A stretch of DNA of 51,386 nt from the NCBI GenBank assembly GCA_902764415.1, contig CACWVU010000016.1:1-51386 (forward strand), given 5' to 3'. The notes beneath the pieces are model-generated. The model saw only the letters and a list, made by a program, of their open reading frames with translations. It was not told where the DNA came from and did not search any database. The translations under genes and the position numbers were made by a program. Source of the DNA: an uncultured bacterium. GTDB lineage: Bacteria > Verrucomicrobiota > Kiritimatiellia > RFP12 > UBA1067. Below, in pieces: positions 1 to 51,386 of the stretch. The stretch's first letter is position 1; each line of letters opens with the position of its first letter.

Positions 1-63
1 TAGGAAGGAATGATGGGAAATATCCTGCCTTTCAATCCCACCCCGTATTCTCAAGGACTAAAC

Positions 64-128
64 GCAAGAGAAACTTGCATTTGCTTCTGGACATAACAGA
101 AGCACTTCCAACGCGTGAAATGCGTTGG
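64..128. other. three tandem hairpins upstream of argG
   Basis: Three perfect inverted repeats follow each other with only 3-nt spacers. GCAAG/CTTGC lies at 64-68 and 74-78 with a 5-nt loop. TGCTTCTG/CAGAAGCA lies at 82-89 and 97-104 with a 7-nt loop. CCAACGC/GCGTTGG lies at 108-114 and 122-128 with a 7-nt loop. They end about 26 nt before the argG -10 box, so they are either the 3' structure of an upstream transcript or an operator region. There is no T-run, so they are not a classical intrinsic terminator. The regular spacing suggests a structured RNA end, but I do not recognise a family. Confidence 0.45.
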
Positions 129-155
129 TCTAAGTGAACCAAGAGCCCCGAAATT

Positions 156-164
156 TGGTATAAT
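156..164 (+). promoter_or_regulatory. extended -10 promoter of argG
   Basis: The sequence TGGTATAAT ends at 164, giving an extended -10 (TGn-TATAAT) and a predicted start near 171. It matches the motif found before metH, metF, btuB, putP, nusB and others in this window. Confidence 0.7.
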
Positions 165-228
165 ACACGTTCAATTCCGGAAGGCGGCTTCCGGAACGAC
201 CGGAAATTTACAAGAAAGGAAGGAAGAA

Positions 229-1464
229 ATGAAACTTGCTGACCTCAAGGGCAAGACCGTGGGCGTGTGCGTCTCCGGCGGACTCGACTCGAAGACCATC
301 TGCTGCGTCCTCAAGGACGCCGGCGTCAAGGTGAAGGCGTTCTCGGCGAACGTCGGCCAGCCGGACGAGAAGGACATCAACGACATCAAGAAGAAGATGG
401 CGCCGACCGGCGTGCAGACTACGATCGTCGACGTGACGAAGGAAATGGCCGACATCTGCTTCGAGACCGTGAAGTGCCAGGCGATGTACGACGGCGGCTA
501 CTGGAACTCGACCGGCATCGCGCGCGCGGTGACCGTGCAGAAGCTCCTCCCTGCGATGAAGAAGGCCGGCTGCGTCGCCCTCGTCCACGGCGCGACGGGC
601 CGCGGCAACGACCAGATGCGCTTCGAGCGCTACACCAACGTCATGGACCCGAAGTTCGGCGTCTACGCTCCGTGGCGCGACGCGGACCTGCTCGCGAAGT
701 TCCCCGGCCGCACCCAGATGGTCGAGTTCCTCGCCAAGCGCGGCATCGTGGCGTTCGTCGGCACGAAGAAGAAGTACTCGACCGACGCGAACCTCGCCGG
801 CCTCTCGCACGAGGCGGAGGACCTCGAGTCGATGGAGACCTCGATGCGCATCGTGAAGCCCACGATGGGCGTGTGGCCCACCGAGGCGCCGAACAAGGTC
901 GAAAAGATCGTCCTCAAGTTCGAGAAGGGCCGCTGCGTGGCGGTGAACGGCAAGAAGATGTCGCCCTACCAGGTGATGCTCGCCGCCAACAAGATCGGCG
1001 GCCGCAACGGCATCGGCATGAAGCACGCGCTCGAGAACCGCATCATCGGCACGAAGTCGCGCGGCGTCTACGAGGCGCCGGGAATGGAGGTTCTGTCGTG
1101 GGGCCTCAAGTACATCTACGAGGGCATCATGGACCGCCGCTCCACCAAGATGTTCCAGGAGCTCTCGAAGTTCGTCGCCGACCAGATCTACGACGGCCGC
1201 TGGTTCGACCCCGCGACCAGGGCGGCGCGCGCGGCGATCCAGGTCTGGGCCGACAAGGCGACGGCCGAGGTCACGCTCGGGCTCTACAAGGGCAACATCT
1301 TCTTCGAGGCGCTGAAGGGGCTCAAGGCCACCATCTACAACGAGGCCGACAGCTCGATGGAGGCGTCGAACGGACTCAACCCGCACAGCTCGCAGGGCTT
1401 CGCGGAGATCCAGTCGGTCGAGGCGAAGATGCTCGCCAAGGCCGGGCAGATCGTGGTTCGGTGA
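229..1464 (+). CDS. argG: argininosuccinate synthase
   Basis: The 411-aa protein ligates citrulline and aspartate with ATP to form argininosuccinate, the penultimate step of arginine synthesis in the cytosol. The N-terminal PP-loop SGGLDS is at residues 16-21 and GATGRGNDQ, a family signature for the citrulline/ATP site, at 121-129. Length fits the family. The start chosen is ATG 229 because a purine-rich ribosome site (AAGGAAGGAAG) lies just before it. An in-frame ATG at 115 would lie upstream of the TGGTATAAT promoter and cannot be on that transcript. The gene appears monocistronic, and the next gene (grpE) is separated by a degenerate repeat. The PP-loop reads SGGLDSKT rather than the common SGGLDTS, a conservative difference. 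Confidence 0.95.
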   Translation: MKLADLKGKTVGVCVSGGLDSKTICCVLKDAGVKVKAFSANVGQPDEKDINDIKKKMAPTGVQTTIVDVTKEMADICFETVKCQAMYDGGYWNSTGIARAVTVQKLLPAMKKAGCVALVHGATGRGNDQMRFERYTNVMDPKFGVYAPWRDADLLAKFPGRTQMVEFLAKRGIVAFVGTKKKYSTDANLAGLSHEAEDLESMETSMRIVKPTMGVWPTEAPNKVEKIVLKFEKGRCVAVNGKKMSPYQVMLAANKIGGRNGIGMKHALENRIIGTKSRGVYEAPGMEVLSWGLKYIYEGIMDRRSTKMFQELSKFVADQIYDGRWFDPATRAARAAIQVWADKATAEVTLGLYKGNIFFEALKGLKATIYNEADSSMEASNGLNPHSSQGFAEIQSVEAKMLAKAGQIVVR

Positions 1465-1516
1465 TTCGTGGCTCGTGGTTCGTGGCTCGTGGTTCGTGAT
1501 TTGTGATTCGCGATTT
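1461..1516. repeat. degenerate short tandem repeat (GTGGTTCGTGGCTC type)
   Basis: The argG-grpE gap consists almost wholly of imperfect copies of a 7-8 nt unit, (G)TGGTTCG / TGGCTCG, decaying into GTGATTCG and GCGATTTG. It has no coding role. It belongs to a pattern seen at several other places in the window, each with its own unit. Confidence 0.75.
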
Positions 1517-1526
1517 GGAGTTAGAG

Positions 1527-2114
1527 ATGGCAGAAGAAGAAAAGAAAGAATCGGAAGAGACAGGCGAGGCAGGCGAGACGTCAGTCCCGCCGGTCCCGCC
1601 AGTCCCGCCGGACGAAGCCGATGCCCAATCGGAAGCTGAAGCCCCGGCGGAGCCAGAGCAGCCGGCCGCAGAGGACAAGCCTGCCGAGCCCGACTGGAAG
1701 GCTCTCTATGCACTGACTCTCGCCGACTTCGACAACTACAAGAAGCGCGCGGCGCGCGACCGCGAGGATACCTTCCGCTTCGCCGAGATGGACATCCTGA
1801 AGGACGTCCTTCCCGCCGTGGACAACCTCGAGCTCGCGCTCTCGAACGCGAAGGAGAAGGCGGAGGATCCGTTCGTGAAGGGCGTGCAGCTCGTATACGA
1901 CACGCTCCTGAAGTCGCTCAAGGACCACGGCGCGGAGCCGTTCGAGTCGGTGGGCAAGGACCTCGACACGGCGAGGATGGAGGCGATTGCGACGCTTCCC
2001 TCGCCAGACGTGCCCGAGGGCAAGGTCTCGATCGAGTCGAAGAAGGGCTGGATGCTGAAGGACAAGGTCCTCCGCGCGGCGCAGGTGGTGGTGAGCTCCG
2101 GCAAGCCTGAATAG
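1527..2114 (+). CDS. grpE: GrpE nucleotide exchange factor
   Basis: The 195-aa cochaperone releases ADP from DnaK. The N-terminal ~50 residues are acidic and proline-rich (alternating V-P-P units encoded by a short DNA repeat) and probably disordered. The GrpE core follows from the DNYKKR segment (about residue 70) through the AVDNLELAL dimer helix to the C-terminal beta domain ending VLRAAQVVVSSG. ATG 1527 is preferred over the upstream ATG at 1503 because GGAG precedes it and the upstream codons are repeat DNA. dnaJ follows after 28 nt, so the two probably share a transcript. No HrcA/CIRCE operator is visible. Confidence 0.93.
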   Translation: MAEEEKKESEETGEAGETSVPPVPPVPPDEADAQSEAEAPAEPEQPAAEDKPAEPDWKALYALTLADFDNYKKRAARDREDTFRFAEMDILKDVLPAVDNLELALSNAKEKAEDPFVKGVQLVYDTLLKSLKDHGAEPFESVGKDLDTARMEAIATLPSPDVPEGKVSIESKKGWMLKDKVLRAAQVVVSSGKPE

Positions 2115-2142
2115 GGAATCCGGCCAGAGGTAGAGGTTGGCT

Positions 2143-3318
2143 ATGGCAGAGAAGCGTGACTATTACGAGGTGCTTGGCGTCGCGAAGACGGCGACGGCGG
2201 ACGAGATCAAGTCCGCCTACCGCAAGCTCGCGATGAAGTACCATCCCGACCGCAACCCCGGCGACAAGGCGGCGGAGGAGAAGTTCAAGGAGGCGGCGGA
2301 GGCGTACGACGTCCTGCATGACCCCGACAAGCGCCAGCGCTACGACCAGTTCGGCCACCAGGCGTTCGCCAACGGCCAAGGCGGCTACGGCGCCGGCGGG
2401 ATGAGCATGGACGACATCTTCTCGGCCTTCGGCGACCTCTTCGGCGGACGCGGCGGCGGCTTCGGCGGCTTCGAGGATTTCTTCGGCGGCGGACGCCAGC
2501 AGCGGCGTCCCGACCCCAACGCGCCGCAGCGCGGCGACGACCTCACCTACCGGCTCGACATCGAGTTCGACGAGGCGGTGTTCGGCAGCCGGCGCGAAAT
2601 CGACCTGACGCTGCCCGCGGCCTGTCCCGACTGCGGCGGCACCGGCGCGGCGGCGGGCTCCAAGCGCGTTACCTGCCGCGCCTGCGGCGGACGCGGGGTG
2701 GTGATCGCCGGCGGCGGGTTCTTCCAGGTACGCCAGACCTGTCCCCACTGCGGCGGCGAGGGGATGGTGGTCGAGAAGCCGTGCCGCCGCTGCGGCGGCT
2801 CGGGCCAGGCGCCTCAGCGGCGCAAGATCGAGGTGTCGATTCCCGCTGGCGTGTCCCACGGCTCGCGGATCCGCTGCTCCGGACAGGGCGGCGGCGGGCT
2901 GCGCGGCGGTCCGAACGGCGACCTCTACGTGCAGCTTTCGGTCAAGCCGAGCGAGATCTTCGACCGCGACGGGCAGAACCTCTATGTCGAGATCCCGGTC
3001 TCGCCGGTGACGGCGGCGCTGGGCGGGGTGGTGACGGTGCCGACGCCGGAGGGCGACGCGCAGCTCAAGATTCCGCCGGGCACCCCCAACGGCAAGGTTT
3101 TCCGCCTCCGCGGCAAGGGAGTTCCGTCGCTCCGCGGCGGAATGCCGGGCGACCTCGATGCGCGGATCGTGCTGGAGACGCCGGGCAACCTCGACCGCCG
3201 CCAGCGCGAGGCGCTGGAGTCGCTCAAGCTCGGGGCCTCGAACTTCCCGGAGTCGCAGCGCTTCGCGTCGAAGGCGGCTATCTTCAGCGCCCACCGCGAG
3301 AAGATGAAGCGGAAGTGA
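2143..3318 (+). CDS. dnaJ: chaperone DnaJ (type I Hsp40)
   Basis: The 391-aa protein delivers unfolded clients to DnaK and stimulates its ATPase. The J domain spans residues 3-66 with HPD at 34-36. A Gly/Phe-rich linker follows. Four CxxCxGxG zinc motifs (CPDCGGTG, CRACGGRG, CPHCGGEG, CRRCGGSG) lie at about 161-221, then the two substrate-binding beta domains. ATG 2143 has AGAGG six bases upstream; TTG 2137 is the alternative. It sits downstream of grpE and two bases upstream of a tRNA gene, which is likely co-transcribed. Confidence 0.95.
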   Translation: MAEKRDYYEVLGVAKTATADEIKSAYRKLAMKYHPDRNPGDKAAEEKFKEAAEAYDVLHDPDKRQRYDQFGHQAFANGQGGYGAGGMSMDDIFSAFGDLFGGRGGGFGGFEDFFGGGRQQRRPDPNAPQRGDDLTYRLDIEFDEAVFGSRREIDLTLPAACPDCGGTGAAAGSKRVTCRACGGRGVVIAGGGFFQVRQTCPHCGGEGMVVEKPCRRCGGSGQAPQRRKIEVSIPAGVSHGSRIRCSGQGGGGLRGGPNGDLYVQLSVKPSEIFDRDGQNLYVEIPVSPVTAALGGVVTVPTPEGDAQLKIPPGTPNGKVFRLRGKGVPSLRGGMPGDLDARIVLETPGNLDRRQREALESLKLGASNFPESQRFASKAAIFSAHREKMKRK

Positions 3319-3320
3319 TT

Positions 3321-3404
3321 GCGCCCGTGGTGGAATGGCAGACACGCGGGATTTAGGTTCCCGTGCCTCACGGCGTGTGGGTTCAAGTCCCACCGGGCGC
3401 ACCA
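3321..3404 (+). tRNA. tRNA-Leu (anticodon UAG), CCA encoded
   Basis: The acceptor stem pairs GCGCCCG (3321-3327) with CGGGCGC (3394-3400), followed by discriminator A and an encoded CCA. The anticodon stem CGGGA/TCCCG encloses the loop TTTAGGT, giving anticodon UAG. A variable arm and the T arm GTGGG-TTCAAGT-CCCAC follow. The D-arm region GTGGTGGAATGGCAGACAC is typical of class II tRNA-Leu. It starts 2 nt after the dnaJ stop and ends 5 nt before the convergent metH stop codon. Confidence 0.96.
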
Positions 3405-3409
3405 GACGC

Positions 3410-5818
3410 CTATTCGGCGAAGACCGATTCGGCGTAGCGCACCAGCCCCATCGCGTCCTTCGAGTAGCTGTCGGCGCCGATCTTGGCGGCGTAGTCTGCG
3501 GTGAGCACCGCGCCTCCGACCGCGACGCGGCAGTCCGGCAGCTCCGCATGGACGAGTTTCACCGTCTCCTCCATCGCGCCGACAGTCGTCGTCATCAGCG
3601 CCGAGAGCCCGACGAGCCGCGCGCCCTCGCGCTTTGCCGCGGCGACCACGGCCTCGGGAGCAACGTCGCGCCCGAGGTCGATCACCTTGAAGCCGTAGTT
3701 CTCGAGGAGAGCGCGGCAGATGTTCTTGCCGATGTCGTGGATGTCGCCCTTGACGGTGGCGACCACGATCGGACCCTTGGCTGCGGCGGCGTCCGCCGGC
3801 ATCGCGGCGCGCACGACCTCGAACGCCGCGCCCGCCGCCTCTGCCGCCATCAGTAGTTGCGGCAGGAACACCTTGCCGGACTCGAATCCCCTGCCAACCT
3901 CCTCCAGCGCCGGCACGATGCCGTCGCCGATCACGTCGAGCGGCGCACGGCCTGACGCCAGCGCCGCCTTTGCCGCCGCGGCAGCGTCGGACTTGAGCCC
4001 GCGCCGAATGGCGGCGGCGATTCCGCCGGTGCTCTCGGCGGCGTCCTGTCCGGCGGCGGCGGTTTTCGTCGACGCGCTTTCGGCGGCAGTGCCAGGCGTC
4101 CAGTCCCGGTACTTCTCCACCCACTCGCCGCAGGCCGGGTCCTTGCCCGCGAGGGCGCGGTAGGCGCGGTAGGCGGTCATCATGTCGGCGGCGAGCGGGT
4201 TGACGATGCCGGCGGAGAGTCCGTTCGCGAGCGCCATGGTGTAGAATGCCGCGTTGAGGAGCGGCCTCGCGGGAAGGCCGAAGGAGATGTTGGAGACGCC
4301 GAGGCATGTGCGGCAGCCGAGCTCCGACCTCACGCGGCGCATCGCCTCGAGGATCACGTTGGCGCTCGAGGAGTCGGCGCTGACGGCGAGGCAGAGGACG
4401 TCGACGACGAAGTCGGAGGGCTTCAGCCCGTATTCCGCGCCGCGGGCGACGATCTTCTTCGCGATGGCGACGCGGCCGTCCGCCGTGGACGGGATGCCGT
4501 CCTCGTCGAGCGTCAGCGCCACCACTGCGCCGCCGTACTTCGCGACGAGCGGCAGCACCGCCGCCATCGACTCTTCCTTGCCGTTCACGGAGTTCACCAG
4601 CGCCTTGCCGTTGTAGTGGCGGAGCGCGCTCTCGAGCGCCGCGGGGTCGGAGGTGTCGATCTGGAGCGGCAGGTCGGTGACGCTCTGCACGGCCTGGACC
4701 GTCGCGTCGAGCACGGCCGGCTCGTCCAGCCCGGGGACGCCGACGTTGACGTCGAGGACGTGCGCGCCGGCCTCGGCCTGCGACACCGCCTCGCGGAGGA
4801 CGTAGGCGACATCGCCCTCGGTCAGCGCGGCCCTGAGCTTCTTCTTGCCGGTGGGGTTGATGCGCTCGCCGATGACGATGGTGTTGTCGAAGGGGATCTC
4901 GACGGCGCGCGAGCCGGAGCAGACGACGGTGAACGGCGGCACTGGCGGCCGGGAGCAGGTATTATCCCGCAAAAGCGCGTGAACTGCCGCAATGTGCGCC
5001 GGCGTGGTGCCGCAGCAGCCGCCGACCACCGAGGCGCCGGCCTCGACGAGCGCGGCGACGTCGCGCGCGAACTCCTCCGGCCCGACGGTGAAGACGGTGC
5101 GTCCGTCGACGACCTTGGGGAGCCCGGCGTTGGGCTTGACGACGATCGGGAGCGAGGTGCGGGCGGCGAAGCGCTTCACGAACGCGAGCATGCGGTCGGG
5201 ACCGAAGCCGCAGTTGAGGCCGATCGCGTCGGCGTGGAGGCCTTCGAGGAGCGCGGCGACGCAGTCGACGTCCGCGCCGGTGAGGAGCTTGCCGTCCTCG
5301 CCGAGCGCGACGGTGGCGAGGACGGGGAGATTTGAGTTCTCCTTGGCGGCGAGGACAGCGGCCTTGAGCTCGTAGAGGTCGCCCATCGTTTCGACGGCCA
5401 CGAGGTCCGCGCCAGCCGCCGCGCCGAGGCGCACCTGCTCCGCGAAGGCGTCGTAGGCGGCGTCGAACTCGAAGTCGCCGGCGGGCTTGAGGAGCCGTCC
5501 GGTGGGACCGACGTCGAGCGCGACAAATCGCCGTCCGCCGGCGCGCGCGGCGGCCTCCTTGGCGACGGCGACCGCGGCGGATACCACGTCGGCGAGCGGC
5601 GCGTCGCCGTGGTACTTGGCGGAGTTGGCGCCGAAGGAGTTGGCGTAGACGATGTCCGCCCCGGCGGCGAAGTAGGCTTCGTGCACGGCGCGCACGTCGT
5701 CCGGCCGCGTGAGGTTCCAGAGCTCGGGCACCTCGCCCGGCTTCAGTCCCCTCGCCTGGAGCTGCGTTCCCATCGCCCCGTCGAGGAACAGTATGCCGTT
5801 CTGTCGTAAGTTGATCAT
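3410..5818 (-). CDS. metH: cobalamin-dependent methionine synthase, short form lacking the reactivation domain
   Basis: The 802-aa protein transfers the methyl group of methyltetrahydrofolate through cob(I)alamin to homocysteine. The homocysteine domain (about 1-285) carries zinc ligands C203 and C268-C269. The pterin-binding domain begins near IVIGERINPTGKK (about 315). The helical cap and B12 domain contain D692-x-H694-x-x-G697, where H694 is the lower cobalt ligand. Full-length MetH has about 1200 residues; here the C-terminal AdoMet-binding reactivation module is missing. It is present as a separate gene at 18798-19358. The start is ATG 5818; the longer reading from TTG 5863 overlaps the promoter. 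It converges on the tRNA-Leu gene with a 5-nt gap. Confidence 0.93.
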   Translation of the reverse strand: MINLRQNGILFLDGAMGTQLQARGLKPGEVPELWNLTRPDDVRAVHEAYFAAGADIVYANSFGANSAKYHGDAPLADVVSAAVAVAKEAAARAGGRRFVALDVGPTGRLLKPAGDFEFDAAYDAFAEQVRLGAAAGADLVAVETMGDLYELKAAVLAAKENSNLPVLATVALGEDGKLLTGADVDCVAALLEGLHADAIGLNCGFGPDRMLAFVKRFAARTSLPIVVKPNAGLPKVVDGRTVFTVGPEEFARDVAALVEAGASVVGGCCGTTPAHIAAVHALLRDNTCSRPPVPPFTVVCSGSRAVEIPFDNTIVIGERINPTGKKKLRAALTEGDVAYVLREAVSQAEAGAHVLDVNVGVPGLDEPAVLDATVQAVQSVTDLPLQIDTSDPAALESALRHYNGKALVNSVNGKEESMAAVLPLVAKYGGAVVALTLDEDGIPSTADGRVAIAKKIVARGAEYGLKPSDFVVDVLCLAVSADSSSANVILEAMRRVRSELGCRTCLGVSNISFGLPARPLLNAAFYTMALANGLSAGIVNPLAADMMTAYRAYRALAGKDPACGEWVEKYRDWTPGTAAESASTKTAAAGQDAAESTGGIAAAIRRGLKSDAAAAAKAALASGRAPLDVIGDGIVPALEEVGRGFESGKVFLPQLLMAAEAAGAAFEVVRAAMPADAAAAKGPIVVATVKGDIHDIGKNICRALLENYGFKVIDLGRDVAPEAVVAAAKREGARLVGLSALMTTTVGAMEETVKLVHAELPDCRVAVGGAVLTADYAAKIGADSYSKDAMGLVRYAESVFAE

Positions 5819-5866
5819 CCCAGTGTCTCTTCCGTTGCCGTTTCTCGCCAATGTCATTTGCAACGT

Positions 5867-5875
5867 ATTATACCA
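5867..5875 (-). promoter_or_regulatory. extended -10 promoter of metH
   Basis: On the minus strand the sequence reads TGGTATAAT, with a predicted start near 5860. This gives metH a leader of about 42 nt with a purine-rich ribosome site. Confidence 0.7.
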
Positions 5876-5964
5876 TAACTTCCGGCGTCAGGTTTGCCAA
5901 GGAGCCAAGTCATGTCTGGATATCGCAAGTGTACAAGATTTGCCCACTGGTGGCTAATTTATGA

Positions 5965-5970
5965 TATACT
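5965..5970 (+). promoter_or_regulatory. -10 box (TATACT) before the sigma-54 activator gene
   Basis: TATACT lies 31 nt before the preferred start at 6002 and is a plausible housekeeping -10. The -35 region is weak (TTGCCC about 19 nt upstream). The activator would thus be made constitutively at a low level. Confidence 0.45.
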
Positions 5971-6001
5971 ACCAAGCAATATGAAAAAGGAAGGCAAGAA
6001 C

Positions 6002-7498
6002 ATGGACAATCTCATCTTGACCGGCTGGGGCTGGAAGGAGTATGCCGTCTCCGCCGCCGTGACGCTGCGGGCGTTGAGCGGACAGGCGGATGTGATGGGC
6101 ATGAGCAAGCGGCGGCTCCCGGAGTTTCTTGAACTCGAAGGACGCGGATGGAAGCACATCTATCTCATCGGTCTCTCGCTCGGCGGGGACGAGGAGCGGC
6201 TCGCGGCGGCGTTGAAGTCCTTGCGTGGAACCAAGGTGACGTGGGTGAGCGCGCTCCCGATGAGCGACGAACAAGAGCGTCTGATTGCGCCGCTCCTCGA
6301 CGTGCGCAAGGTGGACGGCGAGCTGTTCAACGGCTCGCTTGTGAAGGCTGTAGGCAGTGTGTTCGGTGTCGATGTCGCCGATGTTCTGCCGTATGCTGTA
6401 GAGGGAGGCAAGGTCCCGAAGTCGGTACCGCAGTACCATGAGCTGATCTGCGCCGCCATGTACGCCTATCGAAACTACCGCGAGGAGGAGCCGTATGCGC
6501 AGGCGATTCGGTATCTTGCGAATGGCGTCCGGGAGGAGGCCTGGAGCGACAAGGCGCGAAAGCTTGTCGCGCACTACCGGAGGTACGGCAACCGCGAGCT
6601 GATAGGGAACAGCCAACAGATGAAGAATCTGCGCGAACGCATCAACTTCGTGGCGGCAAACCCGGATGCCCGCGTCCTCATCCTCGGCGAGAGCGGGACG
6701 GGCAAGGAGACGGTCGCTTTGCAGATCCACAACCGCTCTTCCCGCCGGACGGATCCGTTCTATGCCTTCAACTGCGCGAGTGTCGCGCCGCAGCTTCTCG
6801 AGAGCTGCTTCTTCGGACACGAGAAGGGATCTTTCACCGGCGCGGATAAGCAGAAGATTGGGCTTTTCGAGCTGGCGAATGGCGGTACGCTTTTCCTCGA
6901 TGAGATCGGCGAACTGCCGCTGGCAGCACAGGGAGTTCTCCTTCGCGTTCTGGAGGAGGGACGCTTCATGCGAGTGGGCGGTACGGAGGAGATCGAAACT
7001 GACGTGCGGCTCATTACGGCGACTAACAGAAACCTGCCGGCGCTTGTCCGCGAGGGGAAGTTCCGCGAAGACCTCTTCATGCGTCTCAACGTAGTGCCGA
7101 TCCGCATCCCGCCGCTCCGCGAGCGTCCGGAGGACATTGGCACAATCGCCGACAACTGGTGGTTTAATCACTTCCGCAAGCACCTCTCGGACGAGCAGAA
7201 GGCCGCTCTTGAGGCGTACTCCTATCCCGGCAACGTGCGCGAGCTGCTGAACATCCTTGAACGCGCCATCGTGTTCAAGGAGGACGACTTCGCAAAGCTC
7301 GTCGCCGAGCACCAGGAGTTAAGCGGTGAAATGCCGCGCCCCGACGACAACATTCCCGACGACCTCGATGAAGCTGTCCGGCGGCATGTCCGTCGTGTCT
7401 TCGAGAAGTACGCCCGCAACGCGTCGAAGGCTGCCACTGCGCTCAACATCACCCGCACTACCCTCCGCAAGTGGCTGCAAGAAAATAGCCATTCCTGA
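6002..7498 (+). CDS. sigma-54-dependent activator (bEBP) with unknown N-terminal sensor domain
   Basis: The 498-aa protein has three parts. Residues 1-200 form a sensor domain I do not recognise. Residues 200-440 form the AAA+ module, with Walker A GESGTGKE at 229-236, the sigma-54 contact loop GSFTGA at 276-281 (a known variant of GAFTGA) and Walker B TLFLDEIGEL at 296-305. A Fis-type helix-turn-helix occupies about 460-495. It should remodel RNA polymerase-sigma54 at the two identical -24/-12 promoters nearby. The N-domain has an alpha/beta pattern (HIYLIGLSL, then KVTWVSALP) resembling DHH phosphoesterases with the catalytic residues lost; this is a tentative reading. ATG 6002 has an AAGGAAGG site 7 nt upstream; in-frame ATG 5981 would be nearly leaderless. 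Confidence 0.88.
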   Translation: MDNLILTGWGWKEYAVSAAVTLRALSGQADVMGMSKRRLPEFLELEGRGWKHIYLIGLSLGGDEERLAAALKSLRGTKVTWVSALPMSDEQERLIAPLLDVRKVDGELFNGSLVKAVGSVFGVDVADVLPYAVEGGKVPKSVPQYHELICAAMYAYRNYREEEPYAQAIRYLANGVREEAWSDKARKLVAHYRRYGNRELIGNSQQMKNLRERINFVAANPDARVLILGESGTGKETVALQIHNRSSRRTDPFYAFNCASVAPQLLESCFFGHEKGSFTGADKQKIGLFELANGGTLFLDEIGELPLAAQGVLLRVLEEGRFMRVGGTEEIETDVRLITATNRNLPALVREGKFREDLFMRLNVVPIRIPPLRERPEDIGTIADNWWFNHFRKHLSDEQKAALEAYSYPGNVRELLNILERAIVFKEDDFAKLVAEHQELSGEMPRPDDNIPDDLDEAVRRHVRRVFEKYARNASKAATALNITRTTLRKWLQENSHS

Positions 7499-7553
7499 TT
7501 AGAAAATAATCACATCATGGCTACGAGACCCTGTTTCTGCGGGGCCTTATGCT

Positions 7554-7571
7554 TTGGCATGGATGTTGCTA
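7554..7571 (+). promoter_or_regulatory. sigma-54 (-24/-12) promoter, copy 1
   Basis: TTGGCATGGATGTTGCTA matches TGGCAC-N5-TTGCW with the GG and GC elements at the right spacing. The same 18 nt recur exactly at 17379-17396. The predicted +1 is 7581, one base before the ATG of the next gene. A possible activator site TGGCTAC lies at 7518-7524; its reverse complement lies at 17331-17337 before copy 2. Confidence 0.85.
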
Positions 7572-7581
7572 TATTGCGGGC

Positions 7582-8067
7582 ATGGGCATTGACGCAAAAG
7601 AACTGAACTCGCGCCTGTGGGCGGAGTGGAAGAACGGCATGAAGATCATGATGGGATCGCTGATGAAGGATTCCGTCGATTTGACCGGTTCGCTGTGTAC
7701 AACCGTTTTCGGCAACGAGAACTTTGTCCAGCGGGCTTTCATCTACATTCAGCGCAAGTCATACATTGGCAAGTTCAAGGACTACAAGACGCGCATCTCC
7801 GCCTACGAGACAACGGTCATGGAGTTGATCGAGCAAGTGAACAGGATGCTCGCGGGTGCCGCGCCGCGCGAGGGTGAGAGTGTCGCTTCTTGGGCGGCAA
7901 AGATTGAGTATAAAAGCACGCTCGCCGATATCATCATTGATGGCGACGACAGGTTGGAGAACGAGGACTGGGGCGACCATGCCATCGCCGCATTCGAGAA
8001 ACTGGGCGACTACCTGAACAACATCATGAACGTCCTCGAATCGGCGCAGAAGGGGATCGGGAAATGA
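7582..8067 (+). CDS. 161-aa protein of unknown function under sigma-54 control
   Basis: I do not recognise this soluble, helical protein. It is rich in Met, Lys and aromatic residues near its N-terminus (M-K-I-M-M-G) and has a mixed-charge C-terminal half, with no signal peptide or clear TM segment. The sigma-54 promoter predicts a transcript start at 7581, so ATG 7582 would be read from a nearly leaderless mRNA. The next in-frame ATG, at 7639, has GGAG 12 nt upstream and is the alternative start. Its stop codon overlaps the ATG of a 28-aa ORF. Placed directly after the activator gene, it is the primary target of that regulator and probably an effector or sensor of the response. Confidence 0.75.
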   Translation: MGIDAKELNSRLWAEWKNGMKIMMGSLMKDSVDLTGSLCTTVFGNENFVQRAFIYIQRKSYIGKFKDYKTRISAYETTVMELIEQVNRMLAGAAPREGESVASWAAKIEYKSTLADIIIDGDDRLENEDWGDHAIAAFEKLGDYLNNIMNVLESAQKGIGK

Positions 8068-8150
8068 GCGGAATGCTGAAACTGGAATTAAAGGCGCTAC
8101 TGCTTTTGCTGAAAGACATCGGTAAAAGGATCCTTTCAAGTTTAGACTAA
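8064..8150 (+). CDS. 28-aa amphipathic peptide, translationally coupled
   Basis: ATG 8064 overlaps the preceding stop as ATGA. The peptide has a Leu-rich core (ALLLLLKDIGKRIL) with Lys/Arg on one face, as in membrane-active amphipathic helices. It is too short to be certain, but the overlap and the codon-by-codon amphipathic pattern favour a real gene. It could be a membrane-binding sensor, a toxin-like peptide or a small subunit of the upstream protein. Confidence 0.45.
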   Translation: MSGMLKLELKALLLLLKDIGKRILSSLD

Positions 8151-8168
8151 CTGTCATAATCGCAGATA

Positions 8169-8177
8169 TGGTATAAT
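8169..8177 (+). promoter_or_regulatory. extended -10 promoter of the island
   Basis: TGGTATAAT ends at 8177, with a predicted +1 near 8184, one base before a 9-codon ORF and 35 nt before the AlbA_2-type gene. It gives the island an ordinary promoter separate from the sigma-54 unit. Confidence 0.65.
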
Positions 8178-8184
8178 ATACGCC

Positions 8185-8214
8185 ATGAAACAAAGCACCA
8201 AAAGGCGGACTTGA
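8185..8214 (+). CDS. 9-aa upstream ORF (MKQSTKRRT)
   Basis: The ORF begins one base after the predicted transcript start and stops 4 nt before the ATG of the next gene. Its position would allow translational coupling of a downstream gene that has only a weak ribosome site. It could equally be chance. A related sequence (about 22 of 31 bases) opens the small ORF at 10453. Confidence 0.3.
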   Translation: MKQSTKRRT

Positions 8215-8218
8215 AGCC

Positions 8219-9712
8219 ATGACAGCGCAAGAGCTTGAAATCGCGATAAGAGAACATGAAATGCAGCGGCTTGAACTGAAGGAATCGTTCAACGTCGAGT
8301 GCATTGAGGCTGCTTGCGCATTCGCTAACGCCTCCGGCGGCTATATTGTGCTTGGTGTGGACAACAATGGCAACCCCGCAAAGGCGCAGTTGCGCTTTGA
8401 GGCACTTCGCGACTATGAGAACCGTATCGCCACAGCAACCGAACCGTCCGTTTCCGTCGATGCCGAGAAAGTCGCTTTTCGCGATGCTACTGTCGTGGTT
8501 TTGAAGGTGCCGGAGAATCCACTTAAACCCGTTGCGTACAAGGGACGTTCATTCATGCGCAAGGGTAGCGTCAACCATCAGATGACTCCGGTCGAAATTG
8601 CCGAATGTCATTTGAAATCGACAGGCGCGAGTATGGACGCTGTGATTATGTCGGGCGTGACGCGCGCCGATCTCGATATGGACGAAGTGCGCAAGTACAT
8701 GGCAAAAGCCATCGCGGAGGGACGGCGGAATTTCTCGCAGAATGATGATCCTTGGCTTGTTCTGAATAAGCTTCAGCTGGTCAAGTCCGAAGCAGAAATA
8801 ACCAGAGCCGCCTGTCTTCTCTTCGCCAAAGAGCCGCAGATAATGTTTTCGCAGGCCATTATCCACGCAGGTGCGTTTAGGGATGAAGGCGCGTTGATAC
8901 TTGATAGTTGCGATGTCGGCGGGAATATTCAGAACCAAGTCGATAAGACGATAGAATTCATCAAGCGCAACATCAGGCGCAGCATTGTCGTGTCCGGCAA
9001 GGCAGAGCATGATCGCGTATGGGAATATCCAATTGAGGCGTTGAGAGAGACAATCACGAACGCGATATGTCACAGGGATTATTGCTCGCCGCATGACATA
9101 CAAATCAAAATACTGGAGGATCGGCTTGTCGTGATTAGCCCTGGGCTTTTGCCGTTTGACATGGGACTTGAAATGCTGGAGAATCCAGAACATGGTTCGC
9201 GTCCACGCAATAAGCTTGTTGCGCAGGTGTTCTACGACATGCACCTTATAGAGCATTATGGCAGCGGAACCCGGCGAATCAAGGACGAATGCCTTAAGAA
9301 TGGGAATAAACTTCCGAGATGGTCGCAGCAGTATGGCAGCTTCATTACGGTCTACGACTCCAGACTGAAGAAGGATGAGCCTCTAAATGAGCCGATAAAT
9401 GGACGCCCTGACACGATAAAAAGCGCGGATGGTACGATAAATGGCACGATGAACCGGCATGATGAGGTAGTAAACGGCTCAAATGAGGTTGTAAATGAGG
9501 TTGTAAGTGGGCATCGTGAGGTAGAAAATGAGGTAGCAAAAACAGTTCTTGAAGCTATAAAAACCAAACCGGGCATTAAGAAGCCTGAACTTCAGAAAAT
9601 TACAGGAAAGAGCCATGCGACGATAGAGAGAGCGGTAGATTTGCTCAAAAAGCTTTCTGAAATAGAGTATCGTGGAAGTGACAAGACTGGTGGCTACTAC
9701 GCAGTGAAATGA
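8219..9712 (+). CDS. AlbA_2 / HATPase-type putative transcriptional regulator (COG2865-like)
   Basis: The 497-aa protein starts with an AlbA_2 (Schlafen-type) domain at about 10-125, with the typical LELKES and FANASGGYIVLGVDN segments. A linker and a GHKL-like ATP-binding domain with ITNAICHRDY at about 276-285 follow. The C-terminus carries a winged-helix-like domain (KPELQKITGKSHATIERAV, about 445-475). Such proteins are often called ATP-dependent DNA helicase RecG-related or transcriptional regulators and are common on mobile islands and next to defence genes. Residues about 385-440 are low-complexity and encoded by a degenerate DNA repeat (EVVNEVV, GTINGTM). It is the first gene of the A+T-richer island. 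Confidence 0.82.
   Translation: MTAQELEIAIREHEMQRLELKESFNVECIEAACAFANASGGYIVLGVDNNGNPAKAQLRFEALRDYENRIATATEPSVSVDAEKVAFRDATVVVLKVPENPLKPVAYKGRSFMRKGSVNHQMTPVEIAECHLKSTGASMDAVIMSGVTRADLDMDEVRKYMAKAIAEGRRNFSQNDDPWLVLNKLQLVKSEAEITRAACLLFAKEPQIMFSQAIIHAGAFRDEGALILDSCDVGGNIQNQVDKTIEFIKRNIRRSIVVSGKAEHDRVWEYPIEALRETITNAICHRDYCSPHDIQIKILEDRLVVISPGLLPFDMGLEMLENPEHGSRPRNKLVAQVFYDMHLIEHYGSGTRRIKDECLKNGNKLPRWSQQYGSFITVYDSRLKKDEPLNEPINGRPDTIKSADGTINGTMNRHDEVVNGSNEVVNEVVSGHREVENEVAKTVLEAIKTKPGIKKPELQKITGKSHATIERAVDLLKKLSEIEYRGSDKTGGYYAVK
9373..9536. repeat. degenerate in-gene repeat (GATAAATGG / AATGAGGTTGTA units)
   Basis: Within the AlbA_2-type gene the linker is built from imperfect copies of short units, GATAAATGG first and then AATGAGGTTGTAA. 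The reading frame is kept. It parallels the intergenic repeats of other loci. Confidence 0.65.
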
Positions 9713-9725
9713 GGAGTTGTACAAA

Positions 9726-9783
9726 TGGCTTATCAAGTGGCTTATCAAGTGGCCCAGTCAAATGGCCCAGTCGTGGCCCAGTC
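9726..9783. repeat. short tandem repeats TGGCTTATCAAG x2 and TGGCCCAGTC x3
   Basis: Two exact 12-nt copies (9726-9749) are followed by three exact 10-nt copies (9750-9759, 9763-9772, 9774-9783). They sit immediately after the AlbA_2-type gene in a 188-nt gap with no convincing promoter. Confidence 0.8.
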
Positions 9784-9829
9784 AGGGACAAGTCGGGGGG
9801 ACAAGTTAGCTTTTGGTTCAAAGAGGCCT

Positions 9830-9851
9830 GACTCCACCCATGGGTGGAGTC
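9830..9851. promoter_or_regulatory. perfect 22-bp palindrome, possible operator
   Basis: GACTCCACCCA (9830-9840) is followed directly by its reverse complement, TGGGTGGAGTC (9841-9851), and then by a partial third half-site (GGGTGGAGTC, 9854-9863). It lies 50 nt before the next gene and after a regulator gene, so it could be that regulator's binding site. It might also be another repeat product. Confidence 0.5.
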
Positions 9852-9900
9852 GCGGGTGGAGTCGCAAATGCCAGATGCTGGCGCAGAAAGGAACGCACAA

Positions 9901-10449
9901 ATGACCGAGAAAGACAAACTGGCGTTGTGCAAGCCGCTTGCGACGGCAAAGCAAAAGCAGAGAAGCGTCAAAAACGGCAAGCGAAAGGATTGCAAGGGCA
10001 AGGTGTCGCGGACTATCACCTACGGCGTAACAGATCCCGGCAAGGATGGACCAGCTATCATGCGGACGATAGCCGACGAGTTGCCGCGCATCCATGATGC
10101 CATAGGCGACAGGATAGACAAGGTTGCAATTGATTGCCATTATTCAACTCAGTCCTCTCTCTCCTCGCCGTTTGAAGTGGATTACGACAAAACAACAAGT
10201 CTGCAAACTGATTTGAAGATAGGCGAATTCACAATCCGCACCAACTATCGCAACAGTGAATATGCCGATGAAGATTCTCGCAACATCAAGGCGATATTTG
10301 AGGAGCTGAGGCGGCTCCACCATGAACTTGGCGACCAGATAAGCGAGATAGATGACGATCCCGAAACGGCCAGCAGCGCATTGGAGGACATCCACGCCGA
10401 AATGGAAACGCAATTGGATGCTCTTGAAGAGGCGCTTGAAGAAGAGTAA
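9901..10449 (+). CDS. 182-aa protein with internal helical repeat, unknown function
   Basis: I do not recognise a family. ATG 9901 has AAAGGAA 8 nt upstream; the open frame extends further up but only through repeat DNA. The N-terminal ~40 residues are strongly basic. Two copies of a motif I..EL.RIH..GD.I appear (ADELPRIHDAIGDRIDKV and FEELRRLHHELGDQISEI), which suggests a duplicated helical unit. The C-terminus is a strongly acidic coiled coil ending in Glu runs. The basic head and acidic tail fit a nucleic-acid or partner-binding scaffold. Confidence 0.6.
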   Translation: MTEKDKLALCKPLATAKQKQRSVKNGKRKDCKGKVSRTITYGVTDPGKDGPAIMRTIADELPRIHDAIGDRIDKVAIDCHYSTQSSLSSPFEVDYDKTTSLQTDLKIGEFTIRTNYRNSEYADEDSRNIKAIFEELRRLHHELGDQISEIDDDPETASSALEDIHAEMETQLDALEEALEEE

Positions 10450-10452
10450 GCG

Positions 10453-10557
10453 ATGAAACGAAGTTCTCCAAGGCAGGCTCGAAAAAGCGTACCGCAACGG
10501 ATTCGTGCCGCTGCATCTTGTGTTTCTTGTCCTTTGGGGAAAGGGTTGGATAAATGA
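10453..10557 (+). CDS. 34-aa basic ORF coupled to the next gene
   Basis: ATG 10453 lies 3 nt after the preceding stop, and the stop at 10555-10557 overlaps the next ATG as ATGA. The product is Arg/Lys/Ser-rich with two Cys near the end. The overlap and tight spacing suggest translational coupling through the operon. No family is recognised, and it may be a decayed fragment. Confidence 0.3.
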   Translation: MKRSSPRQARKSVPQRIRAAASCVSCPLGKGLDK

Positions 10558-11819
10558 TGGATCTTGAGTCTGAATTACTTTCCGCATCCCAGAAGGTGGG
10601 TGACGCCTTTCGTGTGCAAGACCGTCTGATGGGCAATGCTGCGAATAGCCTTTCCGTCGTTTCGCACAATGTAGATGTGCTAACCTCCGAAACGACGCGC
10701 ATGTGCGAGTTGAGTTCCAACCCGCAGCGCACGATAAAAGAAATAGACGATGAGTTTTGTCGTATAACAGGTCTGAACAAAACTGATTTTGTTTTTCTAG
10801 CGATTGCTACGGCCTTTCAAACTGCCCGATGGATCATTATCGACTGTATGACAGATTTTGGGTCTGGTGCTGAAAGAGACGAGCGAATTGACCACAACGA
10901 TAAATCAATCAAGGATGCGGAGGGCGAATCTATAGATTCAACGGTTGACCGGTTGAAGGACCCGCAGGACATGCGTTATAGAAGCGATGTTATCCGCGGC
11001 AGAACATGGACTGAGATATTGTCGGAGCCTGTTCCGTTTGACGTAATCGATGGTTCGGCAGACTTTGATCTTGGAATGAGCGGTAGGAATCATCGTGAAA
11101 TGACATTGGGACACGATCCTATCCTTGGGTGGTTTTTTGGCACAATCAATATTCTGACAGATACGACAACCCTTAAGAATGTAAAAACATTTATAATGAC
11201 ACGTCAGCCCCGACTTCGCTTTTCAAGAAAAACCACCTTTACAGAAGCGCTGAGGTCTGCATATGCTAGTTGCAGAATTGACAAGAAAAGGTTGTCGGCT
11301 GCTATTGCCATGGAAGCCATACATCTGAAGTCAGATTTCTTTTCCAAAGCAGGATTACCAATCCCAGTCATTACCGCTATACTTCCAGACCTGTCATCAT
11401 CGCTTTATAAAGAAAATTATGACGCTCTTTGTCTTGCAAAAGACATTGGGATTGTTGCATTGCAAGCTAAGACGGCTATCTTGATCAATATTGTAATAGC
11501 ACAGTTGCATGGATATTTCTTTGACGAGAACAAGTACCCATCTAGGGAAGTGTTTGAGGTTAAAACGCGCAAAATACTTCTTTATTCAAATATCATTGCT
11601 GAGTCGTCAAATGTGATTTCGGTTGCAATTCGCAGTCTGCTTGGTGATGTAAAAGCATGGAAACATCTTGATTTTGGAGGGCTGCTCGTATTGCTTTGGC
11701 GGATCATTAAGGATGTAGATTTCATGTACAAAGTTCGCGAGGACTATGTATCTAATAAGTTCAAGGAGATCGTAGTAGGAGATTACGAAAAGCGGCTCTG
11801 GCCGCTAAAGGAGAACTGA
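10554..11819 (+). CDS. 421-aa conserved unknown with NHREMTLGHDP motif
   Basis: The function is unknown. The central segment SGRNHREMTLGHDP followed by ILGWFFGTINILTD resembles a motif I recall from unnamed proteins encoded on accessory islands of anaerobic Firmicutes and Bacteroidetes; this is recollection, not a search. His and Asp in HR..TLGHDP could bind metal. The C-terminal half is rich in hydrophobic helices (AKTAILINIVIAQLHGYFF, LLVLLWRIIKDVDFMY), so it may associate with membranes. The next gene starts after a single base with a good AAGGAG site, so the two products are made together. Confidence 0.6.
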   Translation: MMDLESELLSASQKVGDAFRVQDRLMGNAANSLSVVSHNVDVLTSETTRMCELSSNPQRTIKEIDDEFCRITGLNKTDFVFLAIATAFQTARWIIIDCMTDFGSGAERDERIDHNDKSIKDAEGESIDSTVDRLKDPQDMRYRSDVIRGRTWTEILSEPVPFDVIDGSADFDLGMSGRNHREMTLGHDPILGWFFGTINILTDTTTLKNVKTFIMTRQPRLRFSRKTTFTEALRSAYASCRIDKKRLSAAIAMEAIHLKSDFFSKAGLPIPVITAILPDLSSSLYKENYDALCLAKDIGIVALQAKTAILINIVIAQLHGYFFDENKYPSREVFEVKTRKILLYSNIIAESSNVISVAIRSLLGDVKAWKHLDFGGLLVLLWRIIKDVDFMYKVREDYVSNKFKEIVVGDYEKRLWPLKEN

Positions 11820-11820
11820 A

Positions 11821-13671
11821 ATGGAAGACACAACTAAAGGTGGCCTAGTTGCAGGAGGTGTTGTTGCTCTCCTCGGAGCTATTGCAACGTTTGTCGCATA
11901 CAAGCAAGGGCATGCGTCTGGACATACAGATGGCCTTGCGGAAGGTTTTAGTCTCGCAGAAGAGAAATTCAAAGGACTCAAGGAGAAGTACGAAGAACTA
12001 CAAGAGCAAATTAGAAGGCTCAAAGAGTTCAAGGTGCAAATAGAGCAAGAGCGCGATGGTTCGCGAGCGATGGTTGGCGAGTTGTACAACCTTCTTAAAG
12101 ACCGTCGGCTCATAAATGATGAGTTATATAATAAACTCGTTAATGACCTCTGGGGAGGTAAGATTGATGGCTTCTCAGAAATAATTGATGCCGCAATTAA
12201 TGCGGAACAAGAGGCATTCAATGTAATTAACGGTGGTGCTGGGAAAGGTATGGTCACTCACAAGAGGAACGTGGAGGAAAAAGAGCATGTCTATGATTGT
12301 TACGAATTCCGCATTTCTTTCTCTGATGCTATTAGGGGAATATATGAGTATCCTCCTTTTGAAGAAGTAATCCTGCCGCCTGACGGCATGTTGTTATCTT
12401 CTCCAAAGTTGTTAGCGAGAGTAAAAGAACTTATTCCTGGATGGCGTTTTGACCTTCGCGAAGGAAGGCAATTGCGAGACACCGTTGCTGGGCTTGATTT
12501 TCGAAATGGGGTACATTCGGACAAGCAGGCAAAGGAGAAGTATGACTATGAATGCATATGCAAAAATGCCTTACGCGAGCTGGAAGGTCAGTATGTCCTT
12601 TGTAACAAGGTAAAATTTAGCAGTAAATTCTCATGGGATTCCGTCTCTGCATCGGGAGGATCAAATGAGTTGGACTATGAACATGGAGTCGTTACAAGCG
12701 AATGGCTAGATAATTATATTAGGCAAAAGTGTAGAGAAGTTCGGGATGCGACATCGGCATTCCTCTCCATGCTTTCTGTCGCAGATAAAGAAAGGCTGAC
12801 GCGAAATCAATCTGTCTTAAATGCTATAACAAAGAATCAGTCGCTATCGGGGACTATAGACTTTGTTGACAATTCTCCGTACGTTCGTTTTAGTGATGAC
12901 ATATGTGTCCGCCTTGTGATTCCGAATTTGGCGATATATTTTGAAGGAGATAATTTTGGCGTACACACAAATGATGATCTCCGTCGCGAATTACACGACC
13001 TTATACCTGACTGGAATGACATGCCCATTTCTGATTCGCGGATTGACAAAATGTTGAGTAGTTTCCGCAATGTGTGGAATCGCAAAAGTCATCCACTTCC
13101 GGCAGAAGGAGCGATTAGGCAGTTTTTGCGATTCAAAGACGCAGCAGAAGTTCTGTGCGACAAAGCGCTACGTGATATGGTTGGTGAACAGATAACATGT
13201 CAATCGGTAGAGTTAAAACGAACTGATGGAGTTATCTCTGAATTTTCTTTAGCGCATAGTTCAGAAGTTGAGAAGATGCTTTGCGATGCTGTTGCCAGAG
13301 TGCAAGAGAGATTGAATGAGTTGGCAAAATCACGAAACGCGGTTTTGTATTGTTACGGCGACTTGTTCCCGGAATTGAAAACACCCCGCTATTATGAAAA
13401 ATGGAGAGTGTTTGACAAGACGGCAAACATGCCGCAACTTCGTGTAGGGGACATTGTCAATGGTGTCGTTCGCAATATCAAAGAATATGGTGCTTTCATT
13501 GACTTCGCTGGTACAAGTGGGTTGCTGCACATAAGTGAAATCAGTAACGTCTTCATCAAGGACATAAATGCATTCTTAAAAATTGGCCAGAGCGTTGAGG
13601 TTAAGATAATTGGTATAGACGCAGCCAAAGGCCATATTAGCCTTAGCATGAAACAGTTGAAAAGTTCTTAG
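11821..13671 (+). CDS. membrane-anchored coiled-coil protein with duplicated core and C-terminal S1 RNA-binding domain
   Basis: The 616-aa protein starts with a Gly/Ala-rich TM helix (about 7-26) and then a coiled coil (about 45-90). The core appears duplicated. LIPGW with CKNALRELEGQYVLCNKV in the first copy matches LIPDW with CDKALRDMVGEQITCQSV in the second. The last ~75 residues are a canonical S1 domain (VGDIVNGVVRNIKEYGAFID, GLLHISEIS, ISLSMKQL) as in ribosomal S1 and PNPase. An S1 domain tethered to the membrane is unusual and suggests RNA sensing or RNA anchoring. It lies between the 421-aa unknown and the EEP nuclease. Confidence 0.75.
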   Translation: MEDTTKGGLVAGGVVALLGAIATFVAYKQGHASGHTDGLAEGFSLAEEKFKGLKEKYEELQEQIRRLKEFKVQIEQERDGSRAMVGELYNLLKDRRLINDELYNKLVNDLWGGKIDGFSEIIDAAINAEQEAFNVINGGAGKGMVTHKRNVEEKEHVYDCYEFRISFSDAIRGIYEYPPFEEVILPPDGMLLSSPKLLARVKELIPGWRFDLREGRQLRDTVAGLDFRNGVHSDKQAKEKYDYECICKNALRELEGQYVLCNKVKFSSKFSWDSVSASGGSNELDYEHGVVTSEWLDNYIRQKCREVRDATSAFLSMLSVADKERLTRNQSVLNAITKNQSLSGTIDFVDNSPYVRFSDDICVRLVIPNLAIYFEGDNFGVHTNDDLRRELHDLIPDWNDMPISDSRIDKMLSSFRNVWNRKSHPLPAEGAIRQFLRFKDAAEVLCDKALRDMVGEQITCQSVELKRTDGVISEFSLAHSSEVEKMLCDAVARVQERLNELAKSRNAVLYCYGDLFPELKTPRYYEKWRVFDKTANMPQLRVGDIVNGVVRNIKEYGAFIDFAGTSGLLHISEISNVFIKDINAFLKIGQSVEVKIIGIDAAKGHISLSMKQLKSS

Positions 13672-13698
13672 AAATCGATCACGGACAACTTTGTTGAT

Positions 13699-14664
13699 AT
13701 GTCCTATACGATACTGTCATTCAACATGAGAAACGTCGGCGGGGGAGCGCTGATGAACCGTGACTGGAATACGGTGGCGGACATCATGCGTGACACGCGG
13801 GCGGACATCGTGGCAGTTCAGGAGGTGTTCAGCGAGACCCCCCTAAAACTGCAACTGTGTCAGCGCCTAAATGCCGGATTTCTCTGCGACTGGCGGTATC
13901 GCTGTGTCTCTCGCCAGACTTGCCGCAACATACGTGGCGAGGGGTATGCGTTCTTGTGGAATGCTCGGCGTGTCGATCTTTCCCCAAATGAAAAGGTCAT
14001 TGGCGGCAATCGCGTAGTTGTCGGCGTACACGAGCCGGAGATTCGCACGGAATGGAGTCGTTCGCTTGTGCGCCCGCCGTGTGTAGCCCGCTTTATCCCT
14101 GTTGGGTGGTGTGTTCCCTTCATCGAACTGCGCGTTATCTCGACGCACATTATCTTTGGCGAGGACAAATACTCGCGTGATAGGGGCAATGATCTGTCTG
14201 ACAAGGAAATGCGGCTTGCCGAATATCGGGCGTTGTCCGAAAGGCTGTTTCCGCGCGTCTGCAAAGACCGTTCCGACGGCAATTTCCGAACGCCATATAC
14301 ATTCATTGCGGGGGATTACAACCTTTTGCAGGGGGAATGTTCTGTGATTGATGGACTTCCCAAGGAAGAGGTTGCTTTCATGAAAACGCGACAGATTCTC
14401 GCCTCGACGATAACGCAAGGCGATGACAGCAGCCCCGGTCACTATACCGACCATGACTACGACCATTTCTCGCATTCTGATCGAGAGCATCAATACATTC
14501 ATGGTGTGGAACGGATTGATGCGCCGACAAGGTATTATGGTGGAGACTTCAAGAAGTACGGACAAAAGATGTCCGACCATGTGCCGGTCGCAATGCAATT
14601 TAACGTAGGATCATCAAATCTAGAGCATGTCATGCTTGGAAAAACAACGGAGGAAATCAAATGA
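13699..14664 (+). CDS. endonuclease/exonuclease/phosphatase (EEP, DNase I-like) family protein
   Basis: The 321-aa protein has the EEP catalytic pattern: N9 in SFNMRN, E42 in AVQEV, STHI mid-protein, D206 and N208 in AGDYN, and D293-H294 in SDHVPV. Family members cleave phosphodiester bonds of DNA, RNA or phosphoinositides with Mg2+. No signal peptide is visible, so it should act inside the cell. No clear ribosome site precedes ATG 13699. Its stop overlaps the next ATG (ATGA), tying it to the 742-aa gene. In this operon it is the only protein with an obvious destructive activity and so the likely effector. Confidence 0.85.
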   Translation: MSYTILSFNMRNVGGGALMNRDWNTVADIMRDTRADIVAVQEVFSETPLKLQLCQRLNAGFLCDWRYRCVSRQTCRNIRGEGYAFLWNARRVDLSPNEKVIGGNRVVVGVHEPEIRTEWSRSLVRPPCVARFIPVGWCVPFIELRVISTHIIFGEDKYSRDRGNDLSDKEMRLAEYRALSERLFPRVCKDRSDGNFRTPYTFIAGDYNLLQGECSVIDGLPKEEVAFMKTRQILASTITQGDDSSPGHYTDHDYDHFSHSDREHQYIHGVERIDAPTRYYGGDFKKYGQKMSDHVPVAMQFNVGSSNLEHVMLGKTTEEIK

Positions 14665-16889
14665 ACCTTAAGTTGCTGTTCGGGGATCGTCCGACGGATG
14701 ATGAGAAGCGTAAGGCAGCGATGGTGCTCAATCTTTGCGCCACTTCAATCTCGCGCATAATTGCGTCAAACGACATGGAGGTACTTGATGTCGAGTACAA
14801 CGCCATTCTGAACAACCTGAATCTTCAGAATATGATCAAGGATGAGTCGTTGCTCTCTACGTTCAAGTCCATTCTCGACACGATAACGTTCTATCGGTTG
14901 CAGGCTGGCGACAGAAAGAGAGCGGAGGTTCGGTACCAGCAGAAACTGAACAGCGCGATATGGAGTGTAGGGCAGCAGGGCACCTGCATTCTCTTTGCGC
15001 CAACAAATGCGTGGGCTGCGATTTCAGGGGCGATAATGGCTGTAGGGGCGTTCTGCAATTATAAAAAGACCAAGTCGGACGCAAGAGTAGCCTATGAGGA
15101 TGAACTTTGGAAACTGGAACGTTCGCTGATCGAACAGCTCCACGCGCTTCGTTATTCGCTGTTTGAAACTGCATGGCGTTTGTCCAGTAAATATGATTTC
15201 GCGGACGCTTGGCGCCTGACGATTCCGCAAATCGAACAGTATAATCAAATTCTTGACGAACCAGATGCGGCTTGGCGATACTTCCGTCTGGCTCAATACA
15301 AGGAAAACTTTGAGGCATATCCGTATTATTGGAATGAGTTGGGGGAAAGTGCCTTCATTGCGGCAAACAAGGATGGAATAGATGAAGCAATACGAAACGA
15401 TTTTCTCGCCAAAGCCGAAGCTGCATTTGAAGCGTTTGTGTCCAAGGACGCACGACTTTTGCGCGAGGACATGATTGCTGCCGCAGCCCGTTTGCGGCGC
15501 GTTCAAATTGCCGTGTTGCGGGGGAAGACTTGGGAGGAGTCTGTCGACGGTCAGTTCGGATTTTTGCACGATCTTAAGTCGCTTGCCTGTAGCGCACCAG
15601 ACCTTCTGATGCAGGCGGCAATATTTTATGCGTCTGCATATGAGTCTGGAAAGTCGAAAAGACATTTGGACGCGGCAATTGGACTCATGGAGATGGTTGT
15701 CGCACAGGGGTATGACCAGCCAACGTCATCGCGCCTTTTGAGCAAGATGTACCTTTTGGGCGGTGATGATCGGGAATGTGATTATGCCAATTTACTTGCC
15801 AGATTTGGTCATGCAGGTGTTATAAAGAACGGTGATAATGCTGCACAGATTTTGGTAGAAGCAGATTCATCTGATGTGAAGGAGGGGCTAAGGCGGGTGC
15901 TTTCTCGTCAATTTGATTTGGCGAAACGAGTGTCAAATGGTGGATTGTTTGTCGGCGATGCTGCTACAGTTGATGCCAAGATAGAAAAGTACATTGCTTC
16001 AAAGAGTCTAAGGTTGGATGCTTCTGTCAAAGATATGTTGACGTTGCTATGGGTTGACATAAAGCAGGCATTGAATGCTCAAATGAGGCTTGTAGTAGAG
16101 AAGATTGGCGTGAACAGAGAGCATGTGAAAGAAGTAGCCTGTGCCCTTAATGCAAATGTCGTAAAGGAAATCAATGAGTATAGTGGTAATGTGAGCGAAT
16201 GGGTATCTCAGAAAGGCCGCACTGTTCAGCAACAAAGAGGATTGAACAGGCTTGTTAATCATGCAGAGGAAGCTTTTGTTGAAGGCCTTGTAAGAGCAGC
16301 CGACTTGACATTTGATTTGAAACGAATGGATGACATTATGTCTGTCAGTGATGGCATATCGGCGGTAGAGAGGGAACTGGCCATAATTATGAGAAAGCTT
16401 GGTGTTTCTGCTGGTGAGGGCGGACGCATTGAATCGGAAGACTTTTTCACGTCTGAGGTTTCTGTTGAAAATGTCAAGGAATTGAAATGGGCAGAATATC
16501 AATCTGATCCATCCATTGGTGAAAAGTTGATGCGAGACAAACGTAGCTTCCGTGTTCTTCTTGAGAGTATGAAAGATGTTGTACCCGCTTCATGGAGACT
16601 AGAAGAAGAACTTGAGCGCATGAACTATAAAGTACGTGTTTATACTCAAGGGACATTCCTTGCGGCATGCAATGTTTGGGGCGCGGCTGTGTTTGTGGCG
16701 CACCGACTTTGCACAATGAACCCTGACTATGAAGTGATTCGCTACCCAAGAAGCATTGAAGTCCGATATATGCTTGATTCAATAGATGACACAAGTGAAG
16801 ACAACAGTACAGCCAAAAAAATTGCTGACGATGTGTGTCATGATGTAAAAGGTGTTTGGCATTTTGTCACCGATATTTTTAAAGGATGA
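14661..16889 (+). CDS. 742-aa protein of unknown function with a hydrophobic segment
   Basis: No family is recognised. Most of it is helical. A hydrophobic stretch at about 107-133 (ILFAPTNAWAAISGAIMAVGA) could insert in or touch a membrane. The middle has a TPR-like flavour (repeated amphipathic helices around FLAKAEAAFEAFVSKDARLL and AIFYASAYESGKSKRHLD). The C-terminus is mixed alpha/beta. It starts inside the stop codon of the nuclease gene, so fixed stoichiometry with the nuclease is likely; an inhibitor, sensor or scaffold of the nuclease is possible. Base composition is visibly poorer in G+C than the core genes. Confidence 0.65.
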   Translation: MNLKLLFGDRPTDDEKRKAAMVLNLCATSISRIIASNDMEVLDVEYNAILNNLNLQNMIKDESLLSTFKSILDTITFYRLQAGDRKRAEVRYQQKLNSAIWSVGQQGTCILFAPTNAWAAISGAIMAVGAFCNYKKTKSDARVAYEDELWKLERSLIEQLHALRYSLFETAWRLSSKYDFADAWRLTIPQIEQYNQILDEPDAAWRYFRLAQYKENFEAYPYYWNELGESAFIAANKDGIDEAIRNDFLAKAEAAFEAFVSKDARLLREDMIAAAARLRRVQIAVLRGKTWEESVDGQFGFLHDLKSLACSAPDLLMQAAIFYASAYESGKSKRHLDAAIGLMEMVVAQGYDQPTSSRLLSKMYLLGGDDRECDYANLLARFGHAGVIKNGDNAAQILVEADSSDVKEGLRRVLSRQFDLAKRVSNGGLFVGDAATVDAKIEKYIASKSLRLDASVKDMLTLLWVDIKQALNAQMRLVVEKIGVNREHVKEVACALNANVVKEINEYSGNVSEWVSQKGRTVQQQRGLNRLVNHAEEAFVEGLVRAADLTFDLKRMDDIMSVSDGISAVERELAIIMRKLGVSAGEGGRIESEDFFTSEVSVENVKELKWAEYQSDPSIGEKLMRDKRSFRVLLESMKDVVPASWRLEEELERMNYKVRVYTQGTFLAACNVWGAAVFVAHRLCTMNPDYEVIRYPRSIEVRYMLDSIDDTSEDNSTAKKIADDVCHDVKGVWHFVTDIFKG

Positions 16890-16954
16890 TCTGCCGCGCC
16901 ACCTTCGATGGGTCAGAGTTACTTGGCACACACATGACAAGGAATTGAGAAGAT

Positions 16955-17059
16955 TTGGAAGGCGACGACGTCAAGAAGCGGCTGAAGAAGCGCGAGGATA
17001 TGTTCTTGCGGCGGCTGATGGGGATGCTTGCGAGAAAACTAAAACCCAAGGGGAAGTGA
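16955..17059 (+). pseudogene. 34-codon basic ORF, possible 3' remnant of a gene
   Basis: The reading from TTG 16955 gives a highly basic helix (VKKRLKKREDMFLRRLMGML, ending KLKPKGK) and stops 2 nt before the pspC-like ATG. No ATG start exists and an in-frame stop lies just upstream. It looks like the tail of a gene whose front was lost when the island inserted, or a small protein with a weak start. The region 16890-16954 before it holds nothing else I can identify. Confidence 0.35.
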
Positions 17060-17060
17060 A

Positions 17061-17327
17061 ATGCCAAACTTCTACAGAAGCAGCGATGAAAAGGTGATTG
17101 CGGGCGTGTGCGCGGGAATTGCGCGGCGGCTTGATGGCGGTGCATTGAGGGCTGGGATGACTGGCTGGACTGGCGAGACTGGCGTGGGGACGCTGGGGAC
17201 GGAAGCGACTTTCGCCCGTCACGCTCGTTGCTCCGGCCCCGCCGGTCATCCAGCTGCCAGTCCCGCACGCCCCACCAGTCTCGCGGTCATTGCTTATGCT
17301 GATGATATTTTGTCCATCGGTGGTTGA
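17061..17327 (+). pseudogene. broken PspC-like gene
   Basis: The first ~25 residues (MPNFYRSSDEKVIAGVCAGI, then ARRLDGG) match the start of the PspC phage-shock domain, which normally continues into a hydrophobic helix. Here the frame runs instead into Gly/Thr-rich repeat-encoded sequence and ends without a TM helix. A long imperfect inverted repeat (17147-17295) occupies the place of the missing helix. PspC normally senses or transmits membrane stress. A relic of it next to sigma-54 genes suggests an ancestral psp-like membrane-stress locus. Confidence 0.6.
17147..17295. repeat. large imperfect inverted repeat in the pspC relic
   Basis: The left arm carries GGACTGGCGAGACTGGCG and GTGGGG. 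The right arm carries CCCCACCAGTCTCGC at 17270-17284, its near-perfect complement (GCGAGACTGG at 17173-17182). Further partial matches on both arms (GATGACTGGC against GCCGGTCATC) suggest a hairpin around 150 nt long. It may be a non-autonomous element or a repeat-expansion product. Confidence 0.55.
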
Positions 17328-17378
17328 TTTGTAGCCACACGATGCGTTGGTCATCTTGATTTCATGCCGATTTCGGTC

Positions 17379-17396
17379 TTGGCATGGATGTTGCTA
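17379..17396 (+). promoter_or_regulatory. sigma-54 (-24/-12) promoter, copy 2
   Basis: This is identical over 18 nt to 7554-7571. The predicted +1 is near 17406. It drives the mini-ORF, small TM protein and FtsK-type gene. The flanking DNA differs from copy 1, so the identity is confined to the promoter itself, as expected for selection on one regulon. Confidence 0.85.
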
Positions 17397-17408
17397 ATGT
17401 GCTAGTGT

Positions 17409-17453
17409 ATGTTTGACTACATCAGAGCAAAGAAGAAAGGACAGGCGCGATGA
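17409..17453 (+). CDS. 14-aa upstream ORF (MFDYIRAKKKGQAR)
   Basis: It starts about 3 nt after the predicted sigma-54 transcript start and its TGA overlaps the ATG of the 46-aa gene. This is the same layout (near-leaderless mini-ORF coupled to a gene) seen at 8185. A coding function is uncertain. Confidence 0.3.
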   Translation: MFDYIRAKKKGQAR

Positions 17454-17590
17454 AGTGGGTGGATGGCCTGAAAGCGTCTGCGGCGGCGTTCAAGGATTGG
17501 GGGCGCATGCTTACAATCATTGGCAGCGTCATGGCCGGATCGCTTGTTGTCATCGCCCTTGAACTATTCGTCATTTGCCTTAAAATCTGA
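17450..17590 (+). CDS. 46-aa single-pass membrane protein
   Basis: A short amphipathic N-terminus (MKWVDGLKASAAAFKDWGRM) leads into one strong TM helix (about 21-44) ending in Lys-Ile. AAAGGA lies upstream as ribosome site. It is separated by 11 nt from the FtsK-type gene, whose product lacks any TM segment, so it is well placed to be its membrane anchor or sensor. Small TM proteins are also typical of phage-shock operons. Confidence 0.65.
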   Translation: MKWVDGLKASAAAFKDWGRMLTIIGSVMAGSLVVIALELFVICLKI

Positions 17591-17601
17591 AAGGAGAAAC
17601 C

Positions 17602-18714
17602 ATGAGAACCAATATCACCGTTGACACCGATACAATTCGTCGGCTTCATGAGATTGCAGATGCGCTTGCCGCGCCGTTTTCGGCGGATGCGCAGAGCGTT
17701 CGGCGTCTGCACGAACTCGCCCGCGAAATCACATCGCTTGCGGATTCCATCGGACGGCACGAGGGGGTGGATTTCGCCGAGACGTGGCCTGAATCCCTTG
17801 ATCCGAAAGAGGCGCAGAGGATGCTGTTGCCGCTCTATCTCGGCATGACATCGCAAGACGAGAAACTGATTGTCGATCTTGCGCGACTGCCACATCTGCT
17901 CGTCAGCGGTGCAAGCGGGCAGGGCAAGTCGAATCTGCTCAACTGCATCATCAGCGGTCTTGCCCGACTTCTACCGCCTGAACAGCTCCGTTTCGTACTC
18001 TTTGATCCGAAGTGCGTGGAATTCTTACAATACTCGGCATTGCCGCATCTGGCATTCCCCGTGATAACCGATGGTGCCAAGTTCGTGTATGTTCTCCGCT
18101 GGCTCGTTTGCGAAATGGATAAGCGTCTGAAGGAGTTTGCCAGAGCCTCTTGCCGAAACATCGAGGACATCCGCAAGGCCGGAAACCAGATGCCGTACCT
18201 TGTTGTCATCATAGACGAGATCGTGGACTTGATGCAGAATTTCGGCAAGGAGGTCGAGCCGCTTATTGCACGGCTTACCGCACTCGCCCGTGCCGCCGGA
18301 ATCCATCTCGTGGTTGCAACGCAAGTTGCCGACCACAAAGTGCTGTCTGCAACCCTCCGCTGCAATCTTCCAGGACGGATTGCGTTCAAGACCTACAGTG
18401 AATCGGAATCGAAGCTAATCATCGACGCCCCAGACGCCGATGTTCTGTGCGCTCCCGGCGATATGCTCGTGCGACAGAAGGACGGGACGCTTGCCCGCGC
18501 TCAATGCGCGTATCTCTCCGGGGAAGAAGAGGCGCGGATTATTGAGGCAGTCGAAAAGCGGCACGGTAGTCCCAAGTTTCTGGCGTTGCTTCCCGATGTC
18601 GTGTTCCATGCGGCACCAGAGCCGCAACCCGACACAGACGGCCCGAGCGAAGAAGATGTCATCGGACCGCAGATTGGCGCACAGCCCAGGGAGATCTTGG
18701 TTTTGCCACAGTAA
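17602..18714 (+). CDS. FtsK/SpoIIIE-type DNA translocase motor without membrane domain
   Basis: The 370-aa protein has Walker A GASGQGKS at 103-110 and Walker B VVIIDE at 201-206. The flanking FDPK and LARAAGIHLVVATQ segments are typical of FtsK-HerA motors that track along double-stranded DNA. The 4-TM N-domain and long linker of FtsK are absent, and no gamma (wHTH) domain is obvious. The first 50 residues hold two copies of a (D/Q)(T/S)xRRLHE(I/L)A motif, perhaps an oligomerisation or partner-binding repeat. It has a good ribosome site (AAAGGAG) and is under sigma-54 control. It is probably an accessory translocase of a stress or defence response rather than the cell-division protein. Confidence 0.8.
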   Translation: MRTNITVDTDTIRRLHEIADALAAPFSADAQSVRRLHELAREITSLADSIGRHEGVDFAETWPESLDPKEAQRMLLPLYLGMTSQDEKLIVDLARLPHLLVSGASGQGKSNLLNCIISGLARLLPPEQLRFVLFDPKCVEFLQYSALPHLAFPVITDGAKFVYVLRWLVCEMDKRLKEFARASCRNIEDIRKAGNQMPYLVVIIDEIVDLMQNFGKEVEPLIARLTALARAAGIHLVVATQVADHKVLSATLRCNLPGRIAFKTYSESESKLIIDAPDADVLCAPGDMLVRQKDGTLARAQCAYLSGEEEARIIEAVEKRHGSPKFLALLPDVVFHAAPEPQPDTDGPSEEDVIGPQIGAQPREILVLPQ

Positions 18715-18797
18715 AGAAATATTTGACTTTAGAAGGAATGCTCTGAAAGTTGGTATAAAACGCAAGATACCTTTAAGAGAAATGATGAAATTTGACG

Positions 18798-19358
18798 TCA
18801 GGGCGCGGTTGCGGGCTTTACGCCGATGACGGCGCTGACGGACTTGGAGGGGACCATTAGGAGCGAGTCGGTGAGCGAGACGCCGACCTTGCGCGGGGCG
18901 TCGAGAAGCGCGAGCAGCTCGCGCTGGGCGGCGAGCGGGAAGTCGGCGTAGCCGGGCGAGTAGCGCGCGACGAGCGACTCGCCGGGGGCGAGCTCGGCGC
19001 GGATGTCGTCCTCGATGGAGTCCATCACCTTCTCGATCGCCGCGGCGCCGATGGCCTGGACGACGAGCGCGTCCGCGGCGGACTTGACCGTGACCTGGCG
19101 GTGCCAGGCGTCGAAGGGCGCGCCGAGGGTGCCGCAGGCGAGGTAGGCGTCGCGGCAGCCGGCGAGGCGGAGGGAGAGCGCCTTCGACGTCTCCAGCCAG
19201 CCGCCCGGGACCGCGATGCGCCGCCAGGTCCGCGTCGGACGCGCCGCCGCGAGCGCCTCCTCCGTTAGCGCGGCGATGCGCGCGGCGAGGGCGGCGCCGG
19301 GCTCGCGGCCGCCGCCCATGCGCAGGTAGGGCAGGACGTCTGCTGGCGCGACGGTCAT
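18798..19358 (-). CDS. stand-alone methionine synthase reactivation domain
   Basis: The 186-aa protein matches the AdoMet-binding activation domain of MetH. The C-terminal segment MVPSKSVSAVIG is the domain's hallmark, and the YSPGYADFPL segment is also typical. It should reductively methylate inactive cob(II)alamin on the short MetH encoded at 3410-5818. Its ATG overlaps the metF stop (ATGA), so it is co-translated with the enzyme that makes the methyl donor. Split MetH systems of this kind are known in Thermotoga and some anaerobes. Confidence 0.87.
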   Translation of the reverse strand: MTVAPADVLPYLRMGGGREPGAALAARIAALTEEALAAARPTRTWRRIAVPGGWLETSKALSLRLAGCRDAYLACGTLGAPFDAWHRQVTVKSAADALVVQAIGAAAIEKVMDSIEDDIRAELAPGESLVARYSPGYADFPLAAQRELLALLDAPRKVGVSLTDSLLMVPSKSVSAVIGVKPATAP

Positions 19359-20224
19359 TGCGCCTCGCCGCCGCCGACGATTCCCCGCAGGTTGGCCATT
19401 ATCCGCTCGGCGACCTCGGGCCGGTTCATGGTGTAGACGTGGACGGCGTTGACGCCGTTCGCGAAGAGGTCGACGATCTGCTCGGTGGCGTAGGCGACGC
19501 CGGCGTCGAGCATGGCGCGGGGGCTGTCGCCGAACCGGTCGACGATCGCCTTGAAGCGGCTGGGGAGGTAGGTGCCGGAGAGCCGGCAGATGCGGGCGAT
19601 CTGCCGGCCGTTGGCGACCGGCATGATGCCGGCGATGACCGGCACGGTGACGCCGCGGTCGCGGAGCTTCGAGAGGTAGCGGTAGAAGATGTTGTTGTCG
19701 AAGAACATCTGGGTGGTCACGAAGTCGAGCCCGGCCTCGACCTTCTCGCGCAGGCGGCGGATGTCGTCCTCGATGTGCTCGCACTCGGGATGGCATTCGG
19801 GGTAGCAGGCGCCGCCGAGGCAGAAGCCGGAGCCCGCGAGCGCGCGCACCAGGTCGACGGCGTGGAGGAAGTCGCCGGACGGCGCGGCGTCCTTCGGCGC
19901 GTCGCCGCGCAGGCAGAGGACGTTCTCGATCCCGGCGTCCCGGAGCGCCGCGGCCTCCTTCGCGATGCCCTCGCGCGTCGCCGAGATGCAGGTGAGGTGG
20001 GCGAGGGCGGTGACGCCGCAAGACTGCACGTGCGAGGCGATCGCGGTGGTGTTGGCCTGCGCGTTGCCGGACGCCCCGTAGGTGACGGACATGAACGCCG
20101 GCCGCTGTTTGGCAAGGCGCTCGATCGCCTCCTTGACTGGCGCGAACGGCGCGTCCTTCTTGGGCGGGAACACCTCGAACGAGACCGACGGCCGGCCGGC
20201 GGCGAGAATCTCTTTGATCTTCAT
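19355..20224 (-). CDS. metF: methylenetetrahydrofolate reductase
   Basis: The 289-aa flavoprotein reduces 5,10-methylene-THF to 5-methyl-THF for MetH. It has the N-terminal SFEVFPPK motif, the VTYGASG strand, HLTC, LRGDAP and the TQMFFDN segment of the TIM-barrel active site. The start is ATG 20224. The -10 box ends at 20231, so the predicted transcript begins exactly at the start codon and there is no ribosome site: a leaderless mRNA. It is followed by the reactivation-domain gene and divergent from the btuB-like gene. Confidence 0.94.
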   Translation of the reverse strand: MKIKEILAAGRPSVSFEVFPPKKDAPFAPVKEAIERLAKQRPAFMSVTYGASGNAQANTTAIASHVQSCGVTALAHLTCISATREGIAKEAAALRDAGIENVLCLRGDAPKDAAPSGDFLHAVDLVRALAGSGFCLGGACYPECHPECEHIEDDIRRLREKVEAGLDFVTTQMFFDNNIFYRYLSKLRDRGVTVPVIAGIMPVANGRQIARICRLSGTYLPSRFKAIVDRFGDSPRAMLDAGVAYATEQIVDLFANGVNAVHVYTMNRPEVAERIMANLRGIVGGGEAQ

Positions 20225-20230
20225 GGCCGT

Positions 20231-20239
20231 ATTATACCA
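20231..20239 (-). promoter_or_regulatory. extended -10 promoter of metF (leaderless)
   Basis: The minus strand reads TGGTATAAT, ending 7 positions before the A of the metF ATG. It forms one arm of a perfect 9-bp inverted repeat with the btuB promoter. Confidence 0.75.
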
Positions 20240-20246
20240 AAAATTA

Positions 20247-20255
20247 TGGTATAAT
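20247..20255 (+). promoter_or_regulatory. extended -10 promoter of the btuB-like gene
   Basis: TGGTATAAT on the plus strand has a predicted start near 20262. It is separated by only 7 nt from the divergent metF -10 box, so two polymerases could hardly bind at once. Confidence 0.75.
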
Positions 20256-20256
20256 T

Positions 20257-20375
20257 TGCGCCAACAAAGGCGACGGCCGGAAAGCCCTGTGGAAACCAGG
20301 CACTGTCGCGCAGCCGTCAAAGCCGGAATGCGGCCGCCGCCCCACGACATGAACCCGAGTACCCTCGCATGAGGG
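20257..20375 (+). ncRNA. cobalamin riboswitch
   Basis: The 134-nt leader contains the conserved core order of cobalamin riboswitches: a GGAAACCAGG segment, CACTGTCGCGCAGCCGTCAA, then the B12-box-like AGCCGGAATGCGGCCGCC. A hairpin CCCTC-GCAT-GAGGG (20360-20373) just before the GAGGAG ribosome site is the likely expression platform or kissing partner. The downstream gene is a BtuB-type receptor, and B12-dependent methionine genes lie next door, which supports the call. Boundaries are approximate. Confidence 0.82.
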
Positions 20376-20389
20376 GGAAAGAGGAGAAG

Positions 20390-22345
20390 ATGAGAAAAAC
20401 AGCGTTGGCCGCCGTGCTGGCGGGGACGGGGCTGGCGGCGTGCGCCGAGGCTGTCCCGGGGACAAACGAAGTGGCGGTGCTGCCGCCGGTGGTCGTCTAC
20501 GCCTCGCGCGTGGAGTCGACGGTGGAGTCGATGCCATCCGCGGTGCAGGTCTTCGACGCGGACTACATCGCCGCGAGCGGCGCGCGCGACCTCGCGGAGC
20601 TGCTGCAGCGGAAGGCCGGCGTGGACGTCCACTCGATGAACGGCAACCCGGTCCTGACCTCGATCGCCATGCGCGGCTTCGGCGACAACGCCTTCGGTCG
20701 CACGAAGGTGGTGCTGGACGGCGAGGAGCTGAACAACGTGGACATGAACGCGCCCAACCTGACGCGCATCCCGCTCGGAGCCGTCGAGCGCGTCGAGGTG
20801 ATCCACGGCCCGAGCCCGGTCCTCTACGGCGACGGCGCGGTCGCCGGGGTGGTGAACGTATCCACCGACTCGCGCGACTACTCTCGCCGGACGAAGCTCT
20901 ACGCGAAGGCCGGCTCGCAGGACACCTACGGCGCCGGCGCGCAGACCCGCGGCGGATTCGAGGACGAGGGGTGGCTCTACAACGCCTCCTACGACTACCT
21001 GCGGTCTGGCGGCTATCGCGACCGCAGCGCCTACGAGCTGCACACCGCCAACGCGGGGCTGCGCAAGGTCTTCGAAAACGGCTCCACCGTGGGCTTCCGG
21101 GCCAACTACCAGAACGCGTTCTACGAGCTGCCCGGCTCGCTGACGCGCGAGCAGTGGGCATGCACGCGCAGGTGGGCGAACAACGACCACGACTGGACGC
21201 GCCAGTGGAGCTACGGCTTCGCCCTGGACTCGAAGCTGCGCCTCGCCGACGGCCAGTGGCTCTACCTCGACGGCAGCTTCTCGCACCAGCGCCGCCGGGC
21301 GAAGATGACCGCCTGGGGAACCGACACCGAGTACGACTACTACAGCTACGCGCTTTCGCCGCGCTACGTGAACGAGAACGAGGTGCTGGGCTTCGGCAAC
21401 AAGTTCACCGCCGGGTTCGACTTCCGCTTCGACGGCTACCGGGAGAAGCCGAAGGACGGAGACAGCCGCCGCTTCCGCCGCGACCGCTACGCGTTCTTCC
21501 TGCATGACGAGTTCGCCGTCACGGAGACGCTGTCGCTGACGGCGGGCGGGCGGCTGGAGCGCATCGGCAACCGCTGGAAGGGCTATTCGGGCCTCGCGGA
21601 GGACCACAGCCGCGACGTGATGGGCGACTACGAGCTCGGGGTCGTCTTCCGTCCAGTCGAGGGGCTCAAGACCTACGTGAAGGGCACCCGCTTCCACCGA
21701 TCGGCGTTCTGCGACGAGCTGAGCTACACCAAGGACGGCGACTTCCTGCGTCCCGAGACCGGCTGGTCGCTCGACGTCGGCGCCGAGTGGGAGTTCGCGG
21801 AGGAGTTCCGCCTCGACGTGAACGGCTACGGCATGCTGATGGAGGACGAGATCTTCTTCGACCCGGCGCTGGCGCCGTACGGCTACAACTGCAACAGCCC
21901 GGCGAAGACGCGGCGCCTCGGCGTGGACGCGGGGATCTCCTGGCGGCGCGACAAGGTGGCGGAGGCGTCGCTGCGCTACGGTTTCGTCGACGCCGAGTTC
22001 TCCGGCGGCGAGTACGGCGGGTGCGAGGTGCCGTTCGTCCCCGCGCACCGGGCGCGCGCTGAGGCGGGGGTCTGGCTCTTCGCCGACCTGGAGGTCAAGG
22101 GCGGCTGCACGTTCACGGGGCGGCAGTACGTGTCCGGCGACTTCGCCAACGACTGCGACAAGCTGGCCTCGTACACGCTCTTCGACGTCGGCGTCTACTA
22201 TTCGCCGTCGTGGGCGGAGGGTTGGAAGGCGGCGTTCACGGTGGACAACCTCCTCGACCGCGACTACTGCGACTACGCCGGCGTCGGCTACTACTACCCC
22301 GCCTGCGGCCGCAGCTTCCTCTTCACGCTCAGCTGCGAGTTCTAA
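20390..22345 (+). CDS. btuB: TonB-dependent outer-membrane receptor, BtuB-like (cobalamin uptake)
   Basis: The 651-aa protein begins with a signal peptide (LAAVLAGTGLAACAEA). The plug domain contains VVVYASRVES, RDLAELLQRKAGVDV, SIAMRGFG and VEVIHGPSPVLYGDGAVAGV. A C-terminal 22-strand barrel ends with an aromatic residue (CEF). It should import cobalamin across the outer membrane using TonB energy. ATG 20390 has GAGGAG upstream; the in-frame ATG at 20369 lies inside the riboswitch hairpin. The gene is regulated by the upstream cobalamin riboswitch. A LAAC lipobox-like string in the signal is probably coincidental. Confidence 0.88.
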   Translation: MRKTALAAVLAGTGLAACAEAVPGTNEVAVLPPVVVYASRVESTVESMPSAVQVFDADYIAASGARDLAELLQRKAGVDVHSMNGNPVLTSIAMRGFGDNAFGRTKVVLDGEELNNVDMNAPNLTRIPLGAVERVEVIHGPSPVLYGDGAVAGVVNVSTDSRDYSRRTKLYAKAGSQDTYGAGAQTRGGFEDEGWLYNASYDYLRSGGYRDRSAYELHTANAGLRKVFENGSTVGFRANYQNAFYELPGSLTREQWACTRRWANNDHDWTRQWSYGFALDSKLRLADGQWLYLDGSFSHQRRRAKMTAWGTDTEYDYYSYALSPRYVNENEVLGFGNKFTAGFDFRFDGYREKPKDGDSRRFRRDRYAFFLHDEFAVTETLSLTAGGRLERIGNRWKGYSGLAEDHSRDVMGDYELGVVFRPVEGLKTYVKGTRFHRSAFCDELSYTKDGDFLRPETGWSLDVGAEWEFAEEFRLDVNGYGMLMEDEIFFDPALAPYGYNCNSPAKTRRLGVDAGISWRRDKVAEASLRYGFVDAEFSGGEYGGCEVPFVPAHRARAEAGVWLFADLEVKGGCTFTGRQYVSGDFANDCDKLASYTLFDVGVYYSPSWAEGWKAAFTVDNLLDRDYCDYAGVGYYYPACGRSFLFTLSCEF

Positions 22346-22384
22346 ACGCGGCCGGAGGCCGGTTGCGCTGGGCGGCGCGGTTTT

Positions 22385-22392
22385 GGTATAAT
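22385..22392 (+). promoter_or_regulatory. extended -10 promoter of the rubredoxin-rubrerythrin operon
   Basis: The upstream sequence TTTTGGTATAATACGG is the local consensus. The predicted start is near 22399. The ~64-nt leader contains a GC-rich inverted repeat (GGCGGTGTCGCC). Confidence 0.7.
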
Positions 22393-22462
22393 ACGGACAT
22401 CTGCGGCGGCGGTGTCGCCGTTGCAGCCAACCCCCGTCACAAAACATAGGGAGAAAAGCCAA

Positions 22463-22600
22463 ATGAAGAAATACATCTGCAAGGTGTGCGGCCACGTGTA
22501 CGACCCGGCGAACAACAACAACGTCGCCTTCGAGGACCTTCCCGACGACTGGACCTGCCCCGTGTGCGGGGTCGGCAAGGACCAGTTCGAGGAAATGTGA
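22463..22600 (+). CDS. rubredoxin
   Basis: The 45-aa electron carrier binds one iron through two Cys pairs, CKVCG near the N-terminus and CPVCG near residue 35, with the usual YDP and DDWTCP motifs. It would feed electrons to the rubrerythrin encoded 40 nt downstream. It has a GGGAGAA ribosome site. Confidence 0.95.
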
Positions 22601-22640
22601 TTTGATTTCCGTAAAACCATAAAAGCAAGGAGAAAAGACA

Positions 22641-23192
22641 ATGGCTAAATGGGTATGCCCGGTCTGCGGGTTTGTGTACGAGGGCGACACGCCCCCCGAG
22701 AAGTGCCCCCAGTGCAAGGCTGACGGGTCGAAGTTCATCAAGCAGGGCGAGGGCCTCAACTTCGTGGCTGAGCACCACGTCGGCGACGGCATCGTCGAGG
22801 ACGCCGAGGTGACGCAGGGCCTCAAGGACCACTTCACCGGCGAGTGCTGCGAGGTCGGCATGTACCTCGCTATGTCCCGCCAGGCCGACCGCGAGGGCTA
22901 TCCCGAGGTCGCCGAGGCCTACAAGCGCATCGCGTTCGAGGAGGCCGAGCACGCCGCCAAGTTCGCGGAGCTCCTGGGCAAGACGATCGACATCGTGACC
23001 GACTCGACCAAGGAGAACCTCCGCCGCCGCATGGAGGCGGAGTGCGGCGCGACCGCCGGCAAGATGGCGATCGCCACCCGCGCGAAGCAGCTCGGCTACG
23101 ACGCCATCCACGACACCGTCCACGAGATGGCGAAGGACGAGGCGCGTCACGGCAAGGCCTTCCAGGGTCTCTACAACCGCTACTTCAAGTAG
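22641..23192 (+). CDS. rubrerythrin (N-terminal rubredoxin type)
   Basis: The 183-aa peroxidase has the rubredoxin domain first ([18 protein letters not shown] at 6-27), the reverse of classical rubrerythrin. The diiron four-helix bundle follows, with its ligands in [22 protein letters not shown] and [10 protein letters not shown]. It reduces hydrogen peroxide in anaerobes during oxygen exposure. A strong intrinsic terminator follows. Confidence 0.93.
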
Positions 23193-23217
23193 TATGGCGG
23201 CCGCGAGGCCGCGATCC

Positions 23218-23256
23218 GGCCCCGGGCCTCGAAAAGGCCGGGGCCGTTGTTTTGTC
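23218..23256 (+). terminator. intrinsic terminator after rubrerythrin
   Basis: A GC-rich stem (GGCCCCGGGCCT with AGGCCGGGGCC, loop CGAAA, one bulge) is followed by GTTGTTTTGT. It separates the rubrerythrin transcript from the flavoprotein gene, although read-through is possible because no promoter is visible in the 25 nt that remain. Confidence 0.75.
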
Positions 23257-23280
23257 AACTGCGCTCCAGGGAGGGACATC

Positions 23281-23892
23281 ATGGCACAGGTCGACGGATC
23301 GGCTTTCTTCAAGATCGGCTACGGGCTCTACGTCGTCACCACGCACGACGGGCGGCGGGACAACGGCATGATCTGCAACACCGTCGTCCAGGTCACCGGC
23401 TCGCCGGCGCGCCTGGCGGTGACGATCTCCAAGTCCAACTACACCCACGACACCGTCCGCAGGACCGGCAAGATGAACGTCTGCACCATCGCCGAGACTG
23501 CCGCGTTTCCGCTCTTCGAGCTTTACGGCTTCCGCAGCGGGCGCGACGCGGACAAGCTCGCCGGGGTGGAGGTGACGCGTTCGGAGAACGGGCTTGCGGT
23601 GATCGCCCACGACTGCAACTCGTTCTTCTCGCTGGAGGTCGAGAGCTACGTCGACCTCGACACCCACGGCATGTTCGTCTGCCGCGTCGTCGAGGCGAAG
23701 ACGCTTTCCGATGCCCCGACGATGACCTACGCGTACTACCACGCGAACGTCAAGCCGAAGCCCGCGGCGGGGAGGAAGAAGGGGTTCGTCTGCGAAATCT
23801 GCGGCTACGTCTACGAAGGGGACGAGCTGCCGCCGGACTTCGTCTGCCCGATCTGCAAGCACCCGGCGTCGGACTTCCGTCCGCTGGAATGA
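23281..23892 (+). CDS. flavin reductase-rubredoxin fusion (high-molecular-weight rubredoxin)
   Basis: The 203-aa protein has an N-terminal FMN-binding flavin-reductase-like domain (GLYVVTTHDG, MICNTVVQVT, VTISKSNYTHD) and a C-terminal rubredoxin domain (CEICGYVYEG, FVCPICK). Such proteins (Hrb in Moorella) pass electrons from NAD(P)H to flavodiiron proteins or rubrerythrin to remove O2 and NO. It sits directly after rubredoxin and rubrerythrin genes, forming an oxygen-defence module. GGGAGGG precedes ATG 23281. Confidence 0.9.
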   Translation: MAQVDGSAFFKIGYGLYVVTTHDGRRDNGMICNTVVQVTGSPARLAVTISKSNYTHDTVRRTGKMNVCTIAETAAFPLFELYGFRSGRDADKLAGVEVTRSENGLAVIAHDCNSFFSLEVESYVDLDTHGMFVCRVVEAKTLSDAPTMTYAYYHANVKPKPAAGRKKGFVCEICGYVYEGDELPPDFVCPICKHPASDFRPLE

Positions 23893-23960
23893 CCCTGTCT
23901 CCTGCGCCCCTGCGGGCGCCCGGATTCTGACGAACCCGTGTACCGCGGGCCGGGATTTTT

Positions 23961-23968
23961 GGTATAAT
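23961..23968 (+). promoter_or_regulatory. extended -10 promoter of putP
   Basis: The upstream sequence TTTTTGGTATAATACGC is the local consensus, with a predicted start near 23975. A GC hairpin (GCGCCC/GGGCGC at 23904-23919) precedes it and may end the upstream transcript. Confidence 0.7.
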
Positions 23969-24000
23969 ACGCAAACTAAACCAAAAACAAGGAAACAACC

Positions 24001-25557
24001 ATGTTTGACTGGACAGTTCTCGGGTCGTTCGTCGGCTATCTATTCGTCATGCTCTGGATCGGCTTCTTCTTCTCGAAGAAGCAGTCCAACCTCGGCGATT
24101 ACTACCTCGGCGGCAGAAAGATGAACAAGTGGGTCGTCGCGCTCTCGGCGCAGGCCTCCGACATGTCGGGGTGGCTCCTCATGGGCCTCCCGGGCGCAAT
24201 CTACCTCGGCGGGTTCTCCGAGGCGTGGATCGGCATCGGGCTGCTGATCGGCACCTACCTCAACTGGAAGATCGTGGCCCAGCGCCTGCGCCGCTACTCC
24301 CAGGTCTGCGGCGACTCGATCACCATCCCGGACTTCATCTGCAATCGCTTCCGCGACAAGACCGGCGCGTCGCGCGTCATCGCGGCGGTGATCATCCTCG
24401 TCTTCTTCACCTTCTACACCGCCTCCGGCTTCGTGGGCGCGGCCAAGCTCTTCTCCACGATATTCCCGATCAGCTACTCGACCGCGCTCTGGATCGGCGC
24501 GGCGGTCGTCGTCTCGTACACGCTCCTCGGCGGCTACATGGCGGTGTGCTGGACGGACTTCATCCAGGGCTCGCTCATGTTCGTCGCCATCGTGCTCGTC
24601 CCGGCCATCGTGATCTGCGACGCCGGCGGCTTCGCCGCGACCGTCGACGCGCTCAACGAGATCAACCCGTACCTGCAGTCGCTCTTCACCAACGCCTCCA
24701 CCGGCAAGGCCGCCGGCTTCATCGGCCTCGCCTCCTGCATGGCCTGGGGCCTCGGCTACTTCGGCATGCCCCACATCCTCGTCCGGTTCATGTCCATCGA
24801 CAGCCCGGCCGAGGTCAAGGGCTCGCGCCGCATCGCGATGTCGTGGGTGACGGTCTCGCTCGCCGCGGCGGGCGTGATCGGGCTCGTCTTCCACCTCTAC
24901 CTCAAGCAGCGGGGCCTCACGCTCGCTGACGTTGGCGGCGACCCCGAGAAGTGCTTCATGGTGATGATCAACGGCATCTTCTCCGGCGGGTTCGTCGTGC
25001 GCGTGTTCGCGGGCATCCTGCTCTCGGCGATCATGGCCGCGATCATGTCCACCGCCGACTCGCAGCTGCTCGTCTCCGCCTCGAGCTTCTCGAACGACTT
25101 CTACAAGATCGTGCTCCGCAAGAAGGCCGCCGACCGCGAGCTGCTGGTGGTCTCGCGCATCGCCGTCGGCGTCGTCGCGCTCGTCGCCGTCGCCCTGGCG
25201 ATGAACACCCAGGCGGAGTTCTTCAAGGTGGTGATGAAGATGGTGTCGTTCGCGTGGGGCGGCTTCGGCGCGGCGTTCGGCCCGCTGATCCTCTTGGCGC
25301 TCTTCTGGCGGCGCGTCAACCTCGCCGGCGCGGTCTCGGGCATGGTCGTCGGAACCGTGACCTGCTTCGTGTGGAAGTTCGTCCTCTCCGGCTACGCCGC
25401 CGACTACCCGATCTTCGGGCTCTACGAGCTCGCGCCCGGCTTCGTCCTTTCGTTCGCGGCGACGGTCGTCGTGTCGCTCCTGACCGCGCGTCCGTCCGCC
25501 GAGATGCTCGCCGAGTTCGACCGCGCGACCGCGGAGGCGCCGGTGAGGCAGGACTGA
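24001..25557 (+). CDS. putP: sodium/proline symporter
   Basis: The 518-aa protein is a solute:sodium symporter with about 13 TM helices. PutP signatures are present: the LGGRKMNKWVVALSAQASDMSGW segment spans TM2 and its loop (Na+ and proline sites), followed by GLPGAIYLGGFSEAWIGIGL and IPDFICNRF. It imports proline as nutrient or osmoprotectant. It has its own promoter and an AAGGAAA ribosome site. Length and motif order fit the family well. Confidence 0.92.
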   Translation: MFDWTVLGSFVGYLFVMLWIGFFFSKKQSNLGDYYLGGRKMNKWVVALSAQASDMSGWLLMGLPGAIYLGGFSEAWIGIGLLIGTYLNWKIVAQRLRRYSQVCGDSITIPDFICNRFRDKTGASRVIAAVIILVFFTFYTASGFVGAAKLFSTIFPISYSTALWIGAAVVVSYTLLGGYMAVCWTDFIQGSLMFVAIVLVPAIVICDAGGFAATVDALNEINPYLQSLFTNASTGKAAGFIGLASCMAWGLGYFGMPHILVRFMSIDSPAEVKGSRRIAMSWVTVSLAAAGVIGLVFHLYLKQRGLTLADVGGDPEKCFMVMINGIFSGGFVVRVFAGILLSAIMAAIMSTADSQLLVSASSFSNDFYKIVLRKKAADRELLVVSRIAVGVVALVAVALAMNTQAEFFKVVMKMVSFAWGGFGAAFGPLILLALFWRRVNLAGAVSGMVVGTVTCFVWKFVLSGYAADYPIFGLYELAPGFVLSFAATVVVSLLTARPSAEMLAEFDRATAEAPVRQD

Positions 25558-25577
25558 CATCTGAAGGAGGAGGAAAA

Positions 25578-25784
25578 GTGGCAAAACTGACATTCAGGGA
25601 GGACCTCTGCAAGGGATGCGGGCTCTGCGTGACCGCGTGCCCGAAGAAGATCCTGTCCATATCCAAGACCAAGCTCAACCACAAGGGCCACGCCCCGGTC
25701 GAGCTGACGAAGCCGGAGGAGTGCGTCGGCTGCGCGAGCTGCGCGCTGATGTGCCCCGACTGCGTGATAACCGTGGAGAGGTAA
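25578..25784 (+). CDS. 2-oxoacid:ferredoxin oxidoreductase, delta (ferredoxin-like) subunit
   Basis: The 68-aa protein carries two CxxCxxCxxxCP 4Fe-4S motifs (CKGCGLCVTACP and CVGCASCALMCP) and passes electrons from the catalytic subunits to ferredoxin. Translation starts at GTG 25578 after a strong GGAGGAGG site. It is the first gene of a four-subunit operon and may be co-transcribed with putP, whose stop is only 20 nt away. Confidence 0.92.
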   Translation: MAKLTFREDLCKGCGLCVTACPKKILSISKTKLNHKGHAPVELTKPEECVGCASCALMCPDCVITVER

Positions 25785-25785
25785 G

Positions 25786-26850
25786 ATGAGCGAGAAGGTA
25801 CTGATGAAGGGCAACGAGGCGATAGCCGAGGCGGCGATCCGCTGCGGCTGCCGCCACTACTTCGGCTATCCCATCACGCCGCAGACCGAGATCGCGGCGT
25901 ACATGTCGAAGCGCATGCCGAAGATCGGCGGCACGTTCCTCCAGGCGGAGAGCGAGATCGCCGCGATCAACATGGTCTACGGCTGTGCCGCCACCGGCCG
26001 GCGCGCGATGACCTCGAGCTCGAGCCCGGGCATCTCGCTCAAGGCCGAGGGCATGAGCTATCTCGCGGGGGCGGACCTCCCCGCGCTGATCGTGAACGTC
26101 CAGCGCGGCGGCCCCGGCCTCGGCGGCATCCAGCCGTCGCAGTCCGACTACTTCTTCATGACCCGCGGCCCCGGCCACGGCGACTTCCACATCATCGTCC
26201 TCGCGCCGGCGACGGTGCAGGAGATGGCCGACATGACCCGCCTCGCGTTCGAGCTCGGCGAGAAGTACCGCATGCCCGCGATGCTGCTCGCGGACGGCAC
26301 GATGGGCCAGATGATGGAGCCGGTCGTCCTGCCCGGCGACACCGTCGACCCCGAGACGATCCCGGCGACCAAGCCCTGGGCCACCACCGGCACCCAGATG
26401 AAGCGCCCGCACAACATCGTCAACTCCCTCTACCTCAAGCCCGACGAGCTCGAGAAGACGAACTTCGAGCGCTTCGAGCGCTACGCGAGGCTGGAGAAGG
26501 AGGAGTGCCGCTGGGAGGAGTACCTCATGGACGACGCGGAGGTCTGCGTCGTCTCGGTCGGCATCACCGCGCGCGTCGCCAAGAACGCGATCGTCGCGGC
26601 GCGCAAGGAGGGCATCAAGGTCGGCATGATCCGCCCGATCACCCTCTACCCGTTCCCGAAGGCGGCGCTCGCCGCCGCCGCGAAGAAGGTGAAGGCGTTC
26701 CTCACCGTCGAGCTCAACATGGGCCAGATGAACGAGGACGTCCGGCTCGCGGTCGAATGCTCGCGGAAGGTCGCGATGTGCAACCGCGTCGGCGGCATGA
26801 TCCCGAGCGCCGACGAGGTGCTCGAGGCGATTCGGAAGGAGGCGAAGTAA
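25786..26850 (+). CDS. vorB: 2-oxoacid (branched-chain or 2-oxoglutarate):ferredoxin oxidoreductase, alpha subunit
   Basis: The 354-aa subunit contains the YPITPQTEIAAYM motif and TSSSSPGISLKAEG, typical of the VorB/KorA group. It supports oxidative decarboxylation of 2-ketoisovalerate or 2-oxoglutarate to the acyl-CoA. The exact substrate cannot be read from the sequence. It is 1 nt downstream of the delta subunit gene. Confidence 0.88.
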   Translation: MSEKVLMKGNEAIAEAAIRCGCRHYFGYPITPQTEIAAYMSKRMPKIGGTFLQAESEIAAINMVYGCAATGRRAMTSSSSPGISLKAEGMSYLAGADLPALIVNVQRGGPGLGGIQPSQSDYFFMTRGPGHGDFHIIVLAPATVQEMADMTRLAFELGEKYRMPAMLLADGTMGQMMEPVVLPGDTVDPETIPATKPWATTGTQMKRPHNIVNSLYLKPDELEKTNFERFERYARLEKEECRWEEYLMDDAEVCVVSVGITARVAKNAIVAARKEGIKVGMIRPITLYPFPKAALAAAAKKVKAFLTVELNMGQMNEDVRLAVECSRKVAMCNRVGGMIPSADEVLEAIRKEAK

Positions 26851-26851
26851 G

Positions 26852-27587
<736 letters not shown>

Positions 27588-27589
<2 letters not shown>

Positions 27590-27622
27590 TCTAGAGGCCT
27601 TAGATTCTCTAGATGCCTAGAA
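27588..27622. repeat. degenerate CTAGA/CTTAGA repeat in the vor operon
   Basis: The 46-nt gap between the beta and gamma subunit genes is mostly made of imperfect TCTAGAGGCCTTAGATT / CTCTAGATGCCTAGAAAG units. It interrupts an otherwise 1-nt-spaced operon and is another locus-specific repeat. Confidence 0.6.
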
Positions 27623-27635
27623 AGGGGATTTCAAG

Positions 27636-28184
27636 ATGACATACGAAACGATAATGGCGGGCTTCGGCGGACAGGGGCTGCTCTTCTCCGGCAAGGTGCT
27701 GGCGCACGCGGCGCTCATCGAGGGCAGGGAGCTCTCGTGGCTGCCGTCCTACGGCCCCGAGATGCGCGGCGGCACCTGCAACTGCTCGGTGATCGTCTCC
27801 GACGAGCCGGTCGGCTCGCCGATCATCGCCCACCCGAACGTCCTTATGGTCATGAACGAGCCGTCGATCGACAAGTTCGAGCCGGCCGTGGCCGCCGGCG
27901 GCACGGTTTTCGTCGACTCCTCGCTCATCTCGCGCAAGGTCGCGCGCGACGACGTCGAGGCCGTCTACATCCCCGCCACCGAGATGGCCAAGGACATGGG
28001 CGCGGCCGGCCTCGCCAACATGATCCTCCTCGGCGCGATCGTGCGCCGGACCGGCTGCGTCAAGTCCGAGACGGTGACCCAGGCCCTCAAGGAGGTCATC
28101 TCCGCGCGCAAGGCGGACCTCCTCGGCCTCAACCTCAAGGCGGTGGAGCTTGGCGAGAAGTACATCGAGGAGCACGGACAATGA
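27636..28184 (+). CDS. vorC: 2-oxoacid:ferredoxin oxidoreductase, gamma subunit
   Basis: The 182-aa protein has the GFGGQGLLFSGKVLA motif at its N-terminus and SYGPEMRGGTCNC, both diagnostic of the gamma subunit that covers the TPP site. It completes the delta-alpha-beta-gamma set. The next gene starts inside its stop codon (ATGA). Confidence 0.92.
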   Translation: MTYETIMAGFGGQGLLFSGKVLAHAALIEGRELSWLPSYGPEMRGGTCNCSVIVSDEPVGSPIIAHPNVLMVMNEPSIDKFEPAVAAGGTVFVDSSLISRKVARDDVEAVYIPATEMAKDMGAAGLANMILLGAIVRRTGCVKSETVTQALKEVISARKADLLGLNLKAVELGEKYIEEHGQ

Positions 28185-29587
28185 GCGACGAACCCCAGAA
28201 CCCGGTGGACCTGAGCGCACTCGGCAGCTTCGACTTCACCCCCGACTGGGCGAAGGGCGAGAAGAAGGTGACCGTCGACGCCAGGGGCGGCGGCAGGTCG
28301 TTCGACGCCAAGCCCGCCGACCGCAAGCCCTCCGACCGCGGCAAGCCGTTTGAGCGCAAGCCATTCGAGCGCCGCGGCGACCGCGGCCCCGGCCCGCGCC
28401 GCCAGGACGGCGGCGGCAGGCAGTTCGACCGCCGCCCGCCGCGCGAGGAGCGCCCGCAGCCCCTCGACGCCGAGGTCAAGGTGCTGCCCGAGCCCAAGGC
28501 GCTCGGCACCATCTTCCGCAAGCTGCAGCAGGACTACCACGCCTACAAGCTCAAGGACCTCGCCAACTTCCTCCTGGACAACCCCGAGTCGGTGCAGCTC
28601 AAGATCACCCCGCGCGCCGAGTCCGCGGCGTTCTGCCAGTGCAAGGCCTGCTCGTTCGCCTCGCTGCGCGAGGAGGACGTGGTCGAGCACGCCGTCCGCG
28701 CGCACCTCGCCGACTACTACGACGCGAAGGAGATCGAGGTCGAGCCGCCGACCGGCAACTTCAGCTGCGTCGCCAAGTGCGGGCTCTCCGGCGTCCTCCT
28801 CGGGCCGCCGAACATCCACGAGTTCAACGCCGTCGTACGCGAGATGGTGCGCACCCGCTACCCCGAGATGAGCGAGGAGCAGTACCGCGCCCACATCGAG
28901 ATGGTGCGCGACCCCGAGGCGATCGAGGAGTGGCGCAAGGGCGCGGTCAAGCGCACCGTGTTCTTCCCGAAGGGGCACGGCGAAGGCGCGGAGCCGCTCT
29001 CGCGCGAGGCCGCCGAGCTCGAGTTCCGGACTTCGGTGCTGCCCTCGCTCCTGTCGCGCCCGAAGAACCTCATGATCACCCTCGCCGCGGCGCTTTCGTC
29101 GCCCGCGAAGCCGCTCCAGCGGGCGGCCAGGGACGCGGTGGAGGCCGAGCGCCGTTCGCCCTACGCGATGTGCTTCGCGCTCCGCGGCGCCTTCCACCAC
29201 CGCAAGATGAACTTCTTCCGGGTGAACGACGCGCGCGGACAGGAGTTCGTGACCGGCATCGAGCACAAGGAGTTCGACGCCACTCACGCCATCCCCGAGC
29301 TCGCGGCGGCCTGGAAGTTCGTGGTCGAGAACCCCTGCTGCGACAAGTCGGAGTTCCCGTCCGTCCCCGACTTCGAGAAGCACGTCCAGTGGCTCGCCTC
29401 CACCGGCCACGTCGTCGCGTTCACCAACGGCGTCTACTCCGCGGTCGAGAAGTTCCCGAAGTACGGCCCGCAGTGGAAGAAGCGTAAGAAACCCGCGCCG
29501 GCCCCGGAAGCCCCCGTTGTCCCCGAAGTCCCAGCCGTCCCAGAAAAGGACCCTACTCAAGATGAAAATCCCGCTCAGCTGGCTTAA
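28181..29587 (+). CDS. unknown protein with Arg/Pro-rich N-terminus and a C2H2-type zinc-finger motif
   Basis: The 468-aa protein has no family I can name. Residues 35-95 are disordered and rich in Arg, Gly, Asp and Pro, as in RNA-binding tails. Residues C154, C157, H170 and H175 have the spacing CX2CX12HX4H of classical C2H2 zinc fingers, with an extra Cys at 152. The rest is mostly alpha/beta, followed by a Pro-rich tail of VPEVPAVPE type encoded by a short DNA repeat. It is translationally coupled to vorC, and pheT starts inside its 3' end (26-nt overlap), so it is expressed with core genes and likely has a conserved nucleic-acid role. Confidence 0.7.
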   Translation: MSDEPQNPVDLSALGSFDFTPDWAKGEKKVTVDARGGGRSFDAKPADRKPSDRGKPFERKPFERRGDRGPGPRRQDGGGRQFDRRPPREERPQPLDAEVKVLPEPKALGTIFRKLQQDYHAYKLKDLANFLLDNPESVQLKITPRAESAAFCQCKACSFASLREEDVVEHAVRAHLADYYDAKEIEVEPPTGNFSCVAKCGLSGVLLGPPNIHEFNAVVREMVRTRYPEMSEEQYRAHIEMVRDPEAIEEWRKGAVKRTVFFPKGHGEGAEPLSREAAELEFRTSVLPSLLSRPKNLMITLAAALSSPAKPLQRAARDAVEAERRSPYAMCFALRGAFHHRKMNFFRVNDARGQEFVTGIEHKEFDATHAIPELAAAWKFVVENPCCDKSEFPSVPDFEKHVQWLASTGHVVAFTNGVYSAVEKFPKYGPQWKKRKKPAPAPEAPVVPEVPAVPEKDPTQDENPAQLA

Positions 29588-31994
29588 CGACTACGTCAAG
29601 GTCGACGACCTCGACCCGAACGAACTTGCCGAGAAGCTCACCCGCGCCGGCCTCCAGGTCGAGACCGTCGAGACCGTCGGCGGCGATCCGCTCTCCGACC
29701 TCATCGTCGTCGCCGAGGTGCTCGAGTGCGAGCCGCATCCGAACTCCGACCACCTGCACGTCTGCAAGGTGACGGACGGCAAGGAGACCTTCCAGGTCGT
29801 CTGCGGCGCGCCGAACATGCGCCAGGGCATCAAGACCGCCTTCGCCAAGATCGGCGCCCCGATCCCCGAGTTCCTCGACAAGAACGGCAAGCCCGAGAAG
29901 ATCAAGAAGGGCAAGCTCCGCGGCGTCGAGAGCTTCGGCATGTGCTGCTCCGAGAAGGAGCTCCACATCGGCGAGGGCAACGCCGGCATCATCGAGTACC
30001 CGGGCGAGACGCCCACCGGCGCCCTGGTGCGCGACGTCGCCAAGCTCGAGAAGCCCGAGGTCGTCTTCGACATCGAGGTCACCTGGAACCGCCCCGACGC
30101 GCTCTCCGTGGTCGGCATCGCGCGCGAGTTCAGCGCCATCCTCGGCCGCCCCTTGACGCTTCCGCCGGTCGACTTCGAGGAATGCGGCGTGGACGTCAAC
30201 GACGAGGTCAAGGTGGTCGTCGAGGACCCCGAGAAGTGCCTCCGCTACACCGCGCGCGTCGTCGTCGAGATGACCCCTGACGCGCCGAGCCCGGCGTGGA
30301 TGGCGAAGCGGCTCGAGCTCTGCGGCGTCCGCTCGCTCGGGCTCGCCGTCGACGTCACCAACTACGTGATGCTCGAGCTCGGCCAGCCGATGCACGCCTT
30401 CGACCACCGCCGGCTCAAGGACCGCACCATTGTCGTGCGCGACGCGCGCGAGGGCGAGACGATCAAGACCCTCGACGGCGTCGAGCGGAAGCTCGACCCC
30501 TCGATGCTGATGATCTGCGACGCGGAGCGTCCCAACGCCGTCGCCGGCATCATGGGCGGCGAGGACTCCGGCATCGCGCCCGGCACCACCTCCGTCCTCC
30601 TCGAAAGCGCGCTCTTCGAGCCCGCCTCCACCAAGTTCACCGCCTCGAAGCTCGGCCTCGCGAGCGAGTCCAGCTACCGCTACATCCGCGGCGTCGACAA
30701 GGACCTCGCGGACTTCGCCTCGCGCCGCGCCGCGCACCTCCTGCAGCAGCACGGCGGCGCGAAGGTCGCCAAGGGCCTCGTCGACGTCGACAGCCGCCAG
30801 CAGCCGCTCAACCCCGACGTCTCGCTCGACTTCGAGCGCGCGCGCCGCCTCATCGGCATCCCCGTCGGCAACGACGCGATGGTCTTCATCCTCAGGCGCC
30901 TCGGGTTCGTTCCGCGCGCCAAGGAGGACCGCTTCGCGGCCGACAAGGCCGTCTCGTTCGGCGTCCCGTCCTGGCGCTGGGACATCTCCGCCGAGGCCGA
31001 CCTCGTGGAGGAGATCGCCCGCGTCTACGGGCTCGACAACATCCCGGACACCATGCCCTCCGCCCCCTCGGTCTCGCCGCTCTCCGACGCGCCTTTCCGC
31101 GCCGTCTGCCGCGTCCACGAGGTCTGCGAGGCGCTGGGCTTCTCCGAGGCCCTCCACTACTCCTTCCTCTCCGCGCGCGAGCTCGACGACTTCGACCCGC
31201 GCCCCGAGGCCAGGGCGCGCCGCCTCGCCATCCCCGACCCGGTCTCCGCCGAGTACGGCGTCATGCGCGACTCGCTACTGCCCCAGCTCTACGCCGCGCT
31301 CGGCCGCAACGCCTCCCACGAGGAGACGGCGATGCTCTTCGAGACCGGCAAGGTCTTCCATTCCGTGGACGGCAAGCCCGCCGAGAAGGCGATGCTTGCG
31401 CTCGGGTTCTGCGGACCAGCCGGACGCGAGGCGCTCCGCCGCCGCGCGCCGCTCGGCGAGGAGGAGGCCGCGCTCTGGATGAAGGGCGCGGTCGAGGAGC
31501 TCGTCTCCCGCCTCCACGCCGGCAAGCTCGAGTTCGCCCCCGCCTCGCACCCGGCCTTTTCCGCCGCGCTCGAGGTGAAGGTCAACGGCCGCGCCGTCGG
31601 CGTCCTCGGCGCCGTCTCGGCGAAGATGCGCCATCCCTTCCGCCTCACCACCCAGATGGCCCTCTGCGAAGTCGAGCTCGGCCCGCTCCTGAAGCGCGTC
31701 GACGCCGCCGGCCGCGTCTCGCCCGTGCCGCAGTTCCCGGCCGTCCGGCGCGACATCGCCGTCGCCGTGGCCCCGGGCGTGACCGACGAGGCGATCGTCG
31801 CGGCGATCCGCCGCAACGGCGGCCGCGAGCTCGTCAAGGTCGACCTCTTCGACGTCTTCAAGAATTCCCGCGCCTACTCGCTCGAGTTCCGCTCCGACGC
31901 GCGCACCCTCACCGACGACGAGGTGGGCGCCGCGTTCGCCCGGGTGGTCGCGGCGCTCAAGGCCCTGGAAGGGGTGGAGGTGCGCGAGGGGTGA
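29562..31994 (+). CDS. pheT: phenylalanyl-tRNA synthetase, beta subunit
   Basis: The 810-aa protein starts MKIPLSWLNDYVKVDDL, the typical PheT beginning. It has the EMAP-like tRNA-binding domain (ECEPHPNSDHLHVCKV), B3/B4 editing and B5 domains (FFSRAR-like segments are replaced by family variants) and a C-terminal anticodon-binding FDX-ACB domain (FPAVRRDIAV, SLEFRSDARTLTDDEV). Together with PheS it charges tRNA-Phe. pheS is not in this window. ATG 29562 lies inside the upstream gene with AAAAGGA 12 nt upstream. Confidence 0.94.
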   Translation: MKIPLSWLNDYVKVDDLDPNELAEKLTRAGLQVETVETVGGDPLSDLIVVAEVLECEPHPNSDHLHVCKVTDGKETFQVVCGAPNMRQGIKTAFAKIGAPIPEFLDKNGKPEKIKKGKLRGVESFGMCCSEKELHIGEGNAGIIEYPGETPTGALVRDVAKLEKPEVVFDIEVTWNRPDALSVVGIAREFSAILGRPLTLPPVDFEECGVDVNDEVKVVVEDPEKCLRYTARVVVEMTPDAPSPAWMAKRLELCGVRSLGLAVDVTNYVMLELGQPMHAFDHRRLKDRTIVVRDAREGETIKTLDGVERKLDPSMLMICDAERPNAVAGIMGGEDSGIAPGTTSVLLESALFEPASTKFTASKLGLASESSYRYIRGVDKDLADFASRRAAHLLQQHGGAKVAKGLVDVDSRQQPLNPDVSLDFERARRLIGIPVGNDAMVFILRRLGFVPRAKEDRFAADKAVSFGVPSWRWDISAEADLVEEIARVYGLDNIPDTMPSAPSVSPLSDAPFRAVCRVHEVCEALGFSEALHYSFLSARELDDFDPRPEARARRLAIPDPVSAEYGVMRDSLLPQLYAALGRNASHEETAMLFETGKVFHSVDGKPAEKAMLALGFCGPAGREALRRRAPLGEEEAALWMKGAVEELVSRLHAGKLEFAPASHPAFSAALEVKVNGRAVGVLGAVSAKMRHPFRLTTQMALCEVELGPLLKRVDAAGRVSPVPQFPAVRRDIAVAVAPGVTDEAIVAAIRRNGGRELVKVDLFDVFKNSRAYSLEFRSDARTLTDDEVGAAFARVVAALKALEGVEVREG

Positions 31995-32017
31995 TGCGGG
32001 GAAACGACGTAGGTCCT

Positions 32018-32077
32018 GGGTTGCACGCGGATTCAGCCGACATTTCTTCGACCGACGCGAGAAAAAGGGGGCAACCC
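32018..32077 (+). other. possible structured leader of the aminotransferase gene
   Basis: The 156-nt gap between pheT and the aminotransferase gene lacks the usual promoter. It holds a 7-bp long-range pair, GGGTTGC (32018-32024) with GCAACCC (32071-32077). A second GCAAC (32117-32121) downstream could form an alternative pairing. No riboswitch class is recognised. Confidence 0.3.
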
Positions 32078-32150
32078 CTACTTGGAACGACGGGTTCCGG
32101 AGGTTCGGTGCTACGGCAACGCGGGATCTTTTAGACTTGGAAAGGCAACG

Positions 32151-33434
32151 ATGAACAGACAGGCGACAGAACTCAACCGCACCCTCGGCGACGCCGCGAA
32201 GTTTCTTTCGCGGCGAGGACTGAGGATGTACTTCCCCTACGGCGGAATCCTCGGCCAGAGCGCCGAGGCGAAGAAGTGCGAAGTCAACGCCACCATCGGC
32301 ATGGCGTTCGAGGAGGATGGCTCCCCGCTGCTCCTGGACTCCTTCCGCCGCCGCATCGGGCTCGACCCCAGGGCGTTCCTCTACGCCGGCTCCTTCGGTC
32401 TCCCGGCCCTGCGCGAGGCCTGGCGGAAGATGGAGCTGAAGAAGAACCCTTCGCTGAAGGGCGTCAGGTTCTCCCTGCCCGTCGTCACCGGCGCGCTCAC
32501 CCACGGCCTCCGGATCGCCGCCGAGCTCTTCGCCGACCCTTCCGACGAACTGGTCGTCCCCGACCTCTTCTGGGACAACTACGAGCTCATCTTCACCGAG
32601 ACGGTCGGCTGCCGGATGCGCCGGTTCAACACCTTCCGCCGCGGCGCCTTCGACGCCGACGCGATGAAGGCCGCGCTGCTCGCGCCCGGCGCGCGCAAGC
32701 TCCTCGTCCTCAACTTCCCCAACAACCCCACCGGCTACACCGCCACGGTCGAGGACGCGAAGCGGATCGTCGCCGCGGTCAAGTCCGCCGCCCGCGCCGG
32801 CAAGCGCGTGGTGGTGATCCTCGACGACGCCTACTTCGGCCTCGTCTACGAGAAGGGCATCCACGGCGAGTCGCTCTTCGCCGAGTTCGCCGGCCTCGAC
32901 CGCAACGTCCTCGCCGTCAAGCTCGACGGCACCACCAAGGAGGACTACGTCTGGGGACTGCGCGTCGGCTTCATCACCTTCGCCTTCAAGGGTGCCAGCG
33001 AGGCCCAGCTCAAGGCGCTGGAGGCCAAGGCCGCTGGCGACGTTAGGAGCGGCGTCTCCAACGTCTCCTCGATCGGACAGCACCTCGCCGTCGCCGCCTA
33101 CGCCGACGCGGACTACGCCGCGCAGAAGAAGGCCAAGTACGCCGTACTGCGCGCCCGCTACCGCGAGATCCGCCGCATCCTCAGGGCGAACAAGGCCTAC
33201 GCCGAGACCTTCGAGGCGATGCCGTTCAACTCCGGCTACTTTATGTGCGTGAAGCCGATCGGCGTGGACGCCGAGTCCGTCCGCCGCCGGCTGATCGAGA
33301 AGTACTCCGTCGGCACCATCGTCCTCTCCGGGCTCATCCGCATCGCCTTCTCCACCGTGCCGACCGCGCGCCTCGCCAGGCTCTTCGCTGCGGTCGACTC
33401 CGCGATCCGCGACCTGAGGGGAATGGCGCGTTGA
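32151..33434 (+). CDS. PLP-dependent class I/II aminotransferase
   Basis: The 427-aa protein is a fold-type I aminotransferase. NFPNNPTGY gives the conserved Asn, DDAYFGL the Asp/Tyr that hold the pyridine ring, and K263 in LDGTTKED is the likely Schiff-base lysine. A C-terminal Arg follows in the SGLIRIAF segment. The substrate is not evident; such enzymes act on aromatic or branched amino acids. GGAAAGG precedes ATG 32151. Its stop overlaps the ispE start. Confidence 0.83.
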   Translation: MNRQATELNRTLGDAAKFLSRRGLRMYFPYGGILGQSAEAKKCEVNATIGMAFEEDGSPLLLDSFRRRIGLDPRAFLYAGSFGLPALREAWRKMELKKNPSLKGVRFSLPVVTGALTHGLRIAAELFADPSDELVVPDLFWDNYELIFTETVGCRMRRFNTFRRGAFDADAMKAALLAPGARKLLVLNFPNNPTGYTATVEDAKRIVAAVKSAARAGKRVVVILDDAYFGLVYEKGIHGESLFAEFAGLDRNVLAVKLDGTTKEDYVWGLRVGFITFAFKGASEAQLKALEAKAAGDVRSGVSNVSSIGQHLAVAAYADADYAAQKKAKYAVLRARYREIRRILRANKAYAETFEAMPFNSGYFMCVKPIGVDAESVRRRLIEKYSVGTIVLSGLIRIAFSTVPTARLARLFAAVDSAIRDLRGMAR

Positions 33435-34249
33435 CGGTCGAGGCCTACGCCAAGGTCAACCTGACGCTGGAGGTGCTCGGCCTGCGGTCGGACGGCTACC
33501 ATGACCTCCGGTCCGTGGTGCTGCCGACTACGCTTGCCGACACCATCGAGGTCGAGCGGGCGGACGCCGTCTCCTCCGACTCCGGCATCCCCGGCGACCT
33601 CTGCGTCAAGGCGGCCGAGGCCCTGGGCGTCGGCGCGCGCATCCGCGTGGTCAAGCGCATACCGGCCGGCGGCGGACTCGGCGGCGGCAGCGCGGACGCG
33701 GCGGCGGTGCTGGTGGCGCTCAACTCCCTCTACGGACTCGGCCATTCGCCAGCGCACCTGGCCGAAATCGGCGCCGAAGTCGGCTCGGACGTCCCTGCGC
33801 TCGTCCTCGGACACATCCGCCGCGCGCCGGTGCTGATGGAAGGGCGGGGCGAGCGAGTCTCCCCGCTTCCCGCGATGCCGCTCGACCTGGTGCTTGCGTT
33901 CCCCGGCGTCCATTCCTCCACCCGCGAGGTGTTTTCCCGCTGGCGGCCCTCGCCGCCGCGCGACCGTGCCCCGACCATGCTTGCGGCCGACGCCATCCGC
34001 CGCGGCGACCTCGCCGCACTAGCCGCCGCGCTCGCCAACGACCTCGAACCCGCCGCGGCCGCGCTCCATCCCGAAATCGCCGCGGCGCTTGCGACCCTGC
34101 GCGCGGAAAATCCGCTCGCCGCCGCGATGACTGGCTCCGGTTCCACTGTTTTTGCGCTCGTCCGCTCGCCGGACGAAGCCGCCGCCGTCGCCGCCCGCCT
34201 CCGCGCCCGCGGCATTTCCGCCTCCCCCGCCCGCGACCTGCGCCCTTAG
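33431..34249 (+). CDS. ispE: 4-diphosphocytidyl-2-C-methyl-D-erythritol kinase
   Basis: The 272-aa GHMP kinase phosphorylates CDP-methylerythritol in the non-mevalonate isoprenoid pathway. It has AYAKVNLTLEVLG at the start, the ATP loop PAGGGLGGGSADAA and the C-terminal MTGSGSTVFAL motif. No ATG is available; TTG 33431 overlaps the previous stop (TTGA) and has GAGGGG upstream, so coupling is likely. Confidence 0.9.
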   Translation: MTVEAYAKVNLTLEVLGLRSDGYHDLRSVVLPTTLADTIEVERADAVSSDSGIPGDLCVKAAEALGVGARIRVVKRIPAGGGLGGGSADAAAVLVALNSLYGLGHSPAHLAEIGAEVGSDVPALVLGHIRRAPVLMEGRGERVSPLPAMPLDLVLAFPGVHSSTREVFSRWRPSPPRDRAPTMLAADAIRRGDLAALAAALANDLEPAAAALHPEIAAALATLRAENPLAAAMTGSGSTVFALVRSPDEAAAVAARLRARGISASPARDLRP

Positions 34250-34278
34250 CCGCGCCCGTCCCCAGCCCTGTCCCTATA

Positions 34279-34345
34279 GAAACAAAAGGGTCTGACCCTT
34301 TTGATGCTTACTGCGACATAACTGTATGGGGACAGACCCTGCGAC
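34279..34345. repeat. REP-like palindromic element A
   Basis: AAAAGGGTC-T-GACCCTTTT (34284-34302) is a perfect 9-bp palindrome around one base. It is preceded by GAAAC and followed by a tract with ACTGTATGGGGACAGACC. The 14-nt GAAACAAAAGGGTC recurs exactly at 39416-39429. Such GGGTCAGACCC motifs are typical of REP sequences tied to RAYT transposases. It could also end the ispE transcript. Confidence 0.6.
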
Positions 34346-34397
34346 TTTACGAACTCTACATATCGTAAAAGCGGATGCGCTATCTGGGGTGCTGTTT

Positions 34398-34406
34398 TGG
34401 TATAAT
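34398..34406 (+). promoter_or_regulatory. extended -10 promoter of the GH2 gene
   Basis: TGGTATAAT ends at 34406, with a predicted +1 at 34413, one base before the ATG. No ribosome site can exist on this transcript. Confidence 0.75.
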
Positions 34407-34413
34407 ACACGCC

Positions 34414-37143
34414 ATGATGAACGCAGTTAAAGTGCCCGTGCGGGTTTGCGCCTGCGCCGCGGCGATGATGGCTGTTATGCCGGCGCAGTCGGTCACCTAC
34501 GGATTCCGCGCGCGGCATCCGGCGGTGGTGAACCCGGTCCTCGGCGAGGAGAACACGATCTCGCTCCGCGGCGAATGGGATTTCGCTACCGCCAACGAGT
34601 TCTCGAAGACGAATCACTTCCAGCCACACGTCTCGGCCGTTACCACCGGCTGGCAGCGGAAGATCCGCGTGCCGTCGATGTGGGAGGCAGAGGGCGTCGG
34701 CGAGGAGGGGATGGGCGAGTGCTGGGACGTGCTGAGCGACGAGAACCACAAGCCGGTCCGCCACAAGTTCATGGGCTGGGGCCGCTACCGCAGGACAGTC
34801 GTGATCCCCGAGGAATGGCGCGGCAAGCGCATCTGGCTGAAGGTCGGCGGCGTCAAGGCGGCGGGGTGGTTCTACTTCAACCGGCGGCCGGTCGCGTGCG
34901 TCTACAACTACTGCGGGACGGAGAAGTACGAGATAACCGACCTCGTCGAGTTCGGCGCGGAGAACGTCGTCGTCGCCCAGGTCTCGAACGCGCAGCCGTC
35001 GCGCAAGGGGCTGATGAGCGCGATGCACAAGTGGGGCGGGATCTACCGCGACGTCGAGATCGAGGCGACGCCGCAGACATTTATCGATGACGCCTGGGTG
35101 CGCGGCGACTTCGACAAGAAGGAGGCTGAGGTGCGCGTGAAAGTGTGCACGCCGGTAATCTCGAGCAATATCCCCGTCGCTCGCGTGACGATTGAAGGAT
35201 CGGAAGGGGCGCAGTTCACCGCAACCACGTCTTGCTTTGAATCTCGCACGGGCGGTGAAACCGTTCTGCGAGTCCCGCTCGCCGACTTCCGCCCCTGGTC
35301 GCCCGAAAGCCCCAACCTCTACACGGCGAAGGTCGAGCTGGTCGTCGGCGGCGAGGTGGTGCAGACCCGGCGCGAGCGCTTCGGCGTTCGGAAGCTCGAG
35401 GTGCGCGGCAAGGAGCTCTACCTCAACAACCGCCCGTTCTTCGTCCGCGGCTTCGGCGATGACCACGTCTATCCGCTTTCCGGCGCGACGGTGCCGGACG
35501 TCGGCGTCCACCGCGCCCATCTCGCCAAGGCGCGGGCGGCGGGCTTCAACTTCGTGCGCCTGCACACCCACTGCGAGGTGCCGGAGTACTTCGAGGCGGC
35601 GGACGAGCTTGGGATCATGGTCGAGGCGGAGCTGCCGTACTACAACGACCAGACCTGCGAGGGGTTCGAGTTCGACCCCGTACGAGAGGCGACCGAGCTC
35701 TGGGCGAACTTCCGCCGCCACCCGTCGTTCGCCGTCTACTCGATGGGCAACGAGGGCACGTTCGGGCAGGACCTCGACGCCTACCTGCACCGGTACATCA
35801 AGGCGATGGACCCCGACCGGCTGAAGATCAACCAGGACAGCCACATCCCGTTCTACAACCCGCCCGAGTCGGCGGACTTCGTCGGCGGGCCGATCGACGT
35901 CTGGGAGCGCGGCTCGTTCAACCCCGAGCGGCCGTTCGTCAACCACGAATACCTCAACCTCTGCGTGAAGCTCGACAGCCGCGGGGAGCCGCGCTACACC
36001 GGCGCTTGGATGCCGCCGGTCACGCGGGAAGCCCGCGCGAAGTGGCTCGCCGGCTTCGGGGTCGGCATGGAGTGGGGCGACCGGCTGCAGCACGCCCAGC
36101 ACCGGCTGCAGGCGTTCTACCAGAAGCGCGGGATCGAGGCCGCCCGCGCCGACCCCTACTGCGACGGGTACGTCTTCTGGACCATCGTCGACGTGGTCGT
36201 CGCGCAGCACGCGTCGTATACCGCGCAGGGGCTGTTCGACCCGTTCTGGGAGGTGAAGGACGGCGGGCTCAGCCCCGAGCAGTTCGCCGTGTTCAACTCC
36301 CCGGCCTGCGTGCTTGCCGACTTCGCGCCGGACGGCAACATCCTCGTCTCCGGCCAGACCCTTTCGGCGAAGGTCAAGTTCGCCGACTACCGCGAGAAGC
36401 CGCTGCCGGTCGACGGGCTGACCTGGACGCTTTCCGCCGGCGGCAAGGTCCTCGCGGAAGGGCGTGAGGACGGGATTGAGGGGTTCTCGGTCGTGGTCCC
36501 CGAGCTCGAGAAACCGGTCAAGGCGACGCTCGGCGTGACGATCTCCGGCGTCGGGAACGCCTGGGATTTCTGGCTGTTCCCGAAGCGCGAAAAGAAGGCG
36601 CTTGCCGGCGTCGCGGTCGCGGACGCGCTCTACGACCGCCTCTCCGAAGTCTACTCCGGGCTGATGCGCGAAGGCGACGCCGCCGGCGCTGCGGTTGTGG
36701 TGGCCCCGGCGAAGAGCGCGCTCGCGGCGGCGGCGCTCGAGCGCGGGCAGCGGGTGGTCGCGATCGGTCCGGCGGAAGGCAAGCCGAACGTCAGCCTCGG
36801 CTGGTGGTTCATGGGCAAGCAGGTCGGCACCGCGCTTGCCGACAGCCCCGTGTTCGGCGACCTGCCGAAGGACCCGTATCTCACCAAGCTCTTCTTCCGC
36901 ATCCTCAAGACCGGGGAGAAGCTGCCGCTGCCGGGGCTCGTCGACGACGACATCTTCATGCTCGGCGAAGGCGGGCGCGACATGTTCCTCTACCTTGGCC
37001 AGGCGAAAAGCGGGCAGGGGAAGGTGCTCATGTCGAGCGGGCTCGACCTTCTGTCGCTCACTCCGGAGGCGGTCTCGCTCCTCGACGGCATGATCGCCTA
37101 CGCGCAGAGCCCCGCCTTCGAGCCGAAGGGCAGTCTTAAATAG
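34414..37143 (+). CDS. secreted glycoside hydrolase family 2 enzyme
   Basis: The 909-aa protein has a signal peptide (VRVCACAAAMMAVMPAQS), then the GH2 order: jelly-roll sugar-binding domain (WGRYRRTVVIPEEW, GGIYRDVEIE), immunoglobulin-like domain, and TIM barrel. In the barrel, E447 in MGNEG is the likely acid/base and E512 in VNHEYLN the candidate nucleophile. GFNFVRLHTHCEVPEYF is the usual barrel strand. A ~270-residue C-terminal extension is unassigned. It probably acts in the periplasm as a beta-galactosidase- or beta-glucuronidase-like enzyme on host or plant glycans; the substrate is not evident. Confidence 0.85.
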   Translation: MMNAVKVPVRVCACAAAMMAVMPAQSVTYGFRARHPAVVNPVLGEENTISLRGEWDFATANEFSKTNHFQPHVSAVTTGWQRKIRVPSMWEAEGVGEEGMGECWDVLSDENHKPVRHKFMGWGRYRRTVVIPEEWRGKRIWLKVGGVKAAGWFYFNRRPVACVYNYCGTEKYEITDLVEFGAENVVVAQVSNAQPSRKGLMSAMHKWGGIYRDVEIEATPQTFIDDAWVRGDFDKKEAEVRVKVCTPVISSNIPVARVTIEGSEGAQFTATTSCFESRTGGETVLRVPLADFRPWSPESPNLYTAKVELVVGGEVVQTRRERFGVRKLEVRGKELYLNNRPFFVRGFGDDHVYPLSGATVPDVGVHRAHLAKARAAGFNFVRLHTHCEVPEYFEAADELGIMVEAELPYYNDQTCEGFEFDPVREATELWANFRRHPSFAVYSMGNEGTFGQDLDAYLHRYIKAMDPDRLKINQDSHIPFYNPPESADFVGGPIDVWERGSFNPERPFVNHEYLNLCVKLDSRGEPRYTGAWMPPVTREARAKWLAGFGVGMEWGDRLQHAQHRLQAFYQKRGIEAARADPYCDGYVFWTIVDVVVAQHASYTAQGLFDPFWEVKDGGLSPEQFAVFNSPACVLADFAPDGNILVSGQTLSAKVKFADYREKPLPVDGLTWTLSAGGKVLAEGREDGIEGFSVVVPELEKPVKATLGVTISGVGNAWDFWLFPKREKKALAGVAVADALYDRLSEVYSGLMREGDAAGAAVVVAPAKSALAAAALERGQRVVAIGPAEGKPNVSLGWWFMGKQVGTALADSPVFGDLPKDPYLTKLFFRILKTGEKLPLPGLVDDDIFMLGEGGRDMFLYLGQAKSGQGKVLMSSGLDLLSLTPEAVSLLDGMIAYAQSPAFEPKGSLK

Positions 37144-37280
37144 CCTTTTGTGGTAGTTTAGAAACTCCGATGGTTGGGGCTCTCGCGGCCTTCGGCTGTC
37201 TCGCTTCGCTCGGCTGTCCCGCTTCGCAGCTTCGCCCATGACAACCCAACTTACGATTCCTTTGTAGCCAGGTTTAATAT

Positions 37281-37346
37281 CTGGGGGCTGCGCCCCCAGA
37301 CCCCCGAATTGCGAACTTTCCCCATACCCCTGCGGCGAAGCCGCAG
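37281..37346. repeat. two perfect intergenic hairpins (REP-like)
   Basis: CTGGGGGC-TGC-GCCCCCAG (37281-37299) is followed by ACCCCC and then CTGCGGC-GAA-GCCGCAG (37330-37346). A short CCATGG repeat follows. The first has the look of a REP palindrome. The stretch 37144-37280 before it holds only imperfect TTCGC/GGCTGTC repeats and no gene. Confidence 0.6.
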
Positions 37347-37382
37347 ATAAATAACCATGGTCACCATGGCCGTGTTGAGCGA

Positions 37383-37463
37383 ATGTTATGTGCGAAGCGC
37401 TGTCCATTCTGCGGAGCGGAAATGCACCGAAGAGGAACAAAATGGCCTTCCGTATATGATTAA
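37383..37463 (+). pseudogene. 26-codon zinc-ribbon fragment (CPFCG)
   Basis: ATG 37383 opens a short frame beginning MLCAKRCPFCGAEMHRRG, a half zinc ribbon of the type found at the start of many small phage or regulatory proteins. It lacks the second CxxC and has no ribosome site, so it is probably a gene remnant carried in repeat DNA. Confidence 0.35.
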
Positions 37464-37625
37464 CTGTATAAGCATAGTGTTGAATGGGCGAAACCATCGC
37501 GGCACCTTGCGCATATCCCCCGAGCGGAGCGAGTCCGCGAAGCGGATGCCCTGGCAGGGGTGCAGTTTGCGCGGCGGTTTGCGCGGCGGATTGAATTTCG
37601 TCCGCGCCACCTTGCATTTGACTGC
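37450..37625. repeat. dispersed repeat element B, copy 1
   Basis: In order the region holds GTATATGATTAACTGTATAAGC, then CGCGGCACCTTGCGC, then GCGCGGCGGTTTGCGC, and finally CCGCGCCACCTTGC. The first three recur in the same order at 39441-39540. The element has no coding capacity. Confidence 0.55.
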
Positions 37626-37641
37626 ATAAAGGGAGATGTGA

Positions 37642-37647
37642 TATACT
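37642..37647 (+). promoter_or_regulatory. -10 box (TATACT) of the secreted LRR-like gene
   Basis: TATACT lies 30 nt before the ATG, with an AAAGGA ribosome site between. The predicted start is near 37654. It differs from the usual TGGTATAAT form. Confidence 0.5.
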
Positions 37648-37676
37648 ATACTTAGGTTCTAACAAAGGAACATTTC

Positions 37677-39413
37677 ATGGCAACTTCACGAAATCATCTC
37701 GGCCTTCTGGTCGCCGTCTTACTTCTCTGCTGCGCGTCGGCCGCTAATGCCGCGGCAGATTGGACAGTCGGCCCGGTGACGGACTGGGCCGCCAACCCGA
37801 GCAATCTCCTGTACACCGCGACAATTAGCTCGTCGTCGTTCGCCAGGTTGTCCGACGGCAAGCTTGAGGCATTCGCCCAAACAGGAAACAATTCAGTCCT
37901 CTCGTGGACGCTCCCTCGCGCGGGCACCGTCTACGCCGTTAATGTGTTCACGAAGTTCTCGGACGCGGGGCGAGACGGCTTTGACATTGCAAAACTCGAG
38001 GTGAAGAAATCGGGTTCAAACGACTGGATTGATCTTGGCGCTCAGGAAGTTGCGTATGCCACCAAATATCTCGACGGCGGTAACATCGCCCATGATGGCC
38101 ATAGGGGGTCGTTCTACGCGATCTACAAGGATTCGGCCGATGTCCCTCTGGCAACGGATGTCGTCGCCTTCCGCCTCACTTTTGGCCCCCACCAAGACAA
38201 CGATGGATCCTGGTATGGTGAAATAGAACTTGTTGGCTATACTGACGCTGGGTGGAGTCTCTCTGTGACTCAACCGGCTTCGCTGCTTGGTTCTGTGGCG
38301 ATTTCGCCGTCTTCACCGGACGGCTACTACGCACCTGGCACAGTGGTCACGCTTACCCTCGACAAGACGAATGACGTCGAATTCATCAAGTGGACTGGCG
38401 ATGTTCCCGAAGCCGACATTGCCACTACGCCACTTGCCCTTACAATAGATCGTTCCAGAAAGGTCTCGTTAGTCTTGAAGGCGCCATATTTCGTAGTAGA
38501 TGGCTCATACATCACAGATGGATTGCAGAAATATAGCATGACTCGTTCCGGCAGCGAGATTAGCATCACCGGATGCTCTTCCGTGGGCAGCAATAGCGTC
38601 ATGGACGCTTCGCTGCCGGTGAAGGGCGGATATTCGATCGTCTCAATCGGTGGATGCACGGGATCCGGCGCGAAAACACTTCTGCTTCCCGAGACCATAA
38701 AAACTCTCGCACATCGCGCATTCGTCAACACCCCGCTAACAAGCGTATCTCCTATGTTTCCCGATTCGCTTACCACCTTCGGCGGCGGATGCTTCGCCGA
38801 CTCCAGCAACATTCGGGGGAATGTCCGCCTCGGCTTTGGAACCGACTCGGGCGGAGCGCCGCTTCCGATTACGTTCGGGATTCATGACACCACCTCTGCC
38901 GGCGTTCAGCGGGGTCTCCAGTTCCAGGGACCGGCACTTGGGCCAGACATCTTGCTTGGTCCAGGCGTAACGGCGATTCCGTCTTACACCTTCCGCAACT
39001 GCTCCATCGTGACCAACCTTTCTCTCGGCGCCAACTTGTCCTCCCTCAAGGCGAATGCCTTCGAGCAGCTCGGCAAAAGCGCCAATGCGAGCGTCGTGTT
39101 CGAGGGGGACAAACCGACGCTTGAGGCCTCGGCATTTTCGGCTACGACTCCCGCCAAGGTTCGCTTCCTCGTTCCATGGAATGGCGGTAGCAAATACCCA
39201 GCGTGGGCGGCGTTCCTGACCGACACAGCCAAGGTGACGCCGTGGGATTCGCTGACCTCGGAGCAGCAGGCGTCCTACTGGACGAATTTCCCGAAGAGCA
39301 ACGCCGACACGTTTAGGCCTTACGGCATGATGGCGGCCGCTTCCGATGGGCTGCCGGCCGGCTCGTGGATCTGCGTCAAGAAGTCGAGCGGGTTCTTCTT
39401 CTTCGTGCACTAA
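37677..39413 (+). CDS. secreted surface protein with bacterial-repeat and LRR_5-like regions
   Basis: The 578-aa protein has a clear signal peptide (LLVAVLLLCCASAANA). Residues 30-190 look like a discoidin/F5-8-type beta-sandwich (WTLPRAGTVYAVNVFTKFSD). A ~70-residue 'bacterial repeat' domain follows (YYAPGTVVTLTLDKTNDVEF). The C-terminal half has BspA-type leucine-rich repeat character (LPETIKTLAHRAF, ITAIPSYTFRNC). The very C-terminus, ICVKKSSGFFFFVH, is hydrophobic and odd. It is likely an extracellular adhesin or polysaccharide-binding protein. The neighbourhood is carbohydrate-related and repeat-rich. Confidence 0.65.
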   Translation: MATSRNHLGLLVAVLLLCCASAANAAADWTVGPVTDWAANPSNLLYTATISSSSFARLSDGKLEAFAQTGNNSVLSWTLPRAGTVYAVNVFTKFSDAGRDGFDIAKLEVKKSGSNDWIDLGAQEVAYATKYLDGGNIAHDGHRGSFYAIYKDSADVPLATDVVAFRLTFGPHQDNDGSWYGEIELVGYTDAGWSLSVTQPASLLGSVAISPSSPDGYYAPGTVVTLTLDKTNDVEFIKWTGDVPEADIATTPLALTIDRSRKVSLVLKAPYFVVDGSYITDGLQKYSMTRSGSEISITGCSSVGSNSVMDASLPVKGGYSIVSIGGCTGSGAKTLLLPETIKTLAHRAFVNTPLTSVSPMFPDSLTTFGGGCFADSSNIRGNVRLGFGTDSGGAPLPITFGIHDTTSAGVQRGLQFQGPALGPDILLGPGVTAIPSYTFRNCSIVTNLSLGANLSSLKANAFEQLGKSANASVVFEGDKPTLEASAFSATTPAKVRFLVPWNGGSKYPAWAAFLTDTAKVTPWDSLTSEQQASYWTNFPKSNADTFRPYGMMAAASDGLPAGSWICVKKSSGFFFFVH

Positions 39414-39415
39414 GA

Positions 39416-39546
39416 GAAACAAAAGGGTCAGACCCTTCTGTATATGTTTTACTGTATATGCTTGGAGGAATGTGGCTGGACTCCGCGGCAGATTTCGCGG
39501 CAGATTTATTTCGCGGCACCTTGCGCGGCGGTTTGCGCTCGCGCTG
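39416..39546. repeat. REP-like palindrome plus dispersed element B, copy 2
   Basis: GAAACAAAAGGGTC with GACCCTT (39416-39437) is followed by GTATATGTTTTACTGTATATGC, CGCGGCACCTTGCGC and GCGGCGGTTTGCGC. This is the same order as copy 1 at 37450-37625 but with a shorter interior. It runs directly into the frame of an esterase fragment. Confidence 0.6.
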
Positions 39547-39888
39547 TCGGTTGTTTCCGCCGACGGCTCCTGGTGGGCCAAGCGACTTGCCGAGATGGGC
39601 GCGAAGGGCGAGGAATGGCTGCGCAGGTGGGACGCCAGCGTCTACCTTCCTGACGCGAAGTGTCCGTTCCTCTTCGTGTCGGGCGAGGACGATCCGTTCT
39701 TCAGGCTGGAGATGCTGAAGAAGTCCGCCGGGCTCGTCAAGGGGCCGGTGTCCTGGGACTTGCGCAAGACGATGGTCCACAGCCAGGAGGCGGGGGCGGC
39801 GCCGGAGTCCATCCGCGCCTTTGCCGACCACTGGTTCTTCGGCAAGCCGCTTGCGTTGCCAACGACAGGGAAAGGGGCCGGAAAATGA
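39547..39888 (+). pseudogene. C-terminal fragment of an acetyl-xylan-esterase/dienelactone-hydrolase-like protein
   Basis: About 113 residues match the end of an alpha/beta hydrolase: SVYLPDAKCPFLFVSGEDDP carries the catalytic-Asp loop region, and EAGAAPESIRAFADHWF the terminal helix. The nucleophile half is missing, and repeat element B stands in its place. It is therefore a 5'-truncated pseudogene, probably through repeat-mediated deletion. Its stop still overlaps the ATG of the next gene, preserving the old operon joint. Confidence 0.7.
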
Positions 39889-41024
39889 AATCGGGAACTG
39901 AAACTGCCGCGGTGGAGACGAAGGGCGCTGGACGCCTGGCGTCGCTTGACGCCGTCCGCGGCTTCGACATGTTCTTCATCATGGGCGGCGAGGGACTGGT
40001 CGTGGCGCTCGCGGCGCTCTTCGGCTTTCCGGACTTCGGCAAGTCGTTCGACCATGTTCCGTGGGACGGCCTTCAGTTCATGGACACCATCTTCCCCACC
40101 TTCCTCTTCCTCGCCGGCGTCACGTTTCCGTTCTCGGCGGCGAAGAGCCGCGAGCGCGGTGCAACCGACCGCCAGATCGCGCTCAAGGCGCTGCGCCGCT
40201 GCGCGCTGCTGGTCCTGCTGGGGCTTGTGCACGATGGCCCGCTCCTCCACTTCGACTTCGCGCACCTGCGCGTGTGGAGCGTCCTCGGGCGCATCGGCAT
40301 CGCCTGGTTCGCCGCGGCGCTCCTCTACCTCTGGTTCGGGACGAAGGCGCGCGCCGGAATCGCCGCGGCGGTCCTGGCCGGAGTCGTGGCCTTCACGCGT
40401 CTGGTGGTCGCGCCAGATGCGCCGCCCGGCGCGAGCCCGTTCTCGCCCGAGGGCAACTTCGGCTGCTGGCTCGACCGCGCGCTCACTGCCGGCCACACCT
40501 TCAAGCCGCTCTTCGATCCAGAGGGCTTCGCCGGCATGCTGCCGGCGGTGGTGACGGCGATGCTCGGCATGTTCGCGGGCGAGATCGTCCGCCGCGGCGG
40601 CGTCTCGCCGAAGCGCCGGTGCCTCGACCTCGCGGCGCTTGGCGCGGCGCTGCTCGCGCTGGGTCTGGCGGTCGTGCCGTTCTCGCCGCTGAACAAGGCG
40701 CTGTGGTCGCCGAGCTTTGTGCTGGTGGTCGGCGCCTACTCGACGTTCATCTTCCTCGCGTTCTACGCCGTCATCGACGTCCTTGGTTTCGTGAAGTGGT
40801 CGTTCCCGTTCAAGGTGATCGGCATGAACTCGATCGCCATCTACATGGCGCAGGTGGTGATCGGCGGGTGGAAGGCGAACGACTTCCTCTTCAGCTGGGC
40901 GTGGCGGCACCTGCCCGAGTCCTGCGGCGACCTGAAGCGGGTGCTCATGAACCTCGGCTACACCGTCGTCTGCTGGCTGTTCCTCTACTTCCTCTACCGC
41001 AAGAACACCTTCCTGAAGGTGTAG
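39885..41024 (+). CDS. NagX/HGSNAT-like membrane acyltransferase (DUF5009 type)
   Basis: The 379-aa polytopic protein begins with a cytosolic tail, then RLASLDAVRGFDMFFIMGGE, the family opening. Around 10 hydrophobic helices follow with conserved blocks (DTIFPTFLFLAGVTFPFS, RVWSVLGRIGIAWFAAALLY, FPFKVIGMNSIAIYM). Relatives acetylate glucosamine-containing sugars across membranes or transport them. Together with the esterase relic and GH2 gene it points to polysaccharide use. Confidence 0.82.
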   Translation: MKSGTETAAVETKGAGRLASLDAVRGFDMFFIMGGEGLVVALAALFGFPDFGKSFDHVPWDGLQFMDTIFPTFLFLAGVTFPFSAAKSRERGATDRQIALKALRRCALLVLLGLVHDGPLLHFDFAHLRVWSVLGRIGIAWFAAALLYLWFGTKARAGIAAAVLAGVVAFTRLVVAPDAPPGASPFSPEGNFGCWLDRALTAGHTFKPLFDPEGFAGMLPAVVTAMLGMFAGEIVRRGGVSPKRRCLDLAALGAALLALGLAVVPFSPLNKALWSPSFVLVVGAYSTFIFLAFYAVIDVLGFVKWSFPFKVIGMNSIAIYMAQVVIGGWKANDFLFSWAWRHLPESCGDLKRVLMNLGYTVVCWLFLYFLYRKNTFLKV

Positions 41025-41062
41025 CGGGAGCTGCGAGCCGCAAATAATCTCCACTCCCCCTA

Positions 41063-41092
41063 TTGACGGATGGCATGGAAAATTGATACAAT
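41063..41092 (+). promoter_or_regulatory. promoter of the RRM gene
   Basis: TTGACG (41063-41068) and TACAAT (41087-41092) are separated by 18 nt. Unlike most promoters here it has a good -35 and no extended -10. The leader to the ATG at 41162 is about 60 nt. Confidence 0.65.
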
Positions 41093-41161
41093 CTGCGTGT
41101 TCGCCGGAGAAGGCGGGTGCCTTCGCGGCGGACGAACAAAACAAAGAAGGAAAAAGATCAG

Positions 41162-41500
41162 ATGGAAATCTATGTTGGTAACCTCGCGTACGCGACGACC
41201 GACGATGGTCTGAAGGCGGCGTTCGCGCAGTTTGGCGAAGTTACCGCCGTTCGCGTTGTCACCGATCGCATGACCGGTCGCAGCAAGGGATTCGGCTTCG
41301 TCACGATGCCCGACGCCGCTCAGGCGCAGGCTGCGATTGACGCGCTGAACGGACACGAGCTCGACGGGCGCACCGTGCGCGTCAACGAGTCGCAGCCCAA
41401 GCCCCGCGAAGAGCGCGGCGGTTTCGGCGGCGGCCGCGGCGGCTACGGCGGGCGCGGCGGCTACGGCGACCGCGGCCCGCGCCGCGAGACCCGCTGGTAG
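41162..41500 (+). CDS. RRM-type RNA-binding protein with Gly/Arg tail
   Basis: The 112-aa protein is a single RRM with RNP2 IYVGNLAY at residues 3-10 and RNP1 KGFGFVTM near 43-50, followed by a Gly-Gly-Tyr/Arg tail. Such proteins bind single-stranded RNA and are often cold-induced in cyanobacteria and PVC bacteria. ATG 41162 is preceded by AAGGAAAAA. Confidence 0.93.
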   Translation: MEIYVGNLAYATTDDGLKAAFAQFGEVTAVRVVTDRMTGRSKGFGFVTMPDAAQAQAAIDALNGHELDGRTVRVNESQPKPREERGGFGGGRGGYGGRGGYGDRGPRRETRW

Positions 41501-41509
41501 TCTTCCAGC

Positions 41510-43585
41510 TCAGTAGACGAAAAGCATCTCGCGGTACTTGGGCAGCGGCCAGCGCGAGTCGTCGACCAGGCCTTCGAGGCGGTCGACGGTCTTCCGGAGG
41601 TCGTCCATCGCCGCGAGCTGCTTTTCGGGGCGTTCGTCTCGGGTGATGGTGCGCTCGAGACGGTCGCACTTTACGTGCAGGTCGTCGAGTCCGGCGCCGA
41701 GCTTGGACGAGAGCGCGGTGAGGCCGCGGATGCCGACCTTGAGTCCGTCGGACTTCGCCTGTCCGAGCGCGTTGGCGAGGCGCGAGAACTCGTCCGCCAC
41801 CACCGGCCGCACCATCGAGCGCGCGATCTCGAGCGCGATGCCGGCCTCGATGCGGATGCGCCGGCGGTAGTCGTCCATGCCGATCTCCCAGCGGCTGAGC
41901 ATTTCGCTTCGGGAGAGGACGCCGTAGCGTTCGAAGAGCTCGACGTTGCGGCGCTCCTTGAGCGGCGCGAGCGCGGCGGGGGTGTCGCGGAGGTTGGGGA
42001 GTCCCAGCTTCGCGGCCTCCTTCCTCCACTCTTCGGAGTAGCCGTCGCCGGAGAATATGACGCGCTTGTGGGCCTTGACCTCGTACTGCAGCAGGCGCTG
42101 GAGCTTTTCGTTGAAGGGGCCCTTCATGGTGTCGAGGCGGTCGCAGATGGCGTCGATCGACTCGGCGACGATGGTGTTGAGCACCATCTGGCTCTGGGCG
42201 CAGTTCTGGGAGGAGCCGGGGGCGCGGAACTCGAACTTGTTGCCGGTGAAGGCGAAGGGCGAGGTGCGGTTGCGGTCGGTGGTGTCCTTGGGGAGCGGCG
42301 GCAGGGTGTCGACGCCGACGCGCAGCTTCTGGCCGCGGCGCGAGGAGTCGCTGCCGCGGCGGCCGGACTCGATCTGGCGCAGTACGTCGTTGAGCTCGTC
42401 GCCGAGGAAGACGGAGATGATCGCGGGCGGCGCCTCGTTGGCGCCGAGGCGGTGGTCGTTGCCGGCGCCGGCGGTGGTCATGCGCAGGATGTCGGCGTGC
42501 ATCTCGATGGCGCGGATGATCGCCATGAGGACGGTGAGGAAGATCGCGTTCTCGCGCGGGTCGGCGCCGGGGGTGAGGAGGTTGCGCCCGCCGTAGGCGA
42601 TGGACCAGTTGCAGTGCTTGCCCGAGCCGTTGACGCCCTCGAACGGCTTTTCGTGGAGGAGGCAGACGAGGTCGTTCGCCTCGGCGGTCTGCCTGAGCAC
42701 CTCCATGATCATCATGTTGTGGTCGACGGCGAGGTTGAGGTCCTCGAACATCGGCGCGAGCTCGAACTGGGCGGGCGCAACCTCGTTGTGGCGGGTCTTG
42801 GCCGGGATGCCGAGCTGCCAGAGCCTCCGCTCGACCTCGGTCATGAACTTGAGGACGCGCGGCTTGATGGCGCCGAAGTAGTGGTCCTCGAGCTGCTGGT
42901 GCTTGGCGGGCGCGGCGCCGAAGACGGTGCGGCCGGTCTGGAGCAGGTCGGGGCGCGAGAGGTAGTGGCGGCGGTCGACGAGGAAGTACTCCTGCTCGGC
43001 GCCGAGCGTCACCTCGACGTGGGCGCGCTTCTGGCCGAACATGCGCATCAGCCGCTCGGTGGCGCGGGAGACGGCCTGGATGGACCTCAGGAGCGGGGTC
43101 TTCATGTCCAGCGTCTCGCCGGTGAAGGAGCAGAAGGCGGTGGGGATGCACAGGGTGGCGCCGTTCTCGTGGCGCTTGATGAAGGCGGGCGAGGTGGGGT
43201 CCCAGGCGGTGTAGCCGCGAGCCTCGAAGGTGGACCTAAGTCCGCCGGAAGGGAACGACGAGGCGTCGGTCTCGCCGCCGATGAGGTTCTTGCCGGAGAA
43301 GCGCTGGACGGCCTGGGCGGGCCCGCACGGCTCGAGGAAGGCGTCGTGCTTCTCGGCGGTGCCGCCGGTGAGCGGCTGGAACCAGTGGGTGAAGTGGGTC
43401 GCGCCCTTTTCGAGCGCCCAGTTCTTCATGCCCTCGGCGACGGCGTCGGCGATGGTGGGGTCGAGCGGGGTGGACTTGCGCATCGTGGCGAGGAGCTTCG
43501 CCGCGACCGGCTTGGGCAGATGGCGGCGGATCGCCTTCTCGGAGAAGACGTCGGAGCCGTAGCTTTCTAGGATCGGGTCCTTCAT
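41510..43585 (-). CDS. glnN: glutamine synthetase type III
   Basis: The 691-aa enzyme makes glutamine from glutamate, ammonia and ATP. Length and motifs are those of GSIII: GAEQEYFLVD, RHNEVAPAQFELAPMFED, HEKPFEGVNGSGKHCNWS and TAGAGNDHRLGANEAPPAI. It has its own TGGTATAAT promoter with a predicted start only 5 nt before ATG 43585, so translation is near-leaderless. It is convergent with the RRM gene. Confidence 0.95.
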   Translation of the reverse strand: MKDPILESYGSDVFSEKAIRRHLPKPVAAKLLATMRKSTPLDPTIADAVAEGMKNWALEKGATHFTHWFQPLTGGTAEKHDAFLEPCGPAQAVQRFSGKNLIGGETDASSFPSGGLRSTFEARGYTAWDPTSPAFIKRHENGATLCIPTAFCSFTGETLDMKTPLLRSIQAVSRATERLMRMFGQKRAHVEVTLGAEQEYFLVDRRHYLSRPDLLQTGRTVFGAAPAKHQQLEDHYFGAIKPRVLKFMTEVERRLWQLGIPAKTRHNEVAPAQFELAPMFEDLNLAVDHNMMIMEVLRQTAEANDLVCLLHEKPFEGVNGSGKHCNWSIAYGGRNLLTPGADPRENAIFLTVLMAIIRAIEMHADILRMTTAGAGNDHRLGANEAPPAIISVFLGDELNDVLRQIESGRRGSDSSRRGQKLRVGVDTLPPLPKDTTDRNRTSPFAFTGNKFEFRAPGSSQNCAQSQMVLNTIVAESIDAICDRLDTMKGPFNEKLQRLLQYEVKAHKRVIFSGDGYSEEWRKEAAKLGLPNLRDTPAALAPLKERRNVELFERYGVLSRSEMLSRWEIGMDDYRRRIRIEAGIALEIARSMVRPVVADEFSRLANALGQAKSDGLKVGIRGLTALSSKLGAGLDDLHVKCDRLERTITRDERPEKQLAAMDDLRKTVDRLEGLVDDSRWPLPKYREMLFVY

Positions 43586-43596
43586 AACGGGCGCGT

Positions 43597-43605
43597 ATTA
43601 TACCA
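43597..43605 (-). promoter_or_regulatory. extended -10 promoter of glnN
   Basis: The minus strand reads TGGTATAAT, with predicted +1 at 43590 and ATG at 43585. The leader is too short for a ribosome site. Confidence 0.75.
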
Positions 43606-43624
43606 TAATAATCGGCGCGGCGGT

Positions 43625-43654
43625 TTGACACGCGGAGCGCCGTTTTGCTATAAT
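43625..43654 (+). promoter_or_regulatory. promoter of rpsO-pnp
   Basis: TTGACA (43625-43630) and TATAAT (43649-43654) are separated by 18 nt, the best sigma-70-type match in the window. It drives a ~130-nt leader before rpsO. Confidence 0.8.
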
Positions 43655-43660
43655 ACGCGC

Positions 43661-43789
43661 CAATCTGCGGCTGTCTAAGGAGGTTTTTCCCTGTCGCGGG
43701 GGCTTCGATTCTCGGAGCGTGCCCATAGGAAATGGGCGCATTTTGACCTCCCGGCTCGCGGTAGCAAAACAAGAAAGCAAGAGAAAAAG
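43661..43789 (+). promoter_or_regulatory. structured rpsO leader, candidate S15 autoregulation site
   Basis: GGAGGT (43679-43684) can pair with ACCTCC (43746-43751), enclosing a strong hairpin GTGCCCAT-AGGAA-ATGGGCGC (43719-43739). S15 represses its own translation through mRNA structures in several bacteria, each with a different fold. The structure here is compatible with that, but binding is unproven. Confidence 0.5.
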
Positions 43790-44050
43790 ATGAACATCGA
43801 CAAGGCCGCCATCAAGAACGAGTTCCAGCGCCACGAGCGCGACACCGGCTCCAGCGAAGTGCAGATCGCCATCCTCACCAAGGAGATCGCCGCGCTCACC
43901 GAGCACCTGAAGGCGAACAAGAAGGACCGCTCCAGCCGCTACGGGCTGCTCCGCAAGGTGCAGAACCGCCGCAAGCTCCTCGACTACCTCAAGCGCAAGG
44001 ACGCGGCGAAGTACCAGGAGCTCATCAAGCAGCTCGGCATCCGTAGGTAA
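43790..44050 (+). CDS. rpsO: ribosomal protein S15
   Basis: The 86-aa 30S protein binds the central domain of 16S rRNA. The [16 protein letters not shown] and [24 protein letters not shown] motifs are intact, including the His-Asp/Ser-Ser residues that contact rRNA. It lies upstream of pnp, the conserved bacterial order. Confidence 0.97.
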
Positions 44051-44052
44051 GG

Positions 44053-44111
44053 GTTGAAAAGTTGAAAGGTTGAAAAGTTGAAAGGTTGAAAAGTTGAAAG
44101 GTTGAAAGGTT
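44053..44111. repeat. tandem repeat GTTGAAAAGTTGAAAG in the rpsO-pnp gap
   Basis: About seven copies of an 8-nt unit, GTTGAAA(A/G)G, follow the rpsO stop, then decay into CTGTTCTGTTCGACTGTTCGG. There are no spacers of the CRISPR kind. It lies where other bacteria have an RNase III hairpin that controls pnp. Confidence 0.85.
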
Positions 44112-44183
44112 CAGCTGTTCTGTTCGACTGTTCGGCTTCACGTGGATTGACAAACGGAAACAAAGAAGAGAAAGAAAAAAGCA

Positions 44184-46292
44184 ATGCAAGGCACAAAGCA
44201 GTTCAAGGTCGACATCGCGGGGAAGGACCTCGTGATCGAGACCGGCCTCCTGGCGCAGCAGGCCGCCGGGGCCGTCACCGTCTCGTACGGCGACACGACC
44301 GTCTTCACGGCGGTCACCAACACCGACACGCCGCGGGAGGGCATCGACTTCTTCCCGCTCCAGTGCGAGTACCGCGAGAAGTTCTACGCCGCCGGCAAGT
44401 TCCCTGGCGGGTTCTTCAAGCGCGAGGCGCGCCCGACCTCGAAGGAGATCCTCACCGCGCGCATGTGCGACCGCCCGATCCGTCCGCTCTTCCCCGACGG
44501 CTACTACAACGACGTCCAGGTGAACTCGACGCTGATCCAGTCTGACGGCACGCGCGAGGCGGACTTCCTCGCCGTCAACGCGGCGTCCGCGGCGCTCCAC
44601 ATCTCGGAGATCCCGTTCATGGGCCCGATCGGCTGCGTCCGCATCGGCCGCATCGACGGTCAGTGGGTGATCAACCCCACCCACGAGCAGAAGGCGAAGA
44701 GCGACATCGACCTCCTCTACGCCGGCATCCGCGGCAAGTTCCTGATGATGGAGGGCTCCGCGAGCGAGATCAGCGACGAGGACTTCATCGCCGCCCTCAA
44801 GCGCGCCCATGAGGAAGTCGAGAAGATCATCGACCTCCAGATCGAGATGCGCCGCGCCCTCGGCAAGCCCGACAAGGACATCAAGGACGTCACGCAGCCC
44901 GCGGACAAGATGGACTTCATGCGCAAGGAGGGCGGAGAGGCCCTCGCCGCCGCGCTGCTCATCAAGGGCAAGCTCGAGCGCCAGGGCAAGGTCTCGGCGA
45001 TCAAGGAGGACCTCCTCAAGAAGGTCTCCGAGAAGTGGCCCGAGGTCGACGCCGTCGGCTTCGTGCACCTCTTCGACGCGCTCGAGATCGAGACCGTCAG
45101 GAAGAACGTGCTCGAGAAGGGCCTCCGCATCGACGGCCGCGCCCAGCACGAGATCCGCCCGCTCTCCGCGCAGGTCGGGGTGCTTCCCCGCGTGCACGGC
45201 TCGGCGATCTTTTCGCGCGGCGAGACGCAGTCGCTGGCGACGGTCACTCTCGGCACCAAGAAGGACGCGCAGGAGCTCGACTCGGTGACCGGCGGCGAGC
45301 CCTCGAAGCGGTTCATGCTCCACTACAACTTCCCGCCCTACTGCACCGGCGAGGTGGGCCGCCTCGGCTCCACCGGCCGCCGCGAGATCGGCCACGGCGC
45401 GCTCGCCGAGCGCTCGATCGCGGAGGTGCTGCCGGACGAGTTCCCGTACTCGATCCGCGTCGTGAGCGAGATCATGGGCTCGAACGGCTCCTCGTCGATG
45501 GCGTCGATCTGCAACGGCTGCCTCGCGCTGATGGACGCGGGCGTGCCCTTGAAGCGCACCGTCGCGGGCATCTCGATCGGCCTCTTCACCAACGAGGACC
45601 AGTCGCAGAAAGTGCTCGTCACCGACATCCTCGGCGCCGAGGACCACTGCGGCGACATGGACTTCAAGGTCGGCGGCACCAGGAAGGGCATCACGGGCTT
45701 CCAGGTCGACCTGAAGCTCCGCGGCCTCACCTGGGACCTCGTGGAGGGCGCGGTCAAGGCGGCGCACGACGCGCGGCTCAAGATCATCGACTTCATGGAG
45801 ACGATCCTCCCCGCCCCGCGCGCCGAGCTCAACAAGTACGCGCCGCGGATCGAGGAGATGCAGATCCCGGTCGACAAGATCGGCGCTCTCATCGGCCCCG
45901 GCGGCGCGAACATCCGCGGCATCGTGGAGTCCACCGGCGCCCAGATCGACATCGACGACGACGGCAAGGTGGCGATCTTCGCGACCAGCCTCGAGTCGAT
46001 GGAGGCCGCGAAGCGCGAGGTCGGCAAGATCACCGCCGTGGCCGAGCCCGGCAAGATCTACGAGGGCAAGGTGACGGGGATCAAGGACTTCGGCGCGTTC
46101 GTCGAGATCCTGCCGGGGATGGACGGCCTCTGCCACATCTCCGAGTTCTCCGACAAGTTCCTCCGTTCGATGGACGGCGTCTGCAAGGTGGGCGACGTCA
46201 TCAAGGTGAAGTGCCTCGACGTCGACGAGCGCGGCCGCATCAAGCTGAGCCGCAAGGCCGCCATGGCCGAGCTCGACGCGCAGGCGAAGTAA
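44184..46292 (+). CDS. pnp: polynucleotide phosphorylase
   Basis: The 702-aa 3'-5' exoribonuclease degrades RNA by phosphorolysis. Two RNase PH domains flank an all-helical region. The catalytic segment SEIMGSNGSSSMASICNG lies in the second. KH (IGALIGPGGANIRGI) and S1 (YEGKVTGIKDFGAFVEILPG) domains end the protein. Length and order are standard. A purine-rich site (AGAAGAGAAAG) precedes ATG 44184. Confidence 0.96.
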   Translation: MQGTKQFKVDIAGKDLVIETGLLAQQAAGAVTVSYGDTTVFTAVTNTDTPREGIDFFPLQCEYREKFYAAGKFPGGFFKREARPTSKEILTARMCDRPIRPLFPDGYYNDVQVNSTLIQSDGTREADFLAVNAASAALHISEIPFMGPIGCVRIGRIDGQWVINPTHEQKAKSDIDLLYAGIRGKFLMMEGSASEISDEDFIAALKRAHEEVEKIIDLQIEMRRALGKPDKDIKDVTQPADKMDFMRKEGGEALAAALLIKGKLERQGKVSAIKEDLLKKVSEKWPEVDAVGFVHLFDALEIETVRKNVLEKGLRIDGRAQHEIRPLSAQVGVLPRVHGSAIFSRGETQSLATVTLGTKKDAQELDSVTGGEPSKRFMLHYNFPPYCTGEVGRLGSTGRREIGHGALAERSIAEVLPDEFPYSIRVVSEIMGSNGSSSMASICNGCLALMDAGVPLKRTVAGISIGLFTNEDQSQKVLVTDILGAEDHCGDMDFKVGGTRKGITGFQVDLKLRGLTWDLVEGAVKAAHDARLKIIDFMETILPAPRAELNKYAPRIEEMQIPVDKIGALIGPGGANIRGIVESTGAQIDIDDDGKVAIFATSLESMEAAKREVGKITAVAEPGKIYEGKVTGIKDFGAFVEILPGMDGLCHISEFSDKFLRSMDGVCKVGDVIKVKCLDVDERGRIKLSRKAAMAELDAQAK

Positions 46293-46305
46293 GGAGCCGA
46301 ACGAC

Positions 46306-46623
46306 ATGAATTCCAAGCTGCTCAAGGCCGCGCTGGAGAAGATCCAGTCCGTCCCGGTGCTCATCAACATGGTCAGCAAGCGCGAGCGCGAGCTCATCAA
46401 CGGCGCCAAGCCGCTGGTTAACCCCGACACGCTGCTGACCGACGAGGCCCGCGCCAAGCACTACACCGCGCTCGACGTCGACAAGTCCGACGTCGCGCTC
46501 GCGGAGATCGCCCAGGGCAAGCTCATCGCCCAGGTGGACTTCGACGCCATCGCCAAGGCGGAGGAGGCGAAGTCCCGCTGGAACATGAAGCACGCGAACG
46601 TGAACTCCCTCTACGCCGACTGA
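46306..46623 (+). CDS. rpoZ: RNA polymerase omega subunit
   Basis: The 105-aa protein has the omega pattern: VLINMVSKRERELINGAKPL followed by SDVALAEIAQGKL. It stabilises the beta-prime subunit. It starts 13 nt after pnp and precedes smpB. Confidence 0.8.
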   Translation: MNSKLLKAALEKIQSVPVLINMVSKRERELINGAKPLVNPDTLLTDEARAKHYTALDVDKSDVALAEIAQGKLIAQVDFDAIAKAEEAKSRWNMKHANVNSLYAD

Positions 46624-46666
46624 GGCGCGGAGGGTCTTCGCTGACGCATACAGGGGCCGCGGGCGG

Positions 46667-47116
46667 ATGAAAGCGAAGGACTTCAATCCGGTCTTCGCCG
46701 AAAACCGCCGGGCCCGCCACGACTACGCCGTGCTCGACACCGTCGAGTGCGGCGTGGTCCTCACCGGCACCGAGGTGAAGTCGGTCCGCTCCGGCGGCGT
46801 CTCGCTCGCCGGCAGCTACGCCGCCGTCCTCGGCGGCGAGCTCTGGCTCCTCGGCTGCGACATCGCCGCCTACAAGTTCGGCAACCGCTTCAACCACGAC
46901 CCCAAGAGCCGGCGCAAGCTGCTCGTCCACGCGAAGGAGGTGGAGGCGCTGCGGCTCAAGAGCGAGGCCAAGGGCCTCACGCTCGTCCCGCTCAAGTTCT
47001 ACCTCAAGCGCGGGCGCATCAAGCTCGAGCTCGGCGTCTGCCGCGGCAAGCAGGCCCACGACAAGCGCCAGGCGCTGAAGGAGAAGGCCGTCCGCCGCGA
47101 CCTCGAGCGAGGCTGA
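46667..47116 (+). CDS. smpB: SsrA-binding protein SmpB
   Basis: The 149-aa protein delivers tmRNA to stalled ribosomes. It has the N-terminal NRRARHDYAVLDTVECGVVL, GTEVKSVRSGGVSLAGSYA and HDPKSRRKLLVHAKEV motifs and a basic C-terminal tail (HDKRQALKEKAVRRDLER). tmRNA itself is not in this window. Confidence 0.95.
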   Translation: MKAKDFNPVFAENRRARHDYAVLDTVECGVVLTGTEVKSVRSGGVSLAGSYAAVLGGELWLLGCDIAAYKFGNRFNHDPKSRRKLLVHAKEVEALRLKSEAKGLTLVPLKFYLKRGRIKLELGVCRGKQAHDKRQALKEKAVRRDLERG

Positions 47117-47139
47117 TCCCGCCGTCCCGTCCTTCTTTG

Positions 47140-47148
47140 TGGTATAAT
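47140..47148 (+). promoter_or_regulatory. extended -10 promoter of nusB
   Basis: TGGTATAAT ends at 47148, with a predicted +1 at 47155 and ATG at 47159, leaving a 4-nt leader. Confidence 0.75.
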
Positions 47149-47158
47149 ACGCAGAACC

Positions 47159-47608
47159 ATGAAAGAGACGAGAAGACAGGCGCGGGAGTGGGCGGTGCAG
47201 ATGCTCACGGCGGCGGACCTCAACCCGGCGGCGGACCCGCAGTCGGTGGTGGATGCTTTTTGGGCGCAGCACGAGAGCCTCGACGCCGAGGACGGCGGCG
47301 ACGGCGGCGAGAAGGTGCCGGCCTGGCTGAGGAAATTCGCCGACGAGCGCGTTCTCGGCGTGCTCGGCGGCATCGCCGAGATCGACGCCGCGCTGGCGCC
47401 GCTGATGGAGAACTGGGACATCTCCCGCCTCGGCACGGTCGAGCGCGCGGTGCTGCGCCTCGGCGCCTGGGAGCTCCGCAGCACCGACATCCCCCGCGGA
47501 GTCGTCATCAACGAGGCGGTCGACCTCGTCAACTGGTTCTCGTCCCCCCGCAGCCGTTCGCTCGTCAACGGCGTCCTCGACAAGTACGCGAAGAGCCTCA
47601 AGCGGTGA
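47159..47608 (+). CDS. nusB: transcription antitermination factor NusB
   Basis: The 149-aa helical protein acts with NusE in rRNA antitermination. It carries RRQAREWAVQML at the start and the family signature region TVERAVLRLGAWELR, IPRGVVINEAVDLVNWF, SRSLVNGVLDKYA. It is near-leaderless and coupled to ribD by a GTGA overlap. Confidence 0.94.
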   Translation: MKETRRQAREWAVQMLTAADLNPAADPQSVVDAFWAQHESLDAEDGGDGGEKVPAWLRKFADERVLGVLGGIAEIDAALAPLMENWDISRLGTVERAVLRLGAWELRSTDIPRGVVINEAVDLVNWFSSPRSRSLVNGVLDKYAKSLKR

Positions 47609-48654
47609 AGCGAGAATCCGAGTTCATGATCAGGGCGCTGGAGCTGGCGGCTCGCGGACTCGGGCACACTCGCCCCAATCCGGCCGTCGGCGCAGTCGTC
47701 GTGAAGGGCGGCAGGATCGTCGGCGAGGGCTGGCACCGGAAGGCCGGGAAAGACCACGCCGAAGTCGCCGCGATCAAGGACGCGGCGCGGCGTGCGCAGA
47801 AGGTTGTAGGTAGGACGAGTAGGACCAGTGGGACGAGTAGGACGGACAGCCGGTTCCTCGGTGGTTCGACTTTATATGTTACATTGGAGCCCTGCTCGAA
47901 GCCGGGGCGGGTGGGCGCCTGCACCGACGCGATCATCGCCGCCGGCATAAAGCGCGTCGTCTACGCGATCCCGGACCCCAACCCGAAGAACCGCGGCAAG
48001 GCGAAGCGCGCGCTCGCCAAGGCCGGCGTGAAGTGCGAGCGGCTAATGGACTCCGAGGTCGGCTATGTCGCCAGTTCGCTCGTCGCGCCGTTTGCCAAGC
48101 ACGTGGCGACGGGGCTCCCGTACGTCACGGTGAAGATCGCGATGTCGCTGGACGGAAAGATATGCGACGATTCCGGCGCCGCGCGCTGGATCTCGTCCGC
48201 GCACGCGCGCCGCTTTACCGGCGGGCTGCGCGAAAGGGTGGACGCGATCATGGTCGGCGGCGAGACGATTCGCCGGGACAACCCGTCGCTTCTGAGCCAC
48301 GGCAAGGCGAATCCAGACCTCGTCCGCGTCGTCGTCTCGCGCTCGGGCAAGTTGCCCAAGAGCGCGCAGGTGTTCACCGACGGCGCCCCCAACAGGACGC
48401 TTGTCTTTGACGACGCGAGGAAGGCAATCAAGGAGCTCGGGCGGATGGGGATCACGCATGTCCTCTGCGAAGGGGGACTGAAGCTCGCGCGGTCCCTTGC
48501 CGAAGACGGTCTTGTGGACCAGTGGATAGCGGTGGTCGCGCCCAAGGTGATCGGCTCGCGGCCGGTCAATGCCGCGCTGTGCGGGGAGTTTGCCAGCTAC
48601 GCGCCATCACGCCTCGGCGACGATGTAATCTTGAACGCAATATTCGGAGGCTAA
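47605..48654 (+). CDS. ribD: riboflavin biosynthesis bifunctional deaminase/reductase
   Basis: The 349-aa protein carries out the second and third steps of riboflavin synthesis. The deaminase part has RPNPAVGAVVV, the zinc-site HAEV, and EPCSKPG...C in place of the usual EPCCHHG...C. The reductase part has KIAMSLDGKI, DAIMVGGETIRRDNP and CEGGLKLARSL. Residues about 68-81 (VGRTSRTSGTSRTD) are an in-frame insertion encoded by a degenerate repeat. GTG 47605 overlaps the nusB stop; ATG 47626 is the alternative start. Confidence 0.9.
   Translation: MKRESEFMIRALELAARGLGHTRPNPAVGAVVVKGGRIVGEGWHRKAGKDHAEVAAIKDAARRAQKVVGRTSRTSGTSRTDSRFLGGSTLYVTLEPCSKPGRVGACTDAIIAAGIKRVVYAIPDPNPKNRGKAKRALAKAGVKCERLMDSEVGYVASSLVAPFAKHVATGLPYVTVKIAMSLDGKICDDSGAARWISSAHARRFTGGLRERVDAIMVGGETIRRDNPSLLSHGKANPDLVRVVVSRSGKLPKSAQVFTDGAPNRTLVFDDARKAIKELGRMGITHVLCEGGLKLARSLAEDGLVDQWIAVVAPKVIGSRPVNAALCGEFASYAPSRLGDDVILNAIFGG
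47806..47848. repeat. in-gene repeat GTAGGACGAGTAGGACCAGT within ribD
   Basis: Imperfect copies of a 9-10 nt unit lie between two conserved parts of the deaminase domain, keeping the frame. The inserted residues are Gly/Arg/Thr/Ser and probably form a surface loop. Confidence 0.7.
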
Positions 48655-48657
48655 TCT

Positions 48658-49305
48658 ATGTTCACGGGAATAGTGCAGAAAATCGGAACCGTGAAGCGCG
48701 TCTCGCGCGGCGCGGGGCTGGTCCTCGAAGTCGAGGCGGACAAGCCTTGGACGAGGCCGCTTGAGGAGGGCGAGTCGATCGCCGTCAACGGTGTGTGCCT
48801 GACGGTCGCGAAGTGCGGCGGTGCGCGCTTCACGGCGGACGTCCTCCGCGAGACCGAGGCGCGCACCGGCCTCTGCGAGCTCGCGCCTGGGGACAAGGTC
48901 AACCTCGAGCGCGCGGTCCGCGCCGGCGACCCGCTGGGCGGCCACATCGTGCAGGGCCACGTCGACGGACGCGGCGAGATCATCGCTCGGGAGAAGGCCG
49001 GGCGCGACTTCCGGCTCAAGATCCGCTGCGGGCGCGTCCTTGCCGCGCAGTCTGTCCTTAAGGGCTCGATCACCGTCGACGGCGTCTCGCTTACCATAAC
49101 CGCAATCGGAGATGACTACGTCATGGTCGACCTCATCCCCACGACGGCGCGCGGCACCATCCTCGGCGCGAAGCGTCCGGGCGACAGGGTCAACCTCGAG
49201 GGCGACATCGTGGGCAAGTACCTGGCAGACCGCGGCGCCGCGGCGCCGGCCGCCGCGCCAGGCGGGCTCACCGAGGAGGCGCTCGCGAAGGCCGGGTTTT
49301 CGTGA
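48658..49305 (+). CDS. ribE: riboflavin synthase, alpha chain
   Basis: The 215-aa protein dismutates two lumazines into riboflavin. It has the MFTGIVQKIGTV start and two homologous lumazine-binding halves, each with a VNGVCLT / VDGVSLT motif, and the GGHIVQGHVDG segment. It follows ribD by 3 nt. Confidence 0.95.
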   Translation: MFTGIVQKIGTVKRVSRGAGLVLEVEADKPWTRPLEEGESIAVNGVCLTVAKCGGARFTADVLRETEARTGLCELAPGDKVNLERAVRAGDPLGGHIVQGHVDGRGEIIAREKAGRDFRLKIRCGRVLAAQSVLKGSITVDGVSLTITAIGDDYVMVDLIPTTARGTILGAKRPGDRVNLEGDIVGKYLADRGAAAPAAAPGGLTEEALAKAGFS

Positions 49306-49337
49306 CCAGGAAAATCATTCATGGAAGGAACCGACAG

Positions 49338-49970
49338 ATGAACCGAAAGACGACTACCAAGACCATAATCGCGCTGCTGGCGGCGGCAGTTGCCATTGCC
49401 GTCGCGCTCCTGCTTCTGCTTGGACCCGGCGGCGTCATGAGGCCGGGGGACGACGACTCCGACGAGGAAGAAGTGGAGATTGTGGAGGAGGATTCGTCGG
49501 AAGGCGAAGCCGACGAAGGGGAAAGCGCTGGCGAGGAGGATGCCGACGGCGGAGAGCAGGCGGGAGATGACGCCGAGGAGGGAAGTGCTGACGACGACCC
49601 GGACGAAAAGCTCGTCGACGCGTTCGACGCGCTCATCGACAGCTGGATGGAGCCCAGGGACGCTGGGGTATCGCTCGCCGATTCGGACGCATTTGTCGCC
49701 GCGTTCAGGAAGCTGCCCGAGGAGCGGCGCGAGGAGTGCCTCCAACGCGCGCTCAACCTGGTGCCGGACGACAACGTGATGCTGTTGGCGGGGATATTGA
49801 TGGACAAGTCGATTGACCAGGAGCTCGTCGAGCTTGTCTTCAATGACGTCCTCAACCGCGACGAGGAGGTGAAGAAGCCGATTCTCCAGGAGATCTTCAA
49901 GGACAAGTCGCATCCCTGCTGGGCCGACACAGCCTGGATCCTCGACGTCACCGACGACCTTCCCAAGTAG
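49338..49970 (+). CDS. membrane-anchored acidic protein, unknown function
   Basis: The 210-aa protein has an N-terminal TM helix or uncleaved signal (IIALLAAAVAIAVALLLLLG), then a ~60-residue stretch dominated by Asp and Glu, then a ~110-residue helical domain (DAFVAAFRKLPEERREECLQ). The helical domain resembles HEAT-like helical pairs. ATG 49338 has GGAAGG upstream. It may be anchored facing the periplasm. I do not recognise the family. Confidence 0.65.
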   Translation: MNRKTTTKTIIALLAAAVAIAVALLLLLGPGGVMRPGDDDSDEEEVEIVEEDSSEGEADEGESAGEEDADGGEQAGDDAEEGSADDDPDEKLVDAFDALIDSWMEPRDAGVSLADSDAFVAAFRKLPEERREECLQRALNLVPDDNVMLLAGILMDKSIDQELVELVFNDVLNRDEEVKKPILQEIFKDKSHPCWADTAWILDVTDDLPK

Positions 49971-49998
49971 CCCTCGGGCGCAGCAGGCAAAGTTACAC

Positions 49999-50028
49999 TT
50001 GCCTAACAAGGGGTCGTTGGGGTATACT
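49999..50028 (+). promoter_or_regulatory. promoter of the hnd operon
   Basis: TTGCCT (49999-50004) and TATACT (50023-50028) are 18 nt apart. A weak hairpin AGGCAA/TTGCCT (49985-50004) overlaps the -35 and may end the previous transcript. Confidence 0.5.
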
Positions 50029-50080
50029 ATGGCCCAGTAGGGCTTAAATTGACCTTACCCAAGGAAGGACACACAAGAAC

Positions 50081-50560
50081 ATGAGCGAAAAAACCGAGCA
50101 GATGACGCCGGAGCTGAAGGCGTTCATCGAAGAATGGAAAGGAAAGCCGGGCAACCTGATCATGGTCCTGCACAAGGTCCAGCAGACCTACGGCTACATC
50201 CCGCGCGAGATCGCGATCGAGATATCGTCCCTCCTGGACGTGCCGCTCGCGAAGATCTACGGCGTGGTCACGTTCTACAACTTCTTCAAGCTGCAGAAGG
50301 CCGGCAAGTACATCATCCAGGTCTGCCTCGGCACGGCGTGCTACCTCAGGGGCGGCGACGACCTGATGAAGGAGTTCGAGCGCCAGCTCGGCGTCGGCGT
50401 GAACGCCACCACCCCCGACGGCCTCTTCTCGGTCGAGGCGGTGCGCTGCCTCGGCTGCTGCGGCCTGGCGCCGGTGGTGGTCGTCAACGGCGAGGTCCAC
50501 GGCAAGCTGGCGGCGAAGGACGTCGCCGGCATCATCGAAAAGTACCGCAAGCTCGGATAA
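50081..50560 (+). CDS. hndA: NuoE/HndA-like 2Fe-2S subunit of an NAD(P)-linked hydrogenase or dehydrogenase
   Basis: The 159-aa thioredoxin-like protein holds one [2Fe-2S] cluster with ligands in CLGTACYLRGG and CLGCCGLAPVV. GYIPREIAIEIS and GVVTFYNFF are family motifs. It relays electrons between the flavoprotein subunit and other centres. It is the first gene of a three-gene set that continues beyond the window. Confidence 0.88.
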   Translation: MSEKTEQMTPELKAFIEEWKGKPGNLIMVLHKVQQTYGYIPREIAIEISSLLDVPLAKIYGVVTFYNFFKLQKAGKYIIQVCLGTACYLRGGDDLMKEFERQLGVGVNATTPDGLFSVEAVRCLGCCGLAPVVVVNGEVHGKLAAKDVAGIIEKYRKLG

Positions 50561-50573
50561 CAGGAGGAAGGAA

Positions 50574-50969
50574 ATGGCTAAGCTCACTTTGGACGACCTG
50601 CGCCGGATGCGCGGGGAGAAGCAGAAGGCGATGGAGATGCGCGACAGCTCCAACAAGGACGTGCAGGTCATCGTCGGCATGGGCACCTGCGGCATCGCCG
50701 CGGGCGCGAAGGACACCTACGCCGCGCTCGTCGACACGCTTTCGGAGAAGGGGATGACGAACGTGCTCGTGCGCCAGACCGGCTGCATGGGCCTGTGCCA
50801 CTCGGAGCCGACGGTCGAGGTCGTCGTCCCGGGCATGCCGACCGTGATCTACGGCCACGTGGACGCGGCGACGGCGAAGGACATCGTCGAGAAGCACATC
50901 GTCGGCCACGGGCTCATCGAGGGCAAGATCCTCGACAAGCCGTCGATCGACATCGTGAAGAACGCTTAA
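50574..50969 (+). CDS. hndB: HndB-like thioredoxin-type 2Fe-2S ferredoxin
   Basis: The 131-aa protein has VIVGMGTCGIAAGAKDTYAAL and RQTGCMGLCHSEPTVEV, giving a [2Fe-2S] ligand set. Together with HndA and the following gene it matches the hndABC order of electron-bifurcating [FeFe] hydrogenases. It follows hndA by 13 nt with a GGAGGAAGG site. Confidence 0.86.
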   Translation: MAKLTLDDLRRMRGEKQKAMEMRDSSNKDVQVIVGMGTCGIAAGAKDTYAALVDTLSEKGMTNVLVRQTGCMGLCHSEPTVEVVVPGMPTVIYGHVDAATAKDIVEKHIVGHGLIEGKILDKPSIDIVKNA

Positions 50970-50981
50970 GGAGTGACGGCA

Positions 50982-51386
50982 ATGGCATATCAATCATACG
51001 TCCTGGTCTGCGGCGGCACCGCGTGCTGCTCCAGCGGCGGCGACAAGGTTGTCGCGGAGTTCAAGCGCATCCTCGCGGAGCAGAAGCTCGACGAGACGGT
51101 CCAGGTGGTCACCACCGGCTGCCTCGGCTTCTGCGAGCAGGGCCCGATCGTCAAGATCCTGCCGCAGGGCACCTTCTACGTGCAGGTCAAGCCCGAGGAC
51201 GTGAAGGAGATCGTCGCGGAGCACCTGGTGAAGGGCCGCGTCGTCCAGCGCCTCTGCTACGACCCCGAGCAGGCGAAGAAGCTCGTCGCCGAGGCGAACA
51301 TCCCGTTCTACCAGAAGCAGTACCGCATCGTGCTCCGCAACTGCGGCGTGATCGACCCCGAGAAGATCGAGGACTACATCGCGCGC
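50982..51386 (+). CDS. hndC: NuoF/HndC-like flavoprotein subunit (partial, runs off the window)
   Basis: The visible 135 residues form an N-terminal thioredoxin-like [2Fe-2S] domain (VCGGTACCSSGGDKV, TTGCLGFCEQGPIV), then the beginning of the FMN/NADH-binding module (QKQYRIVLRNCGVIDPEKIEDY). It should oxidise or reduce NAD(P)H in a multisubunit complex. The C-terminal part and any catalytic hydrogenase subunit lie outside the window. Confidence 0.87.
   Translation, partial: MAYQSYVLVCGGTACCSSGGDKVVAEFKRILAEQKLDETVQVVTTGCLGFCEQGPIVKILPQGTFYVQVKPEDVKEIVAEHLVKGRVVQRLCYDPEQAKKLVAEANIPFYQKQYRIVLRNCGVIDPEKIEDYIAR

Follow-up and report, generated by a model that had tools for sequence, protein, structure and literature searches.

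How bacteria turn on phage defence is poorly understood. Among the activators of sigma-54 described so far, PspF consists of AAA and HTH domains only, according to PMC4012209, and RtcR, together with the RtcR/PspF-like proteins of CARF-AAA-HTH architecture, is linked to R-M systems and CoCoNuTs in PMC4012209 and PMC11090510.

The DNA considered here, which stretch we call the window, comprises 51,386 nt from an uncultured gut bacterium, UBA1067 (RFP12, Kiritimatiellia), being the forward strand of CACWVU010000016.1:1-51,386 (GCA_902764415.1). The island under study occupies 13 kb (window 6,002-18,714) and has the look of an anti-virus defence; the genome scanned amounts to 2.6 Mb. On balance we consider it probable that an activator with a DHH-like sensor induces, from two matched promoters (each an 18-mer with an equidistant palindrome), genes of what is probably a phage-defence island. 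The promoters, the palindromes, their spacing, the synteny, and the empty site in the relative G094 can all be read in the DNA, at which level we regard them as established.

Promoters and enhancers

6002..7498, + strand: sigma-54 activator (bEBP); DHH-fold sensor predicted for residues 1-195, then AAA+ (200-367) containing GSFTGA, and an HTH-like C-terminal end
7496..7512, no strand: putative UAS palindrome 1, TGATTAGAAAATAATCA, overlapping the bEBP stop codon
7529..7544, + strand: terminator-like hairpin (hairpin scan) downstream of the bEBP gene, flanked by palindrome and promoter
7554..7571, + strand: sigma-54 promoter 1, exact 18-mer
17321..17337, no strand: putative UAS palindrome 2, TGGTTGATTTGTAGCCA
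17379..17396, + strand: sigma-54 promoter 2, exact 18-mer

The initial annotation had described identical -24/-12 elements just before two start codons. Both copies of the 18-mer are indeed exact, and a start codon begins 11 nt beyond the last base of promoter 1 and 13 nt beyond that of promoter 2, the latter codon opening a leader of 14 codons in overlap with the 46-aa ORF. Shuffled sequences are expected to yield 0.03 matches even when 3 mismatches are allowed; the 2.6-Mb genome contains these two exact copies only, plus four more sites at 3 mismatches; in the same scan the pattern, reversed as a control, matched once. Furthermore, the genome encodes a sigma-54 DNA-binding domain (G000:C4:47832-48302, E = 1.4e-51); at the sequence level, an rpoN gene, -24/-12 promoters and an upstream site are all present. 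The 18-mer is not peculiar to this regulon: a search of the 114 family genomes for its Y/R form gave 31 sites in 19 of them (reversed control: 0), 16 of those sites being no more than 15 kb away from an activator of this kind; the share of sequence lying near an activator, put at 0.64%, rests on 2.9 Mb assumed per genome.

Nor is the identity confined to the 18-mer between otherwise different flanks, since the two promoters share a palindrome whose position, counted from the TGG of their -24 elements, is -59. Of 67 promoters tested, seven of the eight that belong to this activator group carry an exact TGRYT-N7-ARYCA at -59, as against none of the 59 others; the further group promoters of L107 and L109 carry a copy with one mismatch, again at -59, and the remaining one, L025b, has one-mismatch copies at -69 and -92. 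Away from promoters, the 51-kb window holds one other copy, and there were none in 15 control regions or in 342 control upstreams. In other activator groups, 9 of 21 promoters have instead a direct repeat in which TGAKC-like pairs are spaced by 19 bp, near -67/-48, and one genome (G064) possesses both enhancer kinds, on C78 and C16. Paralogous activators have the core promoter in common, whereas their enhancers are likely different, and several such regulons could therefore coexist in one cell. The hairpin at 7529..7544 is weak evidence alone, because 9 terminator-like sites were found against 11.8 expected by chance; richer hairpins stand at the matching position in L108, L025 and L026.

The activator, a sigma-54 promoter and the 161-aa gene occur together in L025, L026, L027/L103 and L107. 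This linkage and the -59 palindrome at both promoters strengthen the earlier proposal that one activator serves two promoters in a local sigma-54 regulon, which reading we regard as well supported.

Gene content of the island

7582..8067, + strand: 161-aa helical protein, predicted (near-)leaderless, 153 relatives
8064..8150, + strand: 28-aa amphipathic peptide ORF, coupled to the 161-aa gene by an ATGA overlap
8140..8180, + strand: sigma-70-like extended -10 block, GTTTAGACTAACT...ATGGTATAATATA, preceding the Schlafen gene
8219..9712, + strand: Schlafen/AlbA_2 plus HATPase_c_4 protein (domain search)
9844..10449, + strand: 201-aa protein; a frame in the corresponding position of L025 shares 86% identity with it over 182 residues
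10554..11819, + strand: BnzB-like protein (C-terminal half of the PADLOC model, 1.3e-27), with a relative in L106
11821..13671, + strand: 616-aa protein, S1 RNA-binding domain at the C-terminus (domain search)
13699..14664, + strand: endonuclease/exonuclease/phosphatase-family (EEP) protein (PF03372, 3.9e-6)
14661..16889, + strand: 742-aa protein, no family match, relatives in L025 and L106
16958..17065, + strand: TerB-DnaJ gene relic (tblastn 1.2e-12 to the intact gene of G058, L106)
17061..17327, + strand: pspC relic (PF04024 over 23 residues)
17409..17453, + strand: 14-codon leader MFDYIRA..., in ATGA overlap with the 46-aa ORF
17450..17590, + strand: 46-aa protein, its single hydrophobic stretch judged by eye to be TM
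17602..18714, + strand: FtsK/SpoIIIE-type ATPase, 370 aa (PF01580, 1.7e-40)

The genes named in the initial annotation (bEBP, 161-aa, 28-aa, 46-aa and FtsK-like) are all present. The 161-aa protein, modelled as three long helices (pLDDT 84.8), had no family match in Pfam, PADLOC or other profile searches; relatives of the 28-aa peptide exist in L026, L107 and L108. The two promoters bracket some 10 kb, and the ~9 kb between them has a promoter block of its own. Because of that sigma-70-like block, the Schlafen/BnzB/S1/EEP genes are likely to be a cassette with basal expression that was inserted downstream of promoter 1. Both parts of the block recur in L025 and L106, and L109 has the -10 part alone; the sigma-70 scan did not include 8140..8180 among its listed sites. 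The Schlafen protein matches the pAgo/Aga models of PADLOC at 2e-18 through shared domains, and the EEP protein has relatives in L025 and, more weakly, in L106 (1.6e-6).

At promoter 2, the pspC remnant reported earlier was confirmed and found to be preceded by a second relic, whose intact L106 homologue bears TerB (6e-11) and DnaJ (3.8e-8) domains. In G058 an ortholog of the 46-aa protein, with 36 of 46 residues identical, stands behind the same promoter, with a longer, Cys-rich version of the leader. The FtsK-like ATPase matches SspH of PADLOC at 4.9e-48 via its PF01580 domain. Of the supposed linkage of bEBP, 161-aa and FtsK genes, the first two are kept with their promoter in relatives, whereas that of FtsK is loose: the gene following the 46-aa ortholog in G058 encodes a different ATPase, and other activator loci have FtsK-like genes in L087 (twice) and L105.

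The sensor domain

The AAA+ sigma-54 interaction domain is present in sequence (PF00158, 2.6e-66), with GSFTGA in the window and GAFTGA in a 71-row consensus; the typing of activators used 71 of 78 rows, seven short or duplicate fragments being omitted, and hence covers 50 genomes instead of 53. Residues 1-195 gave no Pfam hit and no match to a DHH sequence profile; the predicted structure, in turn, is a DHH-phosphoesterase-like fold, with DHH-family proteins as its best structural matches, the preference over CARF being one of rank among those matches. The catalytic DxD/DHH motifs are absent from 57 aligned N-domains, the window's own among them, so that the domain would be an inactive DHH relative that lost catalysis; LilTGWGw.eY, G.sL.Gd and WiSal are conserved instead. 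The domain likely senses a nucleotide. DHH enzymes act on pAp, pApA, nanoRNA and DNA ends (in part as given in two abstracts), which compounds become candidate ligands because of the fold. The sensor class was matched in 53 of 114 family genomes, and in 46 of 387 genomes sampled from the phylum.

An RtcR-like response to RNA damage, where the activator would sense RNA ends, its targets mend or clear RNA, and the N-domain represent a divergent CARF, could be read from the AAA-HTH part, which is closest to RtcR_PspF2 (PADLOC) and scores 281.9 bits with the RtcR model, from the S1 and EEP domains, and from the MoxR-vWA and DUF932 genes, which in L025 and L024 follow a promoter of this type. Nevertheless, that score is under the 650-bit cut-off and the match begins only at residue 190; the N-domain has no Pfam hit, and its best structural matches are of the DHH family; and no rtc gene turned up when ten window proteins were scanned. 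We therefore hold this reading to be unlikely.

Activator neighbourhoods

For a census of neighbours, 44 loci were tried and 38 gave proteins, the five window genes forming a 39th locus. For each activator, the rule took in at most four following genes on its strand and one preceding gene (in L106, the first six genes), and proteins of up to 1200 aa; L111, L112, L162 and L165 were without a clean activator ORF, and L102 and L148 yielded no protein. Of the 150 proteins listed for the control, 128 were used; they come from 14 of the 15 regions. GmrSD_N occurred in 13 of 136 neighbour proteins and 9 of 39 loci, window included, versus at most 1 of 128 in the control (it is absent from the 25 families listed there, and those in the tail have one member each). 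PADLOC model matches numbered 143 beside activators versus 36 in the control.

The same neighbourhoods might signify an ordinary accessory island, with a metabolic or stress activator of sigma-54 placed in a hypervariable hotspot that gathers defence genes without control over them. What occupies the insertion site varies (nothing in the close relative G094, as seen by sequence, and other cargo in G086), the Schlafen block is preceded by a promoter of its own, and the 161-aa, 28-aa and 46-aa proteins are without a known role. We find this explanation rather improbable, however, as GmrSD genes recur beside distant activators outside the class (L146, L151-L153, L156, L158 and L159) and the genes that follow sigma-54 promoters in other loci include a MoxR-vWA operon as well as FtsK-like and AAA genes. 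The phage-shock-like membrane-stress regulon of the initial annotation, which the amphipathic 28-aa peptide, the hydrophobic 46-aa protein and the pspC fragment adjoining promoter 2 would suit, is unsupported and very improbable, because the activator misses the PspF cut-off (245.6 against 443.55 bits) and has a 195-residue sensor fused to it, the pspC is a relic whose counterpart was not found in the G058 stretch searched, and the neighbourhoods are rich in defence genes.

Proposed mechanism

Under the preferred reading of an induced defence island, ligand binding would cause the activator to hexamerise on the -59 palindrome and loop to the sigma-54 RNA polymerase. Once promoter 1 is opened, the 161-aa and 28-aa proteins would be made, and transcription may run on into the Schlafen operon; promoter 2 would give the 46-aa protein and the FtsK-like ATPase. 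More tentatively, a degenerate DHH phosphoesterase (the PAP-phosphatase/RecJ/Cdc45 fold) may have become the nucleotide sensor of sigma-54 immune regulons throughout the phylum, with a shared core promoter and a private enhancer for each paralog; if so, exchangeable defence cassettes could be placed downstream of an inducible promoter that is already there. Lying near defence genes, the sensor class matters as a route to how phage defence is switched on and, with enhancer and promoter sites mapped, makes the trigger directly testable.

Comparison with known systems

Four kinds of known system bear comparison. The island has a BnzB-like gene in common with the Bunzi anti-phage system, yet the match covers the C-terminal half only, and a scan of ten window proteins with the BnzA model, at E 0.1, found nothing. 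As in the MoxR-vWA systems of PMC7159879, MoxR (bpMoxR) and vWA genes lie behind such a promoter in L025, but those genes belong to a relative and are absent from this window; the main text of that source is without the words 'sigma', 'DHH' and 'RtcR'. Unlike the DHH phosphoesterases (PAP phosphatase, RecJ) and Cdc45, the present domain is fused to a sigma-54 activator, has no DxD/DHH motif at the conserved strand ends, and escaped detection by sequence; among the matches listed from the open literature, as distinct from subscription papers, none describes a sigma-54 activator that bears a DHH-fold sensor. With the RtcR/PspF-like CARF activators, the protein shares a sigma-54 AAA+ activator, an N-terminal sensor and adjoining defence genes as predicted targets, and it differs in that the sensor is predicted to be DHH-like, that models of McrBC/CoCoNuT and rtcBA matched none of the ten window proteins scanned, and that the enhancer and promoters are mapped here.

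Two promoters with one core

The initial annotation had described a sigma-54 activator and two promoters sharing an identical 18-mer, which observation proved to be real: both copies were exact, and a scan of the whole 2.6-Mb genome—the window being one complete contig—found them at 7554 and 17379 only. A check for rpoN found the gene in that same genome, and gene calling reproduced the annotated genes. The elements concerned are:

6002..7498, + strand: activator gene, N-terminal domain predicted to be DHH-like
7554-7571: promoter 1, before the 161-aa gene
8219 to 16889: Schlafen cassette, from the Schlafen/AlbA_2 protein to the 742-aa protein
17379-17396: promoter 2, before the 46-aa ORF and the FtsK-like gene

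Pfam recognized in the window the sigma-54 activator, SLFN_AlbA_2 plus HATPase_c_4, S1, EEP, a 23-residue PspC piece, and FtsK_SpoIIIE.

In its Y/R form, the 18-mer occurred at 31 sites in 19 of the 114 family genomes. Sixteen of those sites lay within 15 kb of a relative of the window activator, a proximity that less than 1% of the sequence would have, and such an activator was present in 16 of the 19 genomes versus 34 of the remaining 95. Since the other 15 sites were not near a related activator—and some preceded genes read by eye as ClpB or CTP synthase—the core is a general sigma-54 promoter, not private to one regulon. At L058, L073, and L076, in other genomes, the 18-base core stands before genes that by eye look like ClpB, CTP synthase, and CpaB.

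A putative enhancer at -59

From the upstream DNA of eight related promoters we derived by eye the palindrome TGRYT-N7-ARYCA, which pattern was exact in 7 of 67 scanned promoters (both window promoters, L025a, L026, L106, L108, and L103), every one at -59 (the TGG within the -24 element being the reference point); that is, in 7 of the 8 promoters of the window's activator group versus 0 of 59 others. Outside promoters, one additional copy occurred in the window, at 22603, and none in 15 control regions; 342 control upstreams likewise had none. L107 and L109, with the promoter variant TTGGCACACTTCTTGCTA and outside the set from which the pattern was drawn, carried a one-mismatch palindrome, again at -59, while L025b had one-mismatch copies at -69 and -92. 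Certain promoters are orthologous (promoter 1, L025a, and L108; promoter 2 and L106; L107 and L109); the upstream DNA of promoters 1 and 2, for its part, showed only 34% identity across 125 nt, which means that their shared palindrome is not explained by simple descent of the whole region. Independently of the choice of pattern, this putative enhancer is supported by the fixed spacing, by L107 and L109, and by the lack of the palindrome elsewhere.

The remaining activator groups have the core promoter in common; nevertheless, the palindrome was found within 125 nt of none of their 26 strict promoters, and 9 of 21 carried a pair of TGAKC-like repeats near -67 and -48, with a spacing of 19 bp. 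One genome, G064, carries both kinds of putative enhancer.

Genes behind the promoters

Promoter 1 ends 11 nt before the 161-aa start codon (7572-7582) and promoter 2 13 nt before a 14-codon leader (17397-17409), which gaps, given the usual sigma-54 spacing between promoter element and transcript start, predict nearly leaderless mRNAs for both. L026, L025, and similar relatives have a longer leader bearing a ribosome-site-like stretch.

Upon checking relatives, we found the linkage of a sigma-54 promoter to the 161-aa gene, as in the window, kept in L025, L026, L027/L103, and L107; in L108 the gene follows a DUF932 gene, and in L109 it is reduced to its first codons. Of 114 family genomes, 6 had the gene, in two cases as a partial copy; of the 387 genomes sampled from the phylum, the only one with it was that of the window. 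Of the five loci with relatives of the gene, four come from records titled as Kiritimatiellae MAGs of goat and roe-deer gut and one from a record titled 'bacterium'. In four of the five (L023/L107, L024/L108, L026, and L027/L103) the contig stops within the gene or at most 0.5 kb behind it, as if the downstream content varied by strain. The 28-aa ORF is followed in L107 and L108 by a predicted Gly/Ala-rich protein (MNE..LSDMKTWFSDMKENPE...; last ~350 bases, reverse strand), with no Schlafen cassette inserted there; in the window the end of the ORF abuts the Schlafen block.

The Schlafen cassette and the insertion site of the island

In the window, L025, and L106 alike, the Schlafen gene has the stretch GTTTAGACTAACT...ATGGTATAATATA upstream of it; in L109 only the -10 part is present, fused into the 161-aa gene some 20 codons from its start (L109:2342 region), which makes a natural cassette junction. 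The cassette therefore has a sigma-70-like start of its own and looks exchangeable. L025 holds much the same set (Schlafen, ~200-aa, EEP, and 742-aa relative) and lacks BnzB and S1, which in the window lie between the ~200-aa and EEP genes; L106 has Schlafen, 217-aa, EEP-like, and 742-aa relative, then BnzB and S1. In G058, the genome of L106, the Schlafen block opens one contig and the activator closes another, which contigs we infer to join.

In G094, with flanks 96-98% identical to the window, 41 bp separate the bases that match 5802 and 18818; metH flanks this gap on one side, and on the other stands a gene that by eye looks like the metH reactivation partner. G086, with flanks 97-99% identical except for one short stretch, fills the gap with about 1.1 kb of DNA that bears another gene, and places the left border at 5891. 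The G094 junction and the other cargo of G086 indicate that about 13.0 kb of the window is a variable insertion, and the gap beside metH (window 5803-18817; L212, L211) is an insertion hotspot. No integrase was found among ten window proteins scanned.

Defence context and known systems

Among 136 proteins near related activators, which also included PLD, Macro, AAA, and STAND families, the commonest Pfam family was GmrSD_N (13 proteins, 9 of 39 loci), as against at most one of 128 control proteins around RecJ/NrnA genes. PADLOC models numbered 143 near activators versus 36 in the control, in which tally one family's models repeat and the control is rough; PDC-S23 appeared in both sets. In the window, BnzB was partial, and the SspH and pAgo/Aga models matched via widespread domains. 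Elsewhere, a PIF1 helicase is encoded near an activator in L100 and a PD-(D/E)XK protein in L098, and a tandem pair of dynamin-like GTPase genes stands beside a DHH-type activator (L090:6251-9661). A single locus, L087:3900-15100, has four sigma-54 promoters among genes reading as FtsK-like, AAA, macro, PLD, and GmrSD proteins; one lies upstream of the activator gene, making autoregulation possible.

Beyond the DNA sites, the mechanism is what we infer. CARF-type sigma-54 defence activators have been described (PMC4012209, PMC11090510), and the window system is a variant that shares their logic while the predicted sensor of its activator differs; its putative enhancer and its promoter are resolved here down to the sequence.
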